Shown here piece by piece: positions 1 to 64,000 of a stretch of 64,000 nt of DNA. A program made the translations under genes and the position numbers. The notes beneath the pieces were generated by a model that had not been told where the DNA came from, did no database searches, and saw nothing but the letters and a program-made list of their open reading frames with translations. The number at the start of each line of letters is the position of its first letter. Positions within the stretch are counted from its first letter, which is position 1. Origin of the DNA: an uncultured Flavobacteriales bacterium (GTDB taxonomy: Bacteria > Bacteroidota > Bacteroidia > Flavobacteriales_G > Salibacteraceae); NCBI GenBank assembly GCA_913057205.1, contig CAJXNO010000004.1:1-64000 (forward strand), given 5' to 3'.

Positions 1-1623
1 TATTGCCAGGTTTTGAATGTGAAGCCAGATGATGAAAACGTGGTCTTTCTAGGAGGTACCAACCTATACCGTTCAACCAATGGCTTTGTAGATACCCTTC
101 AGGTGATGCGGGTAGGTGGATACAGCATTGATGGAGATGAAGACTATAACTACTTCAATGGGGGAGGTAAGCACTATCCTGATCAGCAGAACCTCTTCTT
201 TCACCCTGATGACCCAGACATCATGATCAGTACCACGGATGGTGGCATTCATCGTACCATGAACTGCACAGAAACCGTGATGCGGTGGGAATCCTTGAAT
301 AATGGGTACCTCTCCAGTCAGTTTTATGCCATCGGAATCGATCAAACAACGGCAGGAAGCCGAGTGGTAGTTGGTGGCCTACAAGACAGAGGTACTTGGT
401 GGACCAATGAGGCTGATCCAGTAGAATTGTGGACGCATGTTCGCGGAGCGGATGGTGCCTACAGTGAGGTAAGTGACGGTGGGGATTATTATTACATCAG
501 TACCCAATATGCGAACATCCAACGCCTCAAGATCAGTGAGAATGGAGAGCGCTCAGAGCAGGAGAACATCATGCCCAAGCAGTTGGGCGGTGGGGCTTCG
601 GGTGGATGGTTGTTTGTACACCCCTTTACCCTTGATCGGGTGAATGACAACATCATGTACCTGCCCAATCAAGGTAGAATCTGGCGAAACGATAACATCA
701 CCGCTACAGACTCCGTTGAACTGTTCAGCAGTTGGAGTCCCATAGCCAACGTTACGGCAGACATCACGGCCATTTCATCCAGTGAGTCAGAAGAAGGAGT
801 GATCTACTTTGGTACACGAAATGGACGTGTATTCCGAGCGGACAATGCACACACCGCATTCACGGTTCAACCGCGTAACCTCAATGATAGCATTAGCAAT
901 ACAGGCTACGTTTCTAACATTGCCATCGATCCCAACGATGCAGATAAGGCGATCGTAGTCTTTTCGAACTACAACACGATCTCCATCTGGTACACGGAGG
1001 ATGGCGGCTTGGATTGGGAACCGATTGAAGGCAATCTTAGAGGAACGAAGGACGAGGGCTTGCCGGATTTCTTGTACTACATCGGAGATGGACCTTCAAT
1101 CAGATGGGCAGAGTTCGCTCCTACTGCAGGAGGTAACGTGTACTTCGTTGGCACCAGTGTTGGTTTGTTTGCAACGGATGAATTGAAAGGTGATAGTACC
1201 GTTTGGGTGCAGCAAGGCGTTGAAAGCATTGGCAATGTGGTGGTAGATATGATGCACTACCGAGATACCGATGGGTGGATGGCCATAGGAACGCATGGCA
1301 ACGGAATCTATGCCGGGCACGTTGAGTTCATAGCAACACCTGCTGGTGTTGCAGCTCAAAAGCAACCCGAGGCGCTCAAGGTTTATCCAAATCCAACGTC
1401 AGATTTTATTCGTTTAGCCATAGATGACTTGGCTGGTGAAGGCGATTTACGCTTAACGCTTTATGACATTTATGGAAGGCCTGTTCTGGACCAAAGGATT
1501 TCCGAAGTCGATCAGCATTCGTCTGAAATAACGCTTGATTTAAGCGCGTTACCTGCAGGAAGCTATTACCTTAGTGCCGAACAGGGAATGCATCACTTCA
1601 TGCAGAAGATCATTAAGCAATAA
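1..1623 (+). CDS. T9SS-sorted beta-propeller (BNR/VPS10-like) protein, 5' end cut off
   Basis: The frame is open from base 1, so the gene begins upstream of the window. The visible 540 residues contain Asp-box/BNR-like turns (for example STDGGIHRT and YTEDGGLDWEP) spaced as in sortilin/VPS10-type or sialidase-like propellers. The last roughly 80 residues form a T9SS type A sorting domain (VYPNPTSDF followed by beta strands, ending KIIKQ). The protein is therefore probably exported through the outer membrane and attached to the surface or released. The substrate or ligand cannot be told from the sequence. The stop codon overlaps the start of the next gene. Confidence 0.85.
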   Translation, partial: YCQVLNVKPDDENVVFLGGTNLYRSTNGFVDTLQVMRVGGYSIDGDEDYNYFNGGGKHYPDQQNLFFHPDDPDIMISTTDGGIHRTMNCTETVMRWESLNNGYLSSQFYAIGIDQTTAGSRVVVGGLQDRGTWWTNEADPVELWTHVRGADGAYSEVSDGGDYYYISTQYANIQRLKISENGERSEQENIMPKQLGGGASGGWLFVHPFTLDRVNDNIMYLPNQGRIWRNDNITATDSVELFSSWSPIANVTADITAISSSESEEGVIYFGTRNGRVFRADNAHTAFTVQPRNLNDSISNTGYVSNIAIDPNDADKAIVVFSNYNTISIWYTEDGGLDWEPIEGNLRGTKDEGLPDFLYYIGDGPSIRWAEFAPTAGGNVYFVGTSVGLFATDELKGDSTVWVQQGVESIGNVVVDMMHYRDTDGWMAIGTHGNGIYAGHVEFIATPAGVAAQKQPEALKVYPNPTSDFIRLAIDDLAGEGDLRLTLYDIYGRPVLDQRISEVDQHSSEITLDLSALPAGSYYLSAEQGMHHFMQKIIKQ

Positions 1624-2477
1624 TGGCCATGCTCCATCACCAGGAGCTATTGATCCCGTCAGCCTTCGGAAGAGCGATGGCTGCGGATCTCACCTATGCA
1701 GTAGGGAGTAGGATACTTGCCGTTTATGCACATGGCATCAATGGATTTAAAGATTGGGGAGGCATGGATCTCATCGCAAATGAGTTTGCGAGTCAAGGTA
1801 TTGCCTTCTTGAAGTTCAATTTTTCACACAACGGAACAACACCAGATGACCCGCTGTCATTTGTTGATTTAGAAGCTTACGGTCAAGATAACTATTCGAT
1901 CCGGCAGAGCGACCTTAAGTCGGTCTTCAATCTCGTGCATTCGGGCGGACTTCCTTTAGATATCAATGTCGTGGTGCTTATCGGACATTCGCGCGGAGGG
2001 GTAGACGCTACCATCTATGCTTGTCAGCATGATCACCTGGATGCTTTGATCACCTGGTCTGCACCAAGTGAGGCGAATACGCCTTGGTCGAGCTGGGACG
2101 AGGAAAGACTAGCCGAATGGAAGGAGCAAGGAGTTACTTATCTGGTGAACGGTAGAACCAAACAGAAGATGCCGCTGTATTACCAGTTGTTCAAAGACGT
2201 TGAATCGAACGCTAACCGCTACGATATCCTTGAACGAACAAAGGACCTGCAAATACCCTGGCTCATTGTACACGGTGATGCTGATGAAGCCGTTTCTACG
2301 CAGCATGCAAGAAAGTTGGCGCGATCTACGAAGTACGCTCAGGTTCAACTTGTTCCCAAAACCGGACACACCTTCGATAGAACGCATCCTTGGGAACAGC
2401 CTTCATTGCCCAACGCTTCTATAGAGCTGTGTGAGCATAGCATTCGGTTCATTTTAGATTCCGTGCGCTCTTCTTAG
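1623..2477 (+). CDS. alpha/beta-hydrolase family protein
   Basis: This 284-aa cytoplasmic protein has no signal peptide. The nucleophile elbow GHSRGG puts the catalytic serine at residue 123. A candidate acid lies in HGDADE (Asp219/221) and the histidine in KTGHTF (His249), so a complete Ser-Asp-His triad can be proposed. The fold resembles dienelactone-hydrolase or acyl-peptidase-like esterases, and the substrate is unknown. The ATG overlaps the stop of the upstream T9SS gene (TAATGG), so the two are probably co-transcribed although their products act in different compartments. The 3' end overlaps the convergent lipoprotein gene by 4 bp. Confidence 0.85.
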   Translation: MAMLHHQELLIPSAFGRAMAADLTYAVGSRILAVYAHGINGFKDWGGMDLIANEFASQGIAFLKFNFSHNGTTPDDPLSFVDLEAYGQDNYSIRQSDLKSVFNLVHSGGLPLDINVVVLIGHSRGGVDATIYACQHDHLDALITWSAPSEANTPWSSWDEERLAEWKEQGVTYLVNGRTKQKMPLYYQLFKDVESNANRYDILERTKDLQIPWLIVHGDADEAVSTQHARKLARSTKYAQVQLVPKTGHTFDRTHPWEQPSLPNASIELCEHSIRFILDSVRSS

Positions 2478-2971
2478 GGCTGGCCAGATATCCTGAGTTT
2501 CTTGATCACTTTAACCGGACCCGGACACTTGTGTTGGTGACAAGCTAAACAGTTATCGAGCATGAGGTTGAAGGCTTTGACTTGGTCACCCTCGCTGTTC
2601 TCGAACTGCTTGTATTGTTGAATGAAGGCATCAGCCATCCCCTGATAGGCAGCATCGATCTTTTCTGGCTCGGTAGGATGGGCTTCTTTGATCCTCGTGA
2701 AAGCTTCTGTATAACGCGCAGTCACCGCATAACCTTGCTCTAAGGAGTCTTTCACTTTCTCCATTTCGTCATGCATCTTCCGCATCAGCAAGGCGAGTTC
2801 GGTACGTTCAACGCCGTTGATGGTGACGCTGCCCTCTTCTCGTGCAAGGGTTAGAAGATCAACTACTTCATCACTTGTTGCCTGCTCTGGTTCATCTGAA
2901 CCCGAACAAGCGCCAACCAAGATGATGAAGCATAGGGATGCAAGTACAAGCATATGTTTACCAGACCACAT
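2474..2971 (-). CDS. small c-type cytochrome lipoprotein
   Basis: This 165-aa protein has a lipoprotein signal (hydrophobic stretch then LVGAC, lipidated Cys22) and one c-type haem motif CLACH (Cys141, Cys144, His145) close to its C terminus. The middle part looks helical and amphipathic, as in cytochrome c'/c556-type four-helix proteins, where the haem motif is also C-terminal. I infer a periplasmic, membrane-anchored electron carrier or gas/redox sensor. An internal Met7 could be the true start. It heads a same-strand cluster with two other small envelope genes just upstream on this strand. Confidence 0.75.
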   Translation of the reverse strand: MWSGKHMLVLASLCFIILVGACSGSDEPEQATSDEVVDLLTLAREEGSVTINGVERTELALLMRKMHDEMEKVKDSLEQGYAVTARYTEAFTRIKEAHPTEPEKIDAAYQGMADAFIQQYKQFENSEGDQVKAFNLMLDNCLACHQHKCPGPVKVIKKLRISGQP

Positions 2972-2977
2972 GTTGAA

Positions 2978-3496
2978 TTACTTGCCAGATTTAATCTTTT
3001 CGAGCTTTTCTTTCTCGCGACGTACTTCTTCCTCTGCGGCTTCCAATTCTTCCTCAGCCGCCTCGATTTCAGCTTCTACCTCTTCGGCCTCTTTCTTAGA
3101 GATTTTGCCTTCCTTCTCCATTTCCTTTGCTTTCTTACGTGCCGCCTCGGCTTTCTTCCTTCCTTCTTCGATATCTTTCTCTGCGTCAGCTATATTCTTT
3201 TCGGTCTGTGCACGTGCTTCATCAGACTTGGCGCGAGCAGCAGCAGTGCGTTCTTGTCCGAACGCTCGACCTTCTTGATCGCTCTTGTTCTTGCCGTAAG
3301 CGTGCCCTTTTCCTTCATGGACATCTTCAGCCTTTTCCTCTCGAGCATGCTGCTTTGCTTCCTGCTTCTCCTTGCCCTTCATTTCTTGCTCTTGCTTCTC
3401 GTTACCTTGTTTACGTTCATTGCTTTTTCCTTGAGCATTAAGGTGTGTAGCAGACGCTAAGAATAGGATGACGGTTATACTGAGTATCTTTTTCAT
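2978..3496 (-). CDS. secreted Lys/Glu-rich coiled-coil protein
   Basis: This 172-aa protein begins with a signal peptide (MKKILSITVILFLASATHLNA, cut before QGKS). The rest is almost entirely charged: Lys, Glu, Arg and Ala in heptad-like order, suggesting one long coiled coil across residues 25-165. No catalytic motif is visible. It lies 6 bp upstream of the cytochrome lipoprotein gene and 10 bp downstream of another lipoprotein gene on the same strand, so the three probably form an operon. A structural or spacer role in the periplasm is only a guess. Confidence 0.7.
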   Translation of the reverse strand: MKKILSITVILFLASATHLNAQGKSNERKQGNEKQEQEMKGKEKQEAKQHAREEKAEDVHEGKGHAYGKNKSDQEGRAFGQERTAAARAKSDEARAQTEKNIADAEKDIEEGRKKAEAARKKAKEMEKEGKISKKEAEEVEAEIEAAEEELEAAEEEVRREKEKLEKIKSGK

Positions 3497-3506
3497 AATC
3501 TTTCGA

Positions 3507-3731
3507 TTATAGGTTATTGATGATACTGTCTAGTTTAGCATTGGTTGCTGATGTCTTTTCATGGAGCGTCTCAGATTCTTCCAATACTTGGATCTCCTCA
3601 TCTGATGCAGCAGCATCTTCCGTTTCTTCTACGGCTTCATTTTGATTAGAACTGGACGTTTCACTGCCTCCGCATGCTCCAAGCATCAAGACAAAAGCGA
3701 ACATCACCAGGATAAGCATAGGTTTTTTCAT
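3507..3731 (-). CDS. small acidic lipoprotein
   Basis: This 74-aa product has a lipoprotein signal (LMLGACGG, lipidated Cys20) followed by an acidic Ser/Glu-rich segment and a short predicted helix. I recognise no family. It is the first gene of the three-gene envelope cluster read on the minus strand and would be anchored in the periplasm. Confidence 0.65.
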   Translation of the reverse strand: MKKPMLILVMFAFVLMLGACGGSETSSSNQNEAVEETEDAAASDEEIQVLEESETLHEKTSATNAKLDSIINNL

Positions 3732-3884
3732 CGGTTCGATTTGAAGCGAAAATAGCTAATCGGCAGCTTGTGTGCGGTAGACCGAGCTCATCGATATGCG
3801 GAATTCCGTAGTGAAGGGATCGCTGCGGCGGTTCGTCCGTTTTGTGATGTGGTGGACGCATCAAAAATTTATACCAAAAACATC

Positions 3885-4220
3885 ATGAAAGGAAGAGTTG
3901 TGCTTTTGATCTGGTACACCTTGATCATGATCGTGTTGATGGCCATTGAAGGATGGACACAAGTGCGTGTTATACTGAAAAATGGAGATCGCTACATGGC
4001 CGATACTGCGATTGCTTGGTCTGCTGGAACGTCATTCATCTCCTTACACAAGCATGATCAATGGATCAATGTGGATAAGGTGTTTGTTTCACACATTGAT
4101 ATGAATGCCATACGCATCCGGTTCCACGAAGATGGTAAGCCGTGCTTTATGAAAACTAGAGGACTCCGTGATGAGTCGATGAACTGTGATGAAAAAAGAA
4201 TGCCTCAGGAATTCGAGTGA
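3885..4220 (+). CDS. hypothetical exported or membrane-anchored protein
   Basis: This 111-aa product starts at the ATG at 3885 (MKGRVVLL). A longer open frame begins at 3768, but its extra residues have no signal-like character, while the chosen start gives a clean hydrophobic N terminus (residues 4-22). The remainder (VRVILKNGDRYMADTA) looks like a small beta-rich domain. No family is recognised. It is divergent from the lipoprotein cluster. Confidence 0.5.
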   Translation: MKGRVVLLIWYTLIMIVLMAIEGWTQVRVILKNGDRYMADTAIAWSAGTSFISLHKHDQWINVDKVFVSHIDMNAIRIRFHEDGKPCFMKTRGLRDESMNCDEKRMPQEFE

Positions 4221-4317
4221 ATCCCTGATGCAACAAACCCACCTACTATGAAATCTATGCAAATGTAGAGACAATAAGTGTATCTACATATAAAGTGGAT
4301 TCTTTTCTGTGTCCGGT

Positions 4318-4806
4318 TTAGCGATAATTGCCTTTTTCCCACCAAGTACTGTCTACCACCTTGCCGCCTTTCAATGCAAAGACGAGGTAATCCTTTTTTC
4401 TCCAGAGGTAAACGATGTAGTAGTCACCGGTTGGAATCTTGTAGGACGGAGGCAACGATTTTCCTTTAGGTTTCCCATCCCTTCCGATGGTGAGTTTTTG
4501 GTTTTCATACTCGGCAAGTGGTCCATGGTAGTACGCTGTGCCCATCATCTCAAGTACTTGCTCCTTGCTAGAGCCGGATGCGACGATGCTTTTCTCCAAT
4601 TGCTTCATGATCATTTCAAAATCACTCCCTGTAGTATCGCAATAGGGATTTTTGTAGGATGCAAGTCGCGTGTATTCTTTCGCTAAAGATCTCAGGTCAG
4701 CGGTGCTGATGTCTTCTAATAGAGTGGAGCAGCCTCCTTGCGCTTGTGCGCTGTTGATACCAAGTACAAGGAGAATGATGATGCCAGTATATCGTAGGAT
4801 GTTCAT
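4318..4806 (-). CDS. hypothetical secreted protein
   Basis: This 162-aa protein has a signal peptide ending AQAQ-GGC. The mature part contains two cysteines (GGCSTLL and NPYCDTT) that could form a disulphide, then a segment with alternating beta strands (TGDYYIVYLWRKKDYLVFAL) resembling the beta-hairpins of SmpA/BamE-like small periplasmic proteins. That resemblance is weak. The next gene upstream on the same strand encodes an outer-membrane-like barrel, and the two may be co-transcribed. Confidence 0.6.
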   Translation of the reverse strand: MNILRYTGIIILLVLGINSAQAQGGCSTLLEDISTADLRSLAKEYTRLASYKNPYCDTTGSDFEMIMKQLEKSIVASGSSKEQVLEMMGTAYYHGPLAEYENQKLTIGRDGKPKGKSLPPSYKIPTGDYYIVYLWRKKDYLVFALKGGKVVDSTWWEKGNYR

Positions 4807-4839
4807 GATGTTAATTTGTACAAGTATATCAAGTTCCGA

Positions 4840-5406
4840 CTAAAGACCGTAGGTGATCCCAGCGTTGATGATCGGGTTTCGGTAGGGTGAATAATTGCGC
4901 TGAAGCACCTCATAGAGTGCGGTGAATGCGAGTCCGAAGTTGTTGTTAAAACGAAACAGGTAACCTCCACCTACGAACAAATGAGGAATAGAAACCCTAC
5001 CAGGATTGTTCGGAGCAAAAAGACCGTTGATCAACTCATATTCTGCATGTGCGAAGAAATTTTCGAACACAAAAAATCGAGAGAAGGTCGAACCACCGAA
5101 AACATGCGTATCGAACCCATTGATGTTCTCTCTAAAGTATTGATACTGCACACGCGTTCCAACAGACCAGCGATCGGTAATCCGATAACCGACAAGCGGT
5201 GCAACATTGATCATGGTGAAGGTTCCAAATTGTGCACCGAGGTTACCACCGAAGAATACCCGATCGAGGAATCGCTCGTCTTCTTCATTCAGCAATTCTT
5301 CTCGCTGATCCGCCTCTTGCTCATTAGCGCTGGTATCCACATCAAAGACCTGTGCTTGTGTGAGCTGAACGCTGAGGAAAAGTGTCAAGAATAGTAAGTA
5401 GCGCAT
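4840..5406 (-). CDS. outer-membrane beta-barrel-like protein
   Basis: This 188-aa product has a signal peptide (cut near TQA-QVF), an acidic linker at residues 20-45, then alternating aromatic beta strands with glycine turns (FFGGNLGAQFG, YRITDRWSVGTRVQYQYF, PHLFVGGGYLFRF). It ends in an amphipathic strand (IINAGITYGL). This is the pattern of small 8-stranded OmpA/OmpW-like barrels common in Bacteroidota. No ligand can be proposed. Confidence 0.7.
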   Translation of the reverse strand: MRYLLFLTLFLSVQLTQAQVFDVDTSANEQEADQREELLNEEDERFLDRVFFGGNLGAQFGTFTMINVAPLVGYRITDRWSVGTRVQYQYFRENINGFDTHVFGGSTFSRFFVFENFFAHAEYELINGLFAPNNPGRVSIPHLFVGGGYLFRFNNNFGLAFTALYEVLQRNYSPYRNPIINAGITYGL

Positions 5407-5446
5407 AATTGAGTTTGTCCTGTCTTAGAACGCTAAATGTACGGCA

Positions 5447-6565
5447 TTAATTGCCTTTCCACCATTCGGTGTTTGGTGCATTTTCGAGCAAGAATCGTTC
5501 ACCTACACGCGGTGTAACCACTGGAATACCCAATGCTTGTGCTTTCTTCGTCACACGCTCGATCGGGTCGGTCCAGGTATGCAAGGCGAGGTCAAACATC
5601 CCCCAGTGAATCGGTAATATCCGTTCAGCATACAAATCAACGGCTGCTTGTGCCGATTCCTCCGGCATCATATGGATTTCCTTCCACATTTCATTGTATT
5701 GTCCGCACTCCATCATGGCCAGATCGAACGGTCCATAGCGCTCACCGATCTGCTTGAACCCAGGAAAGTAACCAGAGTCACCGCTGAAGAAGATGCTTCG
5801 ATCAGGTGTTCGGATTACCCAAGAAGACCACAAGGTGCTGGCCCCATCGCCGATACCTCTTCCAGAGAAGTGCTGCGAGGGTGTACACACGAGTTCAATG
5901 TCATCGAGTTTCGCATTTTGCCACCAATCCAATTCCGTGATCTTTTCTATCGGTACACCCCAATGTTGTAAGTGACTCCCGAGTCCTAGCGGAACATAGA
6001 AGTGCCCAACTTTATCCTTTAAGGCCTGAACGGTTGTATAATCCAAATGGTCATAATGGTCATGCGAGAAAACAACGGCATCAATGCTAGGGAGCTCGTC
6101 CATGTCGATCGGCAGGTCTTGGCTGAACCTCCGAACCTGAAACGAAAAAGGAGCGGCAGCCTCACCGAACATCGGATCCAACAGCATCACCTTGCCACCA
6201 ATCTCTAATATGAAGGCACTGTGTCCGTACCAAGTCAGCGCGGTTTGCTCTTTGCTCAATGCGCCAATCGCAGAAGGTGAGGGGTGGAGCACCTCAATGG
6301 AGTCTGGTGACTTTCCTTTGGGTGGGATGAGGAACCCCGGTAAGGTCTTGAAGACCTTGTCGATGGAGAAGTTCATTTCTATACCGCCGGCATTCATGAA
6401 TTGGTCCTTTTCTGCATTGAATTGGGGCGATGTGGCAATGCTCGATTTATGGCTCCCATGCGGTGCTTTGCCAAACTGTGGCAACCGAAGCACAAAGAAG
6501 GTGGCTACAACGATGAAGACAACCACACTGGCAATGACGATACCAATCATTTTGATGACTTTCAT
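5447..6565 (-). CDS. MBL-fold metallo-hydrolase (NAPE-PLD/UlaG-like)
   Basis: This 372-aa protein begins with a transmembrane helix (residues 5-28) and continues as a metallo-beta-lactamase-fold domain. The metal motif HDHYDHLD (HxHxDH) is intact, and further conserved elements are WYGHSAFILEIGG, LDPMFGEAAAPF, FFSGDSGYFPGF and the late HWGMFDL. The order and the LDP motif fit the branch that includes N-acyl-phosphatidylethanolamine phospholipase D and UlaG-like hydrolases. It is probably an inner-membrane-anchored hydrolase acting on a lipid or phosphodiester. The exact substrate is unknown. Confidence 0.85.
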   Translation of the reverse strand: MKVIKMIGIVIASVVVFIVVATFFVLRLPQFGKAPHGSHKSSIATSPQFNAEKDQFMNAGGIEMNFSIDKVFKTLPGFLIPPKGKSPDSIEVLHPSPSAIGALSKEQTALTWYGHSAFILEIGGKVMLLDPMFGEAAAPFSFQVRRFSQDLPIDMDELPSIDAVVFSHDHYDHLDYTTVQALKDKVGHFYVPLGLGSHLQHWGVPIEKITELDWWQNAKLDDIELVCTPSQHFSGRGIGDGASTLWSSWVIRTPDRSIFFSGDSGYFPGFKQIGERYGPFDLAMMECGQYNEMWKEIHMMPEESAQAAVDLYAERILPIHWGMFDLALHTWTDPIERVTKKAQALGIPVVTPRVGERFLLENAPNTEWWKGN

Positions 6566-6655
6566 AACGGTTGACGAAGCTAAATCATAGCACAGTATTC
6601 CGTTCGTCTTAAGTTCAGACGGTCAGCTTTCATGACCAACGGTAGTTCCTTTTAC

Positions 6656-7849
6656 TTATCTAGAAGTAGCCCTCTTGAAGATGTTTTTCGCATCAAAGCC
6701 ACTCATGACCAGCTCTTTGACCAGTGGGTGAGTGATGGCATGTTTTACCAACCAGTTGCTGCGGGACGGATTGCGCATGAAGCGTTGCACCCAATAATTC
6801 AAGCGAAGCTCGCCCCACATCCTGCGGTAGACCTCCTTGTCATATTTCTTGTTGAACGCAGCATCAAATCTGCGTTTGTTGAATGCTTCAATCAAGTGCT
6901 CCGCGGCTACGCGTCCGCTGCGCACCGCATTGGCAATGCCTTCACCTGAAAGCGGATTGATGAGAGAAGCGGCATCGCCTAAGAGCAGGTAACGGTCTCC
7001 AGAGATCCGTCGTTTCTTACTTCCTAGCGGTAGTGGGAAACCCTGCGGGTTTTCAAGCGGTCGAGCATCTTTAAAGCGATCAGCCACATTCGGGTGCTCC
7101 TTGATGATTTGAAGCAGCTCCTGCTTAAGGTTGATGCGGTTCTTTTGAATGAACGAGGTAAGCATGCCTATGCCAACATTGGCTCTTCCGTTGGGCAGTG
7201 GAAATATCCAGAAATAGCCGGGTAGTAATTCCTTGTAGAAATGTAGTTCGATGGCATTGTCTTCACTAAACCCTGTTACACCTTCATAATACATTCGCAG
7301 ACCTGCGCAGTAGTGATTCCTATCCGGTTTCTCGCCTTGGTGCAAACTGCGTTTTACCATAGATTGAGCGCCATCCGCCCCCAGAATCATATGGCTATGG
7401 AGGGTTCGTCCATCTTTAAGCTTGACCTCTACTTCATCTTTGGAGCACGCTATATGCTCAACGCTCACTTCAAGAAAAGGGCTCACCGCATCAGAACGTT
7501 TGGCTTGTGCAAACATGAAGGCATCAAAATCTAAGCGTGGCGTGATGTAACCACTGATGCCTTCGCTGTACAGTTTAATATCAGCGTGTGAATAATCAGC
7601 AGAAATGAAGCGTACGGCATTGCATACGGTTGTATGCTCGAGTCCTAGAAATGCTTCTTTTAGGTCAATCGGTAGCTTACCCAGTTGGTTGATCACATCT
7701 GGACTGATGGCATCACCACAGATCTTGTCCCTAGGAAAAGTACTTTTATCCAGTAGTGCCACCTTCAAACCACTACCGTGAAGCCCTATGGCGGCTGCGC
7801 ATCCCGCAGGGCCAGCGCCTAAAATGATCACATCAAACACCTCTTTCAC
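6656..7849 (-). CDS. FAD-dependent geranylgeranyl-reductase-family oxidoreductase
   Basis: This 397-aa flavoprotein starts with a Rossmann dinucleotide motif (ILGAGPAGCAAAIGL, residues 10-24). It has the second FAD motif LLLGDAASLINPLSGEGI near residue 290, both typical of the geranylgeranyl reductase/p-hydroxybenzoate hydroxylase superfamily. Bacterial members saturate isoprenoid chains or halogenate/hydroxylate small molecules. Length and motif order match digeranylgeranylglycerophospholipid-reductase-like proteins common in Bacteroidota. The START-domain gene lies 22 bp upstream on the same strand, so a lipid-linked role is plausible but unproven. Confidence 0.85.
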   Translation of the reverse strand: MKEVFDVIILGAGPAGCAAAIGLHGSGLKVALLDKSTFPRDKICGDAISPDVINQLGKLPIDLKEAFLGLEHTTVCNAVRFISADYSHADIKLYSEGISGYITPRLDFDAFMFAQAKRSDAVSPFLEVSVEHIACSKDEVEVKLKDGRTLHSHMILGADGAQSMVKRSLHQGEKPDRNHYCAGLRMYYEGVTGFSEDNAIELHFYKELLPGYFWIFPLPNGRANVGIGMLTSFIQKNRINLKQELLQIIKEHPNVADRFKDARPLENPQGFPLPLGSKKRRISGDRYLLLGDAASLINPLSGEGIANAVRSGRVAAEHLIEAFNKRRFDAAFNKKYDKEVYRRMWGELRLNYWVQRFMRNPSRSNWLVKHAITHPLVKELVMSGFDAKNIFKRATSR

Positions 7850-7871
7850 CGCGCCAAATGTACGCGCTTGT

Positions 7872-8495
7872 TCAACGCTGTTCCACTACAGCTCGTAGGT
7901 TCTTCATGGTACTGAATGGAATCTCTGTGATCGCTGCGTTCGCCAACCAATCTGGAATGTTACCTTCGGGTTCTGCTGCCACTTCATATTCTACCCTCAG
8001 CTTGCCAGGTGAAATTGGAATTACCCGCCAGTAAGAGTTTGACTGCTTGATACGAACAACACCCTCTTTTTCTGGAAGTCGATCTGGTAAGGCTCTGCTT
8101 TTGGTTATGAACCCTCCATCCTCGCGGTCGATGAATACCATCTCATATACGCCGTCACGGTCTTCAACCGGCCATGGGGCATCTGTTCTTGAATATTGAA
8201 CCAATGACGTGCTGCCCTCACGTTCAATGATCTTGAGCTCTTCTGTATCGGGGAAAATATGGGAGTATTTGTCGCTGTTCATCAGCACGTGCCGTACGTC
8301 GCTTGCCGAAGCATTCACCTCCATTACCGCCTTGAAGGCATCAAAGCTAGAAGTACTCACAGGTTTGGTGAAAACCGTGATGCCATCCTTTGACTTTGCA
8401 GCCTCCCAGTCTTGTCCTAGCATTTGACTAGCTCGGATCGTGCCAATAAGAATAAGTGTGGTGATGCGTATTCGATTCATGTTGTTCTTCAGCAT
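7872..8495 (-). CDS. START/SRPBCC lipid-binding domain protein, exported
   Basis: The 207-aa frame (or 202 aa from Met6 at 8480, which gives a tidier signal peptide) contains a START-like fold: WEAAKSKDGITVFTKPV, then DVRHVLMNSDKYSHIFPDTEE, PWPVEDRDGVYEM and a long C-terminal amphipathic helix. START domains hold a hydrophobic ligand in a deep groove. The signal-like N terminus suggests a periplasmic location. It is placed just upstream of the flavoprotein gene on the same strand. Confidence 0.75.
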   Translation of the reverse strand: MLKNNMNRIRITTLILIGTIRASQMLGQDWEAAKSKDGITVFTKPVSTSSFDAFKAVMEVNASASDVRHVLMNSDKYSHIFPDTEELKIIEREGSTSLVQYSRTDAPWPVEDRDGVYEMVFIDREDGGFITKSRALPDRLPEKEGVVRIKQSNSYWRVIPISPGKLRVEYEVAAEPEGNIPDWLANAAITEIPFSTMKNLRAVVEQR

Positions 8496-8609
8496 TCAGG
8501 TGCTTAGACGATCTCAATTGCACCTAGGTTGACCTGATATGGAACATCCTCGCAAGTCTTATTGTTTCTATCGTGCTTTCTCCCGTAAAGACCTGATATT
8601 TGCACCACC

Positions 8610-10457
8610 ATGCGCAAGCTCATTAGCTTGATAGCTTTTTTCGTGAGTTTATGCTCTACGCTCCAAGCGCAATTTGGACCCGGAGGGGTTGGTGACAGCA
8701 CAAACATAGGACTCTGGTTGCATGCAGAGCTGATTGATGCAGCCAATGCCACCGCAGTGGATACCTGATTCGATGTTTCTGGTTTTGGCAATCATGCTTT
8801 TGGCATAAGTGCTGCTAAAACGCCAACATTTGTATCTTCTTTGTCCTTGGATGCTCAGCCAGCCGAGCGTTTCGACGGTACTAACGATGAGATGACCATC
8901 TTAGATGCGGACATTTTGGATAACTCCAGTGGACTTACCTTTTATACCGCCCTCAGACCAGCAAATCCGAACGGCAACCCCAGTGGAATACTGGGCAAGC
9001 GCATCAATCAGGGTACGAGTGCTCAATATGCATACACCTGGTTCTTTTGGTCTGGTGACCGCCTCAATGTGGATTTGAATACCCAAAACAATCGGTTCAA
9101 TACCGGAACTACCACCTTCAGCAACAATACGAACTATGTTTTAGGACTTGACTTTCGAGGCGATATTCCTGCTGCTCGGCGTGCTCGGGTCTACAGCCAG
9201 GGCGTTAAGGTTACGGAAGCCACGTAGACTTCAACCGTTCTAACCAATAGCGATCAAGACCTGGTGTTAGGGGTTTTGAACACCAATTAAGGAAACTATC
9301 TCGGAGCTGATTACGGAGAATGGGTGCATTTCAACTATTCGTTAGATACCACGGAGCACATCTTGATGCAGAACTATTTAGCAGCCAAGTTTGGAATTAC
9401 GCTTTCTACCAATGGGATATACCGTAGAGCAGATTTGGCCAACGGTGATCACGACTTTGATGTAGCGGGCATTGGACGAGTAAATGCCAACAGCATTCAT
9501 GATGATGCCCAAGGCACCGGTATCATACGGATCTTGAACCCTGCGGATTTAAACAACAATGAGTTTTTGATCTGGGGACACAACAACGGCAACCCCTCTG
9601 CCATAGAGACCTCAGATGTGCCTGCTGGTGTAGACGCACGTCTTGATCGCGAGTGGTACATTACGGAGACCAATGCCTCTGGTACCGCTGTAGATGTTGG
9701 TGCTGTAGATATTCGATTTGACCTCAGCTCATATACCACACCCACGGTGGCGAGCGACCTGCGCTTGTTGATTGATGCAGATGCAGACGGTGCCTTGAGT
9801 GATGAAGCGGCGATTTCAGGAGCAAGCCTCATTGGGGGTTCTATTTATGCGTTCACGGGTGTAACAGGACTTGTAAATGGTACCACCTTTACGCTAGGTA
9901 CTGCGAACAGTACGCAGACCCCGCTTCCAGTTGAATTGATCCATTTTGGAGTTCAGACAGTAGAGCACGGGGCGCTGATCACGTGGTCGACAGCAAGCGA
10001 AGTAAACCACGCCTATTTCACTGTTGAGCGCTCTACCGATGGTGAAGCTTGGGTAGGTGTGGCTACGCAGGAGGGTACAGGCGATCACGCTACTACCCGC
10101 GCATATCGCTACCTTGATAAGGTGGATCCTGGTATGTATTTCTACCGGCTTCGACAAGTAGATGTGGATGGGAGTACGCAATTCAGTGATGTGAAGCGCG
10201 TCGTTGTTAAGTAGTCTAGCCAAGCGAAGAGTATGGTCTTTCCCAATCCAGCGTTCGATCGATTGTTCATCGCAAAGGATGCGATGCGTGGGGATTGGCA
10301 GCTCATCGCTCTGGATGGGATCAGGCAAGACCAAAGGCTGATACTTATGGAGGAGAGCACGGACTATCATGTTTATTCCCTAGAAGGGCTGAAGCCTGGA
10401 TACTACATCTTCAACAATCATTCAGGTCTGGTTCAGAAGGTGCTCATCCAGCGGTAG
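8610..10457 (+). pseudogene. T9SS LamG-like surface protein gene with four in-frame stop codons
   Basis: One reading frame of 615 codons runs from ATG 8610 to TAG 10455-10457 with no shift, but it is interrupted by TGA at 8766, TAG at 9225, TAA at 9288 and TAG at 10212. Protein homology continues smoothly through each stop. There is a signal peptide, then the LamG/concanavalin-like segment (AVDT-stop-FDVSGFGNHAFG, where this family has Trp), then FNYSLDTTEHILMQNYLAAKFGI, a long beta-sandwich region, and finally a T9SS sorting domain (MVFPNPAFDRL to VLIQR). All four stops can arise by single C-to-T or G-to-A transitions (Trp TGG, Gln CAG/CAA). The intact ancestor would have been a secreted surface protein. 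Confidence 0.85.
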
Positions 10458-10498
10458 AGGTCATTAACCAACCTAATGCATATTATTAAATATCTAAA

Positions 10499-10529
10499 AT
10501 TGAATTTATGATTATAGGTCTTAGATTCG
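10499..10529 (+). promoter_or_regulatory. Bacteroidota-type promoter for icd
   Basis: ATTG at 10499-10502 and TAGATTCG at 10522-10529 are separated by exactly 19 bp. This fits the Bacteroidota sigma factor pattern TTTG-N19-TAnnTTTG with one change in each box. The start codon of icd follows 22 bp later. Confidence 0.55.
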
Positions 10530-10551
10530 CATCGAACATTTAACACTCAAA

Positions 10552-11988
10552 ATGAAAAGAATCACGGTCGCAAAAGGTGATGGAATCGGTCCAGAAATCA
10601 TGGACGCCACCCTTGAAATTCTTAAAGCTGCAGGAGCACGTATCGAAATCGATGAAATCGAGATCGGAGAGAAGGTTTACCTGTCTGGAAACACGTCTGG
10701 AATTGCTTCTGAATCTTGGAATTCTATCCTAACAAACAAAGTATTCTTCAAAGCCCCTATCACCACTCCTCAAGGTGGAGGCTACAAAAGTTTGAACGTA
10801 ACCACACGGAAGTCGCTTGCACTTTTTGCTAACGTTCGTCCTTGCAAGAGCTATCATCCTTTCGTGCGCACCAAGCATGAAGATCTAGACTTGGTCATCG
10901 TGCGTGAGAACGAAGAAGACCTTTACGCAGGTATCGAGCACCAGCAAACCGATGAGGTGGTACAGTGCCTGAAGCTAATCTCTCGTCCAGGTTGTGAGAA
11001 AATCGTGCGCTATGCATTTGAGTATGCACGTACCAACAACCGCAAGAAAGTTACTTGCTTCACGAAAGACAACATCATGAAGCAGACCGATGGTATGTTC
11101 CACCAGGTCTTCAATGAGATTGCAGCAGAGTATCCAGACATCGAGAACGATCACTACATCGTAGATATCGGATCTGCTCGACTGGCAGATACTCCAGAGA
11201 ACTTTGACGTAATTGTAACCTTGAACCTCTACGGAGATGTGATCTCAGACATCGCTGCTCAAATTGCGGGTTCAGTAGGACTCGGTGGCTCAAGTAACAT
11301 CGGTGAAGAATGTGCCATGTTCGAAGCGATTCATGGTTCGGCTCCTGATATTGCAGGTAAAGACATTGCTAACCCTTCTGGCTTGATCCAAGCTTCGGTG
11401 ATGATGATGAACCACATTGGTCAGAGCGATGTAGCTGAGAAGATCGAAAACGCTTGGTTGAAGACCATCGAAGATGGTATCCATACTGCAGACATTTACA
11501 AGCCAGAGCTCAGCAAAGAGAAGGTAGGTACCAAGGCGTTCGCACAGGCGGTGATCGAACGATTAGGACAAACGCCAAGTCAGTTCAAGCCGGTGAAGTA
11601 TGAAGCTACCGAAGGCATTAAGTTGGTTCCATACACCCGCAAGGAGTATGCGAAGAAGAAGTTGAAGGGAGTGGATGCTTTCATCGATTGGAACGGAATC
11701 GATCCAAACGAACTAGCAGAGGTTTTGACGAACATCACTACCAGTAACTTGAAGCTTACCATGATCACCAACCGAGGTATCAAGGTATGGCCGAAAGGAT
11801 TTAAAGAAACATTTTGTACCGATCACTGGCGCTGCCGTTTCATGACCGATAATGGCGCCGAGGTTGGTAAGGATGAAATCATCAGTGTTTTGTCTCAAGC
11901 TGAGGGACTCAACATGGATGTTATCAAAACAGAAAACTTATATGAGTTCGATGGGAAGCCAGCCTTCTCATTGGGACAAGGACAGTAG
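10552..11988 (+). CDS. icd: isocitrate dehydrogenase (beta-decarboxylating dehydrogenase family)
   Basis: This 478-aa enzyme oxidatively decarboxylates isocitrate to 2-oxoglutarate in the TCA cycle. Signature elements are the N-terminal GDGIGPEIM (residues 9-17), the substrate loop TTPQGGGYKSLNVTTRKSL (SLNVxxR binds isocitrate), VRENEEDLYAGIEH, and the metal/cofactor region LNLYGDVISDIAAQIAGSVG. About 140 residues beyond the catalytic core match the long Thermus/Bacteroidota-type enzyme, longer than the E. coli form. These long enzymes are usually NADP-dependent, but coenzyme choice is not proven here. The gene has its own promoter and a strong terminator. Confidence 0.93.
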   Translation: MKRITVAKGDGIGPEIMDATLEILKAAGARIEIDEIEIGEKVYLSGNTSGIASESWNSILTNKVFFKAPITTPQGGGYKSLNVTTRKSLALFANVRPCKSYHPFVRTKHEDLDLVIVRENEEDLYAGIEHQQTDEVVQCLKLISRPGCEKIVRYAFEYARTNNRKKVTCFTKDNIMKQTDGMFHQVFNEIAAEYPDIENDHYIVDIGSARLADTPENFDVIVTLNLYGDVISDIAAQIAGSVGLGGSSNIGEECAMFEAIHGSAPDIAGKDIANPSGLIQASVMMMNHIGQSDVAEKIENAWLKTIEDGIHTADIYKPELSKEKVGTKAFAQAVIERLGQTPSQFKPVKYEATEGIKLVPYTRKEYAKKKLKGVDAFIDWNGIDPNELAEVLTNITTSNLKLTMITNRGIKVWPKGFKETFCTDHWRCRFMTDNGAEVGKDEIISVLSQAEGLNMDVIKTENLYEFDGKPAFSLGQGQ

Positions 11989-12024
11989 AGTAGAATAGGT
12001 ATAGGTTAGTAAGTTGTGAGTGAC

Positions 12025-12072
12025 GAGGACATCGCTCAGCGACCGTGGATTCTCCCACATTGCGATGTCCTC
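12025..12072 (+). other. long-armed hairpin in the icd 3' untranslated region
   Basis: An exact 11-bp inverted repeat (GAGGACATCGC at 12025-12035, GCGATGTCCTC at 12062-12072) encloses a smaller GTGG/CCAC stem-loop (12045-12058). It lies between the icd stop and the intrinsic terminator. It could protect the 3' end of the transcript, but nothing in the sequence shows its function. Confidence 0.5.
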
Positions 12073-12082
12073 ACCTGTTTGG

Positions 12083-12124
12083 ACGGGAGTCGGGTTAGGA
12101 GTGACCGGCTTCCGTTCTTTTTTT
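12083..12124 (+). terminator. intrinsic terminator of icd
   Basis: Stem ACGGGAGTCGG (12083-12093) pairs with CCGGCTTCCGT (12105-12115) over 11 pairs including two G-U pairs. The loop is 11 nt and a TTCTTTTTTTT tract follows. It lies about 95 bp after the icd stop. Confidence 0.85.
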
Positions 12125-12179
12125 GCGCTTGCAAATATTGAATTTCTCCGAAAACTTTGAGGTTGGGAATGATCCGTGC

Positions 12180-12473
12180 TTAGTGTAATAGGGATTCAAC
12201 CGTATTCACCAAGCAGAGGCCACCGTATTCTTCCATCAGCTCACGGAGCTCTTCCCGAACCGACTCAAAGGTGCTTTCTTGCACGATGAAGATGAGCATG
12301 TCATTGCTGAATGCGCGCGCTAGTCCCTGTCCATCTTGCGTACCGCGTTCCCCACGTCCTTTGATATCCTCGATCCGTGTGTAGGCATTGTGCCCGTGCT
12401 TTTCAAATACTTCGATGATCTCGTCTGCCTCGAGCGAACTGATGATGATCTGTACTTTCTTAAGTGCTTCCAT
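12180..12473 (-). CDS. sbtB: SbtB-like PII signalling protein
   Basis: This 97-aa protein has the PII/CutA-like ferredoxin fold order: a strand KKVQIIISSLEADEII, then a T-loop-like segment (AYTRIEDIKGRGERGTQDGQG) and a second beta-alpha-beta unit. Position is decisive: its ATG lies 2 nt after the stop of sbtA. SbtB proteins bind adenine nucleotides and the SbtA transporter and gate bicarbonate uptake. The C-terminal cysteine-containing redox loop of cyanobacterial SbtB is absent; the protein ends VNTVESLLH. It acts in the cytoplasm at the inner membrane. Confidence 0.8.
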   Translation of the reverse strand: MEALKKVQIIISSLEADEIIEVFEKHGHNAYTRIEDIKGRGERGTQDGQGLARAFSNDMLIFIVQESTFESVREELRELMEEYGGLCLVNTVESLLH

Positions 12474-12475
12474 GT

Positions 12476-13450
12476 TTAGTTGAGCAAGTATTCAAGGATG
12501 GTATAATAGACGGGAATTCCAATCACGATATTAAGTGGGAAGGTCACGGCCAACGACATCGGAACGTAGATGCCAGGGTTTGCTTTTGGAACGGTAACGC
12601 GCATCGCTGCGGGAACGGCAATGTACGACGCACTGGCTCCCAGAACGGTCAAAAGCAGGGCGTTGCCAAGCTTGATATCAATGAATTGCACCAATGCGAT
12701 CGTAATTCCAGCGTTCAATAAAGGAATGAGCAACGCGAACAAGAGCAGGAAGGTTCCCGACTTTCGGATTCCTCCAAGTCGCTTACCTGCTACCAAGCCC
12801 ATATCCAATAAGAACAGAGCAAGGATTCCTTTGAAGATGTCGTGGGTAAAAGGTTTCATCGCTTCCAGCTTGTGATGGTCGCCGATGGCACCGATCAACA
12901 AACTTCCTAGGATGAGCACGATGGAGCCGTTCGTAAAGGCCTCTCGCATCGCAAAGGCCAAGGTTCGTCGCCTGCTTTTTTGTGCTGTGGACTGCATGTT
13001 GATCAAGATCAAACCGGCAATGATCGCCGGCGCCTCCATCAAGGCCATTGCAGCAACCATGTAGCCACTGTATGGCACATCACTGCTCCTCAAGAAGTCA
13101 ATCGCTGTTACAAAGGTCACCGCACTGATCGAGCCATAAGTGGCTGCGATCGCCCCAGCATTGAACATATCTAGCTTTAAGCGCAGGATAAAAAAGGTAT
13201 AGATGGGTACGAGCAAGGATAATCCAAGCGCTATGGCCAGGAGTACATACATGTGACTGTCTCCTGCATTTTCAGCAATCTCTACTCCGCCTTTGAGTCC
13301 GATGCTGAACAGCAGGTAATAACTTAAGAACCGCGAGACTGGTTGAGGAAAATTCAGGTCTGAGCGAATCCCAACGGCCAGCATCCCCAACAAAAAGAAG
13401 AGAATAGCCGGGTTCAAGAAGTTACCAAGAATCACTGAGGCATCAAACAT
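12476..13450 (-). CDS. sbtA: sodium-dependent bicarbonate transporter SbtA
   Basis: This 324-aa membrane protein has about ten hydrophobic segments in two inverted halves. Landmarks of the SbtA family are AATYGSISAVTFVTAIDFL in the first half and ASYIAVPAAMRVTVPKANPG then LAVTFPLNIVIGIPVYY in the second. SbtA takes up bicarbonate driven by sodium. The middle loop (QSTAQKSRRRTL) is short. The gene sits between the carbonic anhydrase and the sbtB-like gene with 2-20 nt gaps, all on the minus strand, so the operon handles dissolved inorganic carbon. Confidence 0.9.
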   Translation of the reverse strand: MFDASVILGNFLNPAILFFLLGMLAVGIRSDLNFPQPVSRFLSYYLLFSIGLKGGVEIAENAGDSHMYVLLAIALGLSLLVPIYTFFILRLKLDMFNAGAIAATYGSISAVTFVTAIDFLRSSDVPYSGYMVAAMALMEAPAIIAGLILINMQSTAQKSRRRTLAFAMREAFTNGSIVLILGSLLIGAIGDHHKLEAMKPFTHDIFKGILALFLLDMGLVAGKRLGGIRKSGTFLLLFALLIPLLNAGITIALVQFIDIKLGNALLLTVLGASASYIAVPAAMRVTVPKANPGIYVPMSLAVTFPLNIVIGIPVYYTILEYLLN

Positions 13451-13470
13451 AGCGCAGGTCTTAAGCGGTG

Positions 13471-14118
13471 CTACAAGGTAGGCTCTTCATCGAAATTATA
13501 ACGATAAATGTCATCGATCTCCGTATCCCGGGTGATCTTTGATACGGCTTCGATCTTACCATCCTCGAGGTGGTAGACCCAGCCATGAAGCACAGGGAAG
13601 TCACCCTCCGCCCAGCGCTTTTGAACGAAGGACGTCTTGGCGAGATTCATCACTTGGTCTTTTACGTTAAGCTCCACCAATTTGTCCCATACTTTGTTCT
13701 CGTCTTCGAGTTGGTCCAGTTCATCACGATGGTTATGGTAAACGTCCTTAATGCCGCGGATCCATTTGTCAATGATTCCAAGTTTTCTATGACCCAACGC
13801 CGCCTTCACTCCGCCGCAGTGGGTGTGTCCACAAACGATGATGTGATCCACTTTTAAACTTAAGATGCCGTATTCCAACACGCTCATCAGGTTAAGATCG
13901 GCATGGGAAACGATGTTTGCGATGTTGCGATGAACGAACATGTCGCCCGCATGGGTTCCGGTGATCTCATCTGGTGGTACGCGGCTGTCTGCGCATCCGA
14001 TCCATAGATAGGGTGGGTGCTGCTCGTCGTACTGCTTGCGGAAGTATTCTTTATCGAGGTTGAGCTTTTCGGTTACCCATGCCTCATTATTCATCAGAAG
14101 CTTTTTGAATCTATCCAT
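13471..14118 (-). CDS. can: beta-class carbonic anhydrase
   Basis: This 215-aa zinc enzyme interconverts CO2 and bicarbonate. I chose the start at 14118 (MDRFKKLL), 1 nt after the SulP stop. A 45-nt longer frame exists, but it lies inside the SulP coding region and is not family-like. Zinc ligands are Cys42, His98 and Cys101 (GCADSR, CGHTHCGG), and the Asp44/Arg46 dyad is present, which indicates an active type I site. It is encoded between two bicarbonate transporters, so it probably equilibrates imported bicarbonate with CO2 in the cytoplasm for carboxylases. Confidence 0.93.
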   Translation of the reverse strand: MDRFKKLLMNNEAWVTEKLNLDKEYFRKQYDEQHPPYLWIGCADSRVPPDEITGTHAGDMFVHRNIANIVSHADLNLMSVLEYGILSLKVDHIIVCGHTHCGGVKAALGHRKLGIIDKWIRGIKDVYHNHRDELDQLEDENKVWDKLVELNVKDQVMNLAKTSFVQKRWAEGDFPVLHGWVYHLEDGKIEAVSKITRDTEIDDIYRYNFDEEPTL

Positions 14119-14119
14119 A

Positions 14120-15643
14120 TCAGTTTTTGGCTGCTTTTCGGTTATTGAAGTGTATGATCTCAAGATCGATGTTGCGCTCTTTGGCTGTAAATCTGAAGTC
14201 TTGGATCATCTCAAACACATCGTGGTCGATGTACCATGCTTTAGCGCCATCGATGATGAGTTTTGTGTCGTCAGGTACGGAGTTGAGGGCCTTGATGATC
14301 TCTGACTTGTGGATGAAATTCACATCCTTATTGAATCGGATCAAGGTCTGATCGTCATGCTGAACAATGGTGAAGGCACTGTGATAATTGCTGCGGATGA
14401 CGAATGCAGTTCCCACCGCAAGCCCGATCAAAATACCGATCAAGAGATCCGTAAACACGATGGCGATCACCGTCACCATGAAGGGGATGAATTGGTCCAT
14501 GCCATGACGGAACATCTCCTTAAACACAGCGGGTTTAGCAAGCTTGTATCCCACCATAAAGAGAATCGAAGCCAGGCTGGCCAGAGGAATGTGGTTGAGG
14601 AGCGTGGGAATACTCACTGCCGATACCAAAAGGAGTACCCCATGGAAGATCGCGGCTGTTTTGGTTCGTCCACCGGATTGAATGTTTGCTGAACTCCGCA
14701 CAATGACTTGCGTGATAGGCAGTCCGCCTATGAGTCCGGATAAGATGTTTCCAACTCCTTGAGCCTTCAATTCTTGATTGGTCGGTGTGATCCGTTTTTG
14801 GGGGTCGAGTCGATCGGTAGCCTCCACGCACAGCAATGTTTCCAAACTGGCCACCACTGCCATGGTCAGTCCGATCATATAGATTTCTGGCTCTAGGAAT
14901 CCGGCGAGATCAGGTAGGGTGTAGAGCTTGGATATACCGTTGAAGGTTGATACCACGGGTAGCGCTACCAGATGGTTCGCATCCAATTGCATAGCGGGAA
15001 TAGCATCAAATCCAATTTTCATTGCAATGCCCAACAGAACTACGATCAATGGGCCTTGGATGACCTGAAAGATGCGTTGTTTCTTCATGAATTCTTGTTC
15101 CCAAAGGATCAGTATGCCCATCGATACGGCGGTAATGATGATGGCAGTTGGTGAGATGAAATCCAACATGTAGTAGAGCTCAGACAAGGTGGTATGACCA
15201 TCGGGCTGAACAAATGCGAGATCTCCCTGGTAGTCGCCATCATAACCGAATGCATGTGGGATTTGTTTGAGCACGATGATGATCCCGATCGCACTCAACA
15301 TCCCTCTGATCACAGCCGATGGAAAATAGTAGCCGATGATGCCTGCCTTCAGGTAACCCAAGATCAACTGGATCACACCGCTCACCACCACAGCCACCAA
15401 GAAAACCTTAAAACCGAAATCGGTGATGGCTGGAAGAACGATGGCAATGAGTCCGGCCGCTGGACCACTCACACCAAGGGGGGAACCACTCAATGAACCA
15501 ACCACAATCCCGCCAATGATCCCGGCGATGATGCCAGAGAAAAGCGGAGCTCCGGAAGCCAAAGCGATGCCAAGGCAGAGGGGTAAAGCAACAAGAAAAA
15601 CAACCAGTCCAGCTGGTAAGTCGTTAGAGAGGTGTTTGAACAT
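14120..15643 (-). CDS. SulP-family anion transporter (BicA-like)
   Basis: This 507-aa protein has the SulP architecture. The N-terminal LPAGLVVFLVALPLCLGIALASG and SGPAAGLIAIVLPAI lead into a ~400-residue membrane domain. The ETLLCVEATDRLDP motif and a C-terminal STAS-like cytoplasmic domain (residues about 425-507, LIIDGAKAWYIDHDVFEMI) follow. SulP proteins carry sulphate, bicarbonate or other anions. Here the next gene 1 nt downstream is carbonic anhydrase, followed by sbtA/sbtB, so bicarbonate is the best guess. It is the first gene of the operon, with a 16-bp palindrome about 40 bp upstream. Confidence 0.88.
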   Translation of the reverse strand: MFKHLSNDLPAGLVVFLVALPLCLGIALASGAPLFSGIIAGIIGGIVVGSLSGSPLGVSGPAAGLIAIVLPAITDFGFKVFLVAVVVSGVIQLILGYLKAGIIGYYFPSAVIRGMLSAIGIIIVLKQIPHAFGYDGDYQGDLAFVQPDGHTTLSELYYMLDFISPTAIIITAVSMGILILWEQEFMKKQRIFQVIQGPLIVVLLGIAMKIGFDAIPAMQLDANHLVALPVVSTFNGISKLYTLPDLAGFLEPEIYMIGLTMAVVASLETLLCVEATDRLDPQKRITPTNQELKAQGVGNILSGLIGGLPITQVIVRSSANIQSGGRTKTAAIFHGVLLLVSAVSIPTLLNHIPLASLASILFMVGYKLAKPAVFKEMFRHGMDQFIPFMVTVIAIVFTDLLIGILIGLAVGTAFVIRSNYHSAFTIVQHDDQTLIRFNKDVNFIHKSEIIKALNSVPDDTKLIIDGAKAWYIDHDVFEMIQDFRFTAKERNIDLEIIHFNNRKAAKN

Positions 15644-15682
15644 AGGCTAGGACGGAAAAGTAAGGAATCTCACTCACTTGAG

Positions 15683-15698
15683 CTTTGAAGCTTCAAAG
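15683..15698. promoter_or_regulatory. 16-bp perfect palindrome upstream of the inorganic-carbon operon
   Basis: CTTTGAAGCTTCAAAG is a perfect 8+8 palindrome without spacer. It lies 40 bp upstream of the SulP start codon, in the 90-bp gap after the glycosyltransferase gene. Its position fits an operator for a dimeric regulator. The tail of the upstream gene's transcript is an alternative explanation. Confidence 0.4.
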
Positions 15699-15733
15699 AA
15701 CGTTTCTCTGGAGCTTCAGAACAATGCGAATTA

Positions 15734-16693
15734 TCATATCCACCAATAGTTTTTTCCTTGTTTCAAGCCGTGGTTTGTAAGAAATGCTTCTATAAGCTGG
15801 CGCTGAGCTATTTCAGGGTAAACGGCGATCAGGACTTGCGCGTCGTCGTGCCATTCCACTCGGTGCACCTCTTCATGTTTGATCACTTTGCAGGAGACAT
15901 CAAGCCCTTCAAGTATGCGCAAGCTCAATTTGGACTTGACATTATTACCAAGGATGAACAGCGGTTGCTGAGAATTACGATCAATACGCACGAAATGCTC
16001 GAGTTTCAATTGAAAGAAACGTTCTTGTTGGTAATGTGGACTGTTCCTTGAGGTACGCAGTGGGTGCTCCCTCCACCTGTGGGTTAGGTGAGGGATGCCT
16101 AGGACAGGGATGCCAGCTTGATACCAACGAAACACGAGGTCATAGTCTTCCGGGTAGGTGAGGTCTGCAAGGTTCACCATCGACCTGTGAGCCATCCAGT
16201 TGGCGCTTGCTATAACGCATTCTCGATAGATCCACGTCCAATGATCTTGACGGTCAACCCGCTCATTCAGCCATCGCTCATACTTCTGATAACCCTCAGA
16301 AACCGATCCACCACCATCATGGAAGTAGCTCACTTTTCCCGTAATGACATGATTGGGATGGTCGCAGGCCGCTTGGTAGAAGCGCTCCAGTTTTTGCGCA
16401 GGCATAAGGTCATCCGCATCCATACGGGTAATGAACCTTCCTTCAGCAAAGGAAAAGGCGCGTTGAAGGGCTGGGATGATTCCGTCCGAACGGTTCTTCA
16501 ATAACAAGATCCGTTCATCTGATCTAGCTCGATGAGCAACATGATTGTAAGAATCATCCGTGCTATGATCGTCAACTACGATCAGCTGCCATTCCTTGAA
16601 GGATTGTGCCTGAATGCTTTCGATACAGGCGTCAACCCATTTCGCTGCATTGCGCATGGGCATGATGATCGAAATCTTGACGTCAGCATCCAT
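15734..16693 (-). CDS. family 2 glycosyltransferase
   Basis: This 319-aa GT-A fold enzyme has the N-terminal ISIIMPMRNAAKWVDACIESI, the nucleotide-binding VVDDHSTDDS and the metal-binding RMDADD (residues about 115-120). The last ~75 residues (PLFILGNNVKSKLSLRIL to YWWI) form a small extra Rossmann-like domain seen in many Bacteroidota GT2 proteins. It is cytoplasmic or membrane-associated and probably adds a sugar to a surface glycan. It is divergent from an epimerase/GT4 gene pair, so the three may act in one polysaccharide pathway. Confidence 0.88.
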   Translation of the reverse strand: MDADVKISIIMPMRNAAKWVDACIESIQAQSFKEWQLIVVDDHSTDDSYNHVAHRARSDERILLLKNRSDGIIPALQRAFSFAEGRFITRMDADDLMPAQKLERFYQAACDHPNHVITGKVSYFHDGGGSVSEGYQKYERWLNERVDRQDHWTWIYRECVIASANWMAHRSMVNLADLTYPEDYDLVFRWYQAGIPVLGIPHLTHRWREHPLRTSRNSPHYQQERFFQLKLEHFVRIDRNSQQPLFILGNNVKSKLSLRILEGLDVSCKVIKHEEVHRVEWHDDAQVLIAVYPEIAQRQLIEAFLTNHGLKQGKNYWWI

Positions 16694-16764
16694 CGAGCCA
16701 AGATGCGAAAAAGATGGATGCCGCCTCCGCTCAGTACGAAGGTCTGCCCTTTAGCTCAGAAGGC

Positions 16765-16772
16765 TATTTTTG
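16765..16772 (+). promoter_or_regulatory. TAnnTTTG -7 box before the epimerase gene
   Basis: TATTTTTG lies 15 bp upstream of the ATG at 16788 and matches the Bacteroidota -7 consensus exactly. I do not see a good -33 box at the standard spacing. Confidence 0.4.
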
Positions 16773-16787
16773 GAGCCAATTCGCAGC

Positions 16788-17783
16788 ATGAATGCATTGG
16801 TTACCGGCGGGGCCGGATTCATCGGAGCGCATGTTACCAAGCATGCATTGGAACTAGGAATGAACGTGGTGGTCTTGGATGACCTCTCTGGAGGCTTCGA
16901 GGATAATGTAGACCCGAGGGCCACCTTTGTTCGCGGATCGATCGAAGACAATGCATTGGTGCAGCAGCTGTTCGAGCAGTATGACTTCGACTACGTTTAC
17001 CATTTGGCTGCCTATGCTGCAGAGGGTTTAAGCCACTTCATCCGGCGATTCAATTACAGCAACAACCTCCTAGGATCGATCAACCTGATCAATGCGGCCG
17101 TGAACCATAAGGTGAAGTGCTTTGTGTTCACCTCGTCGATAGCGGTTTATGGTGAGCAGGACCCTCCCATGGTGGAGCACATGCACCCACAGCCAGAAGA
17201 CCCGTATGGAGTGGCGAAGTACGCGGTGGAGATGGACTTGAAATGCGCCCATGAGATGTTTGGCTTGGACTACATCATTTTCCGGCCACATAACGTTTAT
17301 GGCGAGTATCAGAACATCGGCGACCGATACAGAAATGTGGTGGGCATTTTCATGAATCAACTCATGCAAGACAGGGAACTGACGGTATTTGGGGATGGAA
17401 AGCAAACCCGAGCCTTCAGCTATATCGATGACGTTGCACCGGTGATTGCGCGTTCAGTGAATGTACCTGAGGCTTACAACGAGGTCTTCAATATTGGAGC
17501 AGATCAGGAGTATTCGGTCAACACCTTAGCAGAGGCCGTCATGACTGCGATGCAAAGTGAAGGTAAGCTGCAGCACCTTCCTCCGCGGAATGAAGTGGAG
17601 CACGCTTATGCCGACCACAGCAAGGTGCGCCGGATCTTCGGTGAGCAGGATTATACCCCTTTAAATGAGGGGATCCAAAAAATGGCTGATTGGGCAAAGG
17701 CGCACGGCGCACGTGCAAGCTCTACGTTTGAGAACATCGAGATCGAAGAGAATTTACCGCCGAGCTGGCGCATCAATTCATAG
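16788..17783 (+). CDS. NAD-dependent sugar epimerase/dehydratase
   Basis: This 331-aa extended short-chain dehydrogenase has the glycine-rich motif TGGAGFIGAH (residues 6-15), DDLSGG, catalytic SS in FTSSIAVYG and YxxxK (YGVAK), and RPHNVYGEYQN in the substrate domain. These match UDP-glucose 4-epimerase-like enzymes. The chosen ATG follows a -7 promoter box; an upstream TTG in the same frame overlaps that box and is rejected. The GT4 gene starts 5 bp after the stop, so the pair is an operon for sugar-nucleotide supply and transfer. Confidence 0.88.
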   Translation: MNALVTGGAGFIGAHVTKHALELGMNVVVLDDLSGGFEDNVDPRATFVRGSIEDNALVQQLFEQYDFDYVYHLAAYAAEGLSHFIRRFNYSNNLLGSINLINAAVNHKVKCFVFTSSIAVYGEQDPPMVEHMHPQPEDPYGVAKYAVEMDLKCAHEMFGLDYIIFRPHNVYGEYQNIGDRYRNVVGIFMNQLMQDRELTVFGDGKQTRAFSYIDDVAPVIARSVNVPEAYNEVFNIGADQEYSVNTLAEAVMTAMQSEGKLQHLPPRNEVEHAYADHSKVRRIFGEQDYTPLNEGIQKMADWAKAHGARASSTFENIEIEENLPPSWRINS

Positions 17784-17788
17784 CCCGT

Positions 17789-18871
17789 ATGCGCATACTG
17801 TTCATTGCTCAACACCGTCCACAACGCTCCCCGTCTCAGCGCTTTCGCTTTGAACAGTACTTAGACCATTTCGCTTCGCAAGGAATTCATTACGATTTTT
17901 CTTACCTCATTGATGAGGAAGACGACAAGGTGTTCTATGCCAAGGGCAACCTCAGGAAGAAAGCAGCGATCGTCTTGAAGAGCTGGCAACGGCGCATGAA
18001 GGATGTGAAACGTGCCGATACCTATGACATCATCTTCGTTCAACGGGAGGCCTTCATGACCGGAACCACCTTCTTTGAGCGCTCCTTCGCCAACAGCAAG
18101 GCTAAGCTTGTGTTTGATTTTGACGACAGCATCTGGCTGCACAACGTTTCAGATGCGAATCGCTACTTGAATTTCTTGAAGAATCCGCAGAAGACCGCTT
18201 CGATCATCGCATTGGCCGATCATGTGATCGCCGGCAATGAATACCTGGCTGCTTTTGCGAAAGGTCGCAACCACAACGTATCGATTATACCTACAACCAT
18301 TGATACGGAAAGCTACGTGCCGGGTCAGCGCCAAAATGACCAAGGGCCTGTTACCATCGGTTGGAGTGGAAGCATCACCACGATTCAGCATTTTAACTTA
18401 GCGGAAGCTACCCTCAAACGTCTGAAGGCGAAGTACAAGGACCGCATCGCCATCAAGGTCATCGGTGATGCGAACTACCGTAATGAGGCGTTGGATGTAC
18501 AAGGCATTGGTTGGTCTGCGGCTACGGAACTCGATGACCTTCGGTCGATGGATATCGGCATCATGCCCCTTCCGGATGACGAGTGGGCTCAGGGTAAGTG
18601 CGGATTGAAAGGCTTGCAGTACATGGCATTGGGAATCCCCACGATCATGTCTCCCGTGGGGGTGAATAAACAGATCATTGAAGATGGAAGCAACGGCTTC
18701 CTTGCATCTGAAGAGGATACCTGGTTCGAGAAACTGAGTCTCCTGATTGATCACCCTGAACTAAGAACTCGCCTCGGAGAAGCAGGCAGAGCAACGGTTG
18801 AGGAGGCTTACAGCGTAAAGGCAAATGCAGATAAATACAGCTCCGTTTTTGAGGCGGTTTTGAGCGCCTGA
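17789..18871 (+). CDS. glycosyltransferase family 4-like protein
   Basis: This 360-aa GT-B fold enzyme has [15 protein letters not shown] (start of the donor-binding half, about residue 190) and [23 protein letters not shown] with the downstream EDGSNGFLA, the usual GT4 nucleotide-sugar signature. The N-terminal half begins with [20 protein letters not shown], where SQRFR is typical of a Bacteroidota surface-glycan subgroup. It is co-transcribed with the epimerase. Acceptor and sugar are unknown. Confidence 0.85.
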
Positions 18872-18887
18872 TTTCCACCTTGCACCT

Positions 18888-18895
18888 TACATTTG
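18888..18895 (+). promoter_or_regulatory. TAnnTTTG -7 box before gcvT
   Basis: TACATTTG lies 26 bp upstream of the ATG at 18922, within the motif CTTACATTTGCCGC. Almost the same string (CTTACCTTTGCCGC) precedes miaE at 61731, which supports a promoter role. Confidence 0.5.
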
Positions 18896-18921
18896 CCGCC
18901 GATCACAAACACATCCTTACC

Positions 18922-20010
18922 ATGAAAAAAACAGCCCTTTACGACAAGCATATAGCACTTGGTGCTAAGATGGTTCCATTCGCAGGATTTGAGATGCCTG
19001 TTCAATACTCCAACCTCGGTGAAGAGCATTTGAACGTGCGCGAGCATGTTGGTGTCTTTGATGTGTCGCACATGGGTGAATTCTTCCTATCAGGTGAAGG
19101 TGCCTTGGATTTGATCCAACGTGTTACCAGCAATGACGCCTCCAAATTGAGTCCTGGGAAAGTGCAGTATTCGTGCCTTCCAAATACGGATGGCGGTATC
19201 GTAGACGACCTGTTGGTTTATTGTTTGGGAGAGGATGAGTTCATGTTGGTCGTGAACGCATCTAATATCGAAAAGGATTGGAACTGGATCCAGCAATTCA
19301 ATGCGGATGGTGTAAAGATGGAAGACCGCAGTGACGATTACGCCTTGCTTGCGATCCAAGGTCCAAAGGCAACGGCGGCCATACAGTCATTGACCGATCT
19401 CAACATTGGTGAGATGCCTTACTACACCGTACAAGTTGGAAGCTTTGCCGGAAAGACTGATGTGATTGTTGCTACTACTGGTTACACAGGGTCCGGAGGG
19501 TATGAAATCTATGTGAAGAATGAAGACGCAGCAGATGTTTGGGATGCGGTGTTCGAAGCAGGCAAGGAGCAGAACATCATGCCAGCAGGCTTAGGTGCCC
19601 GCGATACCCTTCGCATGGAAATGGGCTTCTGCCTCTATGGTAATGATATCGATGATACCACCTCACCCCTCGAGGCGGGCTTGGGCTGGATTACCAAATT
19701 TACCAAGGACTTCACGAATAGCGAGGCACTCAAGGCCCAAAAAGAGGTGGGTGTCGGACGCAAGCTTGTAGGTTTTGAGATGCAGGCGAAAGGACCTATC
19801 CCACGCCATGGGTATGAGATTCAATCTCAGGCAGGTGAAGTGATCGGTAAGGTAACGAGTGGAACCATGTCTCCTTCGTTGTCAAAAGCCATCGCTATGG
19901 GATATGTTGATCGTCCACACTTTACAGAGGGCACAGAGGTCAACATCATGATCAGAAACAAGGTGATGCCAGCGCGCGTCGTGAAGTTTCCATTTCTGAA
20001 GAAAGACTAG
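18922..20010 (+). CDS. gcvT: glycine cleavage system T protein (aminomethyltransferase)
   Basis: This 362-aa enzyme moves the methylene group from aminomethylated H protein to tetrahydrofolate, releasing ammonia. Family landmarks are [35 protein letters not shown], the Asp-containing [26 protein letters not shown] and [18 protein letters not shown]. The ATG at 18922 is the family start; an upstream in-frame ATG at 18880 lies before the promoter box. No other glycine-cleavage genes are next to it, which is usual in Bacteroidota. Confidence 0.95.
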
Positions 20011-20045
20011 TTTCTTTTTTCTGACGCGTTGTGTATTTTCGATAC

Positions 20046-20990
20046 ATGCGCGTATTGGGGATACTCTGCATATTGCTTTTAGTGCCGTATTCTGTTTCAT
20101 CTTGGGGCTTCTATGGCCACAGGAAGATCAACCGACTGGCGGTGTTTACCCTTCCAAGTGAGTTGATGGGCTTCTACAAGGAGCACGTCGAATTCATTAC
20201 AGAACATGCTGTTGATCCAGATAAACGGAGGTATGTCCTCGAAGATGAAGCGCCACGGCATTACATCGACATTGACCATTATGGGGACACGCCGTTTGAA
20301 GCGGTTCCCTGGTCATGGTGGGATGCCGTAGAGAAATACACGGAAGATACCTTGATGCAATACGGCATTGTGCCTTGGCATTGCTACCGTACTTACAGAA
20401 GCTTAGTAAATGCGTTTACGGATGGTAACTGGACCTATGCCCTGAAGCTCTCTGCAGACCTTGGTCACTACGTAGCCGATGCGCATGTGCCTTTGCATAC
20501 TACTGAGAACTATAATGGTCAACTCACAGGCCAACATGGCATCCATGCCTTCTGGGAATCAAGGCTGCCGGAATTGTTTGCCGAAGAATACGACTACTTT
20601 GTAGGTGGAGCAGTCTACCTGCCCAATCCCTTGGATGCCATTTGGGATGCCATTGAAGCGAGCCATGCAGCGGTGGATAGTGTGCTGAGGTTTGAAGCCG
20701 AACTCACCAGCAGTTTTCCATCCGATAATAAATACGCCTTTGAACAGCGTGGATCGCAAACCGTAAAGACCTATGCCGCTGATTTTTCAATGGCCTATCA
20801 TCAAAAGCTCAATGGCATGGTAGAGCGACGCATGCGTAAAGCGATCTTGATGGTAGGATCGCTTTGGTACAGTGCGTGGCTAGAAGCCGGAAAACCCGAT
20901 TGGAGGCTAGAAGAGCCTTTGTTGATAGATACCATTTCGAAGGTTACCGAAGGTGCTGTCTTTCAGCCACAACGATCGCATGATCACTAG
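20046..20990 (+). CDS. exported S1/P1-nuclease or phospholipase-C-like zinc enzyme
   Basis: This 314-aa product has a signal peptide that ends directly before Trp20 (SVSS-WGFYGHRK). S1/P1 nucleases and zinc phospholipase C use the amino group of the mature N-terminal Trp as a zinc ligand. Further ligands fit HYIDIDHYGD, DLGHYVADAHVPLHTT (HxxxDxH) and HGIHAFWE. It is therefore a trinuclear zinc phosphoesterase acting in the periplasm or outside, on nucleic acid or phospholipid. The start at 20046 is preferred over an upstream GTG. It converges with the WD40 gene with a 4-bp overlap. Confidence 0.85.
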   Translation: MRVLGILCILLLVPYSVSSWGFYGHRKINRLAVFTLPSELMGFYKEHVEFITEHAVDPDKRRYVLEDEAPRHYIDIDHYGDTPFEAVPWSWWDAVEKYTEDTLMQYGIVPWHCYRTYRSLVNAFTDGNWTYALKLSADLGHYVADAHVPLHTTENYNGQLTGQHGIHAFWESRLPELFAEEYDYFVGGAVYLPNPLDAIWDAIEASHAAVDSVLRFEAELTSSFPSDNKYAFEQRGSQTVKTYAADFSMAYHQKLNGMVERRMRKAILMVGSLWYSAWLEAGKPDWRLEEPLLIDTISKVTEGAVFQPQRSHDH

Positions 20991-21889
20991 GCCTCGATCC
21001 GCCATGCACAGATGCTTCGGTCGTCGCTGCATGAATACAGGGTGTCGCTTGAAGCTTGGTAAAAAAGTCCATTCACCGAATTGATGTGGCCCTTCGCTGA
21101 GATCCGATCCAGACGTAAGGGTTTCTGTTCGAGGCTCATATCCCAGAGCTTTACCGTTTTATCCCTACTCGCTGTGGCAATCCATTCGTGTTCGGGATGT
21201 ACGATGATGTCGTAGATCGCAAAGTTGTGTGCAGGGATCGCCTTTTCTAAAGTGCACCCATCCGCCAGATTCCAACGTTTCAAGTGGGCGTCTTTGCCTC
21301 CACTGATCAACTGATCATCCCCGATAAAAGCCAAGGAATTACATGACTCATCGTGCGCTAGTTCATCGAAGATCAACTTGTGCTGCTGCGTTTCCATGAT
21401 CGTTAGCCTACCATCTCCCAAGGCAAATACAACCAGTTGTCCGTTGGGCGATAGGGCAATACGTCGTACTTTTTGATGGGTCATGGGTAGGTGCCAAAGC
21501 AGGCTCCAATCCTTGGTATTCCATACACTTACGCTGCCATCCGCGCAACCGGCATAAAGCTGATCGTTATTGGGGTTGTAAACCAGATGGAAGATGCCTT
21601 TGTCATGAAACTTGAGGTGCCGAAGCTCTTTCCGCTGCTGGGTGTCGATCACATACATGCTGCCGTTTGCACACCCAACAACAAGTCTGTGGCCGGGAAG
21701 GTGCATCATGCTGTAGATGGTGCTATCAACACGAATCGCAAAAGCACTGGGTTCTTCCTGCCCAAGTTCCCACTCTGCCACCACACGATCGGCTCCGGCA
21801 GAGAAGATGGTTCGTTCAGACCTCCCAGCGGCAAGCGCGTACAATGCTGCGCTGTGGGCTTTCCAGTGTTGCAGTCGCTCAGCCCTCAT
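20987..21889 (-). CDS. WD40-repeat protein
   Basis: This 300-aa protein is built of about seven WD40 repeats. Clear ones are HSAALYALAAGRSERTIFSAGADRVVAEWEL, DQLYAGCADGSVSVWNT, DQLISGGKDAHLKRWNL and HEWIATASRDKTVKLWDM, with GH and WD dipeptides in place. It has no signal peptide, so it is a cytoplasmic single-propeller scaffold. Its partner is unknown. The pterin dehydratase gene is 5 bp upstream on the same strand. Confidence 0.88.
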   Translation of the reverse strand: MRAERLQHWKAHSAALYALAAGRSERTIFSAGADRVVAEWELGQEEPSAFAIRVDSTIYSMMHLPGHRLVVGCANGSMYVIDTQQRKELRHLKFHDKGIFHLVYNPNNDQLYAGCADGSVSVWNTKDWSLLWHLPMTHQKVRRIALSPNGQLVVFALGDGRLTIMETQQHKLIFDELAHDESCNSLAFIGDDQLISGGKDAHLKRWNLADGCTLEKAIPAHNFAIYDIIVHPEHEWIATASRDKTVKLWDMSLEQKPLRLDRISAKGHINSVNGLFYQASSDTLYSCSDDRSICAWRIEA

Positions 21890-21894
21890 GAGAA

Positions 21895-22146
21895 CTAGTC
21901 TAGAACAGCATCAATGGCCTCAGCCATCTTTCGGTCTTTATCGGTAACGGTATCTCCGGCATCGTGGGTGCTCAAAAGAATGGTTACTCGATTGTAAACA
22001 TTGGTCCAATTGGGATGGTGCTGATGCTCTTCGGCGATCTCCGCTACGTCATTCATGAATCTCCAGGCCTCTTTGAAGTCTGAAAATTCAAAGGTCCGCA
22101 TCAATGCGGTCTTTCCTTCACCAATTGATTCTTCCGTCCAGCTCAT
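21895..22146 (-). CDS. phhB: 4a-hydroxytetrahydrobiopterin dehydratase
   Basis: This 83-aa protein has the pterin carbinolamine dehydratase signature EHQHHPNWTNVYNRVTI followed by STHDAGDTVTDKD. The catalytic histidines (HHP and THD) are present. It dehydrates 4a-carbinolamine during recycling of the pterin cofactor for aromatic amino acid hydroxylases. It is slightly shorter than the usual 95-110 residues. It sits 5 bp from the WD40 gene. Confidence 0.9.
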   Translation of the reverse strand: MSWTEESIGEGKTALMRTFEFSDFKEAWRFMNDVAEIAEEHQHHPNWTNVYNRVTILLSTHDAGDTVTDKDRKMAEAIDAVLD

Positions 22147-22209
22147 AGTGCATAATTTGCTTCAAAGCTAAGGAATGGAGCGTGAAAGAGAGGGTTGGAA
22201 GTAGCTAAT

Positions 22210-22560
22210 CTAAGGAGCGACTTTTTGGATGGGCTTGCGCTCATCAATGCTACCGTCTTCGCTTTGTAAATGAAGCACGTAGCTGCCTTGGCTTAACAAG
22301 CGCATATTGATCGTATGCACACCGGGGTGGGTGATTTTATCCTTCAAAATCACTTTGCCGTTGGTGTCTTCAAGACTCAATGTCATCATCTGGAATTGAT
22401 CATCTGCGATGCGAATGTTAACAACAGAAGAAATAGGATTGGGATAGGCCGACAAGAAAATCTCCTTTTTCTCCTCTTTTTCGTCCTCCAAATAAGTTGG
22501 AAGAGAGTGAGCCTGAAACGCAACTAATGCGAGAGCTGTAATAATTGAAAGCTTTTTCAT
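22210..22560 (-). CDS. very short T9SS sorting-domain protein
   Basis: This 116-aa product starts at 22560 (MKKLSII); a longer frame exists but lacks a signal peptide at its beginning. After the signal peptide (cut near AHS-LPTY) comes an acidic linker DEKEEKKE, then a complete type A sorting domain: YPNPISSVVNIRI, LSLEDTNGKVILKD, INMRLLSQGSYVLHL. There is no passenger domain. Such proteins could be free T9SS substrates or remnants of larger genes. Confidence 0.75.
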   Translation of the reverse strand: MKKLSIITALALVAFQAHSLPTYLEDEKEEKKEIFLSAYPNPISSVVNIRIADDQFQMMTLSLEDTNGKVILKDKITHPGVHTINMRLLSQGSYVLHLQSEDGSIDERKPIQKVAP

Positions 22561-22729
22561 TTTGTACATGTCAAGAATACTATTCAGGTGCGAGTTCACA
22601 AAAGTTGTGGCTCGTATTTGATGAACAACTTTCGATTCCTTAGTGCATGACCAATCTCATGCGCTCACATGTTCACCGTTTGGTCATTTTGGTGGTGTAT
22701 TCACGAATACCATCCCGTCAATCAAGACG

Positions 22730-23632
22730 ATGGAAAACCGTGAAAACCTACTCAATACCATTTGGGAGTACCAAATGGCTCATGGACATCTAGACCAGCA
22801 CTTCTTCGAAGAGGCTTCCAAACGATTTGGGATCTCAGAAGTGGAGATTGAAGGTGTTGCGTCATTCTACCACTTCTTTCACCAAAAGCCTCAAGGAAAG
22901 CATGTGATCTACGTGAACAACAGCATCGTTTCGGAGATCAAGGGCTATGACCGCATCATAGAAGCATTTGAAAGGGAAACCGGAGCACGTCTCGGTTCTA
23001 CCGATCCAACAGGCACCTTCAGCCTGTATTCTACTTCATGTATTGGTCTCAGTGACCATGAACCTGCGGCATTGATCGACTTTCATCCATTCACCCATTT
23101 GACAGGGATGAAGGTCAAAAAGATCGTGCAGGAAATAAAAGCGGGCAGTACGTCGGCCGATTTAGCAGATGAGGTTCCTTCCAATCAACGATTACGACCA
23201 GCTTCCGACAAAGCGATTTTTTTCCGTGAGCATGTTCCTGGAAAGAGCCTTTCGCGCCTCTTTGATGTTACCCCAGACGCCTTCATTGGCATGCTCAAGG
23301 AATTTCGAAAGAAGTGCAAAGTGCTCGTTTCCGCAGGTGAATGCGCCATCTGGGGTGGTGTGCCCGCCATGCGCAATACCGTTCCCTTGGAGGAATGCTT
23401 GGAGGAAGCCTACCTGAACAGCGTAACCACGGATGAAGGAGAGGACAAGGTGCCTTACCAAGAAGACCTTCCCAAACTATTGGACAAGGTGTACGGAAAC
23501 CACGAATTGGTGAAGATCGATCACCATATTCCCGGGTGCCCGCCCTCTGCAGACGTCATCTGGAAATCGGTGGCGAACATCCTTTGGGATGAAGATCAGC
23601 CCCTGTTGTGCGACGAAGTAAAGTTTGACTGA
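22730..23632 (+). CDS. hoxF'-'hoxY in-frame fusion from a deleted hydrogenase operon
   Basis: This is a continuous 300-aa frame. Residues 1 to about 190 match the N-terminal NuoE-like part of HoxF (ASFYHFF, ERETGARLGSTDPTG, CIGLSDHEPAALID, FFREHVPGKSL) and stop just before the place where HoxF has its GRGGAGF FMN-binding loop. From about residue 191 the sequence is the second half of HoxY, the small hydrogenase subunit (SAGECAIWGGVPAMRN, HHIPGCPPSAD). Missing are the FMN, NADH and iron-sulphur parts of HoxF, the whole of HoxU, and the first half of HoxY with two proximal-cluster cysteines. The junction lies near 23295-23310. A functional diaphorase is impossible. hoxH starts 1 nt after the stop. 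Confidence 0.85.
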   Translation: MENRENLLNTIWEYQMAHGHLDQHFFEEASKRFGISEVEIEGVASFYHFFHQKPQGKHVIYVNNSIVSEIKGYDRIIEAFERETGARLGSTDPTGTFSLYSTSCIGLSDHEPAALIDFHPFTHLTGMKVKKIVQEIKAGSTSADLADEVPSNQRLRPASDKAIFFREHVPGKSLSRLFDVTPDAFIGMLKEFRKKCKVLVSAGECAIWGGVPAMRNTVPLEECLEEAYLNSVTTDEGEDKVPYQEDLPKLLDKVYGNHELVKIDHHIPGCPPSADVIWKSVANILWDEDQPLLCDEVKFD

Positions 23633-23633
23633 T

Positions 23634-25085
23634 ATGAAGAAAGTAGTGATCGAACCGGTAACGCGGGTAGAGGGACATGGAAAGGTGACCATTCATCTGA
23701 ATGATGAGGGGCAGGTAGACGATGCCTTTTTTCATATCGTGGAATTCCGTGGCTTTGATCGTTTCATTCAGGGTCATCCGTATTGGGAAGCCGACACACT
23801 TGTGCAACGGTTGTGCGGTATATGTCCGGTAAGCCATCACCTGGCGGCATCAAAGGCCATCGATCAACTCGTTGGAATTGACCCGGGAGATTTGAGTCCT
23901 ACCGCTGAAAAGCTCAGGCGATTACTTCATTATGCGCAGATGTTTCAATCGCATGCCCTGCACTTCTTCTACTTGGCGGCACCTGACCTCTTGTTTGGGC
24001 TGGATGCACCCGCAGAGCAACGAAACGTGGTGGGTGTAGCAACGGCCGACCGCGAAACGGCGCGGAAAGGAATCTTGATGCGAATATTTGGACAAGAGGT
24101 CATTCAGGCCATTGCAGGAAGAAAGATCCATGGTGTTGCAGCAGTTCCAGGTGGCGTACATAAGACCTTTCACCCCCATGAACGCGATCGCTTTTTGAAA
24201 GGAAGCGATGACCTGCCGAACATCGACACGATGATCGAATGGTCGAAGGAGATGGTAGACTACATCAAAGACTACCATGAGAAGAACCATGATTGGTTAG
24301 ACAGCTTTGCCTACTACCCATCTGGTCATATGGGGCTGGTGACCGATGAGGGTGCATTGGAACTCTATGATGGAAAGCTTCGTGCAGTAGACGCTGAGGG
24401 CAAGATCACCTTGCCCGACATCGAGAACGATCGCTATGCGGATTACTTCCGTGAGGGTGTGGAGAAATGGATCTACATGAAGTTCCCCTACATTAAATCT
24501 CTAGGCAGGGATAAAGGTTGGAACCGCGTAGGTCCGCTAGCTCGATTGAACGTAGCAGACAAGATCACCACTCCTTTGGCTCAGAAGGAGTTTGAGGTGT
24601 TCAAGATGCTCACAGAAGGAAAACCGAACAATGCCACGATGCACAGCCATTGGGCACGCTTGATCGAAGTACTGCATTGTGCAGAGCTCATGAAAGAGTT
24701 ATTAGACGATGAAACCATCTTAGGCAATGACCTGATTCGAAAAGGTACGCCAAGAAACGAGGGTATAGGTATCATAGAGGCCCCAAGAGGTACGCTTACC
24801 CACCATTATCAAGTGGATGATAACGGAAAGATTGAGAAGTGTAACCTCATCGTCTCTACCACGCACAACAATGAACCCATGAACCGGGCAGTACGTTGGG
24901 TGGCCAATAAGATATTCGAAGAGAACCAAACCATCACGGAGCCGATGCTCAACCAGATCGAGGTAGCCATCAGGGCGTATGATCCTTGTTTGAGTTGTGC
25001 CACCCACGCAATGGGACAAATGCCCTTGCACGTGGAACTATATGACAGCAGTAACCAATTGATCGATGAGCGTTTCAAACACTAA
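23634..25085 (+). CDS. hoxH: [NiFe] hydrogenase large subunit HoxH (group 3d)
   Basis: This 483-aa protein has the full large-subunit length. The N-terminal nickel motif RLCGICPVSHH and the C-terminal DPCLSCATHAMGQMPL are intact, so all four cysteine ligands of the NiFe site are present. The tail after ATH fits the peptide that an endopeptidase removes during maturation. The group 3d (soluble, NAD-linked, HoxFUYH) assignment follows from the neighbouring hoxF and hoxY pieces. The ATG at 23634 is 1 nt after the stop of the fusion gene. Without an intact HoxY, HoxU and HoxW, an active enzyme cannot be expected from this locus alone. Confidence 0.92.
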   Translation: MKKVVIEPVTRVEGHGKVTIHLNDEGQVDDAFFHIVEFRGFDRFIQGHPYWEADTLVQRLCGICPVSHHLAASKAIDQLVGIDPGDLSPTAEKLRRLLHYAQMFQSHALHFFYLAAPDLLFGLDAPAEQRNVVGVATADRETARKGILMRIFGQEVIQAIAGRKIHGVAAVPGGVHKTFHPHERDRFLKGSDDLPNIDTMIEWSKEMVDYIKDYHEKNHDWLDSFAYYPSGHMGLVTDEGALELYDGKLRAVDAEGKITLPDIENDRYADYFREGVEKWIYMKFPYIKSLGRDKGWNRVGPLARLNVADKITTPLAQKEFEVFKMLTEGKPNNATMHSHWARLIEVLHCAELMKELLDDETILGNDLIRKGTPRNEGIGIIEAPRGTLTHHYQVDDNGKIEKCNLIVSTTHNNEPMNRAVRWVANKIFEENQTITEPMLNQIEVAIRAYDPCLSCATHAMGQMPLHVELYDSSNQLIDERFKH

Positions 25086-25513
25086 GAATCGCCTCTTGTT
25101 GGCCATTGGAAACAGTGCGCGGCAAGACGATGGACTGGGCTGGGTCTTCGCGGAGCGCTTGGAGAAGGAAGGAGGTTTTGACGGTGAAATCCAATTTCGA
25201 TACCAACTACAGGTAGAAGATGCGGAGTTGATATCTTCCTATGATGAAGTGTATTTTGTGGATGCTTCAAAGGAAGGTAACGAGCAAGGCTATATCATAC
25301 GAACATGCGAAGCAGCCTTGGATACCAGTTTCTCCTCCCATGCCGTTTCACCTAACACGATCCTTTACTTGTGCAATGACCTTTATAACCGACATCCTTT
25401 AGGTCGTCATAGAAGGGGAGGAGTGGGGCCTGGAGATCGGCTTGAGTGCAAGCGCTACGAAGAACTTGAAAAGAGCGCTTGAAGCATTTTCGGAAGCGTT
25501 CGTTCACGTCTAA
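25066..25513 (+). pseudogene. hoxW: hydrogenase maturation protease hoxW, frameshifted
   Basis: The frame opens with LLLAIGNSARQDDGLGWVF and continues with YQLQVEDAELI and FSSHAVSPNTILYLCNDLYNR, typical of HoxW, the endopeptidase that trims HoxH. Near 25402 the frame is lost: one G too many in TTAGGTCG leads to a basic nonsense tail ending at 25482. In the next frame the true C terminus is readable from 25403 to the TAA at 25511-25513 (VVIEGEEWGLEIGLSASATK then NLKRALEAFSEAFVHV). The gene overlaps the hoxH end by 20 bp as in intact operons. Confidence 0.85.
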
Positions 25514-25520
25514 AAATGCA

Positions 25521-25548
25521 ACAGTCTCAGCGGTATCACTGAGACTGT
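25521..25548 (+). terminator. hairpin after the hydrogenase operon
   Basis: A perfect 10-bp stem (ACAGTCTCAG at 25521-25530 with CTGAGACTGT at 25539-25548) has an 8-nt loop and begins 8 bp after the readable hoxW stop. The T tract on the + side is poor, but on the minus strand it is followed by TTTTT, so it may act in either direction. Confidence 0.55.
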
Positions 25549-25560
25549 CGTGTATATAGA

Positions 25561-25579
25561 CATGCTAATCCGTAGCATG
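25561..25579 (-). other. small hairpin at the end of a putative short gene
   Basis: CATGCTA and TAGCATG form a 7-bp stem with a 5-nt loop. It lies 10 bp beyond the stop of the possible minus-strand small ORF at 25589-25729. Confidence 0.3.
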
Positions 25580-25588
25580 AGGATTGTA

Positions 25589-25729
25589 TCATTGGTGCGT
25601 GCGAAGCGCTGGTGGCTTTTTCACCTCCGGTGATGCTTGTTCCGGATCCATGGCTTGTCTACCTAGTACAAGCTGGATCAGTTCACCGATGTGTCGCGTT
25701 GGTAGTATGTTCTTTTTTACTTGGTTCAT
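25589..25729 (-). CDS. possible small protein of 46 residues
   Basis: An ATG-started frame (MNQVKKNILPTRHIGELIQL and onward to ALRTHQ) lies in the gap between hoxW and the next lipoprotein gene. It has two possible helices and no recognisable family. It is the only open frame of reasonable composition in the gap and is listed tentatively. Confidence 0.25.
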   Translation of the reverse strand: MNQVKKNILPTRHIGELIQLVLGRQAMDPEQASPEVKKPPALRTHQ

Positions 25730-25743
25730 GGTGTCTCAAATAA

Positions 25744-25772
25744 GCCCGCCAGTCATCCGCCGACCGGCGGGC
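25744..25772. repeat. GC-rich hairpin in intergenic gap
   Basis: GCCCGCC (25744-25750) and GGCGGGC (25766-25772) form a 7-bp stem. The core resembles the GTCCGCC...GGCGGAC hairpins at 51075-51091 and 51140-51156, so this may be a dispersed short palindromic repeat of the genome. Confidence 0.4.
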
Positions 25773-25798
25773 ATCCTCCATCCGCTAGCGATCCGCTG

Positions 25799-26488
25799 CT
25801 AGCCTTCGAATGTGAATGTTAGTTCTCGTTTTTCATGTGGTGTTATATAGATCGAGTCGTAGATTACTGTATCGAAGTTAGGAGCGCTGAGATTCCAACT
25901 TAGCTTTGTTGCGCCGGACGGTAATAGTTGCTCAAAACTGCTGGTATACTCTTCCTCAGCGTCTAGAACCTCATAATAAGCACGATGCTCATATTTACTT
26001 CCTATGGCAGTAAGATCAAATTCTAAGGAGTCAATCTCACTGTTGTTTCTTGCAGTGATCAAGTAGCTCCCGTAGGAAACCAACGGAAGTACCATCGATT
26101 GCTCAATTCCAGGTTGAACCCACGACTCTTCATGTACTTTTTCGAACTCATCTCGATGCCAAAGGTGATTGAAGAACATTCCATCTTGGGTCAGGGCTTT
26201 GACCAAATAGAGCCCTCTCTGATTCTTAAGGTCCTCCTGGAGGAAGAACCTTCCTTCGCTATCGGTCGTTGTCTCAGCAATGAGTGTGTAGCCCACGGAG
26301 CTGAATGGGGCTGCTCCAAGTTCTTCCTCTAAAAGTACGACTGGAATACCTTCAACGTAGCTTTCGCTGCTTTGGTCAATGACGACCCCGTGGATGATGG
26401 TCTCCTTTCTGAGGAATGAACAGGATGTCAACACACCAAAGCAACTTATCGCGATAGCGCTTTTCATTAGATGTTTCCTGGTTTTCAT
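25799..26488 (-). CDS. lipoprotein with carboxypeptidase-regulatory-like domain
   Basis: This 229-aa protein has the lipoprotein signal GVLTSC. Residues 30-125 look like a transthyretin-like beta sandwich (IIHGVVIDQSSESYVEGIPVVLLEE, TTTDSEGRFFLQEDL), a fold common in Bacteroidota envelope proteins. The ending (EKRELTFTFEG) is beta-rich. The start codon overlaps the stop of the 975-aa hydrolase gene by 4 bp, so the two are translationally coupled and probably work at the same surface. Confidence 0.7.
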   Translation of the reverse strand: MKTRKHLMKSAIAISCFGVLTSCSFLRKETIIHGVVIDQSSESYVEGIPVVLLEEELGAAPFSSVGYTLIAETTTDSEGRFFLQEDLKNQRGLYLVKALTQDGMFFNHLWHRDEFEKVHEESWVQPGIEQSMVLPLVSYGSYLITARNNSEIDSLEFDLTAIGSKYEHRAYYEVLDAEEEYTSSFEQLLPSGATKLSWNLSAPNFDTVIYDSIYITPHEKRELTFTFEG

Positions 26489-29412
26489 AGTTTTATGACT
26501 TTAGTTGAATAAATGGTTTGATTAGATTTTTCATCTAAGACATTGATGAAGAATAATCCACTAGAATGCTCCAACGTTAATTGAGTAGACCCTTCACTGT
26601 AGCTTGTCGTTAGTAATCTTCCGGTGAGGTCTCGGACCTCCACTCGATAAGGATAGTTATCAGGAGCTTCGAGCCTGAGTATCCCTTGGGTTGGATTTGG
26701 AAACACAGCGAATGCGTTGATCAATGACTCATGCTCTACCTTATTCGATGGGGTAATTGCATTCGCGTGGTAATCTCTTTTTGAATCCAAGAGTTGGATA
26801 CAATCCACGTTCAGAGGAGCTTCCGACTTCATGACCAAAGAAGCGCCTTCCATAATGTGCACTCCATCTCTAACCTTGACTCTCGGAGCTCGATAGAGCG
26901 CTTTCGTGTTTTCGCCGAGAATCACCTCTCCTATTCGTACACTTTGGGTTACGCTAGAACCAATCGTTAAGGACTCTCGCGCTTCGATAAGTGATTCATA
27001 TTCTACGGGAAGACTTGAAAAGTTCTTTTTCTGAATGAAACGTTCGAATGGTGCTACCTCATCTAATATGAAGGATGCAAGATCTGATCCTGGATTTTGG
27101 TTGTGTAAAGTATTCTTTTGATTTGCGAAGCATGCATCGAAAGGTGTCTTGGCGTAAGGATATTGTTCATTAGGGTTATTATGCGGATAACCTTTGGACT
27201 CGTTGGGATCGAACTCACCAGACTCGAGAAAGAATAAATTCTCAAAACAGTTATACCCATAATCCAACGAATAATCATCCTGTACATCAAATACCGATGT
27301 GGTAGGCACAAATGGCGCTCGATAATCGGGTACTTTACAACCCTTCAATCCATATTTAGCCACACCGAGCACAAATTTCTTGTAGAAGCGCTCATAAGCC
27401 GCAGGTGCATCATATTCTGCTTTGGGGTAGATTTTCTTTACGTTCTTTAATGCTGATCCTACCGATGCACCCCTGATGGTGAACCAGCCTCTGAATATTG
27501 TTTTTGACTGGAGCAGTTCGCCTGTATTGATTCTGACTCGGAGCTTTCCTTTTACAATCGGGATGTAACCAAATAGGTCCATCAAACAGGTGTTCAAGGC
27601 GTTTCCATTTGCATCGCGATCAAGTCCAAGAGGCCTTTCAACCGTAGAGCTGCCATCTGCAATCGCCACCCGTCGAACGTGCTGTGGATAACCAAGTTCA
27701 TCCATTTGAGCGAATAGGGCCAGGTATTTAGGATGCCTGTAAAGTATAGGGTCGTTAGCCTGGTCATTCATGGAGACGTGGTAGGTCAAGATCGATTGCG
27801 CTGCGGGATTGTTAAGTGCTTCATCGAAAAGAAAGACATCTATAAACTGCTGAAAAGCGTTTGCAACCTGAATGTTTTGAAACCATGAAAGAACTATGTG
27901 TTCCGGTACTTCGCTGGTTAGGAACTTCGCATAGAGCTGAATACCCATAGGAATGGTTGCCCCCTGCATTTCTCCTTCCCAATTGATCCAAGTGCGACAT
28001 TCATGGTGAACAAAAGGAGAACTATTGGCGGCCATGCGTTCTTTTTCCCAGCGTGCTAAGGCTATGCGTGATGAGATGCCTCCCATGCTTTGTCCCATCA
28101 AGATGTTCTCATGCATGCTGCCGTTGTTGTCTTTTTCCTGATTAACCAACTCAATGAGCCGCATGACTGCTGCAGCGTGATTCTGAGGATAATCAACGCC
28201 GTTCAGGAATTCCAAGATGATGATGTCATACCCCTCGTTTCTCAGCTTGTAGAGTAGGTTGGTTCCATTCGGCATACCCCTCGTGGCTTTGGTTTCAGCA
28301 TCCAAACCCAAAATCCCATTGAAGTGACTGTACAGGTTCTTGGTTGGCTCATCAGACCAGATGTTCTTTTTCCCGATGTCAGGACCGTAGCCAGTAACGA
28401 TGATGAAGGGCTTGTCTACCACACATGGGTCCCCGCATCCAAACCAGATGCCAGCTCTTGCTTCAACCATACCAAAGTCATTCTTCTCATTTTCTATGAC
28501 CTCTGGCACGTTTACATTCAAATGAGCTTGTGGTAGCTCTACGTATTGAATGCCATCATTTACAATGATTCCATCACCGCAGTCGTTCTCAATGATAATG
28601 GCCTTGACCCTAGTCACGAATAAGCCTTTCACTTGCTTATATCCTCGGTTGACGTAGTTGACCATCATCGTGAGCTCGTGTTCACCGGGCTCAGGATAGT
28701 ACACCGAATAGCTTTGCCCAATGATCAAGTTCACAAATCCGTTGCCGTCTCCGAAGTCTACTGCGATGTGATCGATGTGGTCGTCAAGGTTGGTGTAGAT
28801 GTGCTCCAAACTGAAGTTGAAGGTTACCCAGCCATCTGTAGCGATGTCAGAGAGCAGTGGTAACATCACGAAGGTGTTCTTTTGCTCCAGCATGTTGAAA
28901 GGATCCTTTCCACCCTGAAACTTCACTTGGTAGCCATCCCAGAAGATGTCGCCGTTGTCTTTTGCGTCTTGCTTGATCTCTTCGTAATCATAGTCGCAGA
29001 CCCCAACGATCACCTCGCCGGTCGCTTCATAGTGTGCTCCCACTTCCTTGTGGATATCGAACAGTGATTTAATCTCATCTGGGTAGGGCACACGTGCGTC
29101 TTCCATTTCTGCTCGGATCAGGTAGAAGTCATCCTTATTCGCAACAACATCCAGATTCTGACCATCGAACTGCTCTCTTCTGGTCACGTTCGGGTTGCGA
29201 TCCGCTAGGATATCGGTTGACATGAACTGGTCTACATGCTTGAAATTGTAATCCAAGATTTCACCGTATGTCTGCAGGTGTCTGGGCGCTGGCAGGGTAG
29301 TGTCTGGCCCCCAGTAGCTGATGTCTTTTTGGGCTAGGCTTACGCTCCCTTGGATGCAAAGCAGCATAAGCGTTAGCACGATCGAAAGTTGCTCAATCCG
29401 TAACATGGTCAT
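26485..29412 (-). CDS. large T9SS-exported alpha/beta-hydrolase-like protein
   Basis: This 975-aa protein has a signal peptide (cut near SLA-QKD). Residues about 50-320 lack a known fold. An alpha/beta-hydrolase-like domain follows: FIIVTGYGPDI, YDIIILEFLNGVDYPQNHA, and the nucleophile elbow ILMGQSMGGISS with Ser near 440. The last ~80 residues are a T9SS sorting domain (VFPNPTQGILRL to VIKL). It is probably a surface-attached or released esterase or lipase. It overlaps genes on both sides by 4 bp, forming a three-gene unit with the tail-fibre-like and lipoprotein genes. Confidence 0.75.
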   Translation of the reverse strand: MTMLRIEQLSIVLTLMLLCIQGSVSLAQKDISYWGPDTTLPAPRHLQTYGEILDYNFKHVDQFMSTDILADRNPNVTRREQFDGQNLDVVANKDDFYLIRAEMEDARVPYPDEIKSLFDIHKEVGAHYEATGEVIVGVCDYDYEEIKQDAKDNGDIFWDGYQVKFQGGKDPFNMLEQKNTFVMLPLLSDIATDGWVTFNFSLEHIYTNLDDHIDHIAVDFGDGNGFVNLIIGQSYSVYYPEPGEHELTMMVNYVNRGYKQVKGLFVTRVKAIIIENDCGDGIIVNDGIQYVELPQAHLNVNVPEVIENEKNDFGMVEARAGIWFGCGDPCVVDKPFIIVTGYGPDIGKKNIWSDEPTKNLYSHFNGILGLDAETKATRGMPNGTNLLYKLRNEGYDIIILEFLNGVDYPQNHAAAVMRLIELVNQEKDNNGSMHENILMGQSMGGISSRIALARWEKERMAANSSPFVHHECRTWINWEGEMQGATIPMGIQLYAKFLTSEVPEHIVLSWFQNIQVANAFQQFIDVFLFDEALNNPAAQSILTYHVSMNDQANDPILYRHPKYLALFAQMDELGYPQHVRRVAIADGSSTVERPLGLDRDANGNALNTCLMDLFGYIPIVKGKLRVRINTGELLQSKTIFRGWFTIRGASVGSALKNVKKIYPKAEYDAPAAYERFYKKFVLGVAKYGLKGCKVPDYRAPFVPTTSVFDVQDDYSLDYGYNCFENLFFLESGEFDPNESKGYPHNNPNEQYPYAKTPFDACFANQKNTLHNQNPGSDLASFILDEVAPFERFIQKKNFSSLPVEYESLIEARESLTIGSSVTQSVRIGEVILGENTKALYRAPRVKVRDGVHIMEGASLVMKSEAPLNVDCIQLLDSKRDYHANAITPSNKVEHESLINAFAVFPNPTQGILRLEAPDNYPYRVEVRDLTGRLLTTSYSEGSTQLTLEHSSGLFFINVLDEKSNQTIYSTKVIKL

Positions 29413-30437
29413 TCAGCTTTTTGAGATTCAACTTTCTTGAGACGCTCCTCTAGATCAAGGATGTAAAGCAAGGTCTCTTCTTGTTTTTCTAACAGCAAGC
29501 GAGAGAGCTCTCCCACTTCGATGCCGCCCTTATCTGCATATTCTTGCGCCGATGGAATGTTCGGCAAGTGCTTATGCTGGGCGATGTATGCCTTCAATTG
29601 ATCCAATGGCATCAATGGATACTGCTCATCGAATACATAGTCTGGAATGGCTTCATTCACGTCGACCAAGATTTCTCGAGCAACCACATATCCATCGTCG
29701 TTTACCTCGAAGTTATTTTGGGTTCCGTTGCCTACTACGAGTCGTCCTTCTGATACGCGCAAGTCGCCATCACTGATGCGGAGGTCACCGTCACCAATCA
29801 CCAGCTTAGCATTTGGATTGGCTACACCAATACCGACGTTTCCATTCGATTTAATTACCAATGCGTCTTCTGTGCTGCCTTGAGCCGAGATCCCTGTGAT
29901 GAATTCAATTCCGCCTCCAGAACGAGCTACAATGGCTGACCCAATATTGTTGTTACCAACGGCCGTCCATTGGTTTGCAGAAGCATCATATCTACTCGCG
30001 AAGGATAGGGTGGCGGTTGAGCCATTCATCCCACCATTTGAACGAGCTATAATGTCCTCGGTCAAGTAAGCCTCGTCTGTGGTCAACATGACTTCATCCT
30101 CATTCATTTTCATGACCTCGTTGAAATTGCCGTTGTTGACCTTGAACTTGAAGCTAAGATCCTGCGAGGCGTCGATGTCCCAATAATGTGTGGTTGGGTT
30201 GATGCTTCCTATCAAGGTGGTTGAGAACCGCATCCCTGGAGGGGTTGCAGGTGGACAACTGATGCAGGTTGGTTGATTCGGGGAATAGCTACTACTGATC
30301 TCCAATCGCTCTGATGGCGTGCTGGTGCCGATGCCTACATTGTTGCCGTTGATGGTGTTGTTACCGCTGCTGTAGAGCTGAGCGGACGCGGTAAGGCTAA
30401 AAAGAACCGCTGCAGCCGTCATATATATAGTTTTCAT
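29409..30437 (-). CDS. exported fibre-like protein with C-terminal coiled coil
   Basis: This 342-aa product starts at 30437 (MKTIYMTAAA, signal peptide cut at SA-QLY). The segment NGNNVGIGTSTPSERLEIS and later NVGIGVANPNAKLVIGDGDL are the GIGT..P..L repeats of phage-tail-fibre-like Bacteroidota proteins. The end (PDYVFDEQYPLMPLDQLKAY, HLPNIPSAQEYADKGGIEVG, then a leucine-rich coiled coil) is a conserved C-terminal block in this group, probably for trimerisation. It is the first gene of the unit with the hydrolase and lipoprotein genes, and divergent from a helix-turn-helix regulator. Confidence 0.75.
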   Translation of the reverse strand: MKTIYMTAAAVLFSLTASAQLYSSGNNTINGNNVGIGTSTPSERLEISSSYSPNQPTCISCPPATPPGMRFSTTLIGSINPTTHYWDIDASQDLSFKFKVNNGNFNEVMKMNEDEVMLTTDEAYLTEDIIARSNGGMNGSTATLSFASRYDASANQWTAVGNNNIGSAIVARSGGGIEFITGISAQGSTEDALVIKSNGNVGIGVANPNAKLVIGDGDLRISDGDLRVSEGRLVVGNGTQNNFEVNDDGYVVAREILVDVNEAIPDYVFDEQYPLMPLDQLKAYIAQHKHLPNIPSAQEYADKGGIEVGELSRLLLEKQEETLLYILDLEERLKKVESQKAE

Positions 30438-30678
30438 TGTATTTGGTTTTTTGATTACAAGCCAAACTTGGAACGAAAACATCGAGAGTTAAAACGGACT
30501 TCAGCGGTTGCTTTGAGTCTGTATTTCGGATTTCCGCAAGATGGAAACGATGCGAAGCAGGAACTTTTGCGTTTTTCGCAAATCGACGGATGAACGAATA
30601 AGAAAAAGTTCTAAATTGCTTCTACTACGTGAGAACCTCTACGGTTCCAGACCTTTTTTGAACCAAATAGTATGTGCT

Positions 30679-31725
30679 ATGGAAAATGGAAACATCATCA
30701 TCCAGCATCGCCTATTGGATGAAGTGAAGAAGATCATCGGTAGTTCTGATTATGTATCCGAGATCGCTGATGTGCTAGGATTGAGTCATGACAGCATTTA
30801 TCGAAGGTTGCGCGGGGAGACCTTGTTGAACATCGTAGAGGTGCAGAAACTGCTGATCGAATATGACCTTTCCTTGGATGATTTCTTGGACACCTCAGTA
30901 CGCAGGGTTTCGTTCAGTTTTCAGCCGATCAGAGAAGGTAGCTTCACCTTTGTAGACTACCTGACCTACATCGAACGGATGATGCGACGTGTAACGGAGA
31001 ATGAGAATCCACATATGCTCTACCTGGCTAAGGATATTCCGTTGTTTCAGTTGATGAATGCTCCTGCGCTAGCGGCTTTCAAGCTCTTCTTCTGGCGCAA
31101 GACCATCCTCGACTTCTCCAGCTATAAGCGAAAGCGCTTCAGTTTTAAAGAGCGCGATGAAAAGGTAGATGAAGTCTCCAGAAAGATCAGAGAACACTAT
31201 TATAAGGTGTCAGCAACAGAAATCTACAGCCCCGAAACGATCGATACTACTTTGAACGAAGTGCTGTATTATTTCCATGCTGGACTGTTTGAAGACATGT
31301 CTGACGCACTCGTTGTACTCGATAGCTTGGAGCAATTGGTCTACCATTTGAAGGCACAGTGTGAAGAGGAGTGTCGTTTCCGAATGAAGCGTTCAGAGGA
31401 AGAAGAGGAACCTGCGCATGTTCACTACCCGGGAGTTGAATACCGGGTTCTTTATAATGAAATCATTTTTACGGATGCAACTGTTTTGGTGAAACTCGAC
31501 AACGAAAAGTGGAGCTACTTGACCAATAATGGATTGAATGTACTTGGTACCCGGGATGAAAACTTCTATGATCAATGCTTTGATTCTTTCGATATCATTT
31601 CGAAACGGAGTACGCTAATCTCCGGTAATTCAGAAAAAGAACGTAGCCAGATATTCAATCGTTACATCAGTCGTATACAAGTGGTCAGAAAACGACTTCA
31701 GAATGAGACTGAGCAAGAGCTTTAA
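30679..31725 (+). CDS. helix-turn-helix regulator-like protein
   Basis: This 348-aa protein starts at 30679 (MENGNIII); the longer upstream frame has no conserved look. Residues 12-60 form an HTH (YVSEIADVLGLSHDSIYRRLRG), and the remaining ~280 residues are helical with many charged and aromatic residues. Proteins of this layout occur in Bacteroidota as putative transcription factors without a known ligand. It is divergent from the fibre/hydrolase/lipoprotein unit and could control it. Confidence 0.7.
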   Translation: MENGNIIIQHRLLDEVKKIIGSSDYVSEIADVLGLSHDSIYRRLRGETLLNIVEVQKLLIEYDLSLDDFLDTSVRRVSFSFQPIREGSFTFVDYLTYIERMMRRVTENENPHMLYLAKDIPLFQLMNAPALAAFKLFFWRKTILDFSSYKRKRFSFKERDEKVDEVSRKIREHYYKVSATEIYSPETIDTTLNEVLYYFHAGLFEDMSDALVVLDSLEQLVYHLKAQCEEECRFRMKRSEEEEEPAHVHYPGVEYRVLYNEIIFTDATVLVKLDNEKWSYLTNNGLNVLGTRDENFYDQCFDSFDIISKRSTLISGNSEKERSQIFNRYISRIQVVRKRLQNETEQEL

Positions 31726-32120
31726 ATTGAGCGACGGGATCCGGTTGGCACGAGTTTGACAATGATCCACGAAGCAACGAAGGCTTCTAGGATACTCAAC
31801 GGAACGGGATAAAGCAGGAGCTTAGTCGGTAGCACCAGCATGTTAGCCGTAACGAGCCACAACAATACGAAGCCCATGAACCAACCGATACTGGCGGTCT
31901 GTAATAGGGAGTATCTTCGTGAGATGATATAAAGGCCAATTGCGAAACATAGTGACCAAACACACTATATCATCCCATTGATGGGTTCTGAAGGAAATAT
32001 CAGGCTGAGTGAGGTATAATGATCTGTCCAAATGTGCTTGAACAAGAATTCATTCCGAAGGAACTCAGAGAGGCTGATCCAGAGCGTGGATACCAGAACA
32101 GCCACGATGCCCTTTTTCAT
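31722..32120 (-). pseudogene. four-helix membrane protein gene with one internal stop
   Basis: The frame from ATG 32120 to TAA 31722-31724 covers 132 codons and is broken only by TAG at 31965-31967. Before the stop is MKKGIVAVLVSTLWISLSEF with EPINGMI; after it the frame continues as CVWSLCFAIGLYIISRRYSL, GWFMGFVLLWLVTANMLVLP and LSILEAFVASWIIVKLVP, clearly membrane helices of one protein. The stop is best explained by Trp TGG changing to TAG. No family name is known to me. The final bases overlap the convergent regulator gene. Confidence 0.7.
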
Positions 32121-32126
32121 ATCGAA

Positions 32127-32491
32127 CTAATTTATCAGCCAATTTAATGCATCTTCTTCTTCGGAGGTAACTCTGATCGTCAAACCCCTATTCTGTGCTA
32201 TAGTTTCGTAAAACCTCGCATTTTGAAGGTATTTTTCATTGCAGATCACGGCAATTTTTGAACGAATTTGGCTTCTCGTGATGCAATCTCCGCCAGCTCA
32301 TAGGTATCCATGGTGGAGAGCTTGTACGCAAGATCACGCTCATCGCATAATACCAGCTTACATTGGTGTTCGATTGCTAGTCCGAGAATGGTCATACCAT
32401 AACGGTAAACATCTTCAATGCTATCATCAGAGCCTTGCGTTGTGATTTTCAATAGTTCACCCTCAAGCTTATGATCGAATGATATCGGCAT
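32127..32491 (-). pseudogene. STAS/SpoIIAA-like small protein gene, frameshifted
   Basis: The first frame (MPISFDHKLEGELLKITTQG, YRYGMTILGLAIEHQCKLVL, ELAEIASREAKF) stops early at 32246. The other frame continues without interruption to TAG 32127 (SKIAVICNEKYLQNARFYET, then NRGLTIRVTSEEEDALNWL), the expected C-terminal half of SpoIIAA-like/STAS-related proteins. A single missing base near 32260-32265 explains the break. The broken membrane gene begins 6 bp downstream, so the two probably formed an operon. Confidence 0.65.
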
Positions 32492-32553
32492 AGGTCTCGA
32501 AGGTAAGGGCGACAGCTAAGAAATGCTATGACCTTCGTCAACCTTGTACTTCA

Positions 32554-33444
32554 CTATGCCTTGATAAACGCTGTCTGGTTAGTCGTAATGAACGATTCGA
32601 TTGTTGTAGGCTGCTTTCCCGAAAGCATCTCGTAATTTGAACTGATCATTGGTGGGGCCTGGAGGCGCGGAAGGAAATGAAGCATGGTCATGACAAGTAC
32701 GAGCCCGGTCTCCACACCTTCTTGCTTCTTTTTCCAAAAGAACCGTATCGGGTCCAATGCGTTGAAATCAATGTTTCGCCCGAGAATCTTACTCATTCGT
32801 TCCAATACTACTGGAAAAGACAGGTTTTCATTGCCTGTTATGTCAAATGCCTTGTTGCGATGCACTTCGAAGTCATGGATGAGTGCTGCAGCTGCTTCTC
32901 CAACGTTGGCTGCATCTACCCAGTTGAACAGGGCGTTGCCCGACGGTAAGCTGACACGATCTTCGTTCTGAATTTCTTTGGCAAGTGTTTTGGTGAGGTT
33001 TTGCATGAAGTAGCTCGGACGCACGAAGATGAAGTCAAAGCCCCTTTTTCGGATATACGCCTCGATCTTATGATGGGGAATAATACTTCTCTTTTCCACA
33101 CCTTGAACGGAGAGGAAAACAATCCTCCTAATACCGCTGTCACAAGCTGAATCCAGTAGAGGGACAAAGACCTTTTTAACGTCCGAGATGTGGGGTGGAC
33201 GCAACAGAAATAAGATATCGATTCCATTAAAAGCATGCGAAAAGCTGTTGATGTCCTCAAAGTCAAACTTCCTAAGTTGTACCTGAGGATAGCGATTCAA
33301 GAGCTCTTTGGATGATTCGAGATCGCGTACTGCCGCTATCGATGCTAGTTCAGGATAACCCTCCTGCAGGTATCGAACCACTTCACGGCCGATGTTTCCA
33401 GTTGGGCCGGTGATCAGAATTTGGGTTTTGCTGCTTGGATTCAT
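32554..33444 (-). CDS. NmrA-like NAD(P)-binding protein
   Basis: This 296-aa Rossmann protein has the motif ITGPTGNIGREVVRYL (residues 10-25), the NADP-contact FDFEDINSFSHAFNGIDILFLL and the later IVFLSVQGVEK and VRPSYFMQNLT, as in NmrA/NAD(P)H azoreductase-like atypical SDRs. The catalytic Tyr/Lys pair of classical SDRs is not evident. With the neighbouring BVR-like gene and the divergent HxlR regulator it looks like a small stress- or quinone-response cluster, which is an inference. Confidence 0.8.
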   Translation of the reverse strand: MNPSSKTQILITGPTGNIGREVVRYLQEGYPELASIAAVRDLESSKELLNRYPQVQLRKFDFEDINSFSHAFNGIDILFLLRPPHISDVKKVFVPLLDSACDSGIRRIVFLSVQGVEKRSIIPHHKIEAYIRKRGFDFIFVRPSYFMQNLTKTLAKEIQNEDRVSLPSGNALFNWVDAANVGEAAAALIHDFEVHRNKAFDITGNENLSFPVVLERMSKILGRNIDFNALDPIRFFWKKKQEGVETGLVLVMTMLHFLPRLQAPPMISSNYEMLSGKQPTTIESFITTNQTAFIKA

Positions 33445-33491
33445 GGGATAATGGTGGTAGAATTATTCAAAGCGAATAGGAGAAGAAGGGA

Positions 33492-34124
33492 TCAATAGGT
33501 GACAAAGGGCATTTGTTCAATGTACTCCGTTTGATCCACTTGTTTCACGATGAAGTCTGCCAGATCCGCTCGTCCGATCGATGTGGATGCATTCACACCA
33601 ACCCATCCTACCCGGTAGCTTCCTTTTTCAGGTTCAGTAGTAAGACGAGGACCACGAACGATCGTCCATTTGAGACCGCTTTTCTTCAAAACCTCTGCGT
33701 GTGAGATAGCATCGTTTAATACCTTCGGAACAAAGATCTTCATGATCAAACGGATGAGGTGATCTGGCACCTTGGGTTGATCCTTTGAAGGGAAAGGAAG
33801 TCCGACACCGCTTAGAGAAATAATCCGATCAATACCTTCTGCCTTCATTGCGTTAACGATGTTTCTCCTTCCATTTGTTTGCAGTTCCTTGGGAGACCCT
33901 TTCACATGGCCAAACACGCTGATCACAGCTTTTGATCCTTTCACTACCGCTGCCACATCACTTGGATTCAAAACATCGCCTTTGGTAATCTCAAGTGCAT
34001 CGTTCTGCATCTTGAGTTTCAAAGGATCTCGAACAAGAACCTTTACCGTGTAACCTTTCCCTAGTAGTTTTCTGAGTACCTCTCGACCTGTTTGTCCTGT
34101 TGCCCCGAATAATGCTATTGTCAT
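33492..34124 (-). CDS. NAD(P)-binding oxidoreductase, BVR-B/SDR a5-like
   Basis: This 210-aa protein has the motif FGATGQTGREVLRKLL at the N terminus, NADP-contact VRDPLKLK, then ITKGDVLNPSDV, ISLSGVGLPF and WTIVRGPRLT. The architecture matches the biliverdin-reductase-B/NAD(P)H-binding atypical SDR group. The substrate is unknown. The gene is divergent from an HxlR-type regulator with a 77-bp shared promoter region, the usual arrangement for a target gene of such regulators. Confidence 0.82.
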   Translation of the reverse strand: MTIALFGATGQTGREVLRKLLGKGYTVKVLVRDPLKLKMQNDALEITKGDVLNPSDVAAVVKGSKAVISVFGHVKGSPKELQTNGRRNIVNAMKAEGIDRIISLSGVGLPFPSKDQPKVPDHLIRLIMKIFVPKVLNDAISHAEVLKKSGLKWTIVRGPRLTTEPEKGSYRVGWVGVNASTSIGRADLADFIVKQVDQTEYIEQMPFVTY

Positions 34125-34166
34125 CTCTTCTTGATTTTTAAGCGAATCTATCTATGTTTAGAGTAG

Positions 34167-34200
34167 CTTACAAATAATCAAGTACTAACAAAAAAGTAAG
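34167..34200. promoter_or_regulatory. candidate HxlR operator in the divergent promoter
   Basis: CTTAC (34167-34171) and GTAAG (34196-34200) form an outer inverted repeat, and TACT (34183-34186) with AGTA (34195-34198) an inner one. HxlR proteins often bind such TTAC/GTAA half-sites next to their own gene. The site ends 1 bp before the hxlR start codon. Confidence 0.35.
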
Positions 34201-34201
34201 T

Positions 34202-34549
34202 ATGAGTCAGAAAGACAAGTTAGCTTTTGGACCTCGGTGCCCGATCAGAACCACACTCGAGTTGGTGGGAGGGAAGTGGAAACTACTGATACTCCATACC
34301 TTGCGCGGTGGTTCATACCGACTATCGGAGCTCAACAAGCTAATCCCAGATATCTCTGAGAAGATGTTGATCCAAGAACTGAAGGTGCTTGCAGATCATG
34401 ACTTAGTGGTCCGTAAAAACCACGGGGAGGTACCGCCGCGTGTAGATTATCGATTAACCGAAAAAGGTAGCCTTGCTTTGCCGTTGGTGGCATCGATGAA
34501 GGAGTTCGCTGATGCATATACTGCCATGCACCATGCCGCTCAAGGCTAG
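34202..34549 (+). CDS. HxlR-family transcriptional regulator
   Basis: This 115-aa winged-helix protein has FGPRCPIRTTLELVGGKWKL (the conserved Cys13 found in redox-sensing HxlR members), the recognition-helix region YRLSELNKLIPDISEKMLIQ, and the wing VPPRVDYRLTEKG. Members sense electrophiles, aldehydes or quinones by this N-terminal cysteine. It is divergent from the SDR-like gene, which it probably controls together with itself. Confidence 0.92.
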   Translation: MSQKDKLAFGPRCPIRTTLELVGGKWKLLILHTLRGGSYRLSELNKLIPDISEKMLIQELKVLADHDLVVRKNHGEVPPRVDYRLTEKGSLALPLVASMKEFADAYTAMHHAAQG

Positions 34550-34577
34550 GTAATCCTTACATAACAGTGCTTCACCC

Positions 34578-37500
34578 TTATTTCAAAATGAGTTTCGATC
34601 GATAGGCTTCCTGTCCGTCACTCAATTGAATTGAATACACGCCTTTGGCGAGCCCAGATAAGTCCACGCTGTTCAAACCGCTTTGCATCGCTTGTGCGTG
34701 CACCAACTTTCCTGTTGCATCGTACAGCTTCATGCTGAATCCGTGGTGGTCTTTCATTTCCACTGTTGTCCAACCGCTACTGGGGTTGGGGTAGAGCGAT
34801 ATACCGATGGCATTCCACTCTTGTACGCCAATCATGGTATGCATGAAGTCATCAGATCGATCTGAACGACATCCATCCTCGATCGCTTCCACTGAATAGG
34901 AACCGCTGCTTTGCGCCAAGATTGACTGCGTGGTGTCCGGTAAAAGGATGACGTCTATGAACCATGCATAGGAGTTTGCCAGCACATTTGCCATCAGGCT
35001 GTCGTTGCCAAGGTCAACGATCTGTGGAGTCAATGGTTTTGGAATCACGCTCCAGATCAGGGTGTCCGTATAACCTTGGCACCCAATAGAATCCGTTATC
35101 AATGCGAATACATCATTTCCGTCGCTAATGGCGGTGGTAATAAAGGTAGAGTCAGGTCCAGATTGAATGCTTGTTCCATTCACGAAGAAGCTATAGTCTG
35201 TGAGTCCGGCAGGCACCTCAAAAGCCACGCTATCACCTTCGCATATTTCCAATTCAGGTTCGCTGGTCCAAAGCACCGTGTTGTTCCAGTTCGGTTGCAC
35301 CTGGAGGCGGATCACATCGCTTATTGAAGCGCATTGCGGGTTTACGAAGTTTTCAACCCAAACGCTATCGCCGTCTGATACACTTAGGGCGGTCCAAGTG
35401 TTTGCATTGCTAGATTGAACCAAAACATTGTTTAAGTAGAAGTCATAGGTACTACCCACTCCGTTTGCTTCGAAGTGCACCGAATCACCGTAGCAGAAGG
35501 TGTTGTTCTGCGTACCTGTCGTTAAACTAGGACCGTTAAAAACACCCACGTAAAATAGGTCTTCGATCAGTAAGGTATCCGCGCCATAGGCGTTGTTTGC
35601 TATGAGCTGTACATCATACCACCCTGTGTCATTCGGTTGGATGCTTGGACTTGTGCTGTTCAGGTTTCCATTGATCAAGCTGTAACTCGTTGGCGCAATC
35701 GACCAAGTGTAGCTTGTGCCATAAGTGGTTTCATTGATGAGCTGAACATCCTGACCCAGACAGAACGTATCGTACGTGGTGTGAAAGGCCACACTCGGCT
35801 TACTCGTTATATTGATATCATCGATTGCGAGGTCTGCAAGCCAACCGCCACCCGTCGTTCCGCGGAAGCGAACAACAACCTCTTGTCCCTCAAATGCTGC
35901 TAGGGAAGCCGTGCGTTGCAGCCATTGATTACCCTGCTGACCCAGAACGGGGTCAGCTACATCCAAATGCCACTGTCCATCAGCCAGCACATCCATATGC
36001 AGTGAACCAATCGCACTGCCATAGGCGTGATACCAGTAAGAGATTTCAGGCTCATTCGAACCAATTAGATCGAAACATGGGGAGTGCAGCTGTGCTTCTT
36101 TCCATTGGCATCCCGACCCACTGTTGCCACTTCCTTCCAGGTAAAGGTAGTTTCCGTTCCCGCTGGTATGATCACCAGACGGTCCCGTACCTCCAGATCC
36201 AGTTGCCCCGCTGTGGGTCCTCCAGTCTATGCTGTCAGAGCCATTAATGTTAGCCAAGTTGAGCCATCCTTGAGACAAGTTACAAGTAATCGATGCGCAG
36301 CCCCAAGCCGTAGAGCAGTTCGTGAAATTGTCGAAGTCCTGCGTGTAAGGAAGGGTTGCTGAGCTGCTGCCGTAGTGGGTCAACGTCAGAATAATCGTGT
36401 CATTCGTAGCGTTGCTGTCTCCTGGGTAGGCACACCATACCTTCAAGGTGTTTGTTCCGGATTGAAGCACAACGGCGGAAGAGTCTGTGAAAACCGTTTG
36501 ATACGCAGATGAAAGGGTCGTAAATAGCGTGTCATGTTGTATGGCTTGCGTATTTACCTGAAAACCAACGGGTAGGGAGTTTAAATTCGTCGTGCCAGTG
36601 TTTTGAAGCCTGACCTTCAGGTTTAGGGAGTCGCCGATGAAGCAAGAAGGGAAGAAGGTGCTGCTTGGACTAATGATTTCTGTTAAGGCAAGGTCAATAC
36701 CAACGCAATTGAGATCGCCAGGCTGAATTGGAATTGCAATCGCTCTGCGACTGGAACCACTATCTGGTAGCACTGCTTGAACCGTAACCCACTCTGTTTC
36801 TGAGTTAGAGAGGTTATGAAACTTAAAGAGTGGATCGGTAGTAAATGTAACCGTATCCATAAACTCAGCACCAAGTTTATACACGCGGTATCCGAGTACT
36901 CCCGGAATGCTGTCCCAGGCCAACATAGCCGAATCAGCACACCTCCAGACTACATGTAGATTCTGTGGGACTTCGGAGATGGTGAAGGTTTGCCCACTTG
37001 TACCGGTTTCAACCCCATCTGATACCCGGATCAGGCATTTTCCGGAGATGTTATTTGGAACCTGCCAAGTAAATGTTCGCAGTTCGCTAGAGACGTTGCT
37101 GGCAACCGACTGCCATGTTGATCCGCTGTCTGACGAGAATTCGATCGTGAAATTGTTCGTGCCTTCTGGAGCATCCCATCGAATCCTCCTTGTCTCATTC
37201 GGAACCAATCCTTCGCCTCCGTAAGGATAAACAACAGTGATGGAATCATATACGAAGCTGTAAATTACGTGATAGAGTTCTGCTCCTAAAGGGATGAGCG
37301 ATCCTTGAACCTGTGCTGTGTAGGTTCCGGCTGCTGGGTCATCAATGGTTACGAGTTCTACGTTGTTTAAGGTATCTGTTCCTTGAACTGCCGGGAGATC
37401 AAGGCTGTCTGGGTGTGGAAAGGTGTTGAGCACCCATGGTTGATGCCAAGCATTGCTTGGATCCTGTACCTGAAGATCCATGTCATTCACCAAGGTCTTC

Positions 37501-39095
37501 CCATAGTTTCCTGCAGTAGATTCTCTATCTGTCCAGTACAAGCTCACTTTCAATTGCTTCACACCACTTGGTACCGTAATCGTATGGTTGTTTGTTCCGT
37601 TGTTCGCAATCGTGGAGGAAATGAACTGATCATTCACAATCACCTCGTTTGCACGTTTTGCATTCACACGTCCAAACCCTGTTTTAAAGTCAGGACCAGG
37701 GTTATTGATGTCATCAGCTGTATTGAGGATGATGCCTTTGATCAGACCGGAGTTTGGCCATTGGTTGTTATTCTCATTGCGATAAGACTGGGTTAAGATC
37801 GCATTCACGCCTGCTAGGTTTGGTGATGCATGTGAGGTGCCACCGGGGCCCGTAGCCGTGATGTCTGGAAGGATCCGTCCATCCATCGCTGGACCAATAC
37901 TGCTGAAACCGGTCAGCTGATCATTGGTATTCATCGCACCCACTGCAAATATGTTTTTGGCGGATTTTACCAAGCCGGTGATGCTTCCCCAGGGTGCCCC
38001 TGCTCCATAGCTTGCGCAGCTAGAACCTCCGATATTCCCGCAAGAGTAGGTGATCATGAAGCGGTTGTAATTGTAGACCAAAAAGTCATTCAGAGCTGAG
38101 CCTGAATTGTAGTTGGGCCCGGCTGCAGGTATACAACCGTACCCGAAGGAGTTGTTGACGATGTTAACGTTGTTCTGAGCTGCTGTATTAAAGTTGATCC
38201 CTCCCGACATCAATTCAGCTCCCCAGGCTTGTCCGCGGTGTATCGGGTTGATGTTTCCAGCCGAAGCCATCCGCCAGCTTACACCGGTTTTATGTCCGCT
38301 AACATTTCCCGCCTCCAGCGAGCGATCAATGCGGTTCTTGAAGTCTGGGTCGTACAAGGTATCCACGATTCCACCTTCGTTTACGGCTATGGTAACCCCT
38401 GCGCCGCTCACCCCATTGAGGTTGTAATAGCCATTGATGAACGGGGCACGTGTAAGTGTCATTTCATCTTCAAGCTCCAGTTCTGCCGGTGGCTCAGGAA
38501 GCTCAAGATAGATCACGAAGGGCAGCATAGCCGCCTCTATCAAAGCAGGTAACTCACCAGAGACCTCTATGATTCCTAGCGGGTCAAATCCACCATCAAC
38601 AGCCAGTCCATGTGTACGGAGTTGATTTTTGAATCCGGTGAGATCGTTGGTTTTAGCTGTTGTAATGATGCCTTTGATACCGTTTGATGCAATGGCATAT
38701 CCGGGTATATCGTCAATCAGCAACCTAGGATCCATTCTTCGATGCCTAGGCTTGTTCCACACCTTCACAATACCGACTTCAGCCAGTTGCTCGGTTGTGA
38801 TTGAAGCGGGTAAGGCGGTGAACCACTTGAGGTCAGGTTCGTACTGGTAACGCTCGATGCTGAGCTCGGTCATACGAGCTTCCTGAGCTACACTTGGAAC
38901 GGCTTCAAACCTTGCAAAGGCCCATATTATTTCGTTAGCGCTTGCCTTTGATTGCTTCGCTTTGATCTGCTGCCACTGTTCCTCTAAGGTGAGTCCATTC
39001 AACCGTTCTTTATCCTGAGCGAACACAGCAACAGGTGAACCTAAAAGAAGTAATAAATACAGCAGAAGAAGTAGGCGTTGAATCATACGATGCAC
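34578..39095 (-). CDS. T9SS-exported subtilisin-like (S8) protease, multidomain
   Basis: This 1505-aa protein has a signal peptide (cut near VFA-QDK) and a prodomain region to about residue 215. The S8 domain (about 225-500) has NGVSGAGVTIAVNEGG, SGHKTGVSW (His268), IVNNSFGY (oxyanion Asn) and PGGTSHASPNLAG (Ser421). At the place of the catalytic Asp the sequence reads VNEGG, so Glu240 stands where Asp is expected. C-terminal parts include a beta-sandwich near 500-600, a fibronectin-like segment, a MAM-like domain (about 915-1090), Ig-like repeats and a T9SS sorting domain (LYPNPSSGWTTVEM to KLILK). It is probably a secreted or surface protease. Confidence 0.85.
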   Translation of the reverse strand: MHRMIQRLLLLLYLLLLLGSPVAVFAQDKERLNGLTLEEQWQQIKAKQSKASANEIIWAFARFEAVPSVAQEARMTELSIERYQYEPDLKWFTALPASITTEQLAEVGIVKVWNKPRHRRMDPRLLIDDIPGYAIASNGIKGIITTAKTNDLTGFKNQLRTHGLAVDGGFDPLGIIEVSGELPALIEAAMLPFVIYLELPEPPAELELEDEMTLTRAPFINGYYNLNGVSGAGVTIAVNEGGIVDTLYDPDFKNRIDRSLEAGNVSGHKTGVSWRMASAGNINPIHRGQAWGAELMSGGINFNTAAQNNVNIVNNSFGYGCIPAAGPNYNSGSALNDFLVYNYNRFMITYSCGNIGGSSCASYGAGAPWGSITGLVKSAKNIFAVGAMNTNDQLTGFSSIGPAMDGRILPDITATGPGGTSHASPNLAGVNAILTQSYRNENNNQWPNSGLIKGIILNTADDINNPGPDFKTGFGRVNAKRANEVIVNDQFISSTIANNGTNNHTITVPSGVKQLKVSLYWTDRESTAGNYGKTLVNDMDLQVQDPSNAWHQPWVLNTFPHPDSLDLPAVQGTDTLNNVELVTIDDPAAGTYTAQVQGSLIPLGAELYHVIYSFVYDSITVVYPYGGEGLVPNETRRIRWDAPEGTNNFTIEFSSDSGSTWQSVASNVSSELRTFTWQVPNNISGKCLIRVSDGVETGTSGQTFTISEVPQNLHVVWRCADSAMLAWDSIPGVLGYRVYKLGAEFMDTVTFTTDPLFKFHNLSNSETEWVTVQAVLPDSGSSRRAIAIPIQPGDLNCVGIDLALTEIISPSSTFFPSCFIGDSLNLKVRLQNTGTTNLNSLPVGFQVNTQAIQHDTLFTTLSSAYQTVFTDSSAVVLQSGTNTLKVWCAYPGDSNATNDTIILTLTHYGSSSATLPYTQDFDNFTNCSTAWGCASITCNLSQGWLNLANINGSDSIDWRTHSGATGSGGTGPSGDHTSGNGNYLYLEGSGNSGSGCQWKEAQLHSPCFDLIGSNEPEISYWYHAYGSAIGSLHMDVLADGQWHLDVADPVLGQQGNQWLQRTASLAAFEGQEVVVRFRGTTGGGWLADLAIDDINITSKPSVAFHTTYDTFCLGQDVQLINETTYGTSYTWSIAPTSYSLINGNLNSTSPSIQPNDTGWYDVQLIANNAYGADTLLIEDLFYVGVFNGPSLTTGTQNNTFCYGDSVHFEANGVGSTYDFYLNNVLVQSSNANTWTALSVSDGDSVWVENFVNPQCASISDVIRLQVQPNWNNTVLWTSEPELEICEGDSVAFEVPAGLTDYSFFVNGTSIQSGPDSTFITTAISDGNDVFALITDSIGCQGYTDTLIWSVIPKPLTPQIVDLGNDSLMANVLANSYAWFIDVILLPDTTQSILAQSSGSYSVEAIEDGCRSDRSDDFMHTMIGVQEWNAIGISLYPNPSSGWTTVEMKDHHGFSMKLYDATGKLVHAQAMQSGLNSVDLSGLAKGVYSIQLSDGQEAYRSKLILK

Positions 39096-39170
39096 TTTGC
39101 GTCGAAAATAACCAATGACCTTGACTTTTAGTTATCTGAAATAGAAGGCAACCGACTGAAAAATATAGTG

Positions 39171-39704
39171 CTACATCAAAATGAAGACCTCTTCTCTAAT
39201 TGCGGATATAATCTTGCGTGTTTTTTTTGATGGGATATAGGTCGTGATCTCGGGAGCAGATCCAACCTGAATGGTCCAATCGGATGTCGAGAAGAGACCA
39301 TGCAGCTCTTTCAGGGAGATCTTCGTATTGAAGCGGGATACATAGCCTTTTTTAGCTTTCTCGTTGAACATCAGATTGACGGCGTTGGCGGTTACCGTGT
39401 GTGTACCTCCTTGTATCTCGAGGTGTGGTATCGTCTTGTAGATTTCCGAACCTTCAATGCTGAAATGCAAAATTGCTGAATCTTTGATCTGATCCTTATA
39501 ACGAAAGGTCATATCGATCAGCATTTCAGTTTGAGCGGATTTCCATTCAAACAACAGTGGTTTGATGAAATATTGTGTTCCTTCTTCTCCCACAAAGAAG
39601 GTTTCGATGTGCTTCTTAGCAGACTTTGTAGCACTCGGATTTACTGAAACGCAGCCTGTCGCCAAGATGACAGCGAAGAACGATGAAATGATCAAGCTTT
39701 TCAC
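39171..39704 (-). CDS. hypothetical lipoprotein
   Basis: This 177-aa protein has a lipoprotein signal (VILATGC, lipidated Cys18). The mature part is a mix of charged helices and beta strands (TEMLIDMTFRYKDQIKDSAI, VSRFNTKISLKELHGLF). I recognise no family. It lies 23 bp downstream of another lipoprotein gene on the same strand, so the two may be co-transcribed. Confidence 0.6.
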   Translation of the reverse strand: MKSLIISSFFAVILATGCVSVNPSATKSAKKHIETFFVGEEGTQYFIKPLLFEWKSAQTEMLIDMTFRYKDQIKDSAILHFSIEGSEIYKTIPHLEIQGGTHTVTANAVNLMFNEKAKKGYVSRFNTKISLKELHGLFSTSDWTIQVGSAPEITTYIPSKKTRKIISAIREEVFILM

Positions 39705-39727
39705 GCGACGAATATAAGAGGATGGAG

Positions 39728-40201
39728 CTATGGTTTGATGAAACGAGCAGCTAGGCTATCGGGGGCAAAACGATCTTTAATTGCGGATTTTTGAGGTGCT
39801 ATTACGATCAGGTAAACAAGGTTATGGTCGATCAAGCGAACATGCGTTGTCACAACCATTGAATCTTCCCCTTGCTGGGTGCGGTGATGAAAGAATTGGT
39901 TGGAGTCAGTGGTGAAGGTAGAAGAGGCAGTACGATACTGAGCTTCTAAAGTCAGGAGCTCCTCTAACGAAGTGCCGACGGGTAAACCGATGAAGATGCT
40001 GTGGCTAGATGCTTCTACGCGCCGAAATAAGGGTATCTGGATATCACTAGATCGGACAAAGCGATTGAAATAATCCTTGTCTTCAGGTCGAATGTTTACC
40101 GCGTTCTCTTGCTTGGTAAGTTGGAACGCATTTCCGTTGAAGAGTGTTAGAGAATTGCTGTTTCCCTGTGAGCATGATCCCAACAGTAGGACGAAGAGCA
40201 T
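39728..40201 (-). CDS. hypothetical lipoprotein
   Basis: This 157-aa protein starts at ATG 40201 (MLFVLLLGSCSQG), which gives an immediate lipoprotein signal. The longer open frame beginning at 40282 would have to be translated through the upstream gene's terminator hairpin and is rejected. The mature domain (PLFRRVEASSHSIFIGLPVG, EDSMVVTTHVRLIDHNLVYL) looks like a small alpha/beta fold. Function is unknown. Confidence 0.6.
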   Translation of the reverse strand: MLFVLLLGSCSQGNSNSLTLFNGNAFQLTKQENAVNIRPEDKDYFNRFVRSSDIQIPLFRRVEASSHSIFIGLPVGTSLEELLTLEAQYRTASSTFTTDSNQFFHHRTQQGEDSMVVTTHVRLIDHNLVYLIVIAPQKSAIKDRFAPDSLAARFIKP

Positions 40202-40227
40202 TAAGTTAGATAGGTACAGCAGAAGAG

Positions 40228-40266
40228 AAAAAAAGTACCGAGAAGGCTTCAAGCCTTCTCGGTACT
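40228..40266 (-). terminator. strong intrinsic terminator after the TRL-like gene
   Basis: AGTACCGAGAAGGCTT (40234-40249) and AAGCCTTCTCGGTACT (40251-40266) are perfect complements over 16 bp. On the minus strand they are followed by seven T. It begins 9 bp after the stop of the gene at 40275. Confidence 0.92.
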
Positions 40267-40274
40267 GACGAATC

Positions 40275-40556
40275 TTATTCACCAGTTACGATGGTTTCGT
40301 AAGTGATGAGCAAGTTCAAAATGTTGCTTTGCTTGATGTCTACAGTAGAGATCTTAGTGATTCCACCGTTTTTAGCAGCAGTGCGGATACTAGCGTCAGC
40401 GTCAAAGAAAAGAACGCCGAGGTAACCTGTAGCTGATGCCGTTCCTACTTTGCTACCAACTGGGTTGCTGGTTGCGTTAACAGGAAGCGTTAGTGAGCAG
40501 CTAGAAACAAATGCTGCAACGGTCAGCAAAGCCAAAACTGATTTTACTTTTTTCAT
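40275..40556 (-). CDS. TRL-like small lipoprotein
   Basis: This 93-aa product has a lipoprotein signal (AFVSSC, lipidated Cys20) and the TRL-like family pattern LPVNATSNPVGSKVGTASAT, then ADASIRTAAKNGGITKISTV ending LLITYETIVTGE. Family members are small periplasmic lipoproteins of unknown function. A strong terminator follows directly, so it is a single-gene transcript, possibly abundant. Confidence 0.85.
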   Translation of the reverse strand: MKKVKSVLALLTVAAFVSSCSLTLPVNATSNPVGSKVGTASATGYLGVLFFDADASIRTAAKNGGITKISTVDIKQSNILNLLITYETIVTGE

Positions 40557-41020
40557 ATGTATTGAATTTAAGTTTCCTACTCATAAGGCTTTTCGGGTGC
40601 GCCCCGTTTTTTAGTGTGGGATCTGGACTCCACAATAAAATGATTTCTAGACGAAGAAAAGAGTCCATTACAGTGCTTTTTCCTCCGAAACTACTGCTCG
40701 AAAATATGCATTCAGAGACGAGTTCAAACTTTAAATCGGTGATTTTAAGCAGGTATTTTCAATCAAGCGGCATAGTGTTGGTTTAAAAGTTTCAAAAACA
40801 AGGATTTAACCTTTTACTTGCTGTTTTTTCGACTTGATAACATTCATTATTGGCTCATTCGAAATGCATTGACCCTTTTATAATCGATCACACGTTGATG
40901 CCGATGGATGTGGAAAGCAATCCCGATCTATTTCAGGCTACTGAGAGAAGTTGGTATAAGCTTGGACAGTTCTGAACCACCCATCATTTCAACCTAATCC
41001 AAGTGGGAAAGGGGAGTGAG
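40557..41020. other. 464-bp stretch without a recognised gene
   Basis: No frame here looks coding on either strand. The part next to the TRL-like start must hold that gene's promoter and leader. A weak hairpin CGGG/CCCG with six following T (40594-40612) could be a terminator on the + strand, but no + gene precedes it. Confidence 0.5.
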
Positions 41021-42367
41021 TTATGACTTTCGAAACGCGATTGGCTGTCCTTTTACCTCCTCATGAAAGTTTCCTTCATCATAAACGAGGTTACCGTTCA
41101 CAAAGGTCTTTTTCACTCGGGTTGAGAAGGTGGTACCTTCTAACGGTGACCAACCGCATTTGTACAGCAAGTTGTCTTTTGAAACCGTCCATTCATCATC
41201 CATATCTACCAAGGTAAGGTCGGCATGGTAGCCTTTTCTGATGTATCCTCGATCGATCATCTTGTAAAGAATGGCCGGATTATGGCACATCTTCTCCACG
41301 ATCTTCTCCAGTGAAATGATTCCTTGCTTGTAGAACTCCAGCATGCAATTAAGCGAATGCTGCACCATCGGGGCGCCGGACATGGATTTGAAATAGGGCT
41401 GAAGCTTCTCTTCCAATGCATGTGGTGCGTGATCGGTCGTAATGAGGTCTATGCGATCATCAAGCAGCGCTTCCATCAATCCTTTTTTGTCGTCTTCGGT
41501 CTTGATTGCTGGGTTCCACTTGATACGCATACCCAGTCGCTCGTAGTCCTTATCTGTGAACCAGAGATGATGAACGGAGACTTCTGTGGTGATGCGTTTC
41601 TCTTCCAAGGGGATATCGTTTCGGAAGAGGGGTGTTTCAATGGCCGTACTGAGGTGTAGGATATGTAATCTGGCGTTGTGCTTCTTAGCAATACCAATTG
41701 CGCGTTCGGTGGCTTCATAGCAACCTTGAGCACTTCTGATTACCGGATGGTATTTAGCTGGAACGTCATCACCATATTTTGCTCTGAATTCTGCTTCATT
41801 TTGCTCGATGAGTTCTTCCCGCTCAGAGTGGATCGCCACAATGGTTTTACAACCGGCGAAGAGCTTCTCCATGGTCTCCGGACTGTCTGCTAGAATGTTT
41901 CCTTTTTGTGTGAAGTACAATCCATCATCAGAAACACAGATGAACTGACTGGTGTCTCTTGCTAGCACGTCGTCTACATTCTCTGCATTCACCCCCATAT
42001 AAAAAGTGAAGTTGGCCAGCGATTTCTTTGAGGCGATCTCAAATTTCTCCTGGAGGCGCTCAACAGTGAGCGTATTCGGAACCGTATTCGGCATATCGAT
42101 GAAGGAGGTTACTCCACCAGCTACTGCTGCTTTGCTTTCTGTGTAGAGGTCTGCCTTATGCGTTAGTCCAGGGTCTCTAAAGTGCACTTGTCCATCAATA
42201 ACGCCTGGAAAAAGGTACATTCCTTTTGCATCGATGACCTGCTGTCCAGTCATCGGTTCAAGTTGTCCAATATCAGCGATTCGTCCTTCCTCAATAAGTA
42301 GGTCAGCAACAAAGGACTTGCCTTCATTAACGATGGTAGCTTGTTGGATGAGGATAGGCTGGTTCAT
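41021..42367 (-). CDS. pyrC: dihydroorotase (amidohydrolase superfamily)
   Basis: This 448-aa enzyme is expected to close carbamoyl aspartate to dihydroorotate in pyrimidine synthesis. Family elements are LFPGVIDGQVHFRDPGLTHK, FIDMPNTVPNT, LHILHLSTA and the catalytic-Asp motif ITTDHAPHALEEK. The metal motif that is usually DxHxH reads D58-G-Q60-V-H62, so the first histidine is Gln. My recollection is that Bacteroidota homologues often share this change. Allantoinase or hydantoinase activity cannot be excluded by sequence, but the overall pattern favours dihydroorotase. Confidence 0.82.
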   Translation of the reverse strand: MNQPILIQQATIVNEGKSFVADLLIEEGRIADIGQLEPMTGQQVIDAKGMYLFPGVIDGQVHFRDPGLTHKADLYTESKAAVAGGVTSFIDMPNTVPNTLTVERLQEKFEIASKKSLANFTFYMGVNAENVDDVLARDTSQFICVSDDGLYFTQKGNILADSPETMEKLFAGCKTIVAIHSEREELIEQNEAEFRAKYGDDVPAKYHPVIRSAQGCYEATERAIGIAKKHNARLHILHLSTAIETPLFRNDIPLEEKRITTEVSVHHLWFTDKDYERLGMRIKWNPAIKTEDDKKGLMEALLDDRIDLITTDHAPHALEEKLQPYFKSMSGAPMVQHSLNCMLEFYKQGIISLEKIVEKMCHNPAILYKMIDRGYIRKGYHADLTLVDMDDEWTVSKDNLLYKCGWSPLEGTTFSTRVKKTFVNGNLVYDEGNFHEEVKGQPIAFRKS

Positions 42368-42522
42368 GATGCTTTATTTGGTAGATACTCAGGTTTTCTT
42401 TTGTTCACTTTACGCGGATGCGTATGATCGGCGAAAATAAGGAGTTGAGGATTCTCAATCCGAAGGGAGTTGGATTCTTTGCTGGGTGATGGATGCTCAA
42501 CCTAAGTTGATGTTGTTTGGCG

Positions 42523-42552
42523 AGGTGCTTTAGCCTTAGTTTGCAAACGTTC
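42523..42552 (-). repeat. attC-like half-site closing the cassette array (element Z)
   Basis: The strand opposite reads GAACGTTTGCAAAC TAA GGCTAAAGCACC, the same R''-spacer-L'' order as the other elements. Its outer 14 bases pair 12/14 with 43137-43150 at the other end of the ParDE cassette. A second arm is not recognisable, so the site is degenerate or truncated. It overlaps the ParE stop codon by 1 nt. Confidence 0.6.
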
Positions 42553-42845
42553 TATTCCTTAAATATTAGATGTATGTCTTGTCTTCCAATGATAGACATG
42601 ATCTCAACAGTTTCATTTGCGACTCTGTAAAAGACGCTTTCAATACCGCAGACAGATCTTCTGTAACCGGGTCGAATGTGATCAATGGCTTCAAAGGCCA
42701 AAGGTCTCTGTGCGATAATTTCGAAATGATTGAATAACGCATCGAGATAGTTGTCAGCTTGTGCTTGACCTAACTTGACGATAACGAATTGATATATTCT
42801 GATTAGGTCTTCATTCGCCTGAACAGAGAGTTTATAATTAGGCAT
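42552..42845 (-). CDS. parE: ParE/RelE-family toxin
   Basis: This 97-aa protein starts at 42845 (MPNYKLSVQA). It shows the ParE order: ANEDLIRIYQFVIVKLGQAQ, FNHFEIIAQRPLAFEAID, PGYRRSVCGIESVFYRV, EIMSIIGRQD. ParE proteins inhibit gyrase and RelE relatives cut mRNA; these motifs fit ParE better. It overlaps the antitoxin gene by 8 nt as usual for such pairs. In this window the pair occupies the last cassette of the array, which may help to stabilise the array, an inference known from chromosomal integrons. Confidence 0.88.
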   Translation of the reverse strand: MPNYKLSVQANEDLIRIYQFVIVKLGQAQADNYLDALFNHFEIIAQRPLAFEAIDHIRPGYRRSVCGIESVFYRVANETVEIMSIIGRQDIHLIFKE

Positions 42846-43077
42846 CAAGACGCTTTTTTGCAGCAGCTTTGATGTCTTCCTTTGAGACATTGGAGAACCC
42901 ACTCTTCTCGGCCGACTCAAGTTTCATTCTCAACCAGTCAACTTGTTGTTGCTGCTTTCGAGCTTGTCGAATGAGATCATTAACCAATTCACTTTTACTA
43001 GAATATTCGTTATTGTCAACTTGACTCTTAAGCCATTGATCGTTTGGTTCGGTGAGAGAAATACTTTGTCTAGCCAT
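42838..43077 (-). CDS. parD: ParD-family antitoxin
   Basis: This 79-aa protein starts at 43077 (MARQSISLTEPNDQWLKSQV). The N-terminal ribbon-helix-helix (SISLTEPNDQW, NEYSSKSELVNDLIRQA) binds DNA, and the C-terminal helix (SGFSNVSKEDIKAAAKKRL) wraps the toxin. ParD usually represses its own operon. It precedes parE with an 8-nt overlap. Confidence 0.88.
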   Translation of the reverse strand: MARQSISLTEPNDQWLKSQVDNNEYSSKSELVNDLIRQARKQQQQVDWLRMKLESAEKSGFSNVSKEDIKAAAKKRLDA

Positions 43078-43136
43078 TGTAGTCACATTTGATGTAAAAA
43101 TACACCAAAAATGCATCAGCATGAAATTTCTTTCTT

Positions 43137-43275
43137 GAATGTTTGCTAACGGTTTGGCTATGGAATGTGCGGCTCAAGAACCTGGTACTCCGTAGCTGAG
43201 ATGATTGTGATTGAAAGATAGGAATCTGAATGATTTCGTGGGAAGTAGCATGTTCTATAGCCTTAGTTGTGCTCA
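43137..43275 (-). repeat. attC-like recombination site (element A)
   Basis: The imperfect inverted repeat has left arm GGCTATGGAATGTGC and right arm GCATGTTCTATAGCC. Its outer boxes are GCTAAC (43145-43150) and GTTGTGC (43266-43272). On the coding strand of the cassettes it reads ...GCACAAC TAA GGCTATAG ... CATAGCC AAACCG TTAGC, with unpaired spacers of 3 and 5 nt as in asymmetric attC sites. It lies between the parD start and the stop of the lipoprotein cassette. It shares the internal 12-mer GATTGAAAGATA with element C. Confidence 0.75.
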
Positions 43276-43280
43276 GTTAT

Positions 43281-43823
43281 TTATTTTTTTATCCATAGGT
43301 TCTTTTCAAATTCCATAGTCAAATTATCTGAAGTGTTTCCAGTAAAGGTGAATGTGTAAGAGGAGTCGTCAAGAGAAGAATTATCAATAAATTCTTGAGT
43401 AAAATGAATGTCAAAGTAAAGACCATCAACGGGTGAGTTAGTGTCTACATTGGTAAGCTCTAATAAATTGTAGCCGCTTTCAATTAGGTTTCCATTATAT
43501 TCAAATGACTTGTCTACGTTTAAAGAAAAAGTCTCATTGTCCAAGTGATTAATTTGCTCACGCGCACACGAAGTCGCATATACTGAATTCATTAAGGATA
43601 GTCCATTGAAACTGACTTGTTCAATTAAAAAATTGAATTGCACCCTAAGGAAGAAACTACCTGCCAAAGTGTCGAGGTCATCATTCATTTGATCTCCTTG
43701 GTAGGCAGTCAGTTTTCCTTCGCCCGTGTAGCGTTCTTCTATTTTGCAACAGCTTTGAAGTATACTCGACAGTATCACGACTGTATAGAGTCCAATAAGT
43801 GCCTTAAAGTAGATTGTTTTCAT
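43281..43823 (-). CDS. hypothetical lipoprotein (cassette gene)
   Basis: This 180-aa product has a lipoprotein signal (SSILQSCC). The mature part contains beta-strand-like segments and polar linkers (FFLRVQFNFLIEQVSFNGLS, YTFTFTGNTSDNLTMEFEKN). No family is recognised. Its codons are AT-rich compared with genes outside the array. The stop lies 6 bp from element A and the gene is framed by the complementary ends GTTGTGCTCA and TGAGCACAAC, so it is a one-gene mobile cassette. Confidence 0.6.
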   Translation of the reverse strand: MKTIYFKALIGLYTVVILSSILQSCCKIEERYTGEGKLTAYQGDQMNDDLDTLAGSFFLRVQFNFLIEQVSFNGLSLMNSVYATSCAREQINHLDNETFSLNVDKSFEYNGNLIESGYNLLELTNVDTNSPVDGLYFDIHFTQEFIDNSSLDDSSYTFTFTGNTSDNLTMEFEKNLWIKK

Positions 43824-43833
43824 TCTTATTAAT

Positions 43834-43970
43834 TGAGCACAACGGTTTCGTGTATAAGCAGTAGCGGATTAAAACCTATACGCTTTCAGAAAGAAAGATA
43901 CTTATTAAAAAATAATAGCGGTTCAAGTTTGCACCTAAACCGCTATTGCTTATACACTATGTTGTATGCC
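43834..43970 (-). repeat. attC-like recombination site (element B)
   Basis: The arms GTGTATAAGCAGTAGCGG (left) and CCGCTATTGCTTATACAC (right) pair with one mismatch over 18 bp. Outer boxes are GCACAAC and GTTGTATGC, with spacers GGTTTC and TAT. A nested repeat ATAGCGGTT/AACCGCTAT lies inside. It separates the orphan lipoprotein cassette from the Crp-regulator cassette. Confidence 0.8.
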
Positions 43971-43974
43971 GTTT

Positions 43975-44373
43975 TTATTCTTCTTTGTCTGCAGTTAAAT
44001 ATAACTTGCCCCAAGTTATTCTAGAAATAACAACCAATACAAGCACCATAATTGCAGGTACAGATAAATCAAAAGATTCTTCAATCATTTGGTGTGCTAT
44101 AAATGCGAGAAAAGCATTGAAAAAGTTACCTGCATAAGTCCACTCTTTTAGCCATTTTGGATTTGCTTTGATATCAAGTAAGATTGTTACAAGTGATATA
44201 ACGGCCATAAATTTTGTTACACCTAAAAGTGGATGCAACCAACGTGGAAAGTTGAGTAACTCGAAATAGTCAGACATAAAAGAATACTCTATAAAATAGC
44301 GTGAACCTCCTCCTAGATACATAAGAGCTAAAAGACTAGTTGTGATCCTGAAAATTAATTTGTTTTTGTTCAT
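43975..44373 (-). CDS. DoxX-like membrane protein (cassette gene)
   Basis: This 132-aa protein has four hydrophobic helices: LIFRITTSLLALMYLGGGSR, HPLLGVTKFMAVISLVTILL, FFNAFLAFIAHQMI and VPAIMVLVLVVISRI. The layout fits the DoxX-like family (DoxX_2/DUF4260-like small membrane proteins), which is tentative. It is the last of three genes in one cassette and starts 16 bp after the preceding membrane-protein gene. It probably acts in the inner membrane together with that protein. Confidence 0.65.
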   Translation of the reverse strand: MNKNKLIFRITTSLLALMYLGGGSRYFIEYSFMSDYFELLNFPRWLHPLLGVTKFMAVISLVTILLDIKANPKWLKEWTYAGNFFNAFLAFIAHQMIEESFDLSVPAIMVLVLVVISRITWGKLYLTADKEE

Positions 44374-44389
44374 TTTTTTAATTTTTGAA

Positions 44390-44983
44390 TTAGTAACCTA
44401 ACATTTTGAAAAATCCATTTATACCCATTGCCATAATTGGAAAAAATAACCCTGTTAATGCAGCAGCTACTATGGCAAAAATCCATTTACCACTTAATGG
44501 TGTTTTCTTTAAGCTTAAAGGTTTGTCTTTTTCGGATGCTATGAAATAGTTGCGAACTTTTGGTGTTAGTAGCAAGTAGAAAGCATAAAGTTCCAAAGCG
44601 AGATTGGTTAGCAACCAACCTGTTAGTACTAAACTAGGGGTGTTTTCGCCCATTGGACTTTTAAAAGGTGGTTGAAATATTTCAGTTACCAATCCTACTC
44701 CAAAGTCGGCTATGCCCCACCAAACCCAAGCTAAACCTATGGCATAGGTAATTATTTTGGGTCTTGTTGCTAATAAATACACAACAATAGGTGCTGTCAA
44801 GCCTATTAAAGCGTCTTGCCCAAGTGGAATTATCCATGCGGTGGGTAATACGTCTCCACCAAAAACCTCAATGCTTGGCATAAAGATGAAACCTAAAATA
44901 CGATAGGTCATCCAAGAGAGAATGATAAGGATGGTTGTTAGTTCTTTTGGTCTGTTTTTGACTGCATTCATTTTACTCTGCAT
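44390..44983 (-). CDS. multi-pass membrane protein (cassette gene)
   Basis: This 197-aa protein has five to six hydrophobic helices (ELTTILIILSWMTYRILGFI, ALIGLTAPIVVYLLA, IITYAIGLAWVWWGIADFGV, VLTGWLLTNLALELYAFYLL, IFAIVAAALTGLFFPIMAMG). I know no family name. It stands between a Crp-type regulator gene and a DoxX-like gene in the same cassette. A 16-bp palindrome lies 70-86 bp upstream, a suitable place for a regulator site. Confidence 0.65.
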   Translation of the reverse strand: MQSKMNAVKNRPKELTTILIILSWMTYRILGFIFMPSIEVFGGDVLPTAWIIPLGQDALIGLTAPIVVYLLATRPKIITYAIGLAWVWWGIADFGVGLVTEIFQPPFKSPMGENTPSLVLTGWLLTNLALELYAFYLLLTPKVRNYFIASEKDKPLSLKKTPLSGKWIFAIVAAALTGLFFPIMAMGINGFFKMLGY

Positions 44984-45053
44984 ATTATTGAATTAATAAT
45001 GCAAAGGTCTTATGAATTGGAATGGATAAAAATCTACTAGATTAAGAAAAGAA

Positions 45054-45069
45054 GTGAAACTAGTTTCAC
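45054..45069. promoter_or_regulatory. 16-bp palindrome after the Crp-type gene
   Basis: GTGAAACTAGTTTCAC is a perfect palindrome. It overlaps the stop codon of the Crp-family gene and lies upstream of the two membrane-protein genes. Dimeric Crp/Fnr proteins bind palindromes of this length, so it may be the site through which the regulator controls its cassette partners. Confidence 0.4.
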
Positions 45070-45647
45070 TTTGATTGCTTTTTTCTAAGTCGAGAAAGAT
45101 ATTGGGTGGTCATTCCCAAGTAAGAGGCAATGGTAAACTGTGGTACACGCTGTAGAAATTCAGGGTATTTTTCTACAAATTGTTCATACCGTTCTTCGGC
45201 AGTAAGTGTTAAACTAGCGATTAATCTGCGTTGCATAAAAGCAAGTCCTCTTTCTGCAACAGTTCTAAAAAAGGTTTCGAATTGATGGCTATGAGCTTTA
45301 AGTATTTGTTCATTTTCAAAATCCAATTGTAAAAGAGTACTATCTTCCAATGCTTCCACAAACATAGTAGCAGGTTTTTGATAGATATAACTATTCGGGT
45401 CTGAAATCCACCAACCGTCCATAGCAAGAGAAATCGTGTTTTCTTGTCCATCTTTACCAATTACATAAGCTTTGAATGTTCCCTGAACAACAAAAATTCG
45501 GTATTTAGCTATAAAGTCCGGTTGTATAATGAATTGTCTTTTTTTAACCTTTCGTTCTGTGAAATGAGAAACAAAAAAGGCAGCCTCTTTTTCTGTAAAA
45601 GAATGCTTTTCGATTAATTCGTTTTGAAGTGAATGAATTTCTGTCAT
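45066..45647 (-). CDS. Crp/Fnr-family transcriptional regulator (cassette gene)
   Basis: This 193-aa protein has an N-terminal cyclic-nucleotide-binding-like barrel (RKVKKRQFIIQPDFIAKYRI, VVQGTFKAYVIGKDGQENTI, WWISDPNSYIYQKPATMFVE). The C-terminal HTH (QRVPQFTIASYLGMTTQYLS) is of the Bacteroidota subgroup. It has no cysteine cluster like that of Fnr. It is the first gene of a three-gene cassette. A regulator travelling with its two membrane proteins is unusual for a cassette. Confidence 0.88.
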   Translation of the reverse strand: MTEIHSLQNELIEKHSFTEKEAAFFVSHFTERKVKKRQFIIQPDFIAKYRIFVVQGTFKAYVIGKDGQENTISLAMDGWWISDPNSYIYQKPATMFVEALEDSTLLQLDFENEQILKAHSHQFETFFRTVAERGLAFMQRRLIASLTLTAEERYEQFVEKYPEFLQRVPQFTIASYLGMTTQYLSRLRKKQSK

Positions 45648-45674
45648 TAATCTCTATTCTGTTGCTTTTCAAAT

Positions 45675-45810
45675 GGCATACAACGGTTTGGCTAAGAAAC
45701 GTGCGGCTTTAAAACCGTAAATTTCATCGCCAAGATGAATTTGGATTGAAAGATAAGTCGTGAATGTTTAACGTTCACTGAGTATGTTTGCTTAGCCTTT
45801 GTTGGCAACT
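45675..45810 (-). repeat. attC-like recombination site (element C)
   Basis: The left arm GGCTAAG (after AACGGTTT) pairs with the right arm CTTAGCC (before TTTGTTGGC). Outer boxes are GGCATACAAC and GTTGGCAACT. The internal stretch with GATTGAAAGATA (45744-45755) is shared with element A, which shows that A and C have a common origin. It lies between the Crp-gene start and the stop of the next cassette's gene. Confidence 0.75.
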
Positions 45811-45816
45811 GTATTT

Positions 45817-46308
45817 TTAATTCATTTCAATTATTACACTGTCTTTAATGATGGTAGAGTTATCTAGTTCTAACCTTCCTATTATCTTGTATTTTCCGCT
45901 ATTTGGCACTGAACTTTTAGAAGTTATTAAATACTGTAACCAAAAATTTTCTTCAAGATTTTCAATGGTGAAGTGTTGAGTAATGTCTGAATTTACTTCC
46001 ATCGTATCTTCATTTAATACAATCACATCACCCGCAAACAATTTCATTCCATTTTCAATTGGATAAGTGCTCCATGAATATTCACAAAATTCACCTGCTC
46101 CTTGATGAGTAAAATCAACAACAAAGTTGATGCTTCCATTTTGAAATTCATTTTCGTAGTAGCCATCTACATTTGACTCTCGATCAGTTTCAGTTGTTGT
46201 TACTGGAACTAAATTCATTTTTACTACTTTTCTTGAACATTCTCTCTTACAAGAATTGAAAATCGAAATTGAAAGGAGGATTAATATTTTAAATGCTCTT
46301 CTTTTCAT
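45817..46308 (-). CDS. hypothetical lipoprotein (cassette gene)
   Basis: This 163-aa product starts at 46308 (MKRRAFKILILLSISIFNSC); a longer frame would run through attC-like element D and is rejected. Lipidated Cys20 is followed by KRECSRKVV. The mature part looks like a beta sandwich (GYYENEFQNGSINFVVDFTH, SGKYKIIGRLELDNSTIIKD). No family is recognised. The gene is framed by GTTGGCAACT and AGTTGCCAAC. Confidence 0.6.
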   Translation of the reverse strand: MKRRAFKILILLSISIFNSCKRECSRKVVKMNLVPVTTTETDRESNVDGYYENEFQNGSINFVVDFTHQGAGEFCEYSWSTYPIENGMKLFAGDVIVLNEDTMEVNSDITQHFTIENLEENFWLQYLITSKSSVPNSGKYKIIGRLELDNSTIIKDSVIIEMN

Positions 46309-46310
46309 AT

Positions 46311-46376
46311 AGTTGCCAACGGTTGGGCTATGGTGCGTGTCCCATAGGGCATGCACTATAGCCTTTGTTAGGCAAT
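46311..46376 (-). repeat. attC-like recombination site (element D), shortest copy
   Basis: In 66 bp the arms TTGCCAACGGTTGGGCTATGG and TATAGCCTTTGTTAGGCAA give a compact hairpin. On the cassette coding strand it reads GCCTAAC AAA GGCTATAGTGCATG ... CATAGCC CAACCG TTGGCAACT. GCCTAAC fits the integron R'' consensus RYYYAAC exactly. Confidence 0.82.
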
Positions 46377-46389
46377 GTTTTTTCACTTT

Positions 46390-46710
46390 TCAAGGTGTAA
46401 TTTTCGGATGGTCAAAATCATTTGGTCCTTCAGTTCCTTTAATAAAGAACAGCACGATAATTAGCAGCTGTCCTATTGGAATAAGGATTAATAATGACCA
46501 CCAGCCGGATGTATTTATGTCATGTAATCTCCTAGCAGTCTGCATTAAATTTATAATGTAGTAAACCAATAAATAGAGTAATGAAATGACACCATATTGG
46601 GTAAAGGCAAGGAGAAAGGCAACTATTCCGCCAACAAGCAATAGAACTTGTACAAGTAAGTATTCAAGCTTATTAATCCTTCCTTTATAGGTCAATAAGT
46701 TCATTTTCAT
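46390..46710 (-). CDS. DUF805 membrane protein (cassette gene)
   Basis: This 106-aa protein has the DUF805 pattern: N-terminal TYKGRINKLEYLLVQVLLL, two to three hydrophobic helices, and the conserved ARRLHDINTSGWWSLLILIP. DUF805 proteins are small inner-membrane proteins of unknown role, often found on mobile DNA. The cassette ends GTTAGGCAAT and ATTGCCTAAC pair 10/10. Confidence 0.9.
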   Translation of the reverse strand: MKMNLLTYKGRINKLEYLLVQVLLLVGGIVAFLLAFTQYGVISLLYLLVYYIINLMQTARRLHDINTSGWWSLLILIPIGQLLIIVLFFIKGTEGPNDFDHPKITP

Positions 46711-46730
46711 CTAGATTTTATTTTTTAAAT

Positions 46731-46804
46731 ATTGCCTAACGTTCCGTGTATGGTGTCGTAGCATCCCGCAGGGTGCTATGCACTATACATATTGTTGTAA
46801 GCAG
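46731..46804 (-). repeat. attC-like recombination site (element E)
   Basis: In 74 bp the arms GTATGGTGTCGTAGCATCC and GGGTGCTATGCACTATAC pair with few mismatches. The outer box on the coding strand is GTTAGGC, which matches the integron R' consensus GTTRRRY exactly. The other outer box is GCTTACAAC. It separates the DUF805 cassette from the multicopper oxidase cassette. Confidence 0.82.
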
Positions 46805-46806
46805 TT

Positions 46807-48504
46807 TTAATTCACGATTATTTTTTTAACAAATCGGTCATTACCATATTCGAACATTATGAAATTAACCCCTTTAGGCATTTCTTCAATAGTTAGTTGT
46901 GAATTATCAAATTCTTTGATTGTCATTCGCTCTCTTCCCAATACATCATATACGATTATACTCGATGGGCGTTCACTAAAATTAATGGTAATTTTTCCAA
47001 TGGATGGGTTCGGAAAAATACTTATTCCCAAATCGTCAATTAGGTTGTCTGTAACTGACAAAGGGTTGGAAACAACAAATTGCCCCATCATTCCACCATC
47101 TTCGTGAGTCAGCATATGACAATGGTACATATAGGGTACAGAATCATTCGAAAACGTTTCAAATTTTGCTATGAAACGTACAGTTTCTTGTGGTCTAACC
47201 AGAACTACATCCTTTCTTCCTTGCTCATTAATTGCGGGAGCAACTCCATTTCTTGTTAAAATATAGAACTGTACATCGTGTATATGAAATGGGTGCGAAA
47301 TTCCTGATTGGTTAGTCAGTTCCCAAATTTCAGTATTATCAAGTGGTATTGTGTAGTTAATGACATTTAAATCCATTGTTGCTCCATTTATCAAGAATTC
47401 ACCATTAAGCTGATTTGGTCCCATAGTAACTGGTGAAAAAGTCAGTGTTCTTGTAATATTTGAATTAATTTCAGGAATAGGAGTAACAGTTACCAAACCA
47501 GATGGGATTGATGATATGGGATTAACTGTCTGTACTCCTACGTTAAATTGAAGAACATCAAAGTCAGCACCATTCAATGGGTTCGGATTATAACCAGTCA
47601 TTGTCATTCCAGCTCCCATACCTGGATTTGTCGCACCGTATATTCCATTTGGCAATTCAGAAGCATAACTTTTTAAAAATGCCGTTTGTCCGTTCATACT
47701 TGAAAAATCTATAAGTAATTCTGCTCTTTCTCCTGGTGCTAACAATAGTCTTGTTAATTGAACAGGTGCTGACAACAATCCACCATCAGAAGCTATTTGA
47801 TGAAAAGTTTGATTATTACTCAATCCAAGATTAAAAGCTCTTTGTGATGAACCATTTAAAACTCTACATCGTACTACCTGAGACGGCACATCTAAGAAAG
47901 GGTCTATTGTTGCGTTGACCATTACAATATCATCTGAATTTGAGTGTACTACGATTTGGTTACTACTGTCAAAATCTTTTGTTTGAATTACTAATGGGAA
48001 ATCATCAACACCATAAGTTCTTGGTAGAGCAAGAGCCGCTTCTGCGTTATCTTTTACTATTATCATTCCAGCAATCCCTTTTGAAACGTGTTTATCTGTA
48101 AAGTGATGCAAATGTGGATGATACCAATAAGTTGCAGCTTTATCTAAAATTGTGAAACTTGGCGACCAAGTTGTATTTTGTGGTATTGTAGTATGAGGTC
48201 CCCCATCATTTTCTGCTGATACGTGCATACCGTGCCAATGAATAGTAGTTGTATCTGCCAATTGGTTTGTAACATTAAAATTCACAAAATCACCTTGATT
48301 AAGTATTAATGTTGGCCCCAGAATATTGCCGTTTGCACCCATTGTGTTGGTTGACGATCCACTTAAAAATTGTTTTGTCCCATTTTGTAGGGTTAAATTG
48401 ATGTTTACCCCAGATAAAGTGTCTGGAATAATCAATGCGTTTTGGGCATTTCCTAAATGAAAAAATAGAATCCCAATTAGAGTAATAGTTGTTTTTTTTA
48501 TCAT
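46807..48504 (-). CDS. T9SS-exported multicopper oxidase (cassette gene)
   Basis: This 565-aa protein has a signal peptide (cut near GNA-QNA). It has three cupredoxin domains with all four copper-binding motifs: HWHGMHV (about residue 90), WYHPHLHHF (about 131), HPFHIHDVQF (about 405) and MYHCHMLTHEDGGMM (about 462). Copper or bilirubin-oxidase-like CueO enzymes have this layout. The last ~85 residues are a T9SS sorting domain (IFPNPSIGKITINF to KIIVN), so export uses the host's type IX system. It is the first cassette after the recombinase gene. Confidence 0.9.
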   Translation of the reverse strand: MIKKTTITLIGILFFHLGNAQNALIIPDTLSGVNINLTLQNGTKQFLSGSSTNTMGANGNILGPTLILNQGDFVNFNVTNQLADTTTIHWHGMHVSAENDGGPHTTIPQNTTWSPSFTILDKAATYWYHPHLHHFTDKHVSKGIAGMIIVKDNAEAALALPRTYGVDDFPLVIQTKDFDSSNQIVVHSNSDDIVMVNATIDPFLDVPSQVVRCRVLNGSSQRAFNLGLSNNQTFHQIASDGGLLSAPVQLTRLLLAPGERAELLIDFSSMNGQTAFLKSYASELPNGIYGATNPGMGAGMTMTGYNPNPLNGADFDVLQFNVGVQTVNPISSIPSGLVTVTPIPEINSNITRTLTFSPVTMGPNQLNGEFLINGATMDLNVINYTIPLDNTEIWELTNQSGISHPFHIHDVQFYILTRNGVAPAINEQGRKDVVLVRPQETVRFIAKFETFSNDSVPYMYHCHMLTHEDGGMMGQFVVSNPLSVTDNLIDDLGISIFPNPSIGKITINFSERPSSIIVYDVLGRERMTIKEFDNSQLTIEEMPKGVNFIMFEYGNDRFVKKIIVN

Positions 48505-48520
48505 TTTATTTTTTATTTAA

Positions 48521-48600
48521 TTGCTTACAACTTCGTTATAACGCAAATTAAGGATTTTATTCATCCCTTAATTTGCGGGATAACGAAGTGCTTTGTGTTA
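48521..48600 (-). repeat. attI/attC-like site at the recombinase end (element F)
   Basis: The most perfect hairpin of the set: ACTTCGTTAT (48530-48539) pairs with ATAACGAAGT (48580-48589), and CGCAAATTAAGG (48542-48553) with CCTTAATTTGCG (48566-48577), separated only by 2-nt internal loops. The outer box TTGCTTACAAC pairs 10/11 with GTTGTAAGCAG at the far end of the oxidase cassette. The right arm lies within the last 14 codons of the recombinase gene. It may be the primary insertion site. Confidence 0.75.
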
Positions 48601-49750
48601 AATTATTGTCCATTGGTAGACGTTGATGGAAGTCCTTCATCAGCGTGTCAAATGGGTTCTTTAAATGCATCAGGTGCTCACTGGCTACGTGGGTGTAGAT
48701 CTGTGTGGTTTCTGGTCTGGTGTGTCCTAGTAGCTCTTGCACGTACCTCAAATTTACACCTTCTTCTATCATGTGCGTGGCGAAACTATGTCGTAGCATG
48801 TGCGGCGTAACGTTCTTGTTTAACCGGGCTTTTTTCGCGGCGTTTTTTAGGATGGACCTTACACTCACTGCGCTGTATTGCGCGTTGCCTTGTCCGTTGA
48901 AAACGTAATCGATTGGGCGAAATTGGTTGATGTAATTGTTGAGTATGATGGCCATTTGCTCTCCCATGATCACCAAGCGGTCTTTTTTGCCTTTGGCTTG
49001 CTTGATCATCATGGAACGGTGGTCCAGATCCAGATCTTGTAGCCTTAAGTTTAAAAGCTCACTGATACGTAGGCCTGAACTGTAGATCAGACTCAGCATG
49101 GTTCGGTGCTTCAGGTTATTGCAACAACTCAAAAGTGCCATGATTTCGGTGCGCGTTAATACCTTGGGAAGGCGTTGCTCTTTCTTAGGACCCTCCACTT
49201 TGTCAATGACTAAAAGCGGTAGGTCATTGGCCTCAAACAGCATACGCATGGTGGTGATGAACTGTCGTTGGGTGCTGTTGGCATAACCGTTCTTTATAAG
49301 GTGATCGGTTTGGAAGTAGATAACGTCCTTGTTGCGGAGTTCTTTGGGGTCTTTTTGTGTGAAAAGGAAAAATTTGCGGGCAAGCTGTTCATAGGTGTCC
49401 ACGGTGCTTTTGCTTCGTCCTTTTATCTTGAGGTACCTCACTAAGTGTAAAATGGCTTCGGTTTGTGCTTCACTGAGCCGGTGACCTTTGATGGCAGACC
49501 AAGCCGCTTGTTGATCTCTCTTGTTCTGGAATTCTGCTGGCCAACGGAGATGAGCAATACCATCAAACTGTTCTTCAAGACTTAACAAGTTTTGCTTGGT
49601 GTCGGTTAAGTACCAGGCTCGATCTTCCGGACTCCAACGTGCCCGAATCTGTTTACACCGGTTGATGAGGTCTACGTCATAATCAAACCTTAGAAAGATA
49701 CGAGAGACCCCGTTCCTGTGCTCGAATGATATTCTAATGAATGGCAACAT
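48557..49750 (-). CDS. tyrosine recombinase at the head of the cassette array
   Basis: This 397-aa enzyme has an N-terminal extra domain (residues 1-75, FLRFDYDVDLINRCKQIRAR then WSPEDRAWYL), a SAM-like core-binding domain (about 95-180) and a catalytic domain with Arg228 (SGLRISELL), His317-x-x-Arg320 (TPHMLRHSF), His343 (LLGHT) and the nucleophile Tyr352 (IYTHV). The tail KNPFDTL resembles the SPLDxL tail of integron integrases. The roughly 20-residue insertion that marks IntI between the Arg and His boxes is not present. It is transcribed toward the cassettes, in their direction. Confidence 0.92.
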   Translation of the reverse strand: MLPFIRISFEHRNGVSRIFLRFDYDVDLINRCKQIRARWSPEDRAWYLTDTKQNLLSLEEQFDGIAHLRWPAEFQNKRDQQAAWSAIKGHRLSEAQTEAILHLVRYLKIKGRSKSTVDTYEQLARKFFLFTQKDPKELRNKDVIYFQTDHLIKNGYANSTQRQFITTMRMLFEANDLPLLVIDKVEGPKKEQRLPKVLTRTEIMALLSCCNNLKHRTMLSLIYSSGLRISELLNLRLQDLDLDHRSMMIKQAKGKKDRLVIMGEQMAIILNNYINQFRPIDYVFNGQGNAQYSAVSVRSILKNAAKKARLNKNVTPHMLRHSFATHMIEEGVNLRYVQELLGHTRPETTQIYTHVASEHLMHLKNPFDTLMKDFHQRLPMDNNLTQSTSLSRKLRDE

Positions 49751-49835
49751 ACCCTCAATCCGACGCCCAAAATAGAGGTGCCTTGTGAATACACAAAACG
49801 GATTTGCGCAAGTGGAAGGAATTTTCGTTGCTAGG

Positions 49836-49934
49836 TTGCGTGAGGGATGGTAGCGGCACCCCGAACCAACGCCGTAGGCGGGGGGAGGAGTATAGCGGAC
49901 AGCCCGACCCCCGAGTCTTCGGGGGGCACGCCCA
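49836..49934 (+). ncRNA. candidate structured RNA, Flavo-1-like
   Basis: A 99-bp GC-rich element has the pattern GAGGGATGGTAGCGGCACC ... GAGTATAGCGGACAGCCCGACCC, closed by GCGTG/CACGC and ending in a CCCCCGA/TCGGGGG hairpin (49908-49925). Elements with GGGATxGxAGCGGC and ATAxAGCGGATAGCCCG recur between genes in Flavobacteria and, from memory, fit the Flavo-1 motif. It lies between the recombinase start and the methyltransferase stop. Confidence 0.5.
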
Positions 49935-49971
49935 AAACATGATTACCGTTAATATGGTGCCGAACCTTCGG

Positions 49972-50583
49972 TTAGTCTTTTTGGCCGATGTAGCGGATCA
50001 CGGATGACTCGCCGTGGTGGTAGGGGCCTTCTTGTAGGTGTACCACTTTGGTCTCTAGGAGCAGTTCATTGAGCTGGTCAAAATCATCGCGGAGGGTGTT
50101 GGCGTCGTAAAGCATCTCTATGTTCTTAGGTCCGCCGGCTGCCGGGTTTTTGCTGTTGAATGCTAGGTGGTCTTTTGAAAAGGCCTCTAGCAAGAGGTGT
50201 CCGCCGGGTTTGAGCGCATCGATGAGCTTCTGGTGCCAATCTGCGCGGAAGTTTGCCGGGAAATGGGCGAAGATCAGTGCTACCGCATCGTAGGTGTCTT
50301 TCGGGAGCTGGACCTCGTTGAAGTTGACTACGTCGTACTGGATGTTTACCTGCTTGTCTGTTGCCAGGGCATATGCTTTTTGCTGCCCGGCCTCGCTGAG
50401 ATCGAAGGCGTCGACTTGCCAACCTTGCTGGGCCGCGTGAACGGCATTTCTACCCTCACCCTCTGCCGGAAAGAGGATGTGTCCGGGAGTGACCTGGCGT
50501 AGGGATTCTTTCAGAAAAGCGTTGGGTGCAGTGCCGTATGCGTATTCCGATGCTCCGTAGCGCTCGTTCCAGAATTCCTTCAT
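49972..50583 (-). CDS. class I SAM-dependent methyltransferase
   Basis: This 203-aa protein has FWNERYGASEYAYGTAPNAF at the N terminus and a glycine-poor variant of the SAM motif (ILFPAEGEGRNAVHAAQQGW). VDAFDLSEAGQQKA and ALKPGGHLLLEAF follow. The layout fits the TehB/thiopurine-like branch of small-molecule methyltransferases. The substrate is unknown. Its start overlaps the stop of the thioesterase gene by 4 bp, so the pair is translationally coupled. Confidence 0.85.
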   Translation of the reverse strand: MKEFWNERYGASEYAYGTAPNAFLKESLRQVTPGHILFPAEGEGRNAVHAAQQGWQVDAFDLSEAGQQKAYALATDKQVNIQYDVVNFNEVQLPKDTYDAVALIFAHFPANFRADWHQKLIDALKPGGHLLLEAFSKDHLAFNSKNPAAGGPKNIEMLYDANTLRDDFDQLNELLLETKVVHLQEGPYHHGESSVIRYIGQKD

Positions 50584-51017
50584 TTTCTCAATTTTTCCTT
50601 GGGGACCACGGCCATGGTGATGCGACTGATGCAGATCATCTTACCTTCTTCATCTACGATCGCAATGCTCCAGACCTGTGAGGATCTACCGATGTGGATG
50701 GGTTTTGCGGTGCCTGTGACACGGCCTTTGGTGGCCGGACGCAAATGATTGGCGTTGATCTCCATGCCCACACAGTAGTATTTTTCTGGATCTACTGTAA
50801 GGTGCGCCGCCACACTACCTAAACTCTCCGCCAGGGTTACCGACGCGCCGCCATGCAAAATGCCATAGGGCTGAACGGTACGGTGATCTACCGGCATGGT
50901 GCCTTTGATGTAATCATCACCCGCCTCGGTAATGCGGATATCCAAGGCCTCCAACATGGTGCCTTTTCGCATGCTGTCTGCCTGTTCTACGGGGATGTCT
51001 TTGAACCAGATCGCCAT
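50580..51017 (-). CDS. hotdog-fold acyl-CoA thioesterase (PaaI-type)
   Basis: This 145-aa protein starts at 51017 (MAIWFKDIPV); longer upstream frames run into the repeats and are rejected. The hotdog motif HRTVQPYGILHGGASVTLAE contains the HGG element and the catalytic acid Glu. NANHLRPATKGRVTGTA follows. PaaI-type enzymes release acids from CoA thioesters such as phenylacetyl-CoA derivatives or 1,4-dihydroxynaphthoyl-CoA. It is followed by the methyltransferase gene with ATGA overlap. Confidence 0.9.
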   Translation of the reverse strand: MAIWFKDIPVEQADSMRKGTMLEALDIRITEAGDDYIKGTMPVDHRTVQPYGILHGGASVTLAESLGSVAAHLTVDPEKYYCVGMEINANHLRPATKGRVTGTAKPIHIGRSSQVWSIAIVDEEGKMICISRITMAVVPKEKLRK

Positions 51018-51064
51018 GGGTTTTGATTTTGGGTAAAAGTAGGGAAGACAAAAGACAAAAGACG

Positions 51065-51194
51065 AAAGACACCTGTCCGCCTCAGGCGGACAAGCACGAA
51101 TACCGCTGAACAACAACATGACATGAGTAAAAGACACCTGTCCGCCTCAGGCGGGCAAGCACGAATACCGCTGAAAACAAGATGGCATGAGTAA
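51065..51194. repeat. two tandem copies of a 65-bp unit with a palindromic core
   Basis: Copies at 51065-51129 and 51130-51194 share AAAGACACCTGTCCGCCTCA, GCAAGCACGAATACCGCTGA and CATGAGTAA. Each has a hairpin core (GTCCGCC TCA GGCGGAC in copy 1, one base changed in copy 2). They lie upstream of the thioesterase gene, in the gap before ispE. Confidence 0.85.
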
Positions 51195-51215
51195 AAGACC
51201 AAAGACAGCATTATC

Positions 51216-51332
51216 AGCAGCCAACAGCCATGAGCCATGAGCCAAGAGCCAACAGCCAACAGCCAATAGCCATTAGCTAGAAGCCAGAAGCCAGCAGCAA
51301 GCAACAAGCAGCCAGCCGCCAACTAACAGCTT
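51216..51332. repeat. degenerate short tandem repeat of AGCCAACAGCCA type
   Basis: About 115 bp are made of 7-10-bp steps such as AGCCATG, AGCCAAC, AGCCAGA and AGCAAGC. The tract ends 18 bp before the ispE start. It codes for nothing convincing; it looks like a slipped-strand microsatellite. Confidence 0.8.
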
Positions 51333-51349
51333 TTTCAGACCTTCGTGGC

Positions 51350-52216
51350 ATGGTTGTGTTTCCTAACATCAAGATCAACATCGGACTTTCGATCACCTCG
51401 AAGCGGCCGGATGGCTTTCATAACATTGAAAGTGTCTTTTATCCAGTGCCTTGGACGGAGGTGTTGGAGGTGGTATCTCCGGGAGATCAGGTGGAGGGTG
51501 AGCTTCCTGCACATAAGCTCACTACGGTTGATCAAGTGATCTTTTACCAGTACGGCGATGCCATACCTGGTGATGCGGAGAGCAATTTGTGCATTAAGGT
51601 GTACCAGAAACTCCAAGCTTGGTACAACCTACCAGCGGTAGATATGCACTTGCTGAAGACCCTGCCCATTGGGGCTGGACTCGGCGGTGGCTCTGCGGAT
51701 GCGGCTTTTGCGCTGCGGGCTTTGAAGGAGTTCTTTGACCTGCGAATCTCTGATGTAGAGGCGATGGAGCTCCTCGCAGAACTGGGTAGCGATTGCCCGT
51801 TCTTCTGGAAGAACCAGCCCATGTTCGTTTACGGCAGGGGAGAGCGCATGCGTCCGATCAAACTTGACCTGAGTAACTACTACATCGTGCTGGTTTATCC
51901 GGGCATTCATGTCTCCACCAAGGAAGCATACAGCGGTGTGGTGCCAAAGGATCCGATCATTGATCTGGAGCTGCTGCCCGATCTTCCGGTGGAGCAATGG
52001 CGTACATCGGTGGTGAATGATTTTGAGGGGAGTGTGTTTGTGCAATACCCTGCCTTGGCTCAGTTGAAGCAAGACCTGTATGACCTTGGCGCGGACTATG
52101 CTGCCATGACCGGAAGTGGGTCAACGGTCTTTGGACTGTTCAAATCCCTACCAGAATTGCCGGCTGCTTGGAGTGCGGAGCCTTACCGTATGTGGAAGGG
52201 CAAGCTTACTGCTTGA
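51350..52216 (+). CDS. ispE: 4-diphosphocytidyl-2-C-methyl-D-erythritol kinase
   Basis: This 288-aa GHMP kinase phosphorylates CDP-methylerythritol in the MEP pathway of isoprenoid synthesis. Residues 1-12 (MVVFPNIKINIG) carry the conserved PxxKxN substrate motif. The ATP loop PIGAGLGGGSADAA is at 106-119, and motif III is seen in YAAMTGSGSTVFGLF. Length matches the family. It overlaps the convergent CpcT-like gene by 11 bp. Confidence 0.95.
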   Translation: MVVFPNIKINIGLSITSKRPDGFHNIESVFYPVPWTEVLEVVSPGDQVEGELPAHKLTTVDQVIFYQYGDAIPGDAESNLCIKVYQKLQAWYNLPAVDMHLLKTLPIGAGLGGGSADAAFALRALKEFFDLRISDVEAMELLAELGSDCPFFWKNQPMFVYGRGERMRPIKLDLSNYYIVLVYPGIHVSTKEAYSGVVPKDPIIDLELLPDLPVEQWRTSVVNDFEGSVFVQYPALAQLKQDLYDLGADYAAMTGSGSTVFGLFKSLPELPAAWSAEPYRMWKGKLTA

Positions 52217-52814
52217 TGAACTCATAGCCGCCTTTCTCAGCGCCCCAAACTTGCTTGCCATTGCTATCCCAGCCGCGGTCCCAGCTGATGAGCTTGTCTG
52301 CAGTAATCTCTACCTCACTGCTGGCCACGTAGGCGCCATTCCAATCGTTGTGGCACATATCCACGATGTTGCCGATGAACATTTTCTTCTTCTCATCATA
52401 GACCATGTTGATCGAGCAGCCATCCATCTCATCAAGGTCTTCTGGTGAAAGATCTTTGAAACGCTTAGGTTTTTCTGCTGCTCCAATGTATTGGCTTGGA
52501 TCTGGAAGTTCAAATACTCTGCTCAGAAACTTGTTGGTACCGTGTTCTTCCAGCTTGTAGATGCGCTGCCGATAGGGTTTATCAGGGGTAGATACCAATG
52601 CCTGTTCTACATACAGCCAAACGCCATCGCCTTGCTTCTGCCAGATCCGTTCCATCTTCAAGCTCACGTTCAGGTAGGCGGTATCACGCTTGGATTGAGC
52701 CTCAGAAGTGAAGCTGCCGGTCATGTACTGCGTTAACTGCTCCATGCTTGCAGGCTGTGCTTCTAGCATAAGACTGCTAAGCATAAAAAATGTGCTGGCG
52801 ATGATGATTCTCAT
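52206..52814 (-). CDS. CpcT/CpeT-like protein, exported
   Basis: This 202-aa product has a signal peptide (cut near LEA-QPA). It shows the CpcT/CpeT pattern: LTQYMTGSFTSEAQSKRD, VSLKMERIWQKQGDGVWLYV, PYRQRIYKLEE, DLDEMDGCSINMVYDEKKKM, DWNGAYVASSEVEI. In cyanobacteria this fold attaches phycobilins. Non-photosynthetic Bacteroidota carry exported homologues of unknown role, probably binding a lipophilic ligand in the periplasm. No pigment genes are near. Confidence 0.85.
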   Translation of the reverse strand: MRIIIASTFFMLSSLMLEAQPASMEQLTQYMTGSFTSEAQSKRDTAYLNVSLKMERIWQKQGDGVWLYVEQALVSTPDKPYRQRIYKLEEHGTNKFLSRVFELPDPSQYIGAAEKPKRFKDLSPEDLDEMDGCSINMVYDEKKKMFIGNIVDMCHNDWNGAYVASSEVEITADKLISWDRGWDSNGKQVWGAEKGGYEFIKQ

Positions 52815-52845
52815 GCCTCAAAGAAAGGGAATAATAGAATGGATT

Positions 52846-54288
52846 CTACTGCGATGTAGCTTCGGATCCTTCTTTGATCGAAGGCTTACAGCCGAACAGC
52901 TCACCTTCACTGATCATCTTGGCTACAATGCTCGGAACCATGTAATCCCAGCCGTCATCGTTATCCTTGATCATGCGTACTACGTGATCAGAATAGATGT
53001 GCAGGATGTCTTTGTTCGAGCAACGGATCTTCTCGATCTTGCCTTTTAACTTCAGGTAATCCAAGAGGTAATACAATGCAGGATCATCGAGTTCAAGGTC
53101 GTCTAAGGTGCGAAGGGTTTCACCGTCTTCTGCCAAGGCTGGATAGACATACAACTTAACGTTTCGTCCGAAAAGGATACCGTAAGACTCAAGGAGTCGA
53201 CCTTTCAGGCGATCGTAGTATTGATCGTCGAAGATGAGCTTAAGGTTATCTACCCCTAAGATCACACCTACCTTGCGGTTGCGTACGGAGTCGCTGAGAT
53301 AGGAAACCAAGGTGTAGTACTTCTGGTAGTTAGAGATCAAGACGGTATATCCGAGGCTACCAATGATGTCAACGCGATCCAGGAAGTCCTTCTCGTCGAT
53401 CTTACCATCTGCGCTGAGGTCTTTCATGGTCAATTCAAACAGCACTTGGATGCGGTCTACATCCACATCCTCTTCCTTGCGGAACTCTTTCAAGCCCATC
53501 TTGAGCATGTCAAGGTTCACGTGGGTGAGTGGACGGAAGCGTCCGCGCAATACCAAAATGTTCTTCTTGTAAAGGGCTTGTGAAGCTTGGAGAACATCGC
53601 CGTCTGGACCGAACATGGCGGCATCTGTCATGCCGTTCTTCACCAACTTCAGGCTCATGACGCGATTATCAATGTACTGAAAGTCCGGACCCGAGAGCCG
53701 GAACATATCGATCTCGATGCGTCCTTGTCCTAACCCATCGAGCAAGCTCATGAGCAGTTGCTCGGGATCGTTGGCATAATTGTAAACACCGTAGATCAGG
53801 TTAACACCCACACGGCCCAATGCTTTTTGCTGCATCAAGCCGTCGTTGTCGTTCATCACAACGTGAAAAACACATTCATTGGGTTCTGCACCTGGCTTTA
53901 ATTGAAAGCGCAAGCCGATCCATCCGTGCCCTTTGTTTGTCTTGTAATAGTTGAGGATCTCCACCGTATTCGCGAACGCGAAGAAGCGTGTATCGTCTTT
54001 TCGGTGCTGAAGTTTATCGGTAAGGTTGTTGAACTCGGTATCGAGCATGGTGATCAAGCGCGGCTCGGCCACGTATTTCTTTGATGCACCGTAAACCGAA
54101 TCAGAGATCTTCATGTCATAAGCCGAGTGGGTCTGTGCAATGGTTCCAGAAGCACCACCCGCCGCAAAGAAATTGGCCGATACTTCTTGTCCTGCCCCAA
54201 TCTCTGCAAAAGACCCGTAAATGCCTGAATCCAGGTTAATGCTGAGGGCTTTCTCCTTAACTCCAATCCGTCTTTCGATGTTCTTCAT
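52846..54288 (-). CDS. conserved 480-aa protein of uncertain function
   Basis: This cytoplasmic protein starts at 54288 (MKNIERRIGVKEKALSINLD). It has strongly conserved-looking stretches: FAEIGAGQEVSANFFAAGGA, SGTIAQTHSAYDMKISDSVY, GHGWIGLRFQLKPGAEPNE. I remember close Bacteroidota homologues being labelled nicotinate-nucleotide adenylyltransferase, but no HxGH nucleotidyltransferase motif is visible, so I do not adopt that name. No membrane segment is seen. It stands alone between convergent and divergent neighbours. Confidence 0.75.
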   Translation of the reverse strand: MKNIERRIGVKEKALSINLDSGIYGSFAEIGAGQEVSANFFAAGGASGTIAQTHSAYDMKISDSVYGASKKYVAEPRLITMLDTEFNNLTDKLQHRKDDTRFFAFANTVEILNYYKTNKGHGWIGLRFQLKPGAEPNECVFHVVMNDNDGLMQQKALGRVGVNLIYGVYNYANDPEQLLMSLLDGLGQGRIEIDMFRLSGPDFQYIDNRVMSLKLVKNGMTDAAMFGPDGDVLQASQALYKKNILVLRGRFRPLTHVNLDMLKMGLKEFRKEEDVDVDRIQVLFELTMKDLSADGKIDEKDFLDRVDIIGSLGYTVLISNYQKYYTLVSYLSDSVRNRKVGVILGVDNLKLIFDDQYYDRLKGRLLESYGILFGRNVKLYVYPALAEDGETLRTLDDLELDDPALYYLLDYLKLKGKIEKIRCSNKDILHIYSDHVVRMIKDNDDGWDYMVPSIVAKMISEGELFGCKPSIKEGSEATSQ

Positions 54289-54484
54289 GACTCTAATTGA
54301 TCGATGTACTCTCAAAGCTAGCGGACTGCATTGACAATCGCTAGTCTATTCGACAAAGGTGAGGTGCCTAGCGATAGGAAACGCTATTCCTGTGTTAAAT
54401 GTTGTCGAATAACCCAGGATAGGGGAATTTGCATGGATTATTCTAAAAGGAACACGAACCATGTAACCGAAAGGTGCCAAAACG

Positions 54485-54512
54485 AAAAAACCTCCCAACA
54501 GACGGGAGGTTT
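54485..54512 (-). terminator. intrinsic terminator of the PKD-repeat T9SS gene
   Basis: On the minus strand AAACCTCCC (complement of 54504-54512) pairs with GGGAGGTTT over 9 bp around a 7-nt loop and runs into six T. It begins 24 bp after the stop at 54537. Confidence 0.88.
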
Positions 54513-54536
54513 CACGTTAATCTATGTGTTGTGGGT

Positions 54537-56822
54537 TTATTGAACCACCAACGGCAATTTCAAGCGTGTGCCGTCGGCTTCTTGGAGTTCTACAAAGTAG
54601 ATCCCTTGCTGAAGACCATTTACGTTGAATTGAACTTGACCTTGTACTTGGTCTCCTTGCAGGTCAACGAGCTTTCCATCAACCGAGAATAAACGGATCT
54701 GCGTGATCGTTCGGCCTTCTGGCGCTTCAATCATTACAAGGTCGGTTGCTGGGTTCGGCATGATGGTGTAGACCAACAGTTGAGCCTCGCTCATACCTAC
54801 TACCAAGTTTTCTAGTTCAAGATCCGCGCAGTAGAGTGGTGCGCTGCCGATGGCGTTGGAAGCCTTCAAGCATACTTCAAACGTACCTCCTGTGTTGGGG
54901 TAAACGTGCGAAGGATTAACGGCATTGGAAGAGTCATTGCCCGTTCCAAAATACCAAGTATAGAAGGTTTGTGGTGGATTGCCTGCTGCCGTTTGGTTAT
55001 CAAAAGACACGATGTTGTTCGCCAAAACTTCGTACTCAAAAAACGGGATAGGCAATTGGTTGTCAATGGAAACCACGTTGCACGTTGTATCACTACCGTA
55101 TTGGTTCGATGCGATCAGGCATACCGTGTAGTCGTCTGCCAAGCTGTAGGTGTGGGTGGGTTCTTGCTGTGTACTCGAATTTCCATCTCCAAAATCCCAT
55201 GACCAGCTGGTGGGATTGTTCTGGCTGTTTTCATCGAAGAATACTGTGGGATCATTCGTAAGGTCTGGGTTGAACGATGCGATTGGGGGGCCATTCGTGA
55301 TGACTACATCTTCGCAATGTTCATCGCTGGTGCCGATCGCGTTACTTGCGATCAAGCATACCTCGTAGGTTCCAGATTGAGGAAACGTGTGGGTTGGGTT
55401 TTGTACCGTAGAGGTAGTTCCATCATCAAAATCCCAGAGCCAAGCATTGGGGTTGTTGGTGGAAAGGTCTGTAAATACAATCGTGGGATCATTCGCAGCA
55501 TCATAGCTGTAATCCGCTACGGGTGCAAAAGCAGGTTCAGTGGTCACCGCTCTAAAGTGGTAGGTGGTGGTGGCATTGGCCCAATTGCCCGTATTGTTCA
55601 GCGTTTTTCCTCGGTTGTTGGTTCCTGTGGTTTGACACACCCAAGCAGAACCGTTGGGTACTTCAAAACCGATGAAAATATCCCCTTCCAGGCTATCCAG
55701 CTGTGATGCCAGCGGACGCAGGTCTACCCGGGTCATGCGCTGTGGCTCCAACAAGTTAGCATCAGGAAATACGTTGAATGGTGTGATCAAGTCTGTGCCA
55801 GGGTTACCGTTGTTATCAGACCACACATGAATTTCAATACTGTCTGTCGGATTGTTGATATCTACATAGTTGCGGATGAGCGCAGTGGTTAGGGTAGAAT
55901 TTCCATCCAATGTGATGCGGTTGGCTACGCCCGTTAGAAAACCCGCAGAGGTGAAATTGGCTACGGTATTCACCACGCCATTGTCATGGCTGATGTAATT
56001 ACCCGCCACGTACTGGTAAATCTCGCTGAACGATGTGTTGCTGGTAGGTGCAGAGTCAACGGCCGTAATGGAATAGTCTACATAGGCCCCTGCCTGCTGC
56101 GGTGGAATAGCGAAAGTGTACACATTGCCATTGGTATCGTAAGGGGTGAGCGTCATTTGTGGACCAGCATCTACGTTGTAGGTCATGATCGCACTGGCTA
56201 CTCCTGAGATATCGGTGATGGTGACATTTCGGAAATTGGTATCGGCTTGTCCCTCAAAGTGTGGGTCAGGGTTATGTACGATCAGCGGAGGGGCATTATC
56301 CACCGTATCACTTACGATCCGAAAACTATCGATGAAGATACCATCGGCTTGATAGGCGGCATCGGTGTAGAAACGGAAACGCAACTTCACTTGACTGTTG
56401 CCCACGAAACCACCAGCGTTTACGGTCAGGTCGGTCCAGTTGGTTAGGTTGTTCTCCCCATTGAAGGTGTGGATGATCGTCCACGTGCTGCCATTATCAT
56501 CAGACATCTCCAAGTAGCAATAATCAAAACCATTCTCAATGTCGAACTTGGTACGCATGTGCACATTTGCGTCTAAGGCACTGGTAAGGTCAAAACTGTT
56601 GGTGATGGTAGCGAAAGTGGTTTGCATGTTGTTGTAGAGCCCTGCCGGACTATCGGCCAACGAGTTAGACCCGTTGTAGGCCTGTGTGGTAGTGGTTCCC
56701 CATTGTCCGGTAAGCGTCCAGGCACCAAGGCCACCCTCAAAATCGTCTGTGAAAACAGTGGTTTGTGCAAAGCTGCTGGCAAAGAAGAATACAGCAACCA
56801 GCAAGGAGTATAGCTTTCTCAT
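54537..56822 (-). CDS. T9SS-exported PKD-repeat protein
   Basis: This 761-aa product starts at 56822 (MRKLYSLLVAVFFFASSFA, signal peptide). It contains an N-terminal MAM/jelly-roll-like domain (DDFEGGLGAWTLTGQWGTTT to SFRIVSD). A middle region with FTSAGFLTGVANRITLDGNS follows, then at least three PKD domains with WDFGDG-type motifs (WLWDFDDGTTSTVQNPTHTF, WSWDFGDGNSSTQQEPTHTY, TWYFGTGNDSSNAVNPSHVY) and a T9SS sorting domain (IMPNPATDLVMI to LPLVVQ). It is probably a surface adhesin or glycan-binding scaffold with no catalytic motif. A terminator follows. Confidence 0.88.
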   Translation of the reverse strand: MRKLYSLLVAVFFFASSFAQTTVFTDDFEGGLGAWTLTGQWGTTTTQAYNGSNSLADSPAGLYNNMQTTFATITNSFDLTSALDANVHMRTKFDIENGFDYCYLEMSDDNGSTWTIIHTFNGENNLTNWTDLTVNAGGFVGNSQVKLRFRFYTDAAYQADGIFIDSFRIVSDTVDNAPPLIVHNPDPHFEGQADTNFRNVTITDISGVASAIMTYNVDAGPQMTLTPYDTNGNVYTFAIPPQQAGAYVDYSITAVDSAPTSNTSFSEIYQYVAGNYISHDNGVVNTVANFTSAGFLTGVANRITLDGNSTLTTALIRNYVDINNPTDSIEIHVWSDNNGNPGTDLITPFNVFPDANLLEPQRMTRVDLRPLASQLDSLEGDIFIGFEVPNGSAWVCQTTGTNNRGKTLNNTGNWANATTTYHFRAVTTEPAFAPVADYSYDAANDPTIVFTDLSTNNPNAWLWDFDDGTTSTVQNPTHTFPQSGTYEVCLIASNAIGTSDEHCEDVVITNGPPIASFNPDLTNDPTVFFDENSQNNPTSWSWDFGDGNSSTQQEPTHTYSLADDYTVCLIASNQYGSDTTCNVVSIDNQLPIPFFEYEVLANNIVSFDNQTAAGNPPQTFYTWYFGTGNDSSNAVNPSHVYPNTGGTFEVCLKASNAIGSAPLYCADLELENLVVGMSEAQLLVYTIMPNPATDLVMIEAPEGRTITQIRLFSVDGKLVDLQGDQVQGQVQFNVNGLQQGIYFVELQEADGTRLKLPLVVQ

Positions 56823-56857
56823 GTTGTTTAGGTTTGTCTCGAATATAATCAAAGCAT

Positions 56858-57211
56858 ATGACTGCATCGCATGAGATAGGTCAGGCTTATTGGTCTGATC
56901 TTGAATCCCTTGACATTCGCGTCGGCACCATCCAAGAGATTGCGCCGTTTCCAGCGGCGAAGAAACCGGCTTGGAAACTTTGGGTCGATTTTGGGCCAAG
57001 CATCGGAATAAAGAAATCGAGTGCGCAGATCAAGTCGCTTTACGATGAAGCATCTTTGCAGGGAAGACAGGTGCTAGCTGTGGTGAATTTTCCGCCGAAA
57101 CAGATCGGGAACTTTATGAGTGAATGCCTTGTTCTAGGTGTCTATGCAGACGATGGGGTGGTCTTGATCACGCCTGATCGTCCGTGCAAGAATGGAGATA
57201 AACTCGGCTGA
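56858..57211 (+). CDS. csaA: CsaA-like tRNA-binding/chaperone protein
   Basis: This 117-aa OB-fold protein has LDIRVGTIQEIAPFPAAKKP, LWVDFGPSIGIKKSSAQIKS, LQGRQVLAVVNFPPKQIGNF and ECLVLGVYADDGVVLITPD. This is the EMAP/tRNA-binding domain pattern of CsaA, a dimeric secretion-associated chaperone that can bind tRNA. Length agrees with the family. The stop overlaps the start of the thioredoxin-like gene by 1 nt. Confidence 0.92.
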   Translation: MTASHEIGQAYWSDLESLDIRVGTIQEIAPFPAAKKPAWKLWVDFGPSIGIKKSSAQIKSLYDEASLQGRQVLAVVNFPPKQIGNFMSECLVLGVYADDGVVLITPDRPCKNGDKLG

Positions 57212-57870
57212 TGCAACAACTCAAACAACTCTGGCAGAAACAATGGTTCAAGAATGCGGTATTCTTTTCCTTTTTGGCGATTGCCTTTTTTACGGATCTA
57301 CCGCGATGGATACAAGTACAGTACGCGGAGTTCGGACTGGAGCAGCGTGGAAAAATGGAGCAGGTGAAGCAGTCGCCTGAGGTGTTGAACTACGACCTGC
57401 GGGTAGAAGACGTAAATGGCGTTGTGACCCCATGGAACGATTGGAAAGGTGAGCCTATGCTCGTCACTTTCTGGGCGAGCTGGTGCATTCCTTGCCTGGC
57501 CGAATTTGGATCCTTCGCTCAGCTGCATGAGGCCCTGCCGGAATTGCAATTGCGCATGATCAACCTTGAAGATCGCGCTGCGTTTCAGCACTACATGAAG
57601 AGCCCCGGTGAATTGTTGCCTTTCTATCGACAGGTGACACCGCTGCCGCCCAACATCAATCCAAGCGCTCTGCCGGCAACCTACCTCATCGATGCGGAGG
57701 GAAAGCTGATCCTCAAGCGAAACGGGGCAGCAGATTGGTCAGACCCCACCGTCATTGATCAACTTCGCGCTTACCTGGAGAACTTATCAACATGTACTTC
57801 TTACCACCATACCGAAGAGGCATCTTCAACCGCTACCGAAAAGGCATGCCGGTTACCGAGATGTTCTTGA
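57211..57870 (+). CDS. TlpA-like membrane-anchored thioredoxin
   Basis: This 219-aa protein has an N-terminal transmembrane helix (residues 14-30) and a thioredoxin fold with the active site FWASWCIPCLAEF (CxxC) and the cis-Pro region PSALPATYLIDAEGKLILKR. It faces the periplasm and probably reduces disulphides of exported or cytochrome proteins. Its last 26 residues (from TCTSYHH) overlap the next gene by 79 bp and are not family-like, so the natural end may have been near YLENLS. Confidence 0.85.
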   Translation: MQQLKQLWQKQWFKNAVFFSFLAIAFFTDLPRWIQVQYAEFGLEQRGKMEQVKQSPEVLNYDLRVEDVNGVVTPWNDWKGEPMLVTFWASWCIPCLAEFGSFAQLHEALPELQLRMINLEDRAAFQHYMKSPGELLPFYRQVTPLPPNINPSALPATYLIDAEGKLILKRNGAADWSDPTVIDQLRAYLENLSTCTSYHHTEEASSTATEKACRLPRCS

Positions 57871-58706
57871 AAGACCTCGATGTTATGCTTCGAAACCTGA
57901 GCCATGCGCTTCGAACCGGTAAGCCAAGACCGCGCATGCTGGTGCATCCGCATTTTCCGAGCCGGGGAGGAACCATCTTCCGCATTGCAAAAGCGCTGGG
58001 TTATGAGGTGACGAATAAGATCTCCAGGGGCGCTCAAGTGGCGATCTATTGGGAATACGCTACGGTGAGGGAGGAGTACACTGCGTTAGAACAACTCCAT
58101 GCGGACGGACAACAGATCATCAACCTTCAACACCGAGATATTTCTAAGGATGTGGTGGATGAGCAAATGCTCGAGTCCTTCGGCTACAGTACCAAGATCG
58201 ATCCCACGACCCATCAGGGAAAAGCCGTGCGGAAGAGTAAGACCAATGCAGTACACGATGGCACCTTGGTCGATTGTCCGTGCGAGCCAGAGGCTGGATT
58301 CATCTATCAGAAGTTCATCGATAGCTCGGTGAACGAGCGAGAGGTGATGGACCTGCGCATTCCGATCATGGGGAATGAGATTCCTCACCTTTACCTGAAT
58401 TACCGCAACAACGGTGAACGCTTCAAGAATGTGCCAGATCGGGCTGAATTATGTATGGAGATCACAGATCAGCTTTCCACGGAAGAAATCACGCAGTTGC
58501 TTCGGTTTGCTGAGGTCAGTGGCATGGAATTCGGAGAGCTGGACGTGCTGCGCGACTGTAACGACCACCGACTTTATGTGGTGGATGCCAACAACACGCC
58601 CCAAGGTCCACCAAAGCACCTAGCACCTGAAGCTAAAAAGGTGGCGATCGCTTCTTATGCGGCTTCTTTCAAACGTCAGTTTATTCAGCGTCAACCTCAG
58701 GCTTGA
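57792..58706 (+). CDS. ATP-grasp-like protein of unknown substrate
   Basis: This 304-aa protein has the C-terminal metal/ATP-binding pattern of ATP-grasp enzymes: EFGELDVLRDCNDHRLYVVD then ANNTPQGP. An earlier cluster DCPCEPEAGFIYQKFIDSSV plus YLNYRNNGERF could contact the nucleotide. The N-terminal half (PRPRMLVHPHFPSRGGTIFR, ARGA-like QVAIYWEY) is alpha/beta. Such proteins make amide or ester bonds, or modify surface polymers. It overlaps the thioredoxin-like gene by 79 bp and the convergent peptidase by 26 bp. Confidence 0.7.
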   Translation: MYFLPPYRRGIFNRYRKGMPVTEMFLKDLDVMLRNLSHALRTGKPRPRMLVHPHFPSRGGTIFRIAKALGYEVTNKISRGAQVAIYWEYATVREEYTALEQLHADGQQIINLQHRDISKDVVDEQMLESFGYSTKIDPTTHQGKAVRKSKTNAVHDGTLVDCPCEPEAGFIYQKFIDSSVNEREVMDLRIPIMGNEIPHLYLNYRNNGERFKNVPDRAELCMEITDQLSTEEITQLLRFAEVSGMEFGELDVLRDCNDHRLYVVDANNTPQGPPKHLAPEAKKVAIASYAASFKRQFIQRQPQA

Positions 58707-60906
58707 TGCGCTCAAGGGCGTAGTCCAGCACTTTTTCCATCAAGTGGTACCGATCCCAGCCACGCACGTTGTGTGGGTGCTCCGGATAGATGAAATAGTC
58801 GAGTTGCTTGTCTTGGTCTACACATGCCTTCACCAATCTCTGGCTGTGTTGCCACACCACTACGTCATCAACGGTGCCGTGGATTACCAATAGGTCATCT
58901 TCCAACGACCCTACGCGTTCAACTAAGTTAGCCTTGGCAAAGCCCTCAGGGTTCGCCTCCGGGGTATCCATGTAGCGCTCGGTATACATGACTTCGTAGA
59001 GCGACCAGTCGCAAACCGGTCCGCCAGCAATCCCTGCTTGAAAGGTGCCCGGGAAGGAGAGGAGCATGTTGATGGTCATGAAACCACCGTAACTCCAGCC
59101 ATGCACCGCCATGCGATCCATGTCGATGTAGCCCTGATCTGTGAGGTAGTTCACGAAGTCGATCTGGTCGGTCATTTCAACGGCACCCAAATTTCTGAAG
59201 TTGCTCTGTTCAAAGTCGAGGCCACGGTTGTTGGAGCCGCGGTTATCTACCGTTGCCACGATCACGCCTTGCTCTGCCAGCCAATACATCCAGAGCGGCG
59301 CAGCAGCCAAGTAGTAATCGCGAACCAGTTGAGCATGCGGACCGCCATACACATAGAGAAAGAGTGGATACTTCTTATTAGGATCAAAGTCGGATGGTTT
59401 GATGACCCTTCCGTAGAGGTTGTACTCTGGTTTCGCCAGCGTAATGAGCTCGGGTTTGCGAATGCCAAGTTGATCGGTAGGATCGGCGGCAGTCAGCAAG
59501 CGCTTGAGCTCCTTTCCATCGGTATCGTACAAGGTGGTCATCCATGGATTTTCAATGCTTGAGAAGTGCTCGTAGATCATGGTACCATCTGCACTCAAAG
59601 CTCCCATGTGGGTGCCTTTGTCTGACTGGATGATGCGTTTCTCGCCGGTGGCGTAGTTGATGGCATAAGTGAAGCGGTGAAGCGCATTGTGGGTATCATC
59701 CCTCTTGTCAAATTCCAAGGTCACTTCGCCCGTTCCTTCCACAAAGAGGGTTTGGCTTCCCTCATGAAAACCAAGGATGCTTTCTACTTCCCAGCGACCA
59801 TAGGTGAGTTGCCTCAGTTGCTCTCCATTGGTGTTGTAGACGTAAAGATGATCAAAGCCATCGCGCTCGCTGTGCCACAGGAATTCGTTCGTATTGTTTG
59901 GGATGAAGTACAAGCCATGCTCCGGTTCTACGTAGGCATCATCCTTCTCTTCGAATAACGTGAGGTCGAATGAACCATCCTTTGCGTTGTATCGGTTTAG
60001 CTTTATGTGGTTTTGATCACGGTTCAATACGCCAACATAGATCGCATCGCTCGCCGGCGACCAGGTAACGGCGGTGAGGTATTGTTCCTTCGGCTCGCCG
60101 GTTTTAAGCGGTGTTGATGCTTTGGTCTTCGGATCGAACACCTCGATGGTGACGTGGTGACTGGTACCACCTGCCATCGGATATTTGATGTTGTTCAGGC
60201 TCGCCGGGGTAGTGGTGATGTCCACCAATGGATAATCCGTAACCATTGTCTCATCCATGCGGTAGTAGGCGATCTTCTGGTGATCAGGCGCCCAGAAGAG
60301 TCCGCCCGTGATGCCGAATTCACTGCGGTGAACGGCCTGTCCGTAAACAATGCCCTCGCCACCATCTTTGGTGAGCTGAATCGCTTCTTTGTCCAGTGCT
60401 TGGTAGTACAGGTTGTTATCTTGGAGGTATACACATGCGCTGCGATCTCCGCAAAAACTGATGTTAGAAGCGCCCTCTGGCAGATCATACATCAGGATAG
60501 CTTTCTCTTGGTTCCGGTCATAGCGGAGGTACTTATTGCCACTCTGCAAGAACAGTTCATCGTTGTTGAGCCACTGAATACGAGGAAAGGCTGTGAAGCT
60601 TACCTCATAGGCGTTGCACGCTTTATTCAGGTCATCCAATGCAATCATCTGCATCTCTTTGTTCGCCGCTCCTTCATACAACAACAGGTATTTCTCTCCT
60701 TCGCGTTCACCAATGGTGCTGTAGGTATGTCCTTCAGGCAACCACTGCAGCTGCTCGGGTCGAGTAGGATAGTAGTCGGAATACGCCTTCAGCATGGCGT
60801 CCTTCAAGGTGAAGGAGCTTTCTTGTGCTGAAGCGATCTGTAAGGTCGGGAGCAACGTGATCAGCAATAGGAGGGAAGTGCGCATGAACTTCATCATAGA
60901 GTGCAT
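58681..60906 (-). CDS. S9 family peptidase, dipeptidyl peptidase IV-like
   Basis: This 741-aa protein has a signal peptide (cut near ASA-QES), an N-terminal beta propeller (residues about 40-480) and a C-terminal alpha/beta-hydrolase domain. The nucleophile GWSYGG is near 602, with the acid in LLVIHGTVDDVV (about 680) and the histidine in YPEHPHNVRG (about 712). YVYGGPHAQ provides the oxyanion region. It removes dipeptides, mostly X-Pro or X-Ala, from peptides in the periplasm. A double-Glu motif that binds the N terminus is expected but not certain. Confidence 0.93.
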   Translation of the reverse strand: MHSMMKFMRTSLLLLITLLPTLQIASAQESSFTLKDAMLKAYSDYYPTRPEQLQWLPEGHTYSTIGEREGEKYLLLYEGAANKEMQMIALDDLNKACNAYEVSFTAFPRIQWLNNDELFLQSGNKYLRYDRNQEKAILMYDLPEGASNISFCGDRSACVYLQDNNLYYQALDKEAIQLTKDGGEGIVYGQAVHRSEFGITGGLFWAPDHQKIAYYRMDETMVTDYPLVDITTTPASLNNIKYPMAGGTSHHVTIEVFDPKTKASTPLKTGEPKEQYLTAVTWSPASDAIYVGVLNRDQNHIKLNRYNAKDGSFDLTLFEEKDDAYVEPEHGLYFIPNNTNEFLWHSERDGFDHLYVYNTNGEQLRQLTYGRWEVESILGFHEGSQTLFVEGTGEVTLEFDKRDDTHNALHRFTYAINYATGEKRIIQSDKGTHMGALSADGTMIYEHFSSIENPWMTTLYDTDGKELKRLLTAADPTDQLGIRKPELITLAKPEYNLYGRVIKPSDFDPNKKYPLFLYVYGGPHAQLVRDYYLAAAPLWMYWLAEQGVIVATVDNRGSNNRGLDFEQSNFRNLGAVEMTDQIDFVNYLTDQGYIDMDRMAVHGWSYGGFMTINMLLSFPGTFQAGIAGGPVCDWSLYEVMYTERYMDTPEANPEGFAKANLVERVGSLEDDLLVIHGTVDDVVVWQHSQRLVKACVDQDKQLDYFIYPEHPHNVRGWDRYHLMEKVLDYALERIKPEVDAE

Positions 60907-60938
60907 TGGTTAAGAAGCCAAAAGTAACCGCAGATCAC

Positions 60939-61691
60939 TTACCGTCCTAGGTTGGCATTCACCAAATCTCCTGTACCTGCCACGGTAATCACACGTGGGT
61001 TTCCGCGGTAACGCACGGTGGTTTCCTGCGCAAAGTTCACCTGAAGGAATTCGGCTGCGTGAACCTCGATCACGCCAGAACCGTAGTTCTCAATGATCAC
61101 CGGATCGGCAAAGAGGTTGAATCCGCTCAGCTCACCCGAACCTGTATTGACCGCGAAGAGTTTTTTGGTCTCGCCAGAAAGGATCACGTTTCCAGAAGCG
61201 GAAGACCTGCTGGTGACCTCGTTGGTAGCAATGTGCAGGGCGATGTCGCCTAAGCCTTGGTTGATGATGCTCAAGGAATCCAATTCAAGCAGATCACTGG
61301 AGCGGATCTCACCGGCAGCATCCATGCGTACTTCTTTGATGTCGCGCATCAAGGCGCTGATCAGCAGTTCCTCTTGACCGCGAAAACAGGCATCTGAATT
61401 GAAGCGCAGGGTGCTGTCTCTGAAGCGCGACTCGAGTGCGAAATAGACCTCTGGTTGTGCAAAGACCTCCATGATACCGTCAGCACTGTCTATGGTGGTT
61501 CGGATTTCCACATCAGCGGCTGTTCTCACATCCAGGCTATGCACTCCGCCTAACGGTATCTCGAAGCGCTCGCGTGCGCCATCTACCCGCTCGCAACGGT
61601 TCCTGCACCCTGTTTGTATGAGGGTGAGGATGAAAAGCCCGAAGAAAACGGGCACTGAAAGCCTGATGGGTAAGCGATACATCACATGCAA
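60939..61691 (-). CDS. GIN-domain (DUF2807) lipoprotein
   Basis: This 250-aa product has a lipoprotein signal ending QTGC and the GIN-domain pattern of auto-transporter-adhesin-like proteins: right-handed beta-helix rungs such as IPLGGVHSLDVRTAADVEIR, RMDAAGEIRSSDLLELDSLS, SSASGNVILSGETKKLFAVN, NTGSGELSG and YGSGVIEVHAAEFLQVNFA. Its role is unknown. It is divergent from miaE. A second Met at 61682 is an alternative start. Confidence 0.85.
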   Translation of the reverse strand: MHVMYRLPIRLSVPVFFGLFILTLIQTGCRNRCERVDGARERFEIPLGGVHSLDVRTAADVEIRTTIDSADGIMEVFAQPEVYFALESRFRDSTLRFNSDACFRGQEELLISALMRDIKEVRMDAAGEIRSSDLLELDSLSIINQGLGDIALHIATNEVTSRSSASGNVILSGETKKLFAVNTGSGELSGFNLFADPVIIENYGSGVIEVHAAEFLQVNFAQETTVRYRGNPRVITVAGTGDLVNANLGR

Positions 61692-61731
61692 ATATCGCGG
61701 TTGGTGCGGATTTATTGTTTTCCTGGCACCT

Positions 61732-61739
61732 TACCTTTG
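61732..61739 (+). promoter_or_regulatory. TAnnTTTG -7 box before miaE
   Basis: TACCTTTG lies 18 bp upstream of the ATG at 61758. The surrounding CTTACCTTTGCCGC is nearly the same as the string before gcvT. Confidence 0.5.
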
Positions 61740-61757
61740 CCGCAAATTTTCACGTTT

Positions 61758-62348
61758 ATGCTCCGTCTCAAGCTTGCTACTGACCCTCGTTGGGTGAACG
61801 TTGCCGAAAAGAACATCGAAGAGGTGTTGACCGATCACGCTTTCTGCGAGCAGAAAGCTGCCAGCGCGGCGATCTCCTTCATCGTACAGTTTCCCGAGTA
61901 TCCAGATCTGGTAGACGCCATGACCGACCTTGCCCGAGAAGAGATGGAGCATTTTCAACGCGTACACGATCACCTCAAGAAGCGGGGCATGCAGCTCGGA
62001 CGTGAGCGCAAGGATCCGTATGTGCATGACCTTCGGGAGTTTTTTAAGCAAAAAGGAGGCAATTCACGCTTGCATCACCTCATCAATAGCCTACTTCTAG
62101 CAGCGATGATCGAGGCACGTTCTTGCGAGCGGTTCCGTGTGCTATCCGAAGGCATCACCGACCAAGAGCTGAGTGCCTTCTATGCCGATCTGATGCGCAG
62201 TGAGGCCATGCACTACACCATGTTCTTGAAGTTTGCACGCCAGTTTGGGAAGGGACACCTAGACGTTGATGCCCTTTGGGAGGAGTTCCTGGAGTACGAA
62301 GCGGAGGTGATGAAGAAGTATGGAAAAAAGGAGCACATCCACGGCTAA
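61758..62348 (+). CDS. miaE: tRNA-(ms2io6A)-hydroxylase MiaE-like
   Basis: This 196-aa di-iron four-helix protein starts at 61758 (MLRLKLATDPRWVNVAEKNI). Iron-ligand elements are HAFCEQKAASAAISF, LAREEMEHFQRVHDHL (ExxH), MIEARSCERFRVLSEG and LMRSEAMHYTMFL (ExxH). In proteobacteria MiaE hydroxylates the isopentenyl group of modified A37 in tRNA. Bacteroidota homologues are widespread. The upstream in-frame extension contains the promoter box and is rejected. Confidence 0.9.
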   Translation: MLRLKLATDPRWVNVAEKNIEEVLTDHAFCEQKAASAAISFIVQFPEYPDLVDAMTDLAREEMEHFQRVHDHLKKRGMQLGRERKDPYVHDLREFFKQKGGNSRLHHLINSLLLAAMIEARSCERFRVLSEGITDQELSAFYADLMRSEAMHYTMFLKFARQFGKGHLDVDALWEEFLEYEAEVMKKYGKKEHIHG

Positions 62349-62417
62349 CCGTTAGCGTGCGCTGTGAATTTCCTTTGATGTTAACGTTAATACCAAGCAC
62401 AGCCGGGCCCGAAGCCT

Positions 62418-62425
62418 TATTTTTG
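62418..62425 (+). promoter_or_regulatory. TAnnTTTG -7 box before the DUF349 gene
   Basis: TATTTTTG lies 17 bp upstream of the ATG at 62443 and fits the Bacteroidota -7 consensus. Confidence 0.45.
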
Positions 62426-62442
62426 AACCTTATTATCGCATC

Positions 62443-64000
62443 ATGTCCAAAGAAGTTGTTGTACAAGAATTAGAGCAGTGGATCACCGACGAAGCCTTTG
62501 TGCCGGATCGTGAGCGCCTGCAAGGGATCCAAGATCGCTTCAATGAGCTCCAAGAAGCGGACGAAAAAGCCGCACTGGAGCTTCACATGCAATCCGGTGA
62601 AGAGGAGTCGACCTTTAGTTACACCCCTTCAAAGGAGGATGCGCGCTTCAAGGAACTGCTTTCCATCTACCATGATAAGCGAAAAGCCTTGGATCTGGAA
62701 CGCCGAAAGGATGAGGCCAACAACCTCAGCGAGAAAAAGGCATTGGTGGTAGAACTCAACGCCCTGATCCAAGACGAGGAAAACATCGGCAAGGCTTACC
62801 AGCGCTTTGATGCGATCAAGCAAAAGTGGAATGAGCTGGGACCTGTACCCAACGAAGCTCGACGTGATCTACAGGCGGAATACAGCCGATTGATCGAGCA
62901 GTTCTACTACAACATAAAGATCTATCGCGAACTGCAGATCAACGACCTGAAGAAGAACCAGGAATTGAAGGAAGCGATCATTGATAAGATCAAGCTGCTT
63001 GCGGATGAGAAGAGCATCAACCAAGTGGATTTCTTAATCCACCAGTACCTGGATGAATGGGATCAGATCGGTCCGACCTTCCGAGAAGAATGGGACAAGA
63101 TCCGAGAATCGTTTCGGGAAGAAATGGGTAAGGTCTTTGACCGCATCCGTGAGCACAGAAAAGCCATCAAGGATGAGCATCATAAGAACCTAGAAGCAAA
63201 GGAAGCTCTCATCAAGAAGGTGCAAGCCTTGGCTGCGGAAGAAATGAGCGACGTACAAGAGGTGCAGAAGCGAAGTCGGGCTGTGATTGATGTGCAGAAG
63301 GAGTGGAAGAAACTCGGCTATGCCGGCAGGGGTAAGAACGACAAGGTTTGGAAGTCTTTCCGTGCGGCGTGCGATGAATACTTCAGCAAGCGCGATCGTT
63401 TCATGGAGGCGAGCAATGCGGAATTGAAGGATATACGTGAGAAGAAGAAGGCCTTGATCGAGAAAGCGAAATCCATCTATCAAGGAGAAGATCACAAGCA
63501 GATCGCAGATACGCTAAAGGGCATGCAGCGCGAGTGGAAACAAACAGGCAAGCTGCTTCCGCATGAAGAATACAAACTCTTCAAGGAGTTCAGAAAGTAC
63601 TGCGATGCCTTCTTCAATCGTAAGAAAGAAGCGGCAGATGCGGCCATCAAAGAAGCGAAGCAACACCTAGAACAGAAGGAAGCGCTCTTGAAGCAGTTTG
63701 AAGAGACCTTGGAAAAGGGCATCAAAGAGCAAGGCGAAGCGGCCATTGCAGAGTGGCAGGAAGCCTGGGGTAAGATCGGCGCGGTGCCGAACAAACTCCG
63801 TGGAAAGATAGAGAAGCAGTTTGAAGACCTAGTTGCCAATGCGTACCGATCGATCGGTGTGAGCAAGGAAGACCTGGTGCAAAAGCAGTTTGATGCAAAG
63901 CTGGATCGACTCAGCAATGCGAACCATGCCGATGATGCTTTATTGCGAGAGAAGCGTGCGGTCATCGATAAAATCAAAGCAGCTCAGACCAACTTGGCCC
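62443..64000 (+). CDS. DUF349 repeat protein, 3' end cut off
   Basis: The frame opens at ATG 62443 (MSKEVVVQELEQWI) and stays open to the end of the window, 519 codons without a stop. It is very rich in Lys, Glu and Gln and contains at least five DUF349 helical repeats with the recurrent pattern W..ig..p.......W..F: KWNELGPVP, EWDQIGPTF, EWKKLGYAG, EWKQTGKLLP, AWGKIGAVP. These proteins are long coiled-coil-like cytoplasmic scaffolds of unclear function. The preceding miaE is on the same strand, but the gene has its own promoter box. Confidence 0.9.
   Translation, partial: MSKEVVVQELEQWITDEAFVPDRERLQGIQDRFNELQEADEKAALELHMQSGEEESTFSYTPSKEDARFKELLSIYHDKRKALDLERRKDEANNLSEKKALVVELNALIQDEENIGKAYQRFDAIKQKWNELGPVPNEARRDLQAEYSRLIEQFYYNIKIYRELQINDLKKNQELKEAIIDKIKLLADEKSINQVDFLIHQYLDEWDQIGPTFREEWDKIRESFREEMGKVFDRIREHRKAIKDEHHKNLEAKEALIKKVQALAAEEMSDVQEVQKRSRAVIDVQKEWKKLGYAGRGKNDKVWKSFRAACDEYFSKRDRFMEASNAELKDIREKKKALIEKAKSIYQGEDHKQIADTLKGMQREWKQTGKLLPHEEYKLFKEFRKYCDAFFNRKKEAADAAIKEAKQHLEQKEALLKQFEETLEKGIKEQGEAAIAEWQEAWGKIGAVPNKLRGKIEKQFEDLVANAYRSIGVSKEDLVQKQFDAKLDRLSNANHADDALLREKRAVIDKIKAAQTNLA

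Follow-up and report, generated by a model that had tools for sequence, protein, structure and literature searches.

A probable decaying remnant of a group 3d [NiFe] hydrogenase operon with an in-frame join of hoxF to hoxUY in an uncultured Flavobacteriales bacterium

HoxW is the protease that trims HoxH, and the active-site iron depends on HypD for its ligands. The intact Bacteroidota hox operon used for comparison was that of a Saprospiraceae MAG (L021, JABDMH010000136.1); upstream of it, on the opposite strand, lie genes that resemble hypA, hypB, hypF and hypD. Among the closest described systems is HoxFUYH, the NAD-reducing [NiFe] hydrogenase of group 3d (PDB 5xf9). Ordinary Hox enzymes, and no fusion of the kind reported below, are described in passages of PMC3368242 and PMC10892978. 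No paper on a HoxF-HoxY fusion came up in the literature search, and a search on fusion phrases for HoxUY returned no match for the genes described here.

Relatives were taken as the best 80 of 242 species-genome loci encoding a HoxH relative. The gene order in these loci was hoxF, hoxUY, hoxH, hoxW, with hoxU and hoxY forming one open frame in 75/75 measurable loci (five loci were without the region). HoxUY of this clade is about 424-433 aa long (e.g. L021:6696-7982 and 74 further loci among L021-L100); in a distant hydrogenase type (G016, G208 and others) HoxY is encoded by a separate gene of about 183-194 aa.

The window analyzed here is a stretch of 64,000 nucleotides from the genome of the bacterium (G000; 2.83 Mb, 68 contigs, 99.94% complete). 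The hox features of the window are listed below.

22730..23284, forward strand: NuoE-like N-terminal part of HoxF, about residues 1-185 of the fusion (PF01257; L021 HoxF match)
23285..23290, forward strand: putative deletion join of hoxF and hoxUY (overlap of the ends of the two L021 matches)
23285..23632, forward strand: last 115 residues of HoxY (HoxUY parent), including the stop codon (L021 HoxUY match; C-terminal half of Oxidored_q6)
23634..25085, forward strand: hoxH, open frame of 483 aa (74% identical to L021 and L022; Cys 61, 64, 452 and 455; C-terminal extension)
25066..25482, forward strand: first frame of hoxW, 138 aa, with the wrong C-terminus (TIGR00072 hydrogenase maturation protease, 48.5 bits; L021 HoxW match to 25398)
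25399..25402, forward strand: place of the hoxW frameshift (a second HoxW match starts at 25403 in the next frame)
25403..25513, forward strand: C-terminal remainder of hoxW, out of frame (L021 HoxW residues 127-160, E 2.8e-05; stop codon present)

Positions 22730-23632 were read as a single open frame of 300 aa, with an ATG at 22730 and a stop codon ending at 23632; a GTG at 22643 provides an alternative, longer start. Pfam returned 2Fe-2S_thioredx (PF01257, NuoE-like) at E 4.9e-30 and Oxidored_q6 at E 1.3e-14, the latter at profile positions 57-126 of 128, its C-terminal half. L021 HoxF residues 8-194 were aligned to 22730-23290 at 51% identity, where the match ends, and L021 HoxUY residues 314-428 (the end of the protein) to 23285-23629 at 74% identity; in a PDB search the parts of the fused frame matched chains A and C of 5xf9. 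The open frame, the Pfam hits and the L021 matches bear out the original prediction of a NuoE-like HoxF start joined to a HoxY end, with the join slightly left of the place given there (about 23295-23310). Residues 1 to about 187 are the start of HoxF and residues from about 187 to 300 the last two thirds of HoxY. As had been claimed, the NADH/FMN part is gone: HoxF ends at about residue 194-195, the whole of HoxU is absent, and the first third of HoxY is lost with its CxxC.

The NuoE-like part of HoxF in the relatives had one conserved Cys (66/66), and the partner position of NuoE was a Cys in 1/66. The four-cysteine [2Fe-2S] site of NuoE is thus already missing from HoxF of these relatives (n=66), and because the partner Cys is so rare the parental HoxF part was probably without a NuoE-type cluster. 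The HoxY-type C205 and C270 are retained in the fusion, and these, together with the CxxC, are HoxY Fe-S ligands. As the CxxC is missing from the fusion, no complete Fe-S cluster site is left; the loss of most Fe-S clusters had been rightly foreseen, and its extent understated.

At 90% coverage, 66 of the 80 loci gave matches to both parts of the fusion. The stretch matching the gap was 2080-2231 nt in 60 of them, 2487 nt in one and 4105-4155 nt in five, the long intervals being probably due to a second, upstream HoxF match found at several loci, mostly of Lutibacter. In the Lutibacter loci L044, L048, L056 and L088 (about 2930-4700), hoxF is preceded in tandem by another full-length hoxF-like gene, open for 570-576 codons. 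With hoxU and hoxY already united in the nearest relatives, the join can be explained by a single deletion, between hoxF and hoxUY. Comparison of the sequences supports hoxF-hoxUY-hoxH-hoxW as the parent operon, from which one deletion would have removed the HoxU part together with the end of hoxF on one side of it and the first third of HoxY on the other. The 2080-2231 nt intervals agree with the deletion of roughly 2 kb that had been proposed; of the order hoxF-U-Y-H-W assumed with it, the succession of H and W held, but separate U and Y genes did not.

The hoxH gene comes next, beginning at 23634. Its product matched chain D of 5xf9 over its length (E 7.6e-151) and still includes a C-terminal extension past the end of the mature chain. 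All four active-site cysteines (61, 64, 452 and 455) are kept, so that both CxxC motifs are present; each of the four was found in 80/80 relatives. An intact-looking hoxH at normal spacing had been described, and the open frame and cysteines agree with this. It is the one large-subunit gene in the whole genome.

A lesion absent from the original prediction was found in hoxW. At the frameshift site the window has 4 nt against four residues (12 nt) in relatives, whose spacing was read by eye. Among 78 loci with a HoxW match, hoxW was open for 139-162 codons from the start of the match in 77; the single exception, L081, stops after 6 codons. Frameshift and join are both directly observed in the assembled sequence.

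Maturation genes and a second hydrogenase had been named as points to check. No match was found in the genome to HypD, the HypF zinc finger or HypA, these three forming the search set, and there was no second NiFe hydrogenase; within the window itself Hyp searches returned chance-level matches only (E 0.35-0.92). HypD was present in 7/8 other genomes with a P0001 match, the exception being G394, which is hox-bearing and fragmented. These missing matches are a direct result of the search; given the requirement for HypD in forming the iron ligands, HoxH should stay inactive, and with HypD, HypF, HypA and a second NiFe hydrogenase all missing it should not be matured. Among the features of a functional group 3d enzyme, the CxxC motifs of HoxH were present, and a whole HoxY, the HoxFU diaphorase, an unbroken HoxW and the Hyp proteins searched for (HypD, HypF and HypA) were not.

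The location of the operon was compared with that in congeners, and two further features were defined.

22147..50580, no strand assigned: stretch of about 28.4 kb holding the hox remnant, absent between the same neighbors in congeners (congener comparison)
48557..49750, reverse strand: tyrosine integrase gene, near the right end of the 28.4-kb stretch (PF00589, E 1.3e-44)

The left neighbors, encoding glycine cleavage T protein, a WD40 protein and pterin dehydratase, were found in the same order in G006, G009, G011, G001 and G003; the contig of G007 is short and covers just the WD40 and dehydratase genes. Immediately after the dehydratase gene, G006, G011 and G003 have a small gene and then putative ispE; in G001 about 2.4 kb separates the dehydratase gene from this pair, and in G009 and G007 other genes lie to its right. 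In the window the pair, putatively thioesterase-like and ispE, is displaced by 28.4 kb, to about 50580-52216. The stretch is therefore missing at the same place in G006, G011, G003 and G001, a placing that is read directly from the contigs. To the right of this dehydratase gene, the six congener stretches contained no remnants of hox. No direct or inverted repeats of at least 10 nt were found between the end regions of the stretch in the parts compared, no tRNA genes were found in the window, and in G+C the hox stretch was similar to its flanks. Secretion tails are present on subtilase-type and multicopper oxidase proteins that are also encoded in the 28.4 kb. Homologs of three window genes (26485-29412, 29409-30482 and 30541-31725) occur in G009, which has no hox genes (L134, G009:C1:767000-786900), where they are close to the same dehydratase gene, in inverted order; the region is thus variable in the genus. 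No hox genes were found in the 12 congeners (0/12), and among the 42 genomes of the order G016 is the one other genome with hox, of the distant type with HoxH 58.6% identical. Absence from the congeners and rarity in the order make lateral gain likelier than many losses, and from this we infer that the operon was probably acquired laterally.

Constraint on the remaining frames was assessed against the relatives. HoxH of the window breached four near-invariant sites, the top rank of 81 in a tie with two others, and its end branch (0.41) was the longest of 86 tree rows (median 0.077), a length that may reflect just the absence of sampled close kin. The HoxY part was the most diverged relative to HoxH among 67 sequences, and the divergence of the HoxF part was unremarkable (rank 12 of 67). 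By sequence comparison, then, HoxH and the HoxY part show weak signs of relaxed constraint and the HoxF part shows none. A stop codon results from about 4% of single substitutions in the fusion and hoxH, and after some 70 unconstrained substitutions over the 2355 nt, counting substitutions only, the probability that both frames stay open is 5%. As both are open, most of the divergence should have arisen under constraint, and either decay is recent or some constraint persists. In the same tree HoxH of three gammaproteobacterial MAGs (L082, L089 and L099) nests in the Bacteroidota group, through either lateral transfer or a binning error.

What the locus holds is most likely a group 3d NAD-linked [NiFe] hydrogenase operon in decay, probably laterally acquired, whose join is in frame by chance. 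Against intact relatives the same operon carries two independent disabling lesions, the 2.1-kb deletion and the hoxW frameshift, and these, the missing HypD, HypF and HypA, the lack of displaced parts, the absence of hox from congeners and the weak signs of relaxed constraint all count for decay. Against it count the open fusion and hoxH, the four catalytic cysteines kept, the HoxF part that is not unusually diverged, and G394, also hox-bearing but fragmented, which shows no HypD either. In the sequence of events that we infer, a member of the Bacteroidota would have gained hoxF-hoxUY-hoxH-hoxW laterally, into the variable 28-kb stretch; with a host devoid of Hyp maturation proteins the operon would have been unable to yield active enzyme; a single deletion of about 2.1 kb would have brought the beginning of hoxF up against the last part of hoxUY, with one chance in three of staying in frame and no need for a special cause; an indel would have broken hoxW; and hoxH would remain open because little time has elapsed. 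Of the readings offered in the original prediction, that of a very recent deletion comes closest, recent decay being backed by the hoxW lesion and the missing HypD, HypF and HypA.

An assembly error, in which the organism has intact hoxF and hoxUY and the assembler joined the two ends, is improbable. The assembly is a draft of 68 contigs and the join is in frame, both of which would suit such an error; however, when L021 HoxF and HoxUY were used as queries against all contigs, no displaced copy of the deleted parts, and hence of the missing 2.1 kb, was found on any other contig, and the hoxW lesion and missing Hyp proteins would be left unexplained. The similar LxxF sequence said to be shared by both parents at the join proved weak, since the longest exact stretch common to the breakpoint neighborhoods was 5-9 nt (66 relatives); with at most 9 nt shared there is no repeat such as a collapse would need. 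Nothing found favors the collapse that had been suggested, which is less likely than decay.

It is very unlikely that a domesticated protein, kept for a non-hydrogenase role, is represented by the HoxF'-HoxY' fusion, either alone or with HoxH. The fusion is open and in frame, and hoxH, also open and with its catalytic cysteines kept, lies at normal spacing from it, which would suit such a protein, but the adjacent hoxW is broken, the HoxY part has the weakest conservation of 67, and the search for identical fusions in other genomes, which had been proposed as a check, found none besides this genome: fused hoxF-hoxUY occurred in 0/80 loci (the best 80 of 242, both parts being placed in 66), in 1/42 genomes of the order and in 1/395 of each of the overlapping class and phylum samples, the one being this genome every time. 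The proposed new role thus received no positive support. There is a similarly slight chance that the fusion and unmatured HoxH are retained in a complex that is non-catalytic, does not depend on Hyp maturation and has taken on a new role. A minimal working hydrogenase of HoxH and shortened HoxY, functional without the diaphorase part, is scarcely credible even with HoxH open and its cysteines kept, as the first third of HoxY including the CxxC is deleted, HypD, HypF and HypA were not found and the protease gene hoxW is broken.

On the best reading, decay, the case amounts to ordinary genome decay, a snapshot of a hydrogenase operon dying where the host lacks the maturation genes for it. Surveys based on large subunits alone should accordingly not take a complete-looking hoxH by itself as evidence of hydrogen metabolism. 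Compared with HoxFUYH of PDB 5xf9, HoxH corresponds to chain D and the fusion parts to chains A and C, but the deletion here has taken away the whole of HoxU along with the NADH/FMN part of HoxF and the opening third of HoxY, hoxW is frameshifted, and HypD, HypF and HypA were not found. Gene order is the same as in L021, to which HoxH and the HoxY part are 74% and the HoxF part 51-52% identical; in L021, however, hoxF and hoxUY are whole and hoxW is open. The locus resembles pseudogenized operon remnants in genomic islands in its several lesions, its missing partner genes and its variable genomic place with an integrase gene, and differs from them in that a fused gene, by chance in frame, is what its first lesion left behind.

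Follow-up and report, generated by a model that had tools for sequence, protein, structure and literature searches.

Integrons, such as the superintegrons of Vibrio, consist of an integrase (IntI), an adjoining attI site and an array of gene cassettes separated by attC hairpins, with the crossover at G|TT. In the IntI enzymes studied, the additional (I2) domain is required for cassette capture (PMC9668308, PMC7790495), and an absolutely conserved extrahelical G in canonical attC sites sets the choice of strand (PMC2727003). The domain and the extrahelical bases are both held to be essential for capture, and gain of the domain is the current account of integron origin (PMC7790495, PMC4792948). 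CTXphi and other XerCD-dependent elements likewise recombine folded single strands, with neither an I2 domain nor extrahelical bases (PMC4792948). A survey published in 2022 reported a single complete integron in the Bacteroidetes proper (PMC9024848). Here we analyse a 64-kb stretch of DNA from an uncultured bacterium of the Flavobacteriales (hereafter, the window), in which an array of gene cassettes adjoins the gene for a XerA-like tyrosine recombinase. This is likely to be an integron-type array of the Bacteroidia whose adjacent integrase recombines at G|TT; the enzyme, the strand used, the existence of free circles and activity are inferred.

Organization of the cassette array

The integrase gene (49750–48557), a hairpin and six cassettes (48531–42539) follow one another on the minus strand of the window, and every cassette has GTT at its start and AAC at its end. 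Cassette 1 (46794–48531; 5' arm GTTGTAAGCAATTA, 48531–48518; 3' arm AAACTGCTTACAAC, 46807–46794) encodes a multicopper oxidase, and cassette 2 (46367–46740; 5' arm GTTAGGCAATATTT, 46740–46727; 3' arm AAACATTGCCTAAC, 46380–46367) encodes a DUF805 protein. Cassette 3 (45801–46320; 5' arm GTTGGCAACTATAT, 46320–46307; 3' arm ATACAGTTGCCAAC, 45814–45801) contains a gene for a predicted protein (45817–46308), and cassette 4 (43961–45684; 5' arm GTTGTATGCCATTT, 45684–45671; 3' arm AAACGGCATACAAC, 43974–43961) contains genes for a Crp-like regulator, a membrane protein and a DoxX-like protein. Another predicted protein (43281–43823) is encoded by cassette 5 (43266–43843; 5' arm GTTGTGCTCAATTA, 43843–43830; 3' arm TAACTGAGCACAAC, 43279–43266) and a ParDE toxin-antitoxin pair by cassette 6 (42539–43150; 5' arm GTTAGCAAACATTC, 43150–43137; 3' arm GAACGTTTGCAAAC, 42552–42539). 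The distal end of the array is formed by a truncated attC (42500–42538, AACTAAGGCTAAAGCACC) that comprises only the R''/L'' half and lacks the L'/R' half. No recent duplication was found in the window's own array.

Five attC-type hairpins, all reading on the minus strand, lie between the cassettes. A covariance model (R1), built from other genomes with the window excluded, recovered two of the five at their exact AAC...GTT borders, namely the cores following cassette 1 (46741–46793, E = 0.011) and cassette 2 (46321–46366, E = 1.7e-6). Because this model detects mainly short-loop attCs, a core profile was used for the long sites; it recovered all five, together with a few false matches elsewhere, and none on the plus strand. 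The cores after cassette 3 (45685–45800) and cassette 4 (43844–43960; z = -4.3 on the plus strand) are also supported by DNA folding, whereas the core after cassette 5 (43151–43265) rests on the profile. The attC of cassette 2 is a near-perfect hairpin (z = -5.4 on the plus strand) with G.T wobbles on the plus (bottom) strand, and folding placed a bulge in two of the five sites. A generic hairpin finder was discarded as too noisy, as it gave equally many matches on reversed sequence. Elsewhere in the window, the Rfam DUF805 RNA motif (RF03081, 73.8 bits) is found at 40570–40638 on the minus strand, upstream of a small lipoprotein-like ORF (40275–40556) and not of the DUF805 cassette gene.

Matching ends of individual cassettes

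The two arms of each cassette are complementary to one another. Out of 14 positions, 12 pair in the oxidase cassette, 13 in each of cassettes 2 to 5 and 12 in the ParDE cassette, and a single mispair is shared by all six: position 11 is A in every 5' arm and C in every 3' arm. At positions 4–10, own ends pair at 41 of 42 positions; among the 720 permutations of 5' and 3' end assignments, the observed one alone reaches this value (the runner-up scores 37 and the mean is 18). When all AAC sites on the minus strand of the entire window are compared, five of the six cassettes have their own 3' end as the sole 7/7 match.

The same pattern was seen when cassettes were delimited solely by consecutive attC cores, using a profile from which both the arms and the tested locus were omitted. 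At least 8 of 9 outer positions were complementary in 82 of 98 such arm-blind cassettes, as opposed to 4.1% with swapped ends. In 60 further loci, where 148 cores were found compared to 11 on reversed sequence, own ends paired in 84 of 98 cassettes. Arm-based and core-based detection share training sites, though the arms were unscored in both arm-blind tests. Pairing of own ends continues to position 14–15 and falls to the background level at position 16. Position 11 is A.C in 68 of the 98 arm-blind cassettes and in 75 of the 98 from the further loci, and most of the others have A.G, which fits the third of three end types: 10 bp followed by A.C; 9 bp followed by A.A and A.C; and 9 bp followed by an extra base, a pair and A.C. 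In the third type (for example, at loci L102, L107 and L308/L309), the one extra base is at position 10 of the 3' arm and could possibly be an extrahelical T on the bottom strand within the R stem.

The first-pass annotation had proposed that each cassette within 43137–48531 is framed by its own complementary ends, which match within a cassette and differ between cassettes. Both statements hold, with all six end pairs present as described, and only the range has to be corrected, as the last (ParDE) cassette ends at 42539. The matches given for the oxidase (10/11) and ParDE (12/14) cassettes are correct, their imperfections being largely the constant A.C at position 11, plus one A.A in ParDE. 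The further suggestion, that pairing beyond the usual 7 bp is special, fails. In the integron of Vibrio sp. HDW18, analysed as a control, 44 of 51 cassettes are complementary at 8 or more of the 9 positions, so that own-end pairing in this canonical superintegron also reaches about position 10–12, where it fades, without a constant A.C. Own-end complementarity is therefore general to G|TT cassettes, which supports the logic of the annotation but is not new in itself. The window-type cassettes stand out not by a length of more than 7 bp but by arms of 14 nt in which position 11 is a fixed A.C.

Structure of the attC hairpins

In a set of 82 attC cores, A.C accounts for 142 of 260 mispairs and occupies core position 14 in 68 cores, and there are 155 wobbles on the bottom strand versus 24 on the top strand. 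DNA folding and this mispair asymmetry, as computed, both indicate better folding of the bottom strand. The L stem is without a bulge in 61 of the 82 cores and the bulged bases vary; the conserved extrahelical G in L'', a hallmark of integrons, is absent from these hairpins. An alignment of 22 cores shows strong covariation in the L stem, where both partners have changed in 14 of 16 pairs, and two fixed mispairs, that is, column pairs that are almost invariably A.C (one is unpaired in 22/22 cores and the other in 18/22).

The adjacent integrase

The gene next to the array (48557–49750, minus strand) encodes a tyrosine recombinase of 397 aa (Pfam Phage_integrase, 1e-44), in which alignment identified the catalytic residues R228, K253, H317, R320, H343 and Y352. 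Its match to the NCBIfam model TIGR02249 is below the cut-off (189 bits compared to 265) and split, with a gap at model positions ~181–237, and its match to NF040815 is above the cut-off (236 compared to 220). Alignments with PDB structures show that the IntI additional (I2) domain of ~43 residues is missing, with ~30 residues in place of the 73 found in VchIntIA. The spacing of the catalytic motifs is 63–68 in this family as opposed to 107–108 in IntI, and the aligned relatives of the integrase are 33–39% identical. In a tree of 33 sequences, IntI proteins form their own clade (support 100/99), with the new family outside it and only weakly united (62/40); in the same small tree, the family, IntI and archaeal XerA-like proteins are jointly separated from XerC/D (100/99). 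The core of the integrase is colinear over its length with XerA and other archaeal Xer recombinases (5hxy, 4a8e) and shares their short motif spacing. It differs from them in its linkage to cassette arrays and in the extra N-terminal domain of many members. The assignment of this protein as the array enzyme is by adjacency only, and some genomes carry several tyrosine recombinases.

The N-terminal domain of the window integrase (residues ~1–70) is confidently predicted (pLDDT about 90) to adopt a bb-a-bb-a fold. A HARP-like identity was unsupported, with only a weak Pfam match to DUF5710; Foldseek gave no match below E = 0.001, and the best hits of a second fold search (Z ~7; the N-terminal part of XPB and eIF1) were within the stated noise of the tool. 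As the domain is apparently missing in some array-linked integrases (for example, in G104, a 313-aa frame), it was kept out of the argument.

The attI-like site and cassette mobility

An attI-like hairpin (48530–48589, minus strand; z = -7.3) overlaps the last codons of the integrase gene, with the insertion point G|TT at 48531. The site is conserved after the integrase gene in relatives, as GTTATCC...TATAACNAG|TT, and in most of the close relatives of the integrase a hairpin ending in TATAANNAG|TT comes next, followed by cassettes.

The single 3.5-Mb contig of one relative, G511, contains 31 consecutive cassettes with matching ends. Ten pairs of copies in this genome are 99.8–100% identical, and the identity stops at GTT, give or take a few bases that match by chance. 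The cassette adjacent to attI (242322–241093) is 100% identical over 1230 bp to a copy located 28 kb away (214159–212930), with identity starting at the G of GTT and stopping at the next GTT. Given these exact GTT limits, cassettes do move: these copies show what the mobile unit is, where it is bounded and that attI serves as a target, and they establish mobility as GTT-bounded units in this relative from sequence alone. The conserved site and the copy inserted there identify the attI next to the integrase gene as an insertion point. A second tyrosine recombinase (328-aa frames) is present in G511 in five copies with near-identical scores (C1 195676–200492, 511294 and 2170707–2176171), and two of these copies are located at the array's far end.

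Ends are shared by homologous cassettes of Algibacter and G488 (90% identity), of loci L200 and L340 (74% identity), and of L107 compared with L209 and L221 (41–44% protein identity). Likewise, homologues of the ParDE cassette in G016 and G034 have ends nearly identical to those in the window. One cassette, 95% identical to its counterpart but set in a different context, has a 5' end that differs by a single base. Homologues of cassette genes located outside cassettes are without such ends. All-against-all comparison of cassette proteins yielded few homologous pairs. A MerT-like or heavy-metal-transporter-like gene (73–97% identical), encoding a membrane protein with a heavy-metal-binding C-terminus, is found in four cassettes (at L196, L046, L039 and L036) with four different end pairs. 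A gene can therefore acquire new ends, perhaps through re-capture or through formation of a new cassette. The expectation that the same gene always carries the same end pair in other genomes is thus partly met: ends generally travel with the gene, but "always" is too strong. The proposal of G|TT cassette recombination is supported, as all three predictions of the model (matching own ends, GTT boundaries and ends travelling with the gene) hold. The suggestion that the units were once circular is supported by the logic of the ends; the circles themselves were not observed and remain an inference.

Proposed mechanism and alternatives

We propose that each cassette carries its own recombination site, whose R' and R'' halves are the two arms. 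In a free circle, the arms would join onto the two ends of the attC hairpin, giving an R stem of 14 nt in which the adjacent XerA-like integrase would recombine at G|TT with attI or with another attC. Integration into linear DNA would split the R stem, leaving TT and R' at the 5' end and R'', the hairpin and G at the 3' end. Cassettes differ freely from one another in their end sequences, and selection for a site that can fold in each circle is therefore the probable reason why the two ends of a cassette stay matched. The polarity of the strands would seemingly be set by the fixed A.C mispairs, of which the R stem has one and the L stem usually two: only the bottom strand would fold into a continuous helix, because an A.C on the top strand is a G.T wobble on the bottom strand. 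Resolution would occur by replication, as in integrons, and wobbles or asymmetric spacers adjoining the crossover are candidates for the means by which cleavage of the second strand may be avoided without I2 and extrahelical bases. The role of the linked integrase as the enzyme, the use of the bottom single strand as substrate and the existence of circles are all inferred; no circle, excision or in vitro reaction has been observed, and the integron-type reading rests on sequence.

Alternatively, this could be a canonical array of attC sites whose IntI has been lost or acts in trans (CALIN), adjoining an unrelated Xer-like gene. The layout of cassettes and attCs equals that of integrons, and own-end pairing of this kind is also seen in the cassettes of Vibrio. 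However, a true IntI was found in only 1 of 247 Bacteroidia genomes, with no such cassettes nearby, and no recombinase above the IntI cut-off was found in eight array-bearing genomes. In addition, the same integrase family directly precedes attI and arrays in many families, and the conserved extrahelical bases are missing, which makes this explanation very unlikely. We give just as little credence to the possibility that host XerCD moves the cassettes at hairpins mimicking a double-stranded site, as in CTXphi, with the linked integrase being dispensable. The IntI domain is indeed absent from Xer enzymes, and a hairpin free of bulges could pass for double-stranded DNA (a point discussed in PMC4792948), but one integrase family is consistently linked with attI and arrays, and the tree places this family apart from XerC/D. 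Finally, the hairpins, which are stable and lie between genes, could be terminators or structured RNA, with the matching ends incidental to a transposon or to homologous recombination. This is all but excluded: the ends pair only within cassettes, the arms pair only across the whole gene, which a terminator would not need, and in G511 both breakpoints of the copies fall exactly at GTT, which effectively refutes it.

The integron-type reading with the linked integrase can be extended to a bolder one, which we favour by a narrow margin. In this version, cassettes would be captured throughout the class on folded single-strand sites by an I2-less Xer-like integrase, with polarity encoded as G.T wobbles instead of extrahelical bases, and the system would represent either a stage in the evolution of integrons that preceded I2 or an integron that was invented independently.

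Relation to known systems

The array resembles integrons in having an attI that adjoins the integrase, cassette-specific own ends and better folding of the bottom strand, and it appears to work like one, as inferred from sequence alone and with activity itself inferred. Of the features that define integrons, it has tandem cassettes separated by attC hairpins, ...AAC / GTT... ends and a mobile unit bounded at G|TT; it lacks an I2-domain integrase, the conserved extrahelical G in L'' and an integrase within the IntI clade, and for these reasons we do not file it as a canonical IntI integron. In contrast to integrons, it has fixed A.C mispairs instead of conserved extrahelical bases, its R arms are 14 nt long and have A.C at position 11, and its integrase gene points toward the cassettes. 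The likeness to CTXphi and similar elements lies in recombination of a folded strand, here inferred; unlike them, the array has its own integrase, an attI and arrays of cellular genes. Xer/pdif modules have 28-bp dif-like sites with two 11-bp arms, whereas the junctions here are hairpins of ~43–184 nt with GTT/AAC ends; no dif-specific search was made.

Distribution in the Bacteroidia

Relatives of the integrase were found in 37 of 120 related genomes at E <= 1e-60, and a profile (E <= 1e-90) placed the family in 206 of 395 high-quality Bacteroidia genomes, about half; the latter count may take in some related recombinases without arrays. In many families, the integrase gene directly precedes attI and arrays. 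Many of these loci are at contig ends, as is to be expected where repeats break assembly. Cultured hosts of such arrays include Winogradskyella ursingii, Algibacter onchidii and Seonamhaeicola aphaedonensis. The sole true IntI among the 247 genomes (loci L172/L175; G179:C40:3592–4530, 421.9 bits) has no 14-nt-arm cassettes near it and was therefore unusable as a control.

What appears to be new is an apparently I2-less integron-type system whose integrase is present in about half of the sampled Bacteroidia genomes, the enzyme, strand and activity being inferred. The full-text literature that was searched, which included no preprints and few subscription papers, contains no earlier description of such a system, and the existence of one is not excluded. 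If a system without the I2 domain and extrahelical bases does work, the origin of integrons becomes directly testable. The arrays pointed to across many families of the class imply a large uncounted pool of mobile genes, and the cassette ends provide a simple rule for finding such arrays.

A version of the system is plasmid-borne: in Chryseobacterium sp. SNU WT5, plasmid NZ_CP041688.1 (locus L354) carries the integrase, attI and cassettes. A tiny gene-less palindromic unit (GTTGGGAAAAATCGCC...GACGATTTTTCCCAAC) adjoins attI there and is repeated further on, and the array region also contains a group II intron.

Follow-up and report, generated by a model that had tools for sequence, protein, structure and literature searches.

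An apparent integron-type gene-capture platform with an insertion-less recombinase in a Flavobacteriales genome

The window analysed here is a stretch of 64,000 nucleotides from an uncultured Flavobacteriales bacterium of the family Salibacteraceae (GenBank assembly GCA_913057205.1, contig CAJXNO010000004.1, positions 1 to 64,000). A tyrosine recombinase gene on the minus strand is followed downstream, on the same strand, by an array of six cassettes that reaches down to about position 42,540 (Table 1). An earlier note on this DNA had placed the recombinase upstream of the cassettes on the same strand, and this order holds. The GC content is 0.32-0.38 across most of the array, compared with about 0.45-0.55 in the surroundings. 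Each cassette starts with GTT-N7-ATT, with small variations, and ends with AAC-N7'-AAC, where N7' is the reverse complement of N7. The cassettes are separated by hairpins of about 70-80 or 142 nt. The first cassette starts 25 nt past the recombinase stop, and this start fits the end of cassette 1 at 7/7 positions. The hairpin at the 3' end of the recombinase gene (48530-48589) is best read as an attI-like insertion site, and not as the attC of a cassette. The last cassette encodes a ParD/ParE-like pair (42555-43077); toxin-antitoxin cassettes occur in large integrons. Elsewhere in the window, an intergenic run of short imperfect repeats (CAACAGCCAATAGCC...) was seen at 51065-51319, with two near-identical 46-nt copies at 51065 and 51130.

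Table 1. Features assigned to the recombinase locus and its cassette array (positions in the window; the arrow marks the predicted crossover)
Feature	Position	Strand	Details
Insertion-less integron-type tyrosine recombinase (putative)	48557..49750	minus	397 aa; RKHRHY intact, KNPFDTL tail
N-terminal extension, residues 1-90, DUF5710-like motif	49481..49750	minus	alignment, Pfam; not family-wide
attI-like site: palindrome over recombinase stop, then G↓TT crossover (G 48531, TT 48530-48529)	48530..48589	minus	inverted repeat
Cassette 1: multicopper oxidase with secretion tail (46807-48504)	46740..48530	minus	ends 7/7 complementary; Pfam
attC-like site B	46728..46806	minus	R2 66.3 bits; in model training
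Cassette 2: DUF805 protein (46390-46710)	46320..46739	minus	ends 7/7
attC-like site C	46308..46379	minus	R2 69.6 bits; in model training
Cassette 3: protein without Pfam match (45820-46308)	45684..46319	minus	ends 7/7
attC-like site D	45672..45813	minus	R2 64.2 bits; trimmed copy in R1 training
Cassette 4: cNMP-binding regulator (45066-45647), no-match protein (44390-44983), DoxX-like protein (43975-44373)	43843..45683	minus	ends 7/7
attC-like site E	43831..43973	minus	R2 80.8 bits; trimmed copy in R1 training
Cassette 5: protein without Pfam match (43281-43823)	43150..43842	minus	ends 7/7
attC-like site F	43138..43278	minus	R2 61.1 bits; trimmed copy in R1 training
Cassette 6, array end: ParD-like (42838-43077) and ParE-like (42555-42842) toxin-antitoxin pair	42539..43149	minus	ends 6/7; Pfam ParD_antitoxin, ParE_toxin
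Terminal half-site: left box AAC-N7-AAC, no right half found	42500..42551, extent approximate	minus	by eye; no R2 match

The window recombinase matches the Pfam Phage_integrase model (E 1.3e-44), and a SAM-like core-binding domain lies at residues 103-173 (Pfam/NCBIfam). R228, K253, H317, R320, H343, and Y352 are all present, and are invariant in 16 aligned family members. The spacing from the catalytic K to the HxxR box is 63-66 residues in 60 insertion-less recombinases, exactly 106 in 27 of 27 true IntI, and 68-72 in 17 Xer proteins. The additional domain specific to IntI (I2) is absent from the window recombinase, as it is from Xer. The KNPFDTL tail corresponds to I-x-SPLD-x-I in the relatives; a tail of the SP(L/F)D type was found in 55 of 60 insertion-less recombinases, 25 of 27 IntI, and 0 of 17 Xer. 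The earlier note had described the catalytic residues (R228, H317, R320, H343, and Y352) as intact, the tail as IntI-like, and the IntI insertion as absent, all of which is borne out. The extra N-terminal domain, which it had put at 75 residues, is real; it spans about 90 residues and is not universal in the family.

With the integron-integrase model TIGR02249, the window recombinase reaches 189 bits, below the cut-off of 265, and the match is split in two around the missing insertion. The match to the Vibrio IntI structure (2a3v) is likewise split there. The best NCBIfam match is NF040815, an archaeal-type XerA model, and the PDB structures closest by sequence are XerA. Some proteins of the insertion-less kind have already been named 'site-specific tyrosine recombinase/integron integrase' by NCBI. 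In 4 of the 16 aligned members, the N-terminal motif GARWS....WY corresponds to Pfam DUF5710 (best 1.8e-4); the window recombinase itself had no DUF5710 match at the threshold used. L164, L166, L168, and L173 align only from about residue 85, yet they carry arrays. Structure prediction gave no usable model of the whole recombinase (pLDDT 35) and a weak single-sequence AF2 model of the N-terminal domain (pLDDT 60). A role for the N-terminal domain is presumed from sequence.

Nine sites were aligned, including five from the window and four from the genus mate L049. In this alignment, 10 of 17 stem pairs have changed on both sides, the unpaired central spacer is retained, and paired cells amount to 89.5%, compared with 18-33% in slid controls. 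A strict attC scanner overlooked most sites, and covariance models were used instead: R1 was built from the nine aligned sites, and R2 from 46 R1 matches in 20 loci chosen for their R1 match. The matching of cassette ends is information that these models do not use. Between neighbouring sites, the end core fits the start core at 6/7 or better in 92 of 108 pairs; the value is 2.2% for random pairs, and the two cores of one same site reach it in only 5 of 150 cases. The 92 matched cores hold 77 different N7, which indicates that base pairing within the cassette is conserved, and not the sequence. Of 95 cassettes of up to 2.5 kb, 87 have their ORFs in the direction of the recombinase. These counts leave out 10 of 160 sites with unparsable cores and, for the ORFs, 15 of 110 cassettes longer than 2.5 kb. 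Tandem cassettes, mostly in one ORF direction, and attC hairpins with complementary R boxes, as in an integron, are all found here. Chance hairpins are ruled out by the covariation, the cassette-end matching, and the strand and side bias.

The start of the first cassette, as predicted from the first attC, lies at most 400 nt downstream of the recombinase in 31 of 39 loci, at an attI-like position that would be the entry point of the cassettes. A perfect inverted repeat of at least 8 bp stands ahead of this start in 9 of the 31 loci, compared with 0.5 expected. Two genus mates, the sister species G021 and G019, are 97.3% identical over recombinase and attI (1218/1252), and 98.4% identical in the last 123 columns. 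Past G↓TT, they carry different cassettes, and the alignment identity is 44% over the next 200 columns. Their homology breaks exactly at the predicted crossover. Judged by sequence only, an attI that adjoins the integrase and receives cassettes is present, as in integrons.

Relatives of the window recombinase were found in 19 of 35 family genomes (E<=1e-40). A profile (A3) was built from 16 of the family relatives, leaving out L031 for its internal stop. It detected relatives in 195 of 395 sampled class genomes (E<=1e-70) and in 116 of 395 phylum genomes (E<=1e-65), many of them outside the class. True IntI over the cut-off was found in 105 of the 395 phylum genomes; within the class, G071 was the only one among the matches listed. 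No IntI exceeded the TIGR02249 cut-off in the own genome or in any of the 35 family genomes.

The loci examined for sites comprise 20 of 21 family relatives (one tiny contig was omitted), and 40 further class loci; these were not a random sample but were hand-picked from the listed A3 matches so as to cover diverse families and to offer apparent room downstream. R1 at E<1e-5 found sites in 7 of the 20 family loci, all downstream on the recombinase strand. R2 at E<=0.01 gave 160 matches across 61 recombinase loci and one other locus. All 156 sites of the 61 recombinase loci, of which 44 had also served in R2 training, lie downstream on the recombinase strand; none was found upstream in 318 kb. 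At least one site was present in 34 of the 37 loci that have 5 kb or more downstream, and L130, L172, and L175 had none at E<=0.01. There were no R2 matches in 20 true-IntI loci and three other recombinase loci of the own genome, two of them Xer. The contig breaks off 79-1362 nt past the recombinase in 7 of 20 class loci, an outcome to be expected from repeated arrays.

At E<=1e-6, R2 matches 232 of the 395 class genomes. Recombinase and sites occur together in 160 of them, the recombinase only in 35, sites only in 72, and neither in 128; kinship is ignored here, and since the genomes share ancestry, these counts are not independent. The 72 genomes with sites and no recombinase at the threshold used imply that some sites live without a recombinase. 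Among named Bacteroidota, the plasmids of Chryseobacterium sp. SNU WT5 and Rufibacter tibetensis each carry an apparently full-length recombinase with R2 sites downstream. Their cassette ends fit less well: of five scorable neighbouring pairs, three agree at 6/7 positions, another at 5/7, and the last at 3/7. A second, scattered set of R2 sites was seen in the own genome on contig C11 (L087:10065-14320), around MutT-like and HNH-like genes named by eye. No insertion-less recombinase was found in the stretch examined around them. A 385-aa integrase that adjoins the C11 array was considered as its recombinase and rejected, as it belongs to another family and is unrelated to the array. A scan of the own-genome contigs gave two weak matches only.

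The folds of these sites differ from those of IntI attC sites. Single-base bulges in the L stem (extrahelical bases) were predicted in 9 of 92 sites versus 17 of 20 IntI sites, using folds with trimmed loops and an IntI control limited to 20 sites from three loci. The extrahelical bases that mark the L stem of the attC bottom strand in integrons are therefore absent from most sites here. On the top strand, A.C occurs at two fixed stem positions, the outer in 44 and the inner in 34 of 46 sites; outside the R1 training loci, the counts are 37/39 and 28/39. Position 11 of the cassette ends is A.C in 76 of 92 cases. An A.C on the top strand is a T.G wobble pair on the bottom strand. The bottom strand is the more stable one in 83 of 92 circle sites, and on average in 26 of 27 loci. 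The IntI sites have a smaller difference in strand stability, and their bottom strand is favoured in 15 of 20. As stated in passages of PMC2727003, PMC7790495, and PMC4792948, the I2 helix of IntI docks the extrahelical bases of the attC bottom strand, and these bases direct the strand choice. Passages of the latter two papers also link I2 to single-strand substrates and to the avoidance of second strand exchange. We infer from the conserved positions that G.T wobble pairs might take the place of the extrahelical bases that I2 recognises in IntI sites.

A phylogenetic tree was reconstructed from 108 proteins; L037 and L175 were dropped for a low score or a broken gene. The IntI form one clade and the Xer (17 rows) another, each with 100/100 support. 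The insertion-less recombinases fall outside both clades, and two separate Xer proteins of the own genome lie inside the Xer clade. L199 (L199:6709-12180) and L200, from the phylum outside the class, are insertion-less proteins of 301-312 aa that group with IntI (85/98). They are a candidate sister group of IntI. An R2-type site lies downstream of L199 on the recombinase strand; none was seen at L200. Monophyly of the other insertion-less recombinases was not resolved in this tree (one change in 24% of bootstrap trees).

A tblastn search against plasmids led to truncated relatives of the insertion-less recombinase, directly ahead of tet(X3) (L201) and blaVEB-3 (L202). The blaVEB-1 gene in a class 1 integron of Klebsiella pneumoniae (NZ_CP027043, L205:1501-2584) has an R2-type attC (64.3 bits, E 5e-17), and its cassette ends AGCGGTA/TACCGCT match at 7/7. 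The blaVEB-3 gene (NZ_CP061701, L202:5061-6682) follows a truncated recombinase at its attI-like site, and it starts at the G↓TT that also marks the start of blaVEB-1. In plasmid pWB8 of Sphingobacterium faecium (L206:2367-3850), an R2-type site lies ahead of tet(X2) (48 bits), and the ends are ATGTGCC/GGCACAT (7/7). In plasmid pJAT2091 of Acinetobacter baylyi (L201:3974-5923), tet(X3) lies directly behind the truncated recombinase and an attI-like palindrome. Its start is the same as that of tet(X2), and its 3' end is mismatched (GGCTACT). The truncated gene with attI ahead of tet(X3)/tet(X5) has matches in 51 plasmid records, 50 of them from Acinetobacter; a passage of PMC8635130 calls the gene ahead of tet(X3) xerD. 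Both blaVEB and tet(X), resistance genes found worldwide, thus look like cassettes that belong to the insertion-less system. As blaVEB-1 carries such a site in class 1 integrons, the sites are not exclusive to the insertion-less enzyme, and class 1 IntI1 can evidently use at least one of them.

The platform would offer an origin and a mechanism for these resistance genes. It is also a possible account of an uptake without homology described in Riemerella anatipestifer, of the same phylum (PMC13148043). According to that paper, a resistance gene was integrated together with 27 bp of preceding and 140 bp of following sequence, without flanking homology; the 140-bp tail folds like attC, the uptake was site-specific, and the authors could not name the mechanism.

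Taken together, the locus is most probably a gene-capture platform of the integron type, with an integrase devoid of the I2 insertion of IntI; we put the probability at roughly 0.86. In such a platform, the recombinase gene, a short attI-like site, and the cassettes would follow one another on the same strand. Each cassette end would be followed by a hairpin, and the far side of this hairpin would bear the GTT with which the next cassette opens. Once a cassette is excised as a circle, its two ends would meet as one long hairpin, the attC. The enzyme would most likely bind the folded bottom strand, cut at G↓TT, and join the cassette to the attI behind its own gene; new cassettes would thus arrive beside the recombinase. 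Catalysis on folded single strands by an insertion-less enzyme, and the use of the bottom strand, are predicted from sequence. The earlier note had offered two readings, one of them being that this enzyme recombines attC-like sites by another recognition mode. This reading gains support from the association with arrays, the few extrahelical bases, and the conserved wobbles.

The recombinase might instead move the cassettes by ordinary double-strand recombination at GTT, the hairpin being incidental or serving expression or transcription termination. Such a reading would suit an enzyme without I2, which passages of PMC7790495 and PMC4792948 tie to single-strand substrates, and Xer-like enzymes do work on double strands. 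However, double-strand recombination has no need of the complementarity kept across 77 N7 cores. The stem covariation, the strand asymmetry found in 26 of 27 loci, and the kept central spacer also speak against it, and we regard it as unlikely. Far less credible is the explanation that a Xer-type enzyme of housekeeping or phage origin works on a dif-like site of its own, and that the cassettes exploit it as IMEX exploit Xer. It would agree with the XerA matches in NCBIfam and the PDB, but the own genome already has two Xer proteins in a separate, fully supported clade, the IntI-like tail is foreign to Xer, and the array adjoins the gene.

The other reading of the earlier note was that the array was mobilised by an integrase encoded elsewhere. 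The array would then be a CALIN, moved by a canonical IntI located elsewhere or formerly present, and the recombinase would be a mere neighbour. The cassette ends and hairpins do resemble those of integron cassettes, sites occur without a detected recombinase in the 72 class genomes and on contig C11, and among class 1 cassettes, blaVEB-1 carries such a site. On the other hand, neither the own genome nor its family has an IntI over the cut-off, nearly all roomy loci have sites downstream of the insertion-less recombinase, the true-IntI loci have none, and the first cassette starts at a fixed position relative to the recombinase gene. We consider this reading quite improbable for the array. The earlier note had also raised the prospects that relatives of the recombinase never lie beside such arrays, and that an IntI elsewhere in the genome moves the cassettes; the searches above found neither. 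An integrase encoded elsewhere is thus not needed here, although the case of blaVEB-1 suggests that IntI1 can act on such a site.

A broader interpretation may be drawn for the insertion-less recombinases in general. They might constitute a second kind of integron in Bacteroidia and beyond, which reads the folded attC by G.T wobbles and from which class 1 integrons and plasmids of Acinetobacter have received blaVEB and tet(X). I2 would then be no precondition for the recombination of hairpin cassettes, and the platform may be similar to the ancestral state of IntI. We hold this whole interpretation to be only slightly favoured. In passages of PMC7790495 on integron evolution, the I2 helix and single-strand recombination are confined to IntI, and the acquisition of I2 is seen as the innovation. 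This claim becomes directly testable with a lineage that has integron cassettes but lacks I2. IntegronFinder 2 gave Salinibacter as the sole complete integron in Bacteroidetes proper, as stated in a passage of PMC9024848. Searches keyed to IntI would miss such platforms, whose sites are found here in more than half of the class genomes. Searches of freely available, non-preprint full-text literature turned up no description of integron integrases without the insertion in Bacteroidia.

The platform may be compared with several known systems. Integrons with IntI (class 1, the sedentary integrons of Vibrio, and L152, L154, and L158 in Bacteroidota) resemble it in several respects: a tyrosine recombinase with an SPLD tail stands next to an attI-like site, the cassettes follow in tandem and in a single orientation, the attC-type hairpins have R boxes that match and a spacer that stays unpaired, and the cut is placed at G↓TT. 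They differ in that IntI has I2 and its sites have extrahelical bases; the insertion-less platform mostly has no such bases and has conserved G.T wobbles. The insertion-less recombinase often has an N-terminal extension, DUF5710-like in some members, unlike IntI. It is also co-directional with the array, whereas IntI is divergent in L152, L154, and L158; co-direction is weakened as a unique mark, as several IntI contigs of the phylum also break just behind intI.

IntegronFinder applies the term CALIN to attC clusters that have no IntI. As no gene beside the sites passes the IntI profile, an IntI-based search would class the present array as a CALIN. It differs from the CALIN in having a dedicated, conserved recombinase beside it; all 61 loci have one by selection, and 34 of the 37 roomy loci have sites. 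XerA, XerC, and XerD have a similar catalytic fold and no I2, but they form a separate clade without the SPLD tail, and no arrays were found at the three own-genome control loci (two Xer). The 'xerD' ahead of tet(X3) in Acinetobacter is a truncated relative. It has 46% identity over residues 185-370 and a KSPMDLLDI end, followed by an attI-like palindrome and GTT-N7-ATT. It differs in being a C-terminal part only, located between insertion sequences. L199 and L200 also have no insertion and an SPLD-type tail; they differ in having no N-terminal extension, and they group with IntI.
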